This document shows positions 1 to 31,959 of a stretch of 31,959 nt of DNA, piece after piece. This DNA comes from Gracilaria domingensis (taxonomy: Eukaryota > Rhodophyta > Florideophyceae > Gracilariales > Gracilariaceae). The position numbers and the translations under genes are program-made. The notes beneath the pieces were generated by a model. That model had not been told where the DNA came from. It did no database searches and worked only from the letters and a program-made list of their open reading frames with translations. The stretch spans positions 17,714 through 49,672 of the forward strand of contig VCMS01000433.1 in assembly GCA_022539475.1 (NCBI GenBank), in the 5' to 3' direction. How positions within the stretch are numbered: position 1 is the first letter of the stretch; each line of letters opens with the position of its first letter.

Positions 1-221
1 CAGACGCGGCATGCGCAATCGCGCAAGGAGCTGGTCCATCTGTACCCCAAACTGCAGCAGAAACTGCGGAGCAGCAGGACGATGACGTTGTGCTTCTGTC
101 CGCAAGAATGGCACGTTCAAGTGTTTCTGGCGAGCGGTCTGGAACACAAGGGACACCTACTCGGAGCAAGACGTACAGACGAATTCGTCAGAAGGTACCA
201 AAGGTGAACCTCAATCAGTAC

Positions 222-710
222 GGATGGTTGTTGTTACTGTTGACATCACTCTGGTGGACACTCCGCCCAATTTACTCCGTGGAGTAAGTAAACGCCACGT
301 TGAAGCCCTTGTGAAGAGTATGGAGGAGCGGGGATATTGCAGTCGATGGGTTCTCCAGTGGTGGCCTTACAAGATGCTACTACGGGAGAGAGGGATACTG
401 ACAAGGGACGCCTAACGAAGAAGTGCTTCATTGTAGATGGTTTGCATCGTCTGAAAGCTATACAATATTTGGCAGGGACTGGTGCACCGAAGTGGAAGCG
501 ATTAGCCAAGTTTTGGCGTTGCAATCTGCTGATACGAAGAGATGGGAGGCCCATTGGGATGAAGGAATTGTTATGTGTTGCTTCGTACCTCAATGAGTCG
601 ACGAGTACCATGCGAAGGATGATGTTTGCAGACAAGATACACTCTATAGTTAGTGTGGTCGCCATTCTAATTGAAGATGTTGAGGGGGTGACGCCGGCAG
701 ACGTGGATCC
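222..710 (+). other. ParB/Srx-like domain (copy 1)
   Basis: The translation contains a run predicting where to look (a 'PNLLRGVSKRHVEALVKSM' segment) and then IVDGLHRLKA, the G-x-H-R signature of the ParB/sulfiredoxin fold. That fold binds nucleotide phosphate or DNA in ParB, Noc and phage relatives. No HTH domain typical of chromosomal ParB is evident after it, so a partition role is unlikely. Frame breaks occur at about 220 and 335 relative to copy 2. Confidence 0.65.
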
Positions 711-2159
711 TGCAGAAGTGACAGAAGTGTTGAAGGAGAGCCAACTGATTGGACTGTGCAAGAGCGTCAGTACTGAGATATGCCAATGTCGCCCTGCAAC
801 TCATGTCTCGTGAGGGAATGCTGGCCCATTTCGAGGATATATGTGAGACTGTGAGTGACATAGGTCTCACACATCTGTCCCATACTCCGCTATATGTTTT
901 GGATGCCGAGGAGTTTTCCTTCATTCTTGATTGTCTTCAGATGTTTCTATTGAAGGGCAAGTCGACGAAGACAAAGCAATGGAAAAGCTTTGAGGAGGTT
1001 CGAGGTTTCTTTTATGATAGAGCAGTGTCTCTGTTCCGCGCGGCTAGAGCAGTGAGGAATGAACTGAACGAGGAAGAGTCCATGGAAGTGTTCCTGAAAC
1101 GCGAAGTCAGTCTTTCTACTCCATCGAATGAAGATGACGTTGAAGACCCAGACAACAACGCAGCTGTGTATCAGTTCCTTTTGGGACAAGTTGTGAACTT
1201 CAACACTTTGCCGCGTGTTCGGAGCAGGACGAACTCAATTAGAACTGCCACGACTTCCGTTCAGAATCGATTGCGGACGATGCTCAAGGTAATTCCGCCC
1301 CCTGCACCAGTGAAGCAGTCCGTGACAAAGAGGAGGACTCCCGCTGCTGCTGCTGCAACATCTGGCAGTGAAGAAGGGGAGCCGCGAAGAAGTGCACGAG
1401 AACGGGCGCAGGTGAGTTATAGGGAAATCGAACACGGCCGAAATCGAGGTGCCATAGAAGTTCTGGATAGCTCTGAAGAAGAACAGCGGGCTCCGCCGAG
1501 GAAGAAACGGAGAAAGACTTTCACACAACAGATGAGATCTACTCTGAACAGCATGACACCGGATGACCTGATGTCTCAACTAAATGAACATGTGCTGAGA
1601 GGAAGGTCGATGAAGGTCAGTTCGTGGCATTGGGAGAGGGAGCGAATGCAGAGAACGCAGGCAGTTCTGCATTTGTGGATGACGAAGAGCTTCTTTCTGT
1701 GACAGTTCCACGGGTTGTCACCGTCGAGAAAGATGCTGCGCCAGACGATCAGCAAGAGACAGGTGGGGGGTCATTTGATGACGAGTTACCTACAGCTCTT
1801 CCGGAATCTGAGGAGCACGGACTTGTTCGAGGTGACCCATATGATGGCCCACTGAACCCATCATGGTGCGGGTATGCCAGGCTGAGACCGCAGGAATGGC
1901 AAGGGAAGAACGTAATTGAGCACAAGGACCCCTGGCTCAGAGTCATTCACTTGCCGAAGGGACATAGGTCGGAGCTGCTAAGTGTCTCGAATCTTAGAGA
2001 TGTACACCATCTTGTCTTTTGGCACGCTGCAAGGGCTGAACATCGCCTACGGGCGGAGACATTTGGTATGCAGTATCCTCGTACTCGACCGACAGGTATG
2101 GATGATGAAGAGGTGCTGTGGGTTGCTGCAAAGGAGCATGACGAATTTGGGCAAATGTT

Positions 2160-2975
2160 CTTCGCCCGAATGCAAGCTGAGCTAAGGCAGAATGGATATT
2201 GCGTGCTTGATGGCTTTGCGACGGATAATGGTGTCCCTAAATGGGAGGAGTTGGAAGAAGTTCGGGAGTTCGGAGATGTGTCGGGGAAGTTGGTGGACTT
2301 CTTCGAGAATGAGTATGGAGCGATGCCGGATATACGGAAAGGAGAGGAACAGAAGTCGTTTGTTCAAATAATCAACGATGATAAAGGATGGAAGGACGGT
2401 AGCGATGGACCATTTGAGGGGAGAGTGATGTCGACACGTTGGGGTACGGTGGAGAAGCCGGAGGATAATGAGGAGCTCAGGTGGGTTGTAAGGTCGCGTG
2501 CTTTACTTGATGTTCGAATGGGTACAATTGCTGCGGCTTTGGGACTATGGGACAATGAAAGGGAAGCTGTGAAGATGTACACTCCGAAAACTGGTGGTCG
2601 ATTTCTGGGGACGACGAGAAAGTGCAAGCGCCAGACGCTGCACACCGACTTCAGTGGTCTGGTTACGAAGGAAACAATGAATACTGGCAACCCCGGATAC
2701 TTTGTAATGGCCTCTGGGAAAGAGGGCTTTCCTCTCTGGGTGAGCGCTGGAAGCCATCAACTGGTGGGGATGAACAACCAACAGTTGCGAGTGATGTCGG
2801 AGGTGTATCCAGCGAAGAAGATAATCATCCCACCGTACTCTGTATTCGTGGGCCGTGGTGATGTGACACATGCTGGAGCAAGTGGGAAGGACAAGGTGGA
2901 TAGGCCCGAGTCTATGGATTTGCTGGTTAGATACCACATGTACATGGTACCAGAGGGCTACGCACTACCTGATGC
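2160..2975 (+). other. 2OG-Fe(II) dioxygenase domain (copy 1)
   Basis: The domain opens with a 'QNGYCVLDGF' strand like that at the start of phytanoyl-CoA-dioxygenase-like double-stranded beta-helix proteins. It continues with HTDF, a 'PLWVSAGSHQL' strand, GDVTHAG and LLVRYHMYM. These give the HxD...H...R active-site set, all present. The substrate cannot be read from sequence. Fusion to a ParB-like domain and its neighbourhood make nucleic acid or chromatin a reasonable guess, but small-molecule oxidation is not excluded. Confidence 0.8.
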
Positions 2976-3504
2976 TGTTCATCGGGTGCGGGATTTCCGA
3001 CCCACGTTTGTCAATGGTGACGAGGAGGAGGAGGCGGAGGATGAACTGTTGTCCGATAAGGAGGTTGGGGCGGTTGACATGGACGAAGACCAAGTGGTCG
3101 TGGAGATTGGTGTGGAAGCGGACGCCGGTAGAACCGAAGTGCTCGAGAGTAGTAGTGATGACGATTTGCCAATAATGAGGCTGCGAGCGCCTCGAAGTGG
3201 ATGAGAATGAGATGATTAGTAAATTATGTGTGTCTTGCGAGTATTAAGAGTAGTATACTATTACAAGGCTATACATATGAACATAGAAAAGGTGCGGCAG
3301 GCTGGTAATTGAACAAATGTCATACGTCTTTGGTCCAGTTGCGTCTAATTGCAACATGCCAAATGCTCGGTATCGTTAACATCATTGGTGGCACCAGTCA
3401 ATTCGCAATTGAACATGTAGCGTCCTAACACTTCTGAAACTGCACTTAAGGTTGCTTTTAAGAGAAGTATATGCAGTTCCTGTCTATGCGGTACTTGTGG
3501 CAGT

Positions 3505-4365
3505 ATGGTGACTGTATCAGGAAAAATGGCAGAGGAACAGAGAGACTTGGCGGAAATTTCACCAAATACCTTGTCTAAGTTCATATATGCCAATGGTTAC
3601 GGTATATTAAGTTCCGTTGATGGAACGTTGAGAAGAGAAGGAGAGTCAATTCCAGAAGAAGTTGTGAAGTGTATGAAGTTCATTGACGAACGTGTTGGTT
3701 TCGGACTTGTCACAGGGGGTGATGTGGGCGACGTGGAGGGGAAAATGGAAGGACTCGGAGACTATAAGTTTGGTGTCTCGGCGAATCATGGAGCTTTCAT
3801 GCGTTTCTCTGACGAGAGGGAAATTAAGGGTGCATTCAATGATCACACCCTTGACCACACTGTTGACGGACTACTGTTCCTGGCAAGGGATTTGAATAGG
3901 AGGCATGGTATTGTGAATGATGATGACAAGGGGTTCGTGGAGACCAGAAGTGATAGTGGCCTTCCCAATTTCGTGTACAACAAACTGTGGCAGTGGAAAG
4001 AAGAAGTGGATTCTGCTATTGGGGACCTGTTGCAGAAGATGGATGCGTTTGTTATCTATCCCGGCGATAAAAGTTGCGAAATTGTGGACAAGCGATACAC
4101 AAAAGGAAGCGGAGGAGAAAATCTTGTGGATAATGAACCGAGATTTATTGATACGGATGACGTCGTGACGTTCGGAAGTGCTTTGAGCGACGGGCCTTTG
4201 CATGAGGTAGGCGTGTACGGCGTTCACGTCAAAGAAGATTGTATCCCGCGTGGAGTACACAACCTGTTCGAAAGCGTGGAGGATGTACATTCGACAATTA
4301 TGTTGGTGGCTCTGTTGTACGGCTACGAGGAAAAGCAGCACGATAAAAACCACCATGAATCATAG
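3505..4365 (+). CDS. HAD-superfamily phosphatase-like protein, probable pseudoenzyme (copy 1, intact)
   Basis: A 286-residue open frame homologous along its length to the protein encoded tail-to-tail at 4418-5285. The HAD layout of trehalose-phosphatase/Cof-like (class IIB) enzymes is recognisable: motif I at residues 36-42, motif II in 'LVTGGD', and motif IV in 'FGSALSDGPL'. The key residues have changed. The nucleophile Asp of the D-x-D-G-T motif is Ser37 (SSVDGTL), and the Arg of the usual TGR is Gly. The same substitutions occur in copy 2, so they are not a read error. Family knowledge says such a protein should not form the aspartyl-phosphate intermediate; a regulatory or binding role is inference. 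It starts 300 bp after the dioxygenase gene; Met8 at 3526 is an alternative start. Confidence 0.7.
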   Translation: MVTVSGKMAEEQRDLAEISPNTLSKFIYANGYGILSSVDGTLRREGESIPEEVVKCMKFIDERVGFGLVTGGDVGDVEGKMEGLGDYKFGVSANHGAFMRFSDEREIKGAFNDHTLDHTVDGLLFLARDLNRRHGIVNDDDKGFVETRSDSGLPNFVYNKLWQWKEEVDSAIGDLLQKMDAFVIYPGDKSCEIVDKRYTKGSGGENLVDNEPRFIDTDDVVTFGSALSDGPLHEVGVYGVHVKEDCIPRGVHNLFESVEDVHSTIMLVALLYGYEEKQHDKNHHES

Positions 4366-4417
4366 AAGGGTATTGAGATATATACGACACTTTTATTACT
4401 GAGATCTCATATCATAG

Positions 4418-5285
4418 CTAAGTATTACAGGCATCGTAGCACTGGAAACAAATTCCAAGAGCATTTCTAAACCATTGACACTTGCATTTTCTGTACCCGT
4501 ACAGTTCTGCCACCCTTCTGATGGTCTCATGCACGTCCTCCACCCCATCAACAAGATATGTTACCGCTGGTGGAGGGTCGTCTCCCTTCACATGAACTGC
4601 GAGGGTTGCCATTTCATATAGAGGACCATCATTGGAAGCATTCCCGAAAGCAACGATTAAATGTGTGTCGAACTGGGGGTCGTTTTCAACCAAGGCTAGC
4701 GCCCCACTATTTTTCGTGAAACGAATGTCCCCTATGTCACAGTTTTCATCTTGAGGGTACGCAACCAGGTTCGGAAAGGATGTCAACACTTTTGAAATAC
4801 CGGAGTTAACTTCTGTTTTCCACTTCGATAGTCCATTGTACGTGAAGTTAGGGAGTCCACTGTCTTTTCTAGTGCTCACCACTGCTTGTTGACGCTCTTC
4901 GTGAAGTCCGTGCGATTCATTTAAGGAGAGTGCAAGTCTCTCAAGTTCGGCTGCACATCTTTCGTAACCTTCCCTGTCAAGGTCCTGATCAATTTCGGTG
5001 CCATTGGATCACCCGTGCGCCTTGGTTTCCAGAGATGCCAAAAGTGTAGCCACCCAGGTGCTCCATGAAACTCTCGGCATCCTCTATATCTCGCCCAGTA
5101 GCAATTCCGAAACCAACGCGTGCGTTGATGTACTTCATGCATTTGACTGTTTCGGCAGGAATGTTCTCCCCAGCTCTTTTCAGAGTACCGTCAACATCAC
5201 TAATCACGGCGTAGCCATTTTCGAATATTTCGTTAGCCAGCTGCTGAGGAGTTACTTCTTGGGCTCTAACTTCCGAGTTATACAT
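4418..5285 (-). pseudogene. HAD-superfamily phosphatase (class IIB, trehalose-phosphatase/Cof-like), copy 1, frameshifted
   Basis: Convergent with the HAD-like gene at 3505-4365, leaving 52 bp between stop codons. All HAD motifs are present across the reading frames: SDVDGTL (nucleophile and acid/base Asp), ATGRD, a Lys in 'FTKNSGA', and FGNASND. This paralogue therefore looks catalytically competent, in contrast to its partner. The substrate is unknown; sugar phosphates are typical of the class. I chose the ATG at 5285 because it aligns with the start region of the paralogue; an in-frame ATG at 5363 would add 26 residues. A 5-base deletion near 5009 and a further indel near 4965 break the frame relative to copy 2. 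AATAAA read on this strand at about 4391-4397, just after the stop, is a plausible poly(A) signal. Confidence 0.7.
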
Positions 5286-5393
5286 GTTTTGAAAGCTTTC
5301 GAAAGGGTTCGTTTTGCAAATGGGTGTGGGTATACGAATGAGAAGGATGTGATTGATGTTCACAAGGTGTTTCGTAGTATAAAAAGAGTCTAA

Positions 5394-5881
5394 GAACGAC
5401 CATATACGGGTATTGTAGTACTGTTTTAAAACGTTACTAGGAGGAGAAGTTTTTGCATCGATTTGAAGTAAAGAAAGGATGATTTAGTCATAAATTATAT
5501 GTACGGGTTCAAGTGGGTAAAGAAAACTGTAAATATCTTTAACATGAGCTTAGAAATCAAGAAGAGTAAAACAATCTCCATTTTGGGTTGAAACCCATAA
5601 AAGGTATACCTTACTTTATACGGGTGCCCCAAGTAATGCAAACGCTTAGTTCTTCAGAAATATCACAATTTTTGTACTTGTTTCGTTACTAGTATCGTGC
5701 ACTTTAATGATATGGAATGACCATTTTCTATCTAGCAAAATCTTAGCGAAGTATTAGTGATAACGGATGTAGGATTTAAAGGGGCATATTTGAACCACAG
5801 AAGGACGAACAATATAAGTAATGTAATAGGAACAGGTCATTTCGATAAAGTAACTTTTATGTCTAACTATGTCTAAAAGGT
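5394..5881. other. AT-rich intergenic stretch, no gene seen
   Basis: There is no supported ORF. A small hairpin (TGGGTTGAAACCCA) lies at about 5584-5597. If copy 1 belongs to a mobile element whose left end lies near 13.3-13.9 kb, its right end should fall here, but I could not find a matching terminal inverted repeat or target-site duplication by eye. Confidence 0.5.
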
Positions 5882-6802
5882 TCAGAACACCGAAAAGTCA
5901 TGTGTTCTAACCTCAAAGCTGGGGGATAACTTTTCCTTAACAACGTTGACGTAGTTTGTATGAAAAGGAGCGGGGTCACCGCCTACAATGTTTCTTTCTT
6001 GGCGGGAAAAGTCGTAGAAGTACGCGTTCCTAAACTGAAAGTCGGAGAAAGAAGTAGGGAAGCCAATGAGAGTTTTCCCATATGCAAGAAGTCGCCCAAC
6101 GGTCTCTTCCAGGTTGAAAGTAGTACCTGTCTTAAGCGAAACTATCTTCAACAGCTCTTTCATTATTGTGAGCACAACCGTACTGCACTCCGTAGCGACT
6201 ACGTCCATAGGAATGAGACCTCTTGAGGCCCCGACGATGTTGAACGCTGATAGCCACACGAGCTTCTCATAATAGCTTACGAGAAATGTGTCTTCGTCGA
6301 CAACCCCGCAAGTGAGACCCATAGACCTAAACCTTTCTGCAACGTTGGAGGCCCACTTTCCTGTTGCGACAGTGAGACCATCCGGACTTTGAGGAGTGAC
6401 ACCATCCTGCGGAGCTGCGTTTCTTGAGGGGACACCAACGTATAGGACAACTTTTGAACATTTGTCCACACCGAGCTTCGAAAGCAATGGTATGATGTCT
6501 CCATTCTGGAAGAAAACGAGATTCTCTCTGAGCGAATAAGGGCAAGCCTGAATTACGGTCTCCAGGGTGTTCGTTCTTCCACAAACTAGTATCGGTACAT
6601 CAGAAAGATGAGAGGTAGCAGCCATGCTGCAGAATTCGTGTGCGGAAATGACCGTATCTTCTTCGTTCGCCAGCATGGTACCTATACGCCCCCTCCCAAC
6701 AATAACGGCCCGAGTCCTTCGGGCGGGAGATGAGGCCTGAGGGACGTCAGAGTATCTGGGACTCGGAGGCGGAGTCGGAGGCATGTCGGACTGGGAGTTC
6801 AT
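5882..6802 (-). CDS. Ketopantoate reductase-like (ApbA/PanE family) oxidoreductase
   Basis: A 306-residue protein if started at the ATG at 6802. The frame stays open upstream to 7003, but that extension is compositionally odd and lacks homology I recognise. After a Pro/Ser-rich ~30-residue leader comes a Rossmann motif G36-x-G38-x-x-G41 (VGRGRIG). A C-terminal helical segment 'EKLVWLSAFNIVGA' follows, in which Lys180 matches the catalytic Lys of ketopantoate reductases. The family reduces 2-dehydropantoate to pantoate with NADPH for pantothenate/CoA synthesis. This divergent eukaryotic type may act on another 2-keto acid. The frame is uninterrupted, unlike most of the window, so it is a likely host gene. 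It is head-to-head with the epimerase fragment at 7200. Confidence 0.75.
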   Translation of the reverse strand: MNSQSDMPPTPPPSPRYSDVPQASSPARRTRAVIVGRGRIGTMLANEEDTVISAHEFCSMAATSHLSDVPILVCGRTNTLETVIQACPYSLRENLVFFQNGDIIPLLSKLGVDKCSKVVLYVGVPSRNAAPQDGVTPQSPDGLTVATGKWASNVAERFRSMGLTCGVVDEDTFLVSYYEKLVWLSAFNIVGASRGLIPMDVVATECSTVVLTIMKELLKIVSLKTGTTFNLEETVGRLLAYGKTLIGFPTSFSDFQFRNAYFYDFSRQERNIVGGDPAPFHTNYVNVVKEKLSPSFEVRTHDFSVF

Positions 6803-7199
6803 TGCAAGTGTTCGATTGTTTTTGTGTGACGATAAAAAGGGAAGATGGGGCGGAGAACTGCTGGGGTAAAGAGTGATACGTAAGTACAAACGGTTGGGAA
6901 GCGCAGAACGGGAACATGGTTCACTTTGTGAAAGTGAGCGAAATGTATGATATGTGATTGTACTGAATGAATGATAGGGCTTGTATGAGACGACAAGCCA
7001 CAAAGTGTGATGATGTTTTATGAAAGGTAGGTGGAAGAGTAGAAAGTGTGCAATGAATGAAACTGATTTCGAACCTGAGTTGTAAAGTAGTTGTAAAGTA
7101 CGAGTTACGGGGAGCTTGAATACAGGATGAAAGGAGCCATTTTGGCTTCATAAATGACGTGAACGGGTTCTATAGCTTCACTTGGATTGCCATAATTAA

Positions 7200-7520
7200 A
7201 AGGATGGAGTTGGATTGCGCCCGAATACGTCTATAAAGGTCGTAGAAGCACTTATGAAGGAAGGAGTTGTAGACATGTTATTGTTGATGACGGTGGAGCC
7301 AGGGTTTGGAGGACAGGCGTTTATGGAGGGTGTTCTTGATAAGGTGCGACATGCAAGGGAGTTGTACCCAAGAATAGGGATACAGGTGGATGGAGGTATT
7401 GGACTGAGTACTGTGAAAGCAGTAGTGAAGGCCGGTGCAAACATTTCAGTTGCAGGATCTGCCATCTTTGGCTCGAGTAACCCAGCTCATGTCATAGCTG
7501 GTTTTCGAAAGGTTGGTTAG
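7200..7520 (+). pseudogene. Ribulose-5-phosphate 3-epimerase, 3' fragment
   Basis: About 105 codons clearly match the C-terminal half of RPE: 'LRPNTSI', then MTVEPGFGGQAF (phosphate-binding loop), then QVDGGIG (contains the second catalytic Asp), then 'VAGSAIFGSSNPAHVI'. The normal enzyme is about 220-230 residues and interconverts ribulose-5-P and xylulose-5-P in the pentose phosphate and Calvin cycles. The N-terminal half, with the first catalytic Asp and the metal-binding His residues, is absent upstream, and a TAA lies in frame at 7197-7199. It is either a truncated copy or a last exon; AAAAG ending at 7202 is a weak possible splice acceptor, but no upstream exon is visible before 7003. 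Confidence 0.85.
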
Positions 7521-7591
7521 AGATAGTAGCATAAATTTATTGTTTATTACATTGTTACCTTTACGTGTTATCACGACTATATTCTCCGTCT

Positions 7592-7916
7592 CCATTGGAG
7601 ATGTATTTCTCTTGTATGACAACCGGGAAAGGATGTGAGAGAACATAAATATATCTCCAGTGGACGCTGAGAGGGAGGATGAACTACTCTACGTGCTACC
7701 ATTGTTACCCATCCGGTGTCGAGTGGTGACATATTCTTTTTTTGTCACAACCCACAAAGGATGTGACGGAAGAAGAACATGCCCCCAGTCGAGACAGAGG
7801 GTGAGCAACTCTAAGTACAATCACTAGTCCCTAGCTTGCCTCCACTGGCAATATCTTCCTGTTTTGCTATAACCATCGAGTGGGGTTATGGTGGAAGAGA
7901 AAAATATCGCCGGTCG
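7592..7916. repeat. Array of three diverged hairpin repeats
   Basis: Three related foldback units lie at about 7592-7663, 7720-7791 and 7842-7916. Each begins with a CCA(C/T)TGG- or GAGTGG-like end followed by an (A)TAT(C/T)TT-rich stem. Each turns near an AACC...GGATGTGA-like loop and returns through a GAGAAAAATAT- or GAACAT-like arm to CCAGTGG or CCAGTCG. The units differ by many substitutions, so this is an old array. No ORF is supported across 7521-8153. Confidence 0.55.
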
Positions 7917-8153
7917 AGGCGAGGTGGGTGGGGACTATGTGAAGAGGGGACAGAGAGATGGCGCTTAAATAGTGGAAGGTGCGGAGGTGTACAGTGGATG
8001 TTTTGGCGGGAAATGGGATGAGGGAAACAGGGACAATCATGGTGCTGGATATAGCCCGTGTGGTTGGACAGTGGGGGTGGACAGCACAGTTTAGCTCGAT
8101 TGCACTGTATCGCAGCGGAAACTTCGATCCAACTACTACTTCTTTTTCTGAAG

Positions 8154-9083
8154 ATGTCGAACGGATACGTGAAGGATGAGGAGCTGTGGGTGCTGTTGGA
8201 GGGGAAGGAGGTACCGCAGACGCCGTCACCAAAGCGGGAAGAGGACGTGATTACGGCGGCTGGTCGGATGTCGCAGAAGAAGGAAGTGGCTGAGGAAGGA
8301 AAGAAGTGTGAGGCGAGGAGAGGGGATGGTGATGAGGTGGAGAAGGGGGTAGAATTGGAGGTGGAGGGGGTCGCAATGGAGAGAAGGGGTGCGGTGCATC
8401 TGAGTCAGTTAGAGGTTGGAGACCAGATAGAGAGTGGGGGCGGAGAGGGTGACAGGGAGATGCGGTTTGTGGGGGAGATGAAGGCGAGGGTGGGGATGTT
8501 GGGGTTGGTGATGAAGGAGCAACTGGACGATGGAATTGTGGAGATTGTAACGGAAATGGGCGGTGTGGTGCTGAGTGGGGGTGGTAGTGGTGTTTCGGTT
8601 GAGGCGATTTCGAGCCTGCGGAATTCGTTGTCGGTATTGGGAGTGGAGATGAGAAATCATGTGTATGGGATAGTGGAGTGTGCGGGAAGGGAGGTTGGAG
8701 AGTTGCGGGAGGAAAATAGGGTTCTGAACGAGAGGTTGGACGTGCTGGAGAAGGAGGTGAAGGAGCTGGGCAAGAGGCAAAGATTGGTCGAAGAGGAGAC
8801 GGTAAAAGGACGTGTGGAGGGAAAGACGGAAAAGGGAAGTGTGGGAAGGGTAGCGGTGCAGAAGGGGTCTCCTGTGACACCGAAGACAAAGGGTGGTCGG
8901 GTTGGGGATGGGAAGAGCCGTCTGAAGAAGAGGCGTAAGGAGATGAAGAAGGTGGTGGAGGAGGTGCCGCGGGAGGGAGTGGGAGCTCCGGTGGTGACTG
9001 GGTTTAGGAGTGCGGCGGAGGTAGCGCGGACTGCGAAGGGGATTCTGAGGGGACATGAGGAGAGAAGGATGGGCGGGATTTGA
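8154..9083 (+). CDS. Unknown coiled-coil, charged protein
   Basis: A 309-residue frame starting at the ATG at 8154; the frame is open from 8058, but this ATG gives a compact MSNGYVKDEELW start. I do not recognise a family. A long heptad-like region, 'ELREENRVLNERLDVLEKEV', lies at about residues 185-215. Basic Lys/Arg-rich stretches follow, including 'KSRLKKRRKEMKK', which could be a nuclear localisation signal. The coding strand is extremely purine-rich (G and A), unlike neighbouring genes. It lies ~350 bp upstream of the retrotransposon remnant, so a Gag-like origin is possible, but there is no zinc knuckle. TTAAATAG at 7965-7972 could be a TATA-like element. Confidence 0.5.
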   Translation: MSNGYVKDEELWVLLEGKEVPQTPSPKREEDVITAAGRMSQKKEVAEEGKKCEARRGDGDEVEKGVELEVEGVAMERRGAVHLSQLEVGDQIESGGGEGDREMRFVGEMKARVGMLGLVMKEQLDDGIVEIVTEMGGVVLSGGGSGVSVEAISSLRNSLSVLGVEMRNHVYGIVECAGREVGELREENRVLNERLDVLEKEVKELGKRQRLVEEETVKGRVEGKTEKGSVGRVAVQKGSPVTPKTKGGRVGDGKSRLKKRRKEMKKVVEEVPREGVGAPVVTGFRSAAEVARTAKGILRGHEERRMGGI

Positions 9084-9440
9084 AGCCGTTTTGGGGCGAG
9101 GCGGGTATACGAGAAGGGGGAGAGTTGTGCACCTGACTTCTACAAAATGAACGCGTGATGGGCGAGAAATGGGTAAATAGCGGGGGTGGTGTGGACTGGG
9201 AAGAAGTGATGGGATGATTGAGGTGGGATGAGTTGCGATTGGCATTGCAACATGGGAGAAAATGGAAACGCAAACTAGCACGAGTGCAGTTTTGAGAGAG
9301 GGTCGCGGAAAAGAGTGAATGGGACCATGCGGCGAAGTAGAACCTCTACAAAAACTAGGGGACCCAAGAACTAAACTGCGCGAGATGGAATTTAATATTC
9401 CAAAATTTCTTGATTTTTTGAGTGCCAGCCTCTGCTACCC
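9084..9440. other. Intergenic stretch upstream of the retrotransposon remnant
   Basis: There is no supported gene and no recognisable copy of the sequence downstream of the retrotransposon, so no 5' LTR is identifiable. The left junction of the truncated element lies somewhere between about 9340 and 9450. Confidence 0.4.
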
Positions 9441-10876
9441 CCTCGCGCGCCCCAAATAGACCCAAAACTAGCTTAGTTTCCAAAGCGAACAGACTGTATT
9501 CCACTTTGCAGAACACAGACGCCTCAGCACCGATCTTATCGTTGCCGAAGAATGGATTACCATTTACCGTAGATACAGATGCGAGTGCACACCTAATCGG
9601 CTATGCCGTATTTCAAACCACACCCGATGGGGAACGCAAACCAATTGGTTATTGGTCTAGGACACTCAACGTTCATGAATGGAACTATTCTGTATCAGAG
9701 AAGGAATGTCTTGCCATGGTATGGGCTCTTCAGACACTACGTCCATATCTTATGCGTGTGCATTTTACCGTCAACACGGATCACTTCGCGTTGCGTTGGC
9801 TGATGTCTATCACGGAACCTTCCGGTCGATTAATGCGCTGGCGACTTCGGCTGGCCGAATTCGATTACGACGTCACCTACAAGAAGAGAACTTGGAAAAC
9901 CCAAGCAGACGCTCTCTCCCGTTTGGGAACCGATGGTGAAGCCCTTCCTGTCGACGACGACGATGAGGATATTCCCTGTTTTTTACTCCATGAGGATGAA
10001 GAGGACTACGAGTTTATCTCCGATGATATATGCGATGACATACTCGTTGCAAACGGTATCGATCCCGATCCGGGCGCATTTGCCCCCATCACTCCCCAGG
10101 AGTTAATTCGTGAACGGCACGGAGACCCGTTTGGTTCGAAGGTACGCGCCCAGCTGAATGGCGGTGCGAAGATCCCCTTCGGAGTTAACTCACAAGGTTA
10201 CTTGGTTAGGCTGGTTCGATCTAACCAACAAATCGTGGTTTCCCATTCCCTTCAATCAGGCGTTTTGCATCTCTCGCACTACTTGAGGATTGCTGCTCAC
10301 CCAGGTGCCAGGAAGCTTTACATGACACTTCGTCGGGACTTCTATTGGCCCGCCTTAGTGCTTGACCGTTATGATACCGTCAAGACGTGTACGCACTGTG
10401 CTCGAGAACGAGTGAAACTTCGTCGCCATGCGAAAAAGCTTACTCTGTTCCCCGCACGGGGGCCTCTAGAATTTTTTGCTATCGATATACTCGGCGAGTT
10501 CCTCCGGACTCCCCGTGGAAACCGCTATTTGCTCGTCATTACGAATAGGTTCTCTAAACCCGTCCGGACCGTTCCGTTGAAGAAAATTGACGCACGAACT
10601 GTCGCGGAAGCTTTCGTTAAGCACTGGGTTTTCGTCTACGGTCCACCGGTCAACCTTCTCTCGGATAATGGCCCGCAATTTGTTGCGCGTTTCTTCCAGG
10701 ATGTCTGTCGGATACTTTATGTGAAGAATTTGTTCACAACACAACGACGTACCATCCCCAATGAAATGGGCAGGTGGAACCGTTCAACCGTACGTTGTTG
10801 TCCGCATTGCGTGCGTATACTGCCGATCACCCCAAGGCATGGTATTTGTACACGGACACCGTACTTACGCGTATAA
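9422..10876 (+). pseudogene. pol: Pol fragment: RNase H + integrase zinc finger and catalytic core
   Basis: The RNase H domain (about 9550-9920) has all four acidic residues, in TDASAHL, SEKECLA, NTDHFAL and QADALSR. The integrase HHCC zinc finger follows (HYLRIAAHPG ... CTHCARE, about 10275-10410). The core then has the first Asp in FFAIDILGEF and the second in LSDNGPQF. The third catalytic residue, Glu, lies in another frame: a shift near 10735-10745 moves the YHPQ...NGQVE block out of frame, with a TGA inside it, so the ORF tail after about 10740 is spurious. RNase H degrades the RNA strand during reverse transcription; integrase inserts the cDNA. Confidence 0.92.
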
Positions 10877-12375
10877 TACGCAGGCACACAGAGTAACTGC
10901 CCTCTCACCGTTTGATGGTACTCTCGCGTCCTCCACCGCCTCTGGCAGTCGAACCACAGTCAACGCTGGACAGGTACCCGTCTACGGTCTATCAATATCT
11001 CCGTTGGAAAACGTGGCTCGCTACTATGGTACCTTTTGCGAAATCTTCGATGGCGAAGGCACAACTCGCATATAAGCGAAACTTTGATGCCGGAATCCGT
11101 CGCCCACTACCATCCTTGGAGAAGAGACAATTCGCCTTCGTAAGGAAAGAATACTGTAATCCTAAGAAGGAGAAGCGTCACAAACTATCCCCAGTTGTGG
11201 ACGGGCCCTACAAGATCATTTCTGTAGAACAGGACACAGTTGCACTGGTAGTTGGTGGTCAACATGAACGGTTTTCCCGCGATCGCGTCCTACAAGGTCC
11301 CACCCCTGTTACGGAGGTTGTCGCCCCCCGTACTGTCTCGGAAGACCGTCAATCTACAGCGCACTCGCCAGACGCTGAAGCCTCTCATGCTCGTGGTGTT
11401 CCGCACGCCTCGAGAGAGCTTTCAGACCTTCCGATGTTATCGTCGCACATTCCCGAGTCTTCGGACTCCTACCGATTAATTCATTCTCGCTTTCTTGCGG
11501 AGATTACACCGCCTAGTGACGTGCTTTCAAATCCCGTCGCTCCACCTAAGGAGGAAGAAGAGAATGTCCGCCTTGTCGTGAAGGATGTACTTGCGGTGTC
11601 GCAACTGTCGTCAAACGCACGTGGCACACGGAATAATGATGTAGAATCGCCTCTGGGCTCCGTCCAGGACGGCTACGTTCAGGGTACACCGATTGTCGTT
11701 TCGGCAGATCCGCAGTGGCGTGCTGATGTCGCAAAGACCGCCCACCCCTCTGCAGAGGACAGCAGTCGCGTCAGCGCTCGTACTCACACGTCCTTGGACA
11801 AGGGTCTGACTCAGCAAACTGGTATTACTCACCCTACAACGGAAGTATCGCCGGAAGACTCCGTTCAATTGCCTGACACGCAGAAGTCGTCAGACGATCG
11901 CTTTTGCGAAGCTCCCTCGGTACAGCTGGCAAAGAACTTGTACAACCCGCCGCCTCGGCTGAGTAATGACACAGGACACCTGCTAACGCAATCTGAAAGC
12001 GCACTTGATGCTCCGTCGTCGTCTGCCGTCGTTGACGCTTGCGACGCACCGCGCAGTGTCGCGCGAAGCAAGCAGGTCAGGGTGGATCCCAGTACAGTTC
12101 GCACTCCTCCACAGGACGGCGCAACACACAGTGAAGTGGAATTTTCTCACCCCGAGAAGGGTTCAGTATGTATCGACACTGACCCGCTCGCAGGAAGTTC
12201 ACCCCCAAACCGTCGCGATGACGCAAGCCGCCGCGACCTGACCCCCAGATCATCTGGAGAGGCAGATCCGAGCCGCACGGAGGGGATTTCCAACACTACT
12301 CCTGCAGGAGAGCCGTTGCGCAACGTGGCACTTGGCGCACAAGGCACACCACTCAGTGGGCCAGCTCGACTGTGA
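10870..12375 (+). pseudogene. Integrase C-terminal part with GPY/F module and long disordered extension
   Basis: The sequence begins with the block YAYNTQAHRVTALSPFD, followed after another frame change by LSRPPPPLA, both typical of Gypsy integrases. The 'GPYKIISVEQDTVAL' GPY/F module lies at about 11205-11250. From about 11300 to 12375 the frame continues as ~360 residues rich in Ser, Thr, Pro and Asp with no recognisable domain. In most chromoviruses the chromodomain follows GPY/F closely, so this extension is atypical. It ends in a TGA at 12373-12375. Confidence 0.8.
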
Positions 12376-12581
12376 GAGAGTGTTACCACGGCCAACCGTC
12401 GTGTCCGATCACGTGAGCCGGCACGCGCCATGGCAACCGATCCGCCTCCCCGACCGACTTTGTCGTCGGGAAGAGCGCGAGCTAGTTCACGCGTACTCGC
12501 GAATTCCGCCCAATGTAGTGGGATGCGCAGCCTAACCCCCGCTAGTCCGACTCGGACGAGCGTGGTTAAACCGCCGAAGGC

Positions 12582-12884
12582 GTGGAAGCTCCCGAGAAGC
12601 TCTCGGAAGCGCCTGACACCCCGCTACACTCTACTGAGGAGCATGGTAAGAACGAAGACACCGTTCGGGAAGTGTATCCGAAGGAGTTCGCGATGGACCA
12701 CATTGTGGGACACAGACACAACCCAAGAGGGGAAATTCTCTACCGTGTTCGGTGGTACGGCTGGTTGCCGTCTAGAGACACGGAAGAACCGGTTGAACAC
12801 CTCCCCAGATCTCAAATCGTGCGCTACCATCGCCGTATCAAAATGGGTTTGCCACGCAACATTGACATGGCCCTCGTAGGGTAG
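12582..12884 (+). pseudogene. Chromodomain of chromovirus integrase
   Basis: The frame contains 'DHIVGHRHNPRGEILYRVRWYGW' in two adjoining blocks, then a T-EEPVEHL block and the terminal 'IVRYH'. This is the chromodomain pattern of aromatic residues plus the W-x-G and T-(W/E)-E-P turn. Such domains steer integration to chromatin marks. It is out of frame with the preceding integrase fragment; a stop at 12373-12375 and a shift before 12640 separate them. Confidence 0.8.
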
Positions 12885-13330
12885 TGTGCACGTCGATGGA
12901 CGGATGGTAAGCTCTTGCTGGTGAGCAGCGTCGCGACCAGCGAGAAACAACCGCTCTAACGCGGAACTGTGCTGTGTACGCCATCAGCCCCCTTTTGAGG
13001 GATCGGAATGAACACTCGAGAAGAGGAATGAATGTCTCGAACGAGAGGAGGGAACTCTCGTAGGGATCAACACTCTGGTGAGGAAGAAGAACCTCGAGAG
13101 AGAGAGAGAAGAAGAAGATAGATGTAGAATTTGGAAACCCCTGGAAGGGAGAATTTGGAAATCCTTGGAAAGGAAGATGAAGTGAAGAGAAGCATACAGA
13201 AGAATCTGGTTTAAGAAGAAGCACAGTTTTACTGATGCACTATTTATGATCTAACCCGCTACTCGGTACTTAGATCGCCAAGCCAGTATTACCACGGTCC
13301 ACTCTTCGTCTGTGTCTTGCAGATGCTAGT
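12885..13330. other. Sequence downstream of retrotransposon, possible 3' LTR (unproven)
   Basis: A purine-rich tract (about 13080-13190) with short internal duplications (GAATTTGGAAA twice, at about 13121 and 13151) follows the chromodomain. Position and length would suit a polypurine tract plus 3' LTR, but there is no 5' LTR in the window to compare, and TG...CA ends with a target-site duplication were not identified. Confidence 0.3.
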
Positions 13331-13339
13331 TTTTGGCGA

Positions 13340-13438
13340 GGGTCGTCCACAAAGTGGCAAGGGTCGTCCAGTAAATTTTTTGAAAATATATCGAGATCAA
13401 TTATTTCAAAATTTGAAGATAATTGGTTGGGTCGTCTA
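13340..13438 (+). repeat. Three copies of a GGGTCGTCYA motif
   Basis: GGGTCGTCCA occurs at 13340-13349 and 13361-13370, and GGGTCGTCTA at 13429-13438, separated by an AT-rich spacer. Spaced short repeats of this type occur in subterminal regions of DNA transposons as transposase-binding sites. Whether these belong to the downstream transposase is inference. Confidence 0.4.
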
Positions 13439-13736
13439 GAATCGCTGTGCAGTAAATACTGGTGGGTTTTCCACTTGTGCTAGTTCTTTAGTCGAGGGCT
13501 ACTTGAACGGTATCTCGCGAAGTCTAGGTTCAGTTTCCATTAAGGTGCACATTACAAGATACCTTCTGCGGAATGATACCCTGCAACGCATGGAATACTG
13601 TTGCTAGTACAGATGGTGTCCATTATGAAATCATACCGTTTTATTTGTATCTATTCTTCTATCGACCGCTTTTGCTAACCACTACTTCGCTCTATTACAT
13701 GTACCATTTCCCCATGATGGAGCGGGTGTAGGCGCA
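13439..13736. other. Non-coding stretch, nothing recognised
   Basis: No ORF, repeat or structured element stands out between the GGGTCGTC motifs and the hairpin cluster. Confidence 0.4.
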
Positions 13737-13889
13737 ATCTGCGGAAGATACCGCAGACTGCACCTGCACCAAAGTGCGGTATCGGTGGAACAAATACGCA
13801 CTCCGAGAGGATGAGGCGCTTTGCGCCTCATCCTCTCGGTTTCTCATGTAGGGAACCATGCCCAGATGCATGGTTCCCTACTTGAGAAA
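13737..13889. repeat. Cluster of strong hairpins
   Basis: A small hairpin (TCTGCGG...CCGCAGA) lies at about 13739-13758. A perfect 17-bp stem with a 3-base loop spans 13803-13839 (arms 13803-13819 and 13823-13839). Directly abutting it is a 21-bp stem with one mismatch and an 8-base loop at 13840-13889 (arms 13840-13860 and 13869-13889). Two back-to-back near-perfect foldbacks directly precede the tandem repeats. They could be a transposon terminus, a transcription/recombination barrier or a replication-related structure. Confidence 0.8.
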
Positions 13890-13890
13890 C

Positions 13891-14768
13891 CTGCACCTGC
13901 AACTCGTGAGCTACTTACGCATCAAAAGTCATTTACCTGTATACGCAAGCAGAAAGTATCCATAAGTTAGTCAATGGTCCGTTGGATACATTTGAAATGC
14001 GATGAAACCTACCATTGATAAAGCAAAACAGAAACGTTGCGCTAGAAAATTCGAAGGACCTAGTAACTCGCAAAATGAAGAAGAAGCAGGAAAGAGATCG
14101 GTTAGATTACCATCCCACCATCATCGTAAAGCGCGAAAGGTGTCGAAGCGAGAACTCACAACCAAGGACACCAAGAATGCCCAAGCAGCAAACATACCGC
14201 AAGATGCGATAAACGAGAGAGCAGCCTATGTCCCAACCAAGTACCAGAATCGCCTATCCCGAACAGCCAGAGATCGATCTTGAGATAGGAAATAAAAATG
14301 GTCGTTTACCTGTATACGCAAGCAGAAAGTATCCATAAGTTAGTCAATGCTACGTTTGAAATGCGATGGAACGTACAATTGATAAAGCAAAACAGAAAAG
14401 TTGCGCTAGAAAATTCGAGGGACCTAGTAACTCGCAAAAGGAAGAAGAAGAAGGAAAGGGATCGGTTACACTACCAGCAATCCATTCATCGTAAAACGCG
14501 AATGGTCTCGAAGCGAGAACTCACAAGCAACGACACCAAGAATGCCCATGCAGCAAATATACCGCAGTTCCCCCTAACATCCTGCACCTGCAACTCGTGA
14601 GCAACGTCCGCGTCAAAAGTCATTTTCCTGTAGACGTAAGCAGAAAATATCCATAAGTTAGTCAATGCTCCGTTGGATACATTTGAAATACGATGGAACG
14701 TATCATTGATAAAGCAAAACAGAAACGTCGCGCTAGAAAATTCGAGGGACCTAGTAACTCGCAAAAGT
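13891..14768. repeat. Three tandem copies of a ~190-400 bp unit
   Basis: The units begin at about 13891, 14293 and 14581. Shared blocks in order include TACGCAAGCAGAAAGTATCC, CCATAAGTTAGTCAATG, TTGATAAAGCAAAACAGAAA and GACCTAGTAACTCGCAAAA. Units 1 and 3 also start with the same CTGCACCTGCAACTCGTGAGC lead. Units 1 and 2 share a further block around GAACTCACAA...GACACCAAGAATGCCCA; unit 3 stops after the CGCAAAA block. Internal ORFs (up to 93 codons in unit 1) shift frame between units and show no protein-level conservation, so I regard the array as non-coding. Confidence 0.85.
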
Positions 14769-15302
14769 AACCCACAGCTTATTTCCTGCCGTTTACATGT
14801 CGCAGAGCGCGAAGAGACGTGGTGAGGATTGGTTAGTGTAAAAAAAAAAAAGGTAGAAGGATATGGAAGCACGTACGAAAAAACTGCACGGAATACATCC
14901 GTGAATACGGATGATGTCCGCTTTATGGAGGCGTCCATTAGGCGGACATGAAGCGTACCTCATTCTCTTCCCCGCACTGTACTTCGTAGCAAGTGCGAGG
15001 TCGGAGAAAGGTACGACGAAGCGCCGTTCGTGATCCGTGCCATTCACATTTTCGCGTTCTACTCGGTCGGAGTAGAACGCGAGGAGATGGATGGCACGGG
15101 TCACGACGGTAACGATAGGTCGGACGCCGAAGGCGGGGCAGCGGCGGCGGAGGAAAGAGATTTATTTTTCTGTGCGAGATTGGACAGGTGTACAGCGTAC
15201 AACGTTGCGAAACCACAGGTTTATAACCAGTGGTAGATAATACGAGAATTACACCCTTGTGTTGAGGTCGACGTGTACCTACGTTCCTTTTTGAACGAAA
15301 GC
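14769..15302. other. Non-coding leader region upstream of the transposase, with hairpins
   Basis: There is no supported gene. CATCCG/CGGATG and ATGTCCGC/GCGGACAT foldbacks lie at about 14898-14946, and a long inverted repeat is centred at 15067. A 12-base poly(A) run occurs near 14840. The region carries inverted ORF echoes on both strands because of the foldback. Confidence 0.5.
15024..15108. repeat. Long inverted repeat upstream of transposase
   Basis: Arms of about 41 bases (15024-15064 and 15070-15108) with a 5-base loop and a few mismatches; the inner GCGTTCTACTC/GAGTAGAACGC part is perfect. It lies 330-410 bp before the transposase start. Confidence 0.75.
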
Positions 15303-15343
15303 ACGTTATTTAAACTCAAAAAATATTCTCCGTTCTGAGCATG
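15303..15343 (+). promoter_or_regulatory. Putative core promoter of the transposase gene
   Basis: TTTAAA at 15309-15314 is followed by CTCCGTTCT at 15328-15336, just before an ATG. The same ATTTAAA box and CTCCGTT(C/G)T block occur in both arms of the mirrored promoter at 24410-25850, suggesting a shared core promoter/initiator design. Spacing between box and block differs (13 versus 7 bases). Confidence 0.45.
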
Positions 15344-15436
15344 ACGTCGATATTGACTGTCACTCGACCCCCTTCTCCCTTCGGACGACCTTCCCTTGCA
15401 GTGTTTGTCGTCGTTTCTCGTTCATTTCTTCTTCCC

Positions 15437-18400
15437 ATGGTCTACTACTGTACACATAAGAAGCGTGGGTGCCCCTTCGTTACTGGCCGAGGAGTCGTAT
15501 CTCTTCAACAGCATGTCAACCATTGCTCGTTTTGTCTGAAAGCAGCGCTGGAAGACGACAATAGCCGGCCCATTCGGAAAAGAAAGCGTCTCAAGCTTTC
15601 CGCGCCCGCGCCCGCATCTTCCGAAACGGTCACTGCCCCTTGTCGCCTTCCCGAGCCTCCGGTGTCCGAGGACATCGTCGACCCCACTCCGTGCGCCCCT
15701 TCCATTCCGGACACTTCGCATTGTGTTTCTCCTTCCCCGGGTCCCGCGTCATTAGAGCGACACGGAAGCAGTTCCCGCCCAGTGCCTTCTGAGGAGGCCC
15801 TCGGTGATTTGCATATGGATTATCTCACTGTTTGTCTGGCTTCAGTAGCTTCCAACCTTGGTCATCGTGAGGCGGACGAGCTAATTGGGCTACTTCGGGA
15901 CCCGCGATTCTCGCAAAAGCGATTCAACGAGACCATAACAAGTTCCAAGCGCTGTACAGAACTGAAGAACGCCATTTTCGAACGATACGTCTCAAAGGAC
16001 GGTTTCAATCGCAGAACTGTCTCGCCAGAAGGATGTAAGTTGAGCGCCACCCTCTACACGAGAGACCCCCTTCAGACACTTGTGAAACAGCTCCAGTTGG
16101 CTAACAACGAAAACACATTCTTCCACCCTATACCTCAGACCCACTCCACGAAAATATCTCACCCCATGTCCGGCTCTCTCGCAAGAGATGCCACCTCAAA
16201 ACTTAAGGAAATGGTCATGGACTCTTTGGATAGTAGAATAGTGTGGTACTCCCAAGAAATAAGTTACAGTGAATCTTTCGTAGGTCTTCTGCAGGTATAC
16301 AAGGATAAGTCTTCAACAACTCTAAAGCAAACATCGGTTACCGCCTATCCTCTTCACCTCATATTTCTCAACTTCTCCCACGAGCTACGCCGTAAGTGCA
16401 TCCGCGATGACCTCACAGTAGTGGCATACTTCCCTACCATACTGATCGAGGTTTCCGCATCTGAAGCAGACGCAATGCAATTCGTTTCTAGCAAGTCTCT
16501 ACGCGAGTCCAGGATGAAAATCCTTCAAGAATCTCTTCGTCAAGTCCTGGAGCCCATTCTAAATCTCACGCAGAAAGGTTTTCAGTTCATCGGGGAAGAC
16601 AAACTAAGTCGAGTGTGCCATCCTCTGCTTGCAAGTTATTGTGCGGATATTCCTGAGGCTAAGGAAATTCTGTCCATTCTTCATGGGACCAAAACGGAAA
16701 GCCCGTGTCATAGATGCAAAGCCCCTCGCTCATCTTTATGCAGTTCTATTCCCACCTCATTCAACGGACGTTCTCAAAAGCACACGAAAAGCATCCGAAA
16801 GACATACACAGCTATCTTGCAACATGCACAAAAAGACGAGGCGGAAAGACGTCCACGTCGTGCGAGGGAGAGGAGATCTCAAGCGGATACTCTGATGCGT
16901 TCAAATTCCATATCTCTCATTCCTTCGTTCCTCGAAACTTCCGTAAGCCTTGGAATGATCCCGGGATTGTCTCCATACAGTCTGTTCTCATTCGAACCAT
17001 TACACAACTTGCATCTCGGCATCTCGAAGCTGATAAAAACGGCCACAATCGAGAGACTGCAGTCAGACACCCTGTGCACCATAATAGGAACATCTGCATC
17101 GCGTTCATTTCGAACGATACGCACCCAACTCCTCAACCATGCAAACGCAATTCTAGCTGCCATAGAACGCGATTCTCCTGCCAAAGGTTTACATATCGAT
17201 TTCTCCACGCAGGAGAAAGGCAAATCTTTGAATGGTATCTTCACGAAAGACGGTCTCCGTGGAATGCTGGAGGCCAAAAACTACAAAGCACTTACATGGT
17301 CTTCCTCTTCATAGGAGCATTCTTTGACATATGCTGTGGAGAACAGGACGTTGCCCCAATCACAACCGTTTTCTCTCAGTACTCGGACTTGCTTTCGACC
17401 TTATTCAGATACAGTCGTGACCCGTATTGGACTGAAAGCTCTCTCCTGTGTCTTAGTTCGGAGATTGAAGCCTTCCAGCGTTCCGCAACAAAGACTCTGG
17501 TGGATTTTCATCCCTCCAGACTGGAAACTCTGAAGTTTCATCTTCTCGATCATCTCGTGGACGATATTCGCCGTCTGGGAAGTATCAAGTACTACGACGC
17601 AGGCATATACGAACATGCACACCTGCTATTTAAGAGACACTACAAAAAGACGTCCAGAAGAACAGCAACGGCTGTGGAGGAGACTATTCGCTCCATTGAG
17701 CACGGACATGTTAGAAAGCAATGGAATGGCAATACTCCTTACCAGCGTAATCCATGTTTACCAGGAACTTCCACACAGCTTCCTCGGTTTGCAATCAGAG
17801 GGCGTTCTTTCACTTTACGTGCTCTGCAACATTGTGTTTCAAGTATGTCCAGTTCAAAAACATGGACTGCTGTTAGAGAGATGTTCTCAAGTACGGAAAC
17901 AAGGTCGACTCTTGACCAAATTGGTGAACAGGCCCTTCCTCCTTTCCTCAGCCTCGTGAAAGAAGCACTGGATGAGCACTCTATTACATACTTCCCAGAA
18001 AAGACAAGGATAACTCTGGTGAATTCGGCCCTCGTGAAAGGCGGTTTCGTTCCGAATCTTGAACACTTCGATTCGTCTTCTAAGGCACTTAAGCTGGGAC
18101 GACCCAAATACCCCATCATCCAACGAGTCTTCGCTTCTCCAGCATTTGGTCCCAGTAAAAAGCCAAAGTTTTCCACTGTATTGGTAAGCGGAGAAGATTC
18201 AGAGACTTGGGTTGCCCAGGTAGTCGCTCTGATTCGAATATCTCTCCTTGATTTTCCACTTACCGCACCAGAGGTGGCTTTCGTCCGGTATTTCGAGGTT
18301 TTACCCCCCGCAACAAACATCGACCACATATTGAAATGCATATCATTACGGTGGGCTACAAACGATGAAAAGAACCACACTCTTCCGTTCTTTCTTCATT

Positions 18401-18612
18401 CGAAAGCGGAGACTATCGTAGAGTTAACTCTTTGGTACGGGATGGTTCCGGCTTCTGCACTACAGGGAACTGTCCATGTTGTTCGATCAAACTACCCTGC
18501 TCCACCTTTTTGTCCTCCACTTGAATGGTTTCAACACCGATTCTACATCAATCGATTCTATCATGATTCAGATGAAGGACCAACTGAGCACGTTCATCTT
18601 GTACAGCCTTAA
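15437..18612 (+). CDS. Plavaka/KDZ-like DDE transposase (one frameshift)
   Basis: Read in two frames: to about 17290 (the first ORF is open from 15341), then in the -1 frame to the TAA at 18610-18612, together ~1,058 codons. The N-terminus has a C-x6-C-x13-H-x3-C zinc finger, as in Plavaka-type transposases. A Pro/Ser linker follows. The catalytic part has YKDKSSTT (candidate first Asp, codon 16304) then AYPLHLIFLNFSHELRRK. A CHRC cysteine pair follows, then 'FEPLHNLHLGI' (second catalytic block, Glu at 16994 where most relatives have Asp), and finally YEHAHLLFKRHYKKTSRR. The enzyme would cut and reinsert the element's DNA. I start at the ATG at 15437, immediately before the zinc finger; 15341 is alternative. 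Its end overlaps the stop codon of the convergent gene. Confidence 0.78.
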
Positions 18613-21002
18613 ACATTAAGGGCTCCATCCTCTACATGTTCACCTTGTGGTGCCTTTTCTTGTGATCCTGTGCTACTTCCGAAATCGTTCATGTCCATTT
18701 CCTTGCCCATATCCCCTTCCTCGCATTCACCAACGAAACAATCTCTAATAGAACCCAATCTTCGGGTCACACTGTCGATAAAAAATTGTTCTTTCACAGT
18801 GAGGTAAAGTCTTCCGTTCGACGGCATTTGATATCCAAATGTAGCCTCTCTCATGTCATTATAAAGAACCTTAGTCCAATCTTCCGTTGTCGTTCCAAAA
18901 CTATGAAACTCGCTGGAATTGGTCCTCAAGAAACGTTGCCTAACATCCCCCAGGACATTCTTTAAACACAGAGGTAGCAGTTGGGCAAACTTCTTTGTAA
19001 ACAGTTTCTGTCTCTGGCCACCCCTTGACACATCCGTACTTAGAAGGCTCACAACCGTCAACACCCAAGCGTCCAAACGTGCGAGCAACAGTATTGTGCC
19101 ATCTAAAAAGGTGCCCGTATCCTTGTCTTCCACATTATACCCAATAAACTCCTTCAGTACTTGTACCCCGACACGGTTTCGGAAGAACAAGTCTTGATCT
19201 TCCGTCGGCATATCCTCGACATTGTCCGCATTGGAGTACTTTAGACGAACAAATGGGGCTTTTCACCACCATGAAGTGTTCGGTACACCATTTTCGTCAA
19301 GACGCAGTATGTTCTCCTGCGCTTCCTTCAACTGCATTGTGAGTTCGTCAGCATTCTCTTCTACCAGCTTTGTTCTTCTCCAAATCAGATCGTACCCCAG
19401 GAGCAGAAATAGTTTATCCCTCGTATTTCTCTTCCGAACGCCCACGACGTCACTCATGGTCTGCCGCATTCTCTGCCTAAGGCACATATCTGCACAAAGT
19501 TCCAGTATACACCTGTCGGAAAGAGATGCTTTTCTAATACCTTCCCAGCTCAACTCCTTCAACTCTCTTTCAACCATTTTCTTCAGCAAAGCATCTGGCC
19601 CCCCCTCTACCGACGGTGTGGACATGCCAAAACTGCCCACGAGCTCCACGGGGTTTTTAGGAACCATGTATGAACCACCTTCCTCCGGCTCAATAAGCCC
19701 TTCCCCACTCTCAGTTGCGTCTTCCACCTTTTCGGCACGGTTACCCCAATTTCGGGTGAGCGACTCACCTTCGAGCCATAGCTCAATTTTTTCTCTCCTT
19801 GCCAACGTCAGCATGTTGTGATACACTGCTCGAGCAACCCCTCGAAACTCGTCACACATCTCAATTTTATGGTTCTTTCGACCTGTCTGCCCAGGTTCAC
19901 CAGCACGTGTACTCCTATCTCCCTCCTGTTTCAGTGCCGCCCTTAGCCCTTCAATGACTAGATCCTTCTCGTCAAGCCTGTTTTTCAAAGCCGTACTCTG
20001 CTCTTGGGCGACCTTCACTAGAATACCCCGAACCATCAAGTCCTCTTGTAGCGTCTTAACCTTTTCTTTCAAGCAATTCAGTTCATGTAAAAGATTAAGT
20101 CTGTTCATAGACGTTGAATTCACACCAGTGTGGATATCTTCCGGTATTTCCGTAGCCTCTTCCGCGGCAGGCCCCGGTAATGCCGCAGGATTCGGTGTTA
20201 TTTCGTTTTCGGAACTATCCTCGTGTGCCATACCCTTAGACACGAGAGGCTGCAGGCGTTCTGTGTCCACCCTTGGCACGGCTCTCAGCTCCAACTCCCG
20301 TGTCTGTCCTCCTCCATGGCATGGTATATCAGATGAATTGGGCCTCGTACGAGCTGCAACAGCCCCCGTTCTGGAAAGAGGGGAAGGTCGAGGAGTAACT
20401 CGTCTATCAGTTGTCTCTCGATTTCTTATTGTCTTTCTTCCTTGTCCGGACCCATTGCGAGGCATGATACGATTCATAGCGGCCCCAGTTCTAGAAGACA
20501 GGGATGGACGTGACGATCTTAATATACTAGGGCTCTCACGACTTCTCGTCATTGTCCCTTGTTGTCCAGATCCACTGGGCGGCGTAACCCGCGCCCCAGT
20601 AGCTCCGGTCTTCGATATCGGCCGGGGACATGAAGGTTTTGGTGTCATACGAACCTCTTCAGTTCCAGTTGTCATGCCCTCCTGTCCTGACCCGCTGGGC
20701 CGAGTTACCTCATCTTCTTGAGGAGCAGAGACAGATGCACGATTTGCATTATCGGCAGTTGACGGCACGACATCGTTCGCTGATCCACGAATTCTTGACG
20801 CAATCCCGGAAGACGCTCCGCTGCGAGATTGGCGAGAGAGTACTGTAGAAAGACGCCCACTGACTGTCTCCTTCGTCGAGGACGACTTCCGTTTAGGAAG
20901 TGCGGTGCTTGTAGCCTGATTCGTATCATCCGATGCTCTTCTCTTCTTCTGTCCACTCTTGTTCCGCTGCGTACTATTTCGCTCTCTCGGCGTTATACCC
21001 AT
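18609..21002 (-). CDS. Coiled-coil protein with 40-residue repeats, transposon accessory gene (in-frame TGA)
   Basis: About 797 codons from the ATG at 21002 to the TAA at 18609-18611; an upstream ATG at 21077 would add a Pro-rich piece encoded by a poly-G tract. A TGA at 19263-19265 splits it into two ORFs, but both lie in the same frame. The N-terminus is basic (KKRRAS, PKRKSSS: likely nuclear). Three 39-40-residue repeats with GSGQ and (S/K)TGA marks span 20705-20349, with a degenerate fourth. A coiled coil follows (about 20100-19930), then a helical C-terminal domain I do not recognise. Its stop overlaps the transposase stop at the palindrome TTAA. The pairing recalls TnpA-like DNA-binding accessory proteins of CACTA elements, but there is no direct homology I can name. 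Confidence 0.6.
20349..20705 (-). repeat. Three 120-nt coding repeats (40 residues each)
   Basis: Units at 20705-20586, 20585-20466 and 20465-20349 encode segments beginning TRPSGSGQ, TPPSGSGQ and MPRNGSGQ. Each carries (S/K)TGA about ten residues from its end. A degenerate fourth unit starts at 20348. They lie in the coiled-coil accessory protein. Confidence 0.75.
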
Positions 21003-21255
21003 GTTGTGGAGATAAACAGGGTAATGAAACGAAATTGTTGCGGGGGGGAAGGGGTGAGGGGGGGGGTGGGGGTACATGGTTCAGATATTCCGGGAGACTC
21101 CGCAGTTTCTGCTTTTTAGGAATTTGAGGTGCCCAATGGGTCGCAAATACCGCCGTTACAGATGAAGAGCTTCAGTGTACATGTACAACAACGCGTATTG
21201 CAGGCAGCTGCAACACTCACAAGCATATTTACTTTCAATTCGGTACTGAACTCAT

Positions 21256-24200
21256 CTATTGCTCCAATGTCAGAGCCCAGTCCCAGGCGTACTGCTCTCC
21301 GTAGTTGAAATACAACTCTTCGCCCCTCTCAATATCTCTTACTGCTCTACAACGAAGTAGAGCATAGTTAGAAAGGTCGGACTTAAACTTTATCACGGAC
21401 TTCGCTTCCACCATCTGCACATTGGCACATTGAGTCCTGTTTGACCGGGGCTCCGATAAATCGGGATCCCCGGCATGATATCCGCCGTCGTTAATGTAGC
21501 CCCCGATACAAGAAGGCGCCGGTATAATGTACACTTCGCTCTCCTTTCTATCCTGAGCCTGTCCTGGTCTGTTTCTCAGGTGCAAAAAGTCCGTACCCGT
21601 CACAGTGACCATCATAGAAAACCACTTGTACCGCACTGGAGTTGCTCCGAGACAGCCACTTCCATACGCTAAGTGTCTTTCCTTCCGGTTCGTCAGATCC
21701 GTGTATACCAAAGTTCCATAAAAATGACAGATAGTTTCCCCAGCCAATATCTTATGTTCCGTGAACACCCCCATACCAGCACGGGGATGTCGAATCTTAG
21801 AAGATGCTACATGTAAGCGATAACGATTGGCTTCAACAGTCAACAGCATATGCATATCCATTAGATTCAGAGCTTCTCGGTACTTCTCCTCCCAAATATC
21901 TACAGTATGCTGTCCACACTTGTCGACAAAGTCCCAGTACTTCCAGTATCTTCCTAGGAACTGAGTAATATGTGCAGGCATCACTTGGTACTGGGCGTAA
22001 CCAAATGGAGCCTCCCAATCAAGCCGACCTCGGTCCCGATGTGGAACCCGTTCATAAGTCGTTGAAGCCGCATCCACCACCTCCTGTTCAACCAGGATGT
22101 CATTCTTCCTCCCGCGAATAACTTCGGCCATAAGAGTCGTTATATGGTGCTTCGCATGGCTGAAACATGGCCTATTCTTCTCGCACCCCAAGAACTTCCT
22201 ATGCTTTGTCAGCGATAGGCACGCCATACCCGTAGAAAAAGTTCCCGCGAACATGTCCATGACAAGATCACCCGGTCTTGTGAAGCGACATATCAACTCC
22301 TTCATAAACTCCCTCGACTTCCTGCTCCGGTCTTATATACTGCCCACCTGGTACTGAACTACCTGGCTCATGTACCTTCCATGTCAACCACTCCCCCGCT
22401 CTCGGTTTTGGCACCCGGTCAATTACATTCCTGTTAGCCGGGAAAGTAGAAGGAATGAAATTGTTCTCCTCAAATGGAGTAAGACTGGCTTTCTCGGATG
22501 GTCGCAACCCACGCTTCACCCCATGAACGGCGTACTCCGTTACGGGCTGTATCCCAAACTTCCGTGGATTCCCTCCAACATTACTTCGATCCCGGATGAA
22601 CACCAGTGGATTCGCATCCACTTTAAACGAAGGCATGAGTTCTGGTTTACCTTCGCTTCCAGCTTCATCTTTCGTACTCGCCGTTTACGAGAGTATCCTG
22701 TGCCAAACATGAAACTGTGCCATGGCACAGAATATAATGAAGTGCCCACCTGACTGAAGCGCGGAACTTATTAAGTCAGCCGTACGGATCATTTCATCCT
22801 CACTGAAGACATCGTGACCACTATTCCGTTTGTTCCTCTTCCTTCGAGTGTTAAAGGGAGGGTCTGTTAGGACAAGCTGTTTCTCACCCCATAAAATCTA
22901 ACTCTGATTCACAAACGTTTCGTGTGTGTGCCTCAGGTCCTTCGTGTCACAGTTGTACGCTACAAAGTGTGACTTTCTCATCCCCTTCCACACCTTGTCC
23001 ATATTCATTCGAAGGAGACTGGATATCCCCTTCATGGGCGGCTCAATACCAGTCTTTTGGATGTTGTAACCGGCAACCCGAGATTCATGCTCCGCAAGAT
23101 TCACCGGCTTCTCGAACTCGTCGCTATCGGAGCTCACGAGGTTCATATACTCTCGACGAGGTGGGGGTGGGGCAGACTTGGTCGAAGAAGGTTCGGCATT
23201 TCCGGAAGTTTTAGGGGTTTTCGTCAGTTCAATATCAGGTTTCGCGTGAATGCCGACATGGAACCCTGCCGCATGACGCATATCCTGTATCGGTTTCCAT
23301 AGCAACTCCGAAAACTTCTGAAATCGAGCAGGCAACTCACCGGAGTCAGAACCAGATACGGTATCCATCCGTATCTCCGAAAACTCTATCCAGTTCCTCA
23401 TCTGATCAGCCCGTAAGCTATAGAGGCTATCGTGGGTGCATACGGTTTCGAGGTCTGTCAAAAATTCCTTAGCCAGTATTCGGAGGTTTGTATCGCATTC
23501 ATCACTCAAGGTCTCCACCGATCCACTAGTACTGCTCTGTGGCACATCCTGTGTGTTGAATCGAGTACTCTGGCTCGGCGGGGCATAACCAGACTTTCGT
23601 GTCTCTAGCGCTGTATACTTCAACGTCTGCATATTCATGTAAATGTATGGTTTTACCATGTGCTGAACGTTCGTGTATCCAAGATGAGCCGCAAAACAAC
23701 TCCATGCCCGTACGACCTCACTGATAGCGAATCCCAGTCGATCACAGTTGTCTTTGGAGAACGACGTAAAAGTGGGTATGTACACAGATGGTGCATGGTT
23801 CACTTTTCGTTTCTTTTTCGGTTGTTTCTTCTTCATCATTCGGATGTTGTCGTTCTCTCCCATTATGTGGCAGAGGTATGATAAGTATATAACGACCTCA
23901 AATGGGTTCACAGCTGTTGGTGGGATGAACACTGTCGTCTTCAGAACCTGCTTTCTCCTGGTCATGAAATAACCAACCAGGCATCGCACCGGTAGGTATA
24001 TACCCATATCCATAGAGAGAAGGAGAAAATCGCGCAGTCTCTGGTCCTCATCCCCGTCCTTCTTGTCAAGAAGCTTCGTTACAATATATCGTTGTTCCAC
24101 AGGTTTGTTATTCACAACACTCTTTCGCAGCTGTTGCAGTGTCAAGTTCTGGAGGCTCTTGGAGTTAGTGGCCTCCTCAAACATCTTCCTTGCCTCCGGA

Positions 24201-24394
24201 ATATCCTTATAGTTCTCGGCGCAGAACTCTATTAGCCCTCTAAACCCCACGTCCCGTGGCCGATCAGGGCCTCCATCGCTGTTTGCCAAAGCATCGCGAA
24301 GAACCAAGAAAAGTCTGACATATGCATGGAACGCCGGAGGCGGAGCACTCATGTCGATAGGATGTATCTCCTCTCCATCATCGGTGGAATCCAT
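21256..24394 (-). CDS. DNA N6/N4-type methyltransferase fused to a SET domain (two in-frame stops, one frameshift)
   Basis: The frame opens at the ATG at 24394 with ~480 residues I do not recognise (helical, with a KKKQPKKKRKV basic cluster). It passes through TAG 22898-22900 into LVLTDPPFN (motif IV, 22850-22876), through TAA 22685-22687, then shifts frame near 22310-22335. It continues with GDLVMDMFAGTFSTG (motif I, AdoMet binding). Motif IV before motif I is the order of beta-class amino-methyltransferases acting on adenine N6 or cytosine N4. A SET domain follows (about 21800-21283): MGVFTEHKILAGE, GGYINDGG, RTQCANVQ and ELYFNYG. SET domains methylate lysines. The in-frame stops fit CAG/CAA to TAG/TAA changes, so this copy is decayed or read through. 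It is divergent from the ParB-dioxygenase gene. Confidence 0.78.
21283..21800 (-). other. SET domain
   Basis: The start motif 'AGMGVFTEHKILAGETICHFYG' is split here as GVFTEHKILAGE and ICHFYG. A central Asn-containing 'GGYINDGG' with downstream Cys (RTQCANVQ) occupies the place of the NH(S/C) pseudoknot motif. The terminal 'GEELYFNYG' matches the GEEL-x-(Y/F)-(D/N)-YG catalytic Tyr motif. It is complete and undamaged in this copy. Confidence 0.82.
22160..22895 (-). other. Beta-class DNA methyltransferase domain
   Basis: TDPPFN is followed by a 'KRNSGHDVFSEDEM' segment and 'GGHFIIFCAMAQFHVW', then by REFMKELICRFTRPGD in the shifted frame and the FAG motif with its T-x-x-T-G context. This is the usual target-side-first arrangement of N6-adenine methyltransferases of this class. 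Target base and sequence specificity cannot be read. The TAA and the frameshift fall inside the domain. Confidence 0.8.
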
Positions 24395-24409
24395 CGCTTC
24401 AGCGCAAAC

Positions 24410-24510
24410 AACGGAGGCGAGCCTTTAAATGGCGACTTACGCTGGGCAGCCCCGCTTTCGGCAGCTCCTCCCAGCGCACTGCCATTCTCGTCCGTGTCCG
24501 TGTCCGCTCG
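24410..24510 (-). promoter_or_regulatory. Mirrored promoter module, methyltransferase side
   Basis: The module reads on the minus strand towards the ATG at 24394. It includes GTCGCCATTTAAA with TTTAAA at 24424-24429, followed by GGCTCGCCTCCGTT. It is about 93% identical to the inverted copy at 25742-25848. TTTAAA ends 29 bases before the start codon, a plausible TATA-like position. Confidence 0.7.
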
Positions 24511-24645
24511 GTGCGATAGCGTCGCGTGTCGGCCACTTCGCGATTCGGAGCTATTGCAAAGGTCGCGTATTGTGCTAAAAGTCGCGGATCAAGTGGGTGT
24601 GAAGCGCTAGTTTTCTCTAGTTTGATATATGTGCACGGCGTGTGC

Positions 24646-25551
24646 AGCGAAATCACTGCCGGAAGTGCCGGAAGGAGTGTTTTGGGAGGTCTCCGAAGGG
24701 TGCCAGAATGTGGTCCGAACGTGCCCGCGGGCGGGGGGGGTCCGTCGTGTTAGGGTACCTACCCTAACACGACCGGACCCCCACGCCCGCGGGCATAAAA
24801 TCGCACATTTTTCAAAAAATCGCCCAAAACGTGCCCGCGGGCGGAGGGATCCGGTCGTGTTAGTGTAGGTACCCTAATACGACCGGACGCCCCCGCCCGC
24901 GGGCATAAAATCGCAAAATTTTCAAAAAATCGCCCAAAACGTGCCCGCGGGAGAGGGGGTCCGGTCGTGTTAGGGTACTTACCCTAACACGACCTAACCC
25001 TCCCGCCCGCGGGCACGTTCTGGCCACATTCTGGCACCCTCCGGAGACGTTCCAAAACACACCACCCGGCACTTCCTGTACCCAATGCGTCACCTCAGTG
25101 CACCATCCCGGAAACTAGGGAGTGTCTGGAGGGTGGAGAAGACGGGATGGTCACCTCAGTGCACCATCCCGGAAACTAGGGAGTGTCCGGAGGGTGGAGA
25201 TGACGGGATGGTGCACTGAGGTGACGCAGTGGGTACAGGAAGTGCCGGGTGGTGTGTTTTGGGAGGTCTCCGGAAGGTGCCAGAATGTGGCCAGAACGTT
25301 CCCGCGGGCGGGGGGGTCGGTCGTGTTAGGGTAGGTACTCTAACACGACCGGACCCCCCCGCCCGCCGGCATAAAATCGCACATTTTTCAAAAAATCGCC
25401 CGAAACGTGCCCGCGGGCGGGGGGGTCCGGTCGTGTTAGGGTACATACCCTAACACGACCGACCCCCCCCCCCGCCCGCGGGCACGTCCTGGCCCCATTC
25501 CGGCGCCTTCCCGGGACCTCCCAAAACACGCCGCCCCGCAGTGATTTCGCT
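24646..25551. repeat. Foldback/MITE-like element with five hairpins in the divergent promoter
   Basis: The outer ends are inverted repeats: AGCGAAATCACTGC at 24646-24659 and its complement at 25538-25551, extending into a GTGTTTTGGGAGGT block on both sides. Inside are five hairpins of ~70 bases (24723-24794, 24833-24904, 24943-25014, 25301-25370, 25409-25483). Each is GCCCGCGGGCGG...TCGTGTTAGGG at its tip, returning with CCCTAACACGA...CCGCCCGCGGGC. Linkers are ATAAAATCGCA...TTTTTCAAAAAATCGCCC. The centre (25050-25260) is another inverted repeat enclosing a direct repeat. The arrangement looks like two MITE-like copies, about 24646-25089 and 25225-25551, placed in tandem. Confidence 0.88.
25090..25210. 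repeat. 61/60-bp direct repeat at the centre of the foldback
   Basis: Units at 25090-25150 and 25151-25210 both start TCACCTCAGTGCACCATCCC and end GACGGGATGG, with few differences. Their ends are also mutually inverted (CACCTCAGTGCACC...GGTGCACTGAGGTG out to 25224). Confidence 0.9.
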
Positions 25552-25741
25552 ACACCCGGCCGCCGGTACGTTGGCGCCGCTGTCCACGTGTATTGGCGGG
25601 AGTAGGCTGTACATGAAAGTGAATGAGTGTACTCTTGACTACTATGCAAAGCATTTGAAGAGCATGATGAGAGAGCGCGACCATTGCTCGCGTGAGTCAT
25701 CATTGCGCGAACTCCACGACTCTAAAGCGTACAATCAGTGT

Positions 25742-25848
25742 GCGAGCGGCCACGGACAGGACACGGACGAGACTGGCAGTGCGCTGGGAGGAGCTGCCGA
25801 AAGCGGGGGTGCCCAGCGTAAGTCGCCATTTAAAAGCTCGCCTCCGTT
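25742..25848 (+). promoter_or_regulatory. Mirrored promoter module, ParB-dioxygenase side
   Basis: This is the inverted partner of 24410-24510, with TTTAAA at 25829-25834 and CTCCGTTCT at 25842-25850. Differences are a 5-base indel at its distal end and three substitutions. It lies 76 bases before the first ATG (25911) and 112 before the ATG at 25947. Confidence 0.7.
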
Positions 25849-25910
25849 CTTGTATCGTGTAGAGCAAGCGTATTGTTGATATAAACCTTTCACTGCAATA
25901 GCTGTTCAAC

Positions 25911-25943
25911 ATGAAACCAACTCGTGTTCGAAAGCGTACGTAA
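25911..25943 (+). other. Short upstream ORF or disrupted first codons of the ParB-dioxygenase gene
   Basis: ATG at 25911 opens ten codons ending in TAA at 25941-25943, in the same frame as the ORF starting at 25947. It is either a uORF controlling translation or the true gene start broken by one stop. GTACGT within it resembles a 5' splice site, but no matching acceptor stood out. Confidence 0.4.
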
Positions 25944-26404
25944 AGCATGACTCCTCGCACTCGGCGGAGCACTCGATCATTGCAAGGTGGAATGCGGGTT
26001 TCTCTGCAGATGGATATTGAGAATGAAGGAAAGGTGAAAGTCGGAGAAGCGTTGTTGCATGGAATTGGAAGTGTTCTACGCCGCGAGTTGCACGGGAAGC
26101 AATTGGACCCAGGTCTTGTGGTGGTTCATAATATTCTCATCAGTCGAAGCGGTCAGACGTTCTACCCTTACCGGGCGGAGGGCCTGGATCTTCCAAATAT
26201 ATCCAGGATCTCCGGACGGCCGCTCCTTGGGATGAGAAAATGATGGAACCGGTGGCAGCCAGCATTCCGGCGTCGAAGCGAGGAACGGTGAACGCTATGA
26301 GTGAGGTGATGACGCCACCAAGCCGCACGGAGCCAATTCGAAGTTCATCAACACCGAGAGGTAGCGCATCAGTAGCACCTCCGCGGGCAGGTCCGTCGTC
26401 TGTT

Positions 26405-26548
26405 ACGAAGCGGTCTATGGAGACGAGAGCATCCCCAGCTACGAAGCGGACAGGTCAAACAAAGTCTACCTCCGCTACGAAGCCCACTGCGTCGAAAAGG
26501 GCTTCTCCTGCGATGAATCAGACCGTCGACACAAGGGGATCTTCTGCG
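26405..26548 (+). repeat. Four 36-nt coding repeats (12 residues each)
   Basis: Successive units encode TKRSMETRASPA, TKRTGQTKSTSA, TKPTASKRASPA and MNQTVDTRGSSA, then a partial SKQTVQQG. The units are basic and Ser/Thr-rich, in the disordered N-terminus of the ParB-dioxygenase protein. They may bind nucleic acid or serve as phosphorylation sites (inference). Confidence 0.75.
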
Positions 26549-26839
26549 TCGAAACAGACGGTTCAGCAGGGGACGGCTGTGCAAGAGGAGGAAGATGAGA
26601 TCATGAAAGGTCCCCTTCCAGACGCGGATGCGCAATCCGCGCAAGGAGCTGGTCCATCTGTACCCCAAACTGCAGCAGAAACTGCGGAGCAGCAGGACGA
26701 TGACGTTGTGCTTCTGTCCGCAAGAATGGCACGTTCAAGTGTTTCTGGCGAGCGGTCTGGAACACAAGGGACACCTACTCGGAGCAAGACGTACAGACGA
26801 ATTCGTCCGAAGGTACCAAAGGTGAACCTCAATCAGTAC

Positions 26840-27330
26840 CGGATGGTTGTTGTTACTGTTGACATCACTCTGGTGGACACTGCGCCGAATTTACTCCGTG
26901 GAGTAAGTAAACGCCACGTTGAAGCCCTTGTGAAGAGTATGGAGGAGCGGGGGATATTGCAGTCGATGGGTTCTCCAGTGGTGGCCTTACAAGATGCTAC
27001 TACGGGAGAGAGGGATACTGACAAGGGACGCCTAACGAAGAAGTGCTTCATTGTAGATGGTTTGCATCGTCTGAAAGCTATGCAATATTTGGCAGCGACT
27101 GGTGCACCGAAGTGGAAGCGATTAGCCAAGTTTTGGCGTTGCAATCTGCTGATACGAAGAGATGAGAGGCGCATTGGGATGAAGGAATTGTTATGTGTTG
27201 CTTCGTACCTCAATGAGTCGACGAGTACCATGCGAAGGATGATGTTTGCAGACAAGATACACTCTATAGTTAGTGTGGTCGCCATTCTAATTGAAGATGT
27301 TGAGGGGATGACGCCGGCAGACGTGGATCC
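26840..27330 (+). other. ParB/Srx-like domain (copy 2, in one open frame)
   Basis: Here the whole domain is in a single frame: strand 'MVVVTVDITLVD', helix 'SKRHVEALVKSMEERGI', and the signature IVDGLHRLKAMQ, followed by a helix-rich tail containing 'ASYLNESTSTMRRM'. This copy is the better reference for domain searches than copy 1. Confidence 0.68.
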
Positions 27331-28779
27331 TGCAGAAGTGACAGAAGTGTTGAAGGAGAGCCAACTGATTGGGACTGTGCAAGAGCGTCAGTATCTGAGA
27401 ATGCCAATGTCGCCCTGCAACTCATGTCTCGTGAGGGAATGCTGGCCCATTTCGATGATATATGTGAGAGTGTGAGTGACATAGGTCTCACACATCTGTC
27501 CCATACTCCGCTATATGTTTTGGATGCCGAGGAGTTCTCCTTCATTCTTGATTGTCTTCAGATGTTTCTATTGAAGGGCAAGTCGACGAAGACAAAGCAA
27601 TGGAAAAGCTTTGAGGAGGTTCGAGTTTCTTTTATGATAGAGCAGTGTCTCTGTTCCACGCGGCTCGAGCAGTGAGGAATGAACTGAACGAGGAAGAGTC
27701 GATGGAAGTGTTCCTGAAACGCGAATCAGTCTGTCTGCTCCATCGAATGAAGATGACGTTGAAGACCCAGACAACAACGCAGCTGTGAATCAGTTCCTTT
27801 TGGGACAAGTTGTGAACTTCAATACATTGCCGCGTGTTCGGAGCAGGACGAACTCAATTAGAACTGCCACGACTTCCGTTCAGAATCGATTGCGGACGAT
27901 GCTCAAGGTAATTCCGCCCCCCGCACCAGTGAAGCAGTCCGTGACAAAGAGGAGGACTCCTGCTGCTGCTGCTGCAACATCTGCCAGTGAAGAAGGGGAG
28001 CCGCGAAGAAGTGCACGAGAACGGGCGCAGGTGAGTTATAGGGAAATTGAGCACGGCCGAAATCGAGGTGCCATAGAAGTTCTGGATAGCTCTGAAGAAG
28101 AACAGCGGGCTCCGCCGAGGAAGAAACGGAGAAAGACTTTCACACAACAGATGAGATCTACTCTGAACAGCATGACACCGGATGACCTGATGTCTCAACT
28201 AAATGAACATGTGCTGAGAGGAAGGTCGATGAAGGTTCAGTTCGTGGCATTGGGAGAGGGAGCGAATGCAGAGAACGCAGGCAGTTCTGCATTTGTGGAT
28301 GACGAAGAACTTCTTTTTGTGACAGTTTCACTGGTTGTCACCGTCGAGAAAGATGCTTCGCCAGACGATCAGCAAGAGACAGGTGGGGGGTCATTTGATG
28401 ACGAGTTACCTACAGCTCTTCCGGAATCTGAGGAGCACGGACTTGTTCGAGGAGACCCATATGATGGCCCACCGAACCCATCATGGTGCGGGTATGTCAG
28501 GCTGAGACCGCAGGAATGGCAAGGGAAGAACGTAATTGAGCACAAGGACCCCTGGCTCAGAGTCATTCACTTGCCGAAGGGACATAGGTCGGAGCTGCTA
28601 AGTGTCTCGAATCTCAGAGATGTACACCATCTTGTCTTTTGGCGCGCTGCAAGGGCTGAACATCGCCTACGGCGGAGACATTTGGTATGCAGTATCCCCG
28701 TACTCGACCGACAGGTATGGATGATGAAGAGGTGCTGTGGGTTGCTGCGAAGGAGCATGACAAATTTGGGCAAATGTTC

Positions 28780-29590
28780 TTCGCCCGAATGCAAGCTGAG
28801 CTAAGGCAGAATGGATATTGCGTGCTTGATGGCTTTGCGACGGATAATGGTGTCCCTAAATGGGAGGAGTTGGAAGAAGTTCGGGAGTTCGGAGATGTGT
28901 CGGGGAAGTTGGTGGACTTCTTCGAGAATGAGTATGGAGCGATGCCGGATATACGGAACGGAGAGGAACAGAAGTCGTTCGTTCAAATAATCAACGATGA
29001 CGAAGGATGGAAGGACGGTAGCGTTGGACCATTTGAGGGGAGAGTGATGTCTACACGTTGGGGTACGGTGGAGAAGCCGGAGGATAATGAGGAGCTCAGG
29101 TGGGTTGTAAGGTCGCGTGCTTTACTTGATGTTCGAATGGGTACAATTGCTGCGGCTTTGGGACTATGGGACAATGAAAGGGAAGCTGTGAAGATGTACA
29201 CTCCGAAAACTGGTGGTCGATTTCTGGGGACGACGAGAAAGTGCAAGCGCCAGACGCTGCACACCGACTTCAGTGGTCTGGTTACGAAGGAAACAATGAA
29301 TACTGGCAACCCCGGATACTTTGTAATGGCCTCTGGGAAAGAGGGCTTTCCTCTCTGGGTGAGCGCCGGAAGCCATCAACTGGTGGGGATGATCAACCAA
29401 CAGTTGCGAGTGATGTCGGAGGTGTATCCAGCGAAGAAGATAATCATCCCACCGTACTCTGTATTCTTGGGCCGTGGTGATGTGACACATGCTGGAGCAA
29501 GTGGGAAGGAAAGGTGCATAGGCCCGAGTCTATGGATTTGCTGGTTAGATACCACATGTACATGGTACCAGAGGGCTACGCACTACCTGA
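28780..29590 (+). other. 2OG-Fe(II) dioxygenase domain (copy 2)
   Basis: Same ligand set as copy 1 (HTD, GDVTH and the Arg in LLVRYH). A one-base loss near 29509 moves the last block, containing the Arg, into the frame of 29514-29822. Confidence 0.78.
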
Positions 29591-30136
29591 TGCTGTTCAT
29601 TGGGTGCGGGATTTCCGACCCACGTTTGTCATTGGTGACGAGGAGGAGGAGGCGGAGGATGAACTGTTGTCCGATAAGGAGGGTGGGGCGGTTGACATGG
29701 ACGAAGACCAAGTGGTCGTGGAGATTGGTGTGGAAGCGGACGCCGGTAGAACCGAAGTGCTCGAGAGTAGTAGTGATGACGATTTGCCAATAATGAGGCT
29801 GCGAGCGCCTCGAAGTGGATGAGAATGAGATGATTAGTAAATTATGTGTGTCTTGCCAGTATTAAGAGTAGTATACTATTACAAGGCTATACATATGAAC
29901 ATAGAAAAGGTGCGGCAGGCTGGTAATTGAACAAATTTCAAACGTCTTTGGTCCAGTTGCGTCTAATTAAACATGCCAAATGCTCGGTATCGTTAACATC
30001 ATTGGTGGCACCAGTCAATTCGCAATTGAACATGTAGCGTCCTAACATTTCTGAAACTGCACTTAAGGTTGCTTTTAAGAGAAGTATGAAACTGAGAAGT
30101 CTATACAGTTCCTGTCTATGCGGTACTTGTGGCAGT

Positions 30137-30994
30137 ATGGTGACTGTATCAGGAAAAATGGCAGAGGAACAGAGAGACTGGCGGAAATTTCACCAAATAC
30201 CTTGTCTAAGTTCATATATGCCAATGGTTACGGTATATTAAGTTCCGTTGATGGAACGTTGAGAAGAGAAGGAGAGTCAATTCCAGAAGAAGTTGTGAAG
30301 TGTATGAAGTTCATTGACGAACGTGTTGGTTTCGGACTTGTCACAGGGGGTGATGTGGGCGACGTGGAGGGGAAATGGAAGGACTCGGAGACTATAAGTT
30401 TGGTGTCTCGGCGAATCATGGAGCTTTCCTGCGTTTCTCTGACGAGAGGGAAATTAAGGGTGCATTCAATGATCACACCCTTGACCACACTGTTGACGGA
30501 CTACTGTTCCTGGCAAGGGATTTGAATAGGAGGCATGGTATTGTGAATGATGATGACAAGGGGTTCGTGGAGACAGAAGTGATAGTGGCCTTCCCAATTT
30601 CGTGTACAACAAACTGTGGCAGTGGAAAGAAGAAGTGGATTCTGCTATTGGGGACCTGTTGCAGAAGATGGATGCGTTTGTTATCTATCCCGGCGATAAA
30701 AGTTGCGAAATTGTGGACAAGCGATACACAAAAGGAAGCGGAGGAGAAAATCTTGTGGATAATGAACCGAGATTTATTGATACGGATGACGTCGTGACGT
30801 TCGGAAGTGCTTTGAGCGACGGGCCTTTGCATGAGGTAGGCGTGTACGGCGTTCACGTCAAAGAAGATTGTATCCCGGGTGGAGTACACAACCTGTTCGA
30901 AAGCGTGGAGGATGTACATTCGACAATTATGTTGGTGGCTCTGTTGTACGGCTACGAGGAAAAGCAGCACGATAAAAACCACCATGAATCATAA
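30137..30994 (+). pseudogene. HAD-like probable pseudoenzyme, copy 2 (frameshifted)
   Basis: Counterpart of 3505-4365. Single-base losses near 30178, 30375 and 30575 split it into three frames. It has the same SSVDGTL and VTGGD substitutions at the catalytic motifs as copy 1, confirming that loss of the nucleophile predates the duplication. Confidence 0.7.
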
Positions 30995-31046
30995 AAGGGT
31001 ATTGAGATATATACGACACTTTTATTACTGAGATCTCATATCATAG

Positions 31047-31917
31047 CTAAGTATTACAGGCATCGTAGCACTTGAAACAAATTCCAAGAGCATTTCTAAA
31101 CCATTGACACTTGCATTTTCTGTACCCGTACAGTTCTGCCACCCTTCTGATGGTCTCATGCACGTCCTCCACCCATCAACAAGATATGTTACCGCTGCTG
31201 GATGGTCTCTCCCTTCACATGAACTGCCAGGGTTGCCATTTCATATAGAGGGCCATCATTGGAAGCATTCCCGAAAGCAACGATTAAATGTGTGTCGAAC
31301 TGGGGGTCGTTTTCAACCAAGGCTAGCGCCCCACTATTTTTCGTGAAACGAATGTCCCCTATGTCACAGTTTTCATCTTGAGGGTACGCAACCAGGTTCG
31401 GAAAGGATGTCAACACTTTTGAAATACCGGAGTTAACTTCTGTTTTCCACTTCGACAGTCCATTGTACGTGAAGTTAGGGAGTCCACTGTCTTTTCTAGT
31501 GCTCACCACTGCTTGTTGACGCTCTTCGTGAAGTCCGTGCGATTCATTTAAGGAGAGTGCAAGTCTCTCAAGTTCGGCTGCACATCTTTCGTAGCCTTCC
31601 TGTCAAGGTCCTGATCAATTTCGGTACCATTGGATAATCTCACCCGTGCGCCTTGGTTTCCAGAGATGCCAAAAGTGTAGCCACCCAGGTGCTCCATGAA
31701 ACTCTCGGCATCCTCTATATCTCGCCCAGTAGCAATTCCGAAACCAACGCGTGCGTTGATGTACTTCATGCATTTGACTGTTTCGGCAGGAATGTTCTCC
31801 CCAGCTCTTTTCAGAGTACCGGTCAACATCACTAATCACGGCGTAGCCATTTTCGAATATTTCGTTAGCCAGCTGCTGAGGAGTTACTTCTTGGGCTCTA
31901 ACTTCTGAGTTATACAT
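31047..31917 (-). pseudogene. HAD phosphatase, catalytically complete paralogue, copy 2 (frameshifted)
   Basis: Counterpart of 4418-5285. It starts at the ATG at 31917 and ends at a TAG at 31047-31049. An extra G near 31821, just inside motif I, and losses near 31600 and 31175 disrupt it. The 5-base stretch missing from copy 1 is present here (RVRLSNGTEID is readable), so the two copies are damaged at different points. Confidence 0.68.
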
Positions 31918-31959
31918 GTTTTGAAAGCTTTCGAAAGGGTTCGTTTTGCAAATGGGTGG

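What the first reader, a model, noticed from the sequence alone, without database searches (positions are those of the whole stretch)
21256..29822. Divergent pair of fused chromatin/DNA-modifying genes carried next to a transposase
Two very long genes are transcribed away from each other from mirror-image promoters. One fuses a beta-class amino-methyltransferase (TDPPF, then FAG) to a SET domain; the other fuses a ParB/Srx-like domain to a 2OG-Fe(II) dioxygenase with a full HxD...H...R set. Methyl writer, histone-type methylase and oxygenase in one co-regulated cassette beside a Plavaka/KDZ-like transposase suggests a mobile system that marks or unmarks its own DNA or chromatin. TET/JBP dioxygenase genes linked to KDZ transposons are known in fungi, but this dioxygenase is not obviously TET/JBP and the partner set differs. 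The joint function is inference.
Basis: partly seen in the sequence, partly recalled or inferred. Interest (0 to 1): 0.88.

Follow-up and report, generated by a model that had tools for sequence, protein, structure and literature searches.

The report
Fungal transposon carrying epigenetic enzyme pair
A very abundant jumping gene in what looks like a fungus carries a pair of chromatin- and DNA-modifying proteins, a DNA-methylase joined to a histone-methylase-like part and a second protein that looks like a DNA-binding oxygenase, kept side by side in distantly related versions, which suggests that the element edits chemical marks on DNA to survive in its host.

Summary
The divergent gene pair is real and sits inside a 23.1-kb Plavaka transposon (window 13307 to 4.5 kb beyond the window end). 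Gene 1 fuses an amino-methyltransferase (PF01555, 4e-12) to a SET domain (PF00856, 1.7e-7). Gene 2 has a weakly supported ParB-like part and a C-terminus with conserved HxD...H...R; no profile supports the oxygenase and both structure predictions failed. The window copies are broken by stops and frame changes, but uninterrupted 1055-aa and 1308-aa frames exist elsewhere in the genome. The pair occurs in three families (gene-1 proteins 24-38% identical where compared). Of 51 gene-2 loci with a gene-1 hit within 8 kb, 48 are divergent and 3 tandem; 95 of 146 have none in capped lists. Inverted near-identical promoters face outward in 8 of 8 copies read, with palindromes between. The end sequences occur exactly 479 and 491 times. 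No C5-cytosine methylase match was found. Best reading (inferred): the element writes N-methyl base marks, probably 6mA, perhaps protein marks too, and oxidises or erases the DNA mark with the partner, to escape silencing. Transposons with TET/JBP or with SET are known; this combination was not found in nine library searches.

The parts
13305..13306 (.). TT, candidate 2-bp target-site duplication (TT also follows the right end, outside the window)
   Evidence: one copy only, so weak
13307..13323 (+). left terminal inverted repeat CGTCTGTGTCTTGCAGA; the right end (window coordinate 36446, C433:54159, outside the window) reads ...TTTGCAGAACACAGACG; 9 bp exact, 14 of 17 matching
   Evidence: exact left-end pattern 479 times, right-end pattern 491 times in the genome, 0 for reversed control patterns
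13890..14767 (.). subterminal direct repeats inside the left end
15314..18609 (+). Plavaka transposase gene, frame change at about 17,295 here; uninterrupted 1100-aa frame at C600:1463-4762
   Evidence: PF18759 2.2e-19, 1.7e-18 on the 1100-aa frame
18612..21216 (-). 868-aa protein of unknown function (frame at C600:4765-7368), coiled-coil-like by eye, no Pfam hit
21256..24394 (-). gene 1, amino-methyltransferase fused to SET; two in-frame stops (near 22,899 and 22,686) and a frame change near 22,320 here; 1055-aa frame uninterrupted in other copies
22170..22879 (-). N6_N4_Mtase domain (motif DPPF near 22,853-22,864, then FAG)
   Evidence: PF01555 4e-12 over residues 516-752 of an uninterrupted copy, mapped
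21298..21777 (-). SET domain
   Evidence: PF00856 1.7e-7 over residues 883-1042 of an uninterrupted copy, mapped
24410..24506 (-). promoter arm of gene 1
   Evidence: 96% inverted match to 25753-25848; similar arms in 8 of 8 copies read
24720..25490 (.). five palindromic units built on GTCGTGTTAGGGTA..TACCCTAACACGAC between the two promoters
   Evidence: 2-5 palindromes in each of 8 copies, in 1 of 160 mononucleotide shuffles
25753..25848 (+). promoter arm of gene 2, mirror image of 24410-24506
25911..29822 (+). gene 2, ParB-like plus HxD...H...R protein, broken here by stops and frame changes; 1308-aa frame uninterrupted at C81:165677-169600 and C296:12485-16408
26830..27110 (+). ParB-like region (VDGLHRLKA motif), approximate bounds
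   Evidence: PHROG ParB-like 0.0026; GmrSD_N 0.028; same region in family C 0.0017
29080..29650 (+). candidate 2OG-Fe(II) oxygenase core: HTD (H near 29,260), distal H near 29,488, R near 29,547; approximate bounds
   Evidence: conserved columns in families A, B, C, mapped; no HMM support
30038..30991 (+). HAD-family hydrolase gene carried by the element (broken frame here)
   Evidence: PF08282 0.0004, 20.6 bits against cut-off 20.9, on the C296 copy
31057..31959 (-). second HAD hydrolase gene, cut by the window end
   Evidence: PF08282 2.6e-10 on the C296 copy
1..9521 (+). right part of a second copy of the same element in the same orientation: gene 2, two HAD genes, a reductase-like gene (5885-7147, -), a 342-aa ORF (8055-9083) and the right terminus at 9521
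   Evidence: 1-5326 is 98% identical to 26619-31958, and 6358-9521 is 97.6% identical to 33276-36446

Best explanation
The pair is the epigenetic module of an autonomous Plavaka DNA transposon of about 23 kb. Gene 1 writes an N-methyl mark on DNA (6mA more likely than 4mC, from DPPF/EPPY rather than SPPY) and brings a SET domain that may methylate histones or other proteins at the same site. Gene 2 acts on DNA through a ParB-like part and uses a 2OG-Fe(II)-type centre to oxidise a methylated base, most simply removing the partner's mark. Both genes are fired from near-identical outward promoters around palindromic operator-like units, which gene 2 could bind to auto-regulate. The effect would be to set the chromatin state of the element's own copies, escaping silencing and timing transposition. 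Shown: the element and its ends, high number of end sequences, the MTase and SET domains, linkage of the two genes in three families, mirrored promoters. Inferred: mark chemistry, target, eraser role, palindrome binding, anti-silencing, that the element is autonomous.
For: Ends and size; of 8 end pairs 20.5-24.3 kb apart, 7 hold a listed hit to gene 1 or gene 2 and 2 hold both. Domains. Linkage: 51 of 146 gene-2 loci have an MTase/SET hit within 8 kb, 48 divergent and 3 tandem. Gene-1 loci with a listed Plavaka transposase within 10 kb: 24 of 137 in family A, 24 of these convergent; 15 of 39 in family B, 14 of these convergent. Deep conservation: gene 1 of A and C 24% identical, E=4e-79; oxygenase core A against B and C 42-48%, with HxD, H, R and GRGDVxHAG unchanged. 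Nine uninterrupted gene-1 frames: pooled dN/dS 0.39, MTase part 0.28, SET 0.34, N-terminal part 0.52. Promoters and palindromes. No PF00145 match in the genome while 10 of 14 controls ring, so an N-methyl mark is a more natural substrate than 5mC. Precedents seen: fungal CcTet demethylates 6mA (PMC13297926, passages), a ParB-adenine-methylase fusion (PMC5512222, passages), amino-MTase and SETDB1 in bdelloids (PMC8885841, passages).
Against: No HMM or structure supports the oxygenase fold; ParB is weak. The SET domain of family A reads YIND in 9 of 9 frames where the canonical motif (recalled) has Asn-His; family C has NH; so the family A SET may be altered. Motif IV of family C is EPPY, unusual (recalled); one of nine family A frames has FVG in place of FAG. 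Gene 2 shows little recent constraint: dN/dS about 0.86 between the two uninterrupted frames; against window copy B (residues 781-1308) about 0.35 for C81 and 0.94 for C296. 95 of 146 gene-2 loci lack a partner hit within 8 kb in capped lists; at 20 kb 4 further tandem and 3 convergent nearest hits appear; three loci (C20, C202, C120) show gene 2 near a Plavaka transposase without a listed methylase. One family B gene-1 locus (C505) has a transposase in the divergent direction. No methylation, expression or binding data exist here.
Confidence: 0.42

Rival explanations
1. The pair is a two-step base hypermodification system, not a writer and eraser: gene 1 methylates and gene 2 hydroxylates the methyl group, perhaps followed by the element's HAD and reductase-like genes, so that element DNA carries an unusual base that protects it.
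For: Writer and candidate oxygenase have near-identical promoters, odd for opposing enzymes; HAD hydrolases and a reductase-like gene travel in the same element. Phage cytosine hypermodification with MTase, TET/JBP and glycosyltransferases is described in PMC12730594 (passages).
Against: No glycosyltransferase or kinase among the eight ORFs scanned; no HAD or reductase match in 20 kb of the C382 relative; known N-methyl hydroxylation tends to end in demethylation (recalled).
Confidence: 0.15
2. Gene 1 acts mainly on chromatin or proteins: the SET part (or the fusion as a scaffold) counteracts host silencing, and the methylase and gene 2 are DNA-targeting parts with little or no modifying activity.
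For: SET genes carried by HarbingerS and MuDR are known (PMC12730594, passages); SET part dN/dS 0.34.
Against: The methylase part has the lowest dN/dS (0.28) and a near full-length PF01555 match with motifs I and IV; the SET motif is altered in family A.
Confidence: 0.15
3. Gene 2 is a DNA-acting regulator or nuclease (ParB/Srx type) with a cupin-like or decayed C-terminus, serving replication or transposition; no base oxidation takes place.
For: Only the ParB part has any HMM signal; ParB-superfamily DNases are described in PMC5512222 (passages); palindromes lie at its promoter.
Against: HxD, H and R lie in the most conserved stretch of the protein across three families.
Confidence: 0.18
4. 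Passenger genes with no benefit to the element: captured host or bacterial genes that hitch-hike.
For: Twelve of the 47 end pairs are 10.1-10.8 kb apart and hold no listed hit to the pair, yet multiplied; near-neutral dN/dS in gene 2.
Against: Retention of the pair in three families at 24-48% identity with catalytic residues kept; shorter copies can be non-autonomous.
Confidence: 0.1

Closest known systems
TET+ Plavaka transposons of Agaricomycetes (Kojima 2025, PMC12730594; outline with abstract, passages and section 3.2 seen)
   Same: Plavaka transposase plus a candidate DNA-base dioxygenase in one element
   Different: Dioxygenase here has no Tet_JBP match; MTase-SET and ParB-like parts are extra; termini CGTCTG..CAGACG are neither PlavakaA (TGT..ACA) nor PlavakaB (CATCA..TGATG)
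SET-carrying transposons (HarbingerS, MuDR of Phytophthora; cited in PMC12730594, passage only)
   Same: a DNA transposon that encodes a SET domain
   Different: other transposase superfamilies; in the passage seen the SET is not described as fused to a DNA methylase
Bdelloid rotifer N4CMT (PMC8885841, passages)
   Same: bacterial-type amino-methyltransferase in a eukaryote, linked to histone methylation
   Different: host gene that silences transposons, SPPY motif, chromodomain fusion; here carried by the transposon, DPPF, SET fusion
ParB-methylase of Bacillus cereus (Bce_0392; PMC5512222, passage)
   Same: ParB-type domain working with an adenine methylase
   Different: there one fused protein; here the ParB-like part is on the partner that carries the oxygenase motif
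CcTet 6mA demethylase of Coprinopsis (PMC13297926, passages)
   Same: fungal 2OG oxygenase acting on 6mA
   Different: TET family enzyme; no sequence relation shown here

Membership tests
Plavaka transposons | Plavaka transposase domain PF18759 | tested here: met
   2.2e-19 and 1.7e-18, over cut-off 26.3 bits
Plavaka transposons (lineages A and B of Kojima 2025) | termini TGT..ACA or CATCA..TGATG | tested here: not met
   termini are CGTCTG..CAGACG; so not filed in either lineage
Plavaka transposons | 2-3 bp target-site duplication | tested here: inconclusive
   TT/TT at the one copy with both ends in hand
KDZ transposons | Kyakuja, Dileera or Zisupton transposase | tested here: not met
   only PF18759 hit the transposase at E<=1 in Pfam-A; that Pfam-A holds KDZ models is recalled
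beta-class N6/N4 DNA methyltransferase | PF01555 domain, motif IV before motif I | tested here: met
   4e-12 over 2-214 of 221 positions; DPPF at 521-524, FAG at 725-727 (FVG in 1 of 9 frames); class rule recalled
beta-class N6/N4 DNA methyltransferase | methyl transfer to adenine N6 or cytosine N4 | not testable with these tools
   needs protein or base-modification data
SET lysine methyltransferase | PF00856 domain over cut-off | tested here: met
   1.7e-7, 32.1 bits against 22.4; family C 1.2e-7
SET lysine methyltransferase | Asn-His of the NHS motif (motif recalled) | tested here: not met
   family A reads YIND in 9 of 9 frames; family C YINH
2OG-Fe(II) oxygenase superfamily | HxD...H...R | tested here: met
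   unchanged in four sequences from families A (2), B (1), C (1)
2OG-Fe(II) oxygenase superfamily | profile or fold match | tested here: inconclusive
   no Pfam match at E<=10, PDB profile hits only at chance level; AlphaFold pLDDT 33 and 31
TET/JBP | PF12851 match | tested here: inconclusive
   no match in the genome at E<=0.001, but the control genomes gave none either; no Pfam-A hit of the core at E<=10
PhyH | PF05721 match | tested here: not met
   2 candidate loci in the genome, both matched, neither at a listed gene-2 place
ParB/Srx superfamily | ParBc or related profile | tested here: inconclusive
   PHROG ParB-like 0.0026, 0.0085 and 0.0017; GmrSD_N 0.028, below Pfam cut-off
Starship | tyrosine recombinase captain at one end (recalled) | tested here: inconclusive
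   no recombinase among the eight element ORFs scanned; the rest of the element was not scanned

The most novel reading that the evidence does not exclude
A eukaryotic DNA transposon carries a self-contained N-methyl base system: a fused DNA-amino-methyltransferase/SET writer and a ParB-guided 2OG eraser or oxidiser, co-expressed from mirror promoters with ParB-type palindromic operators, in a host with no detected C5-cytosine methylase. The module has persisted in at least three element families whose gene-1 proteins are 24-38% identical.
Probability: 0.33. Interest if true: 0.88.

Novelty: new variant of a known kind. Interest (0 to 1): 0.72.

Why it matters
Transposons that carry chromatin or base-modifying enzymes are described one enzyme at a time in what was seen here (TET/JBP, SET). 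In this case a DNA methylase fused to a SET domain and a candidate DNA oxidiser travel as one conserved pair with mirrored promoters, in an element whose end sequences occur nearly 500 times, in a genome with no C5-methylase match. It gives a testable eukaryotic case of mobile DNA that may manage its own N-methyl marks, and bears on the disputed question of 6mA/4mC in fungi.

Tried and rejected
KDZ assignment: rejected, only Plavaka matches. TET/JBP and PhyH: no match for gene 2. Structure prediction of the gene-2 C-terminus, alone and with a five-row alignment: pLDDT 31 and 33, unusable, so no fold search was made. Relatives in phages: none for gene 2; 279 phage records match the family C methylase-SET query at E<=1e-3, and the ten places shown cover only its methylase region. 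Viral contigs: 34 stretches matched a pattern, none a relative of the gene-2 core. PDB profile of the oxygenase core: chance-level hits, best E 0.33; PDB profile of the ParB region: none. Literature: nine searches, of which only listings were seen except for four papers read in passages (PMC12730594 also section 3.2), showed no paper on this combination; two papers likely to bear on it (Iyer et al. 2014 PNAS and 2016 BioEssays, recalled) are not held, so prior description there cannot be excluded.

Counts to read with care: one search used listed rows of capped searches (150 scored of 311 candidates; 82 of 744; 45 of 1067; 107 of 745; 69 of 701; 150 of 328). From I left out 13 of 150 rows (8 host-like SET loci, 3 on C382, C356, C3). 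One search used 91 of the 100 listed left ends (of 479) and 99 of the 100 listed right ends (of 491), and a hand-picked partial list of gene-1 and gene-2 places. Families A and B were not compared directly for gene 1.


Full report
What is there. The window lies at C433:17714-49672 of an unnamed 77.9-Mb genome in 680 contigs; a Plavaka transposase and Ty3-type remnants suggest a fungus (inference). The finding's coordinates hold two divergent genes. Gene 1 runs 24394->21256 on the minus strand, gene 2 runs 25911->29822 on the plus strand. In the window both are broken: gene 1 has two in-frame stops and one frame change, gene 2 aligns in pieces in three frames and has a stop near its start. Other copies are uninterrupted: a 1055-aa frame for gene 1 in at least eight copies and a 1308-aa frame for gene 2 at C81 and C296.

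The element. Comparing the window with other copies and reading the borders defines an element from window 13307 to coordinate 36446 (C433:54159), 23,140 bp including 1,316 masked bases. It starts CGTCTGTGTCTTGCAGA and ends TTTGCAGAACACAGACG; TT stands on both sides. The exact left-end pattern occurs 479 times and the right-end pattern 491 times in the genome, with 0 for reversed control patterns. Pairing part of the listed ends gave 47 candidate elements under 40 kb: 12 of 10.1-10.8 kb hold no listed hit to the pair; of 8 between 20.5 and 24.3 kb, 7 hold a listed hit to gene 1 or gene 2 and 2 hold both. Gene order in the window copy: transposase (+), 868-aa unknown protein (-), gene 1 (-), gene 2 (+), HAD hydrolase (+), HAD hydrolase (-), reductase-like protein (-), 342-aa ORF (+). 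The HAD genes are present in C81, C164, C257, C296 and in part C600; the reductase-like gene in C81, C257, C296 and beyond the window end.

Domains. In an uninterrupted gene 1, Pfam finds N6_N4_Mtase (4e-12) and SET (1.7e-7), both over cut-off; the best PDB sequence matches of the methylase are DpnA (1.2e-5) and CcrM (6e-4). The N-terminal 470 residues match nothing in Pfam. Gene 2 has no Pfam hit over cut-off. A region near residues 312-400 with a VDGLHR motif resembles ParB-like proteins weakly in family A and, independently, in family C. The C-terminal 200 residues carry HTD, GSH, GRGDVxHAG and RYH, unchanged in the four sequences read from families A, B and C. This pattern fits a 2OG-Fe(II) oxygenase, but no profile or structure confirms it.

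Conservation of the pair. Searches of the genome with family C proteins and Pfam models showed three families. Family A is the window's. Family B has the same divergent order at C442, C434, C161, C293 and C42 (6.17-6.18 kb apart), and 14 of the 15 family B gene-1 loci with a listed transposase within 10 kb (of 39) are convergent with it, as are 24 of 24 in family A (of 137). Family C, three copies on contig C382, has gene 2 then gene 1 in tandem and no Plavaka match in the list; gene 1 is 24% identical to family A (E=4e-79) and the gene-2 pieces 24-38%; family B gene 1 is 33-38% identical to family C. Over the listed loci, 51 of 146 gene-2 places have a gene-1 hit within 8 kb: 48 divergent, 3 tandem (the C382 copies). 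Within 20 kb it is 60: 50 divergent, 7 tandem, 3 convergent. The rest have no hit in capped lists; some lie at contig ends (at least 11 of the first 82). Three gene-2 places (C20, C202, C120) lie 5.5-5.9 kb from a Plavaka transposase on the same strand with no listed methylase hit near, so some elements may lack gene 1.

Promoters. Arms of 55-87 bp in front of the two genes are inverted copies of each other, 94-100% identical, in 8 of 8 copies examined. Between them lie 2-5 palindromes with arms of 20 or more (up to 5 mismatches) built on GTCGTGTTAGGGTA; 1 of 160 mononucleotide shuffles gave such a palindrome. Shared control is therefore likely; binding by the ParB-like part is my inference.

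Selection. Among nine uninterrupted gene-1 frames the pooled dN/dS is 0.39, with 0.28 in the methylase, 0.34 in SET and 0.52 in the N-terminal part; the pairs are not independent. For gene 2, the two uninterrupted frames give about 0.86 (70 non-synonymous, 25 synonymous differences), and against window copy B (residues 781-1308) C81 gives about 0.35 and C296 about 0.94. Recent constraint on gene 2 is therefore not shown, although the catalytic columns are kept between families.

Host context. No PF00145 (C5-cytosine methylase) match was found by six-frame search, while 10 of 14 control genomes rang; no Tet_JBP match was found, but its controls were silent too. The PhyH search finds two loci in this genome and the SET search several host-like loci, so such searches work on it. 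Introns, masked stretches or gaps could still hide a gene, and the controls are prokaryotes.

Mechanism. Most likely the pair lets the element write and remove or oxidise an N-methyl base, with the SET part adding or reading a protein mark. DPPF and EPPY point to adenine rather than cytosine (SPPY is the N4C motif in PMC8885841, passage). Rivals are a hypermodification pathway, a mainly chromatin-acting gene 1, a non-oxygenase gene 2, and passengers. The altered YIND motif of family A is a warning that its SET part may not be a normal enzyme.

Known and new. Plavaka elements with TET/JBP dioxygenases, and SET genes in other transposons, are in print (PMC12730594: outline with abstract, passages and section 3.2 seen). 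A 2026 review of fungal 5mC and 6mA (PMC13297926, passages) mentions transposon-encoded TET/JBP but, in the passages seen, not this pair. Nine searches of the library showed no description of an MTase-SET fusion with a ParB-like oxygenase in a transposon; two likely earlier papers are not held. I therefore call it a new variant of a known kind.

Noticed in passing
window 1-9521 and 13307-31959 (on to 36446): Two copies of the same element lie in the same orientation 3.8 kb apart; a Ty3-type remnant (RNase H, integrase at 9422-10873) lies between them.
   Followed up: partly
window 3421-5483, 5885-7147, 30038-31959: Two HAD hydrolase genes and a reductase-like gene travel inside the transposon next to the pair; reductase similarity is by eye and a sub-threshold NCBIfam hit (0.24).
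   Followed up: partly
G000:C382 (L026, L027, L033, L034): Three near-identical copies of a distant tandem version of the pair on one 115-kb contig, with three further unknown genes (615, 483, 1051 aa) and no transposase match among the ORFs scanned.
   Followed up: partly
whole genome: No C5-cytosine methylase (PF00145) match in six frames, which seems unusual for a repeat-rich fungal genome.
   Followed up: partly
G000, ends listed: A 10.1-10.8 kb size class with the same termini, perhaps deletion derivatives; at least one holds a transposase match (C8:200166) but no listed pair genes.
   Followed up: partly
C20:221068, C202:70272, C120:114997: Gene-2 homologues 5.5-5.9 kb from a Plavaka transposase on the same strand with no listed methylase hit nearby; perhaps a fourth family.
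   Followed up: no
window 24720-25490: The palindromic units contain TTAGGG-like strings; whether chance or related to telomere-binding factors was not examined.
   Followed up: no
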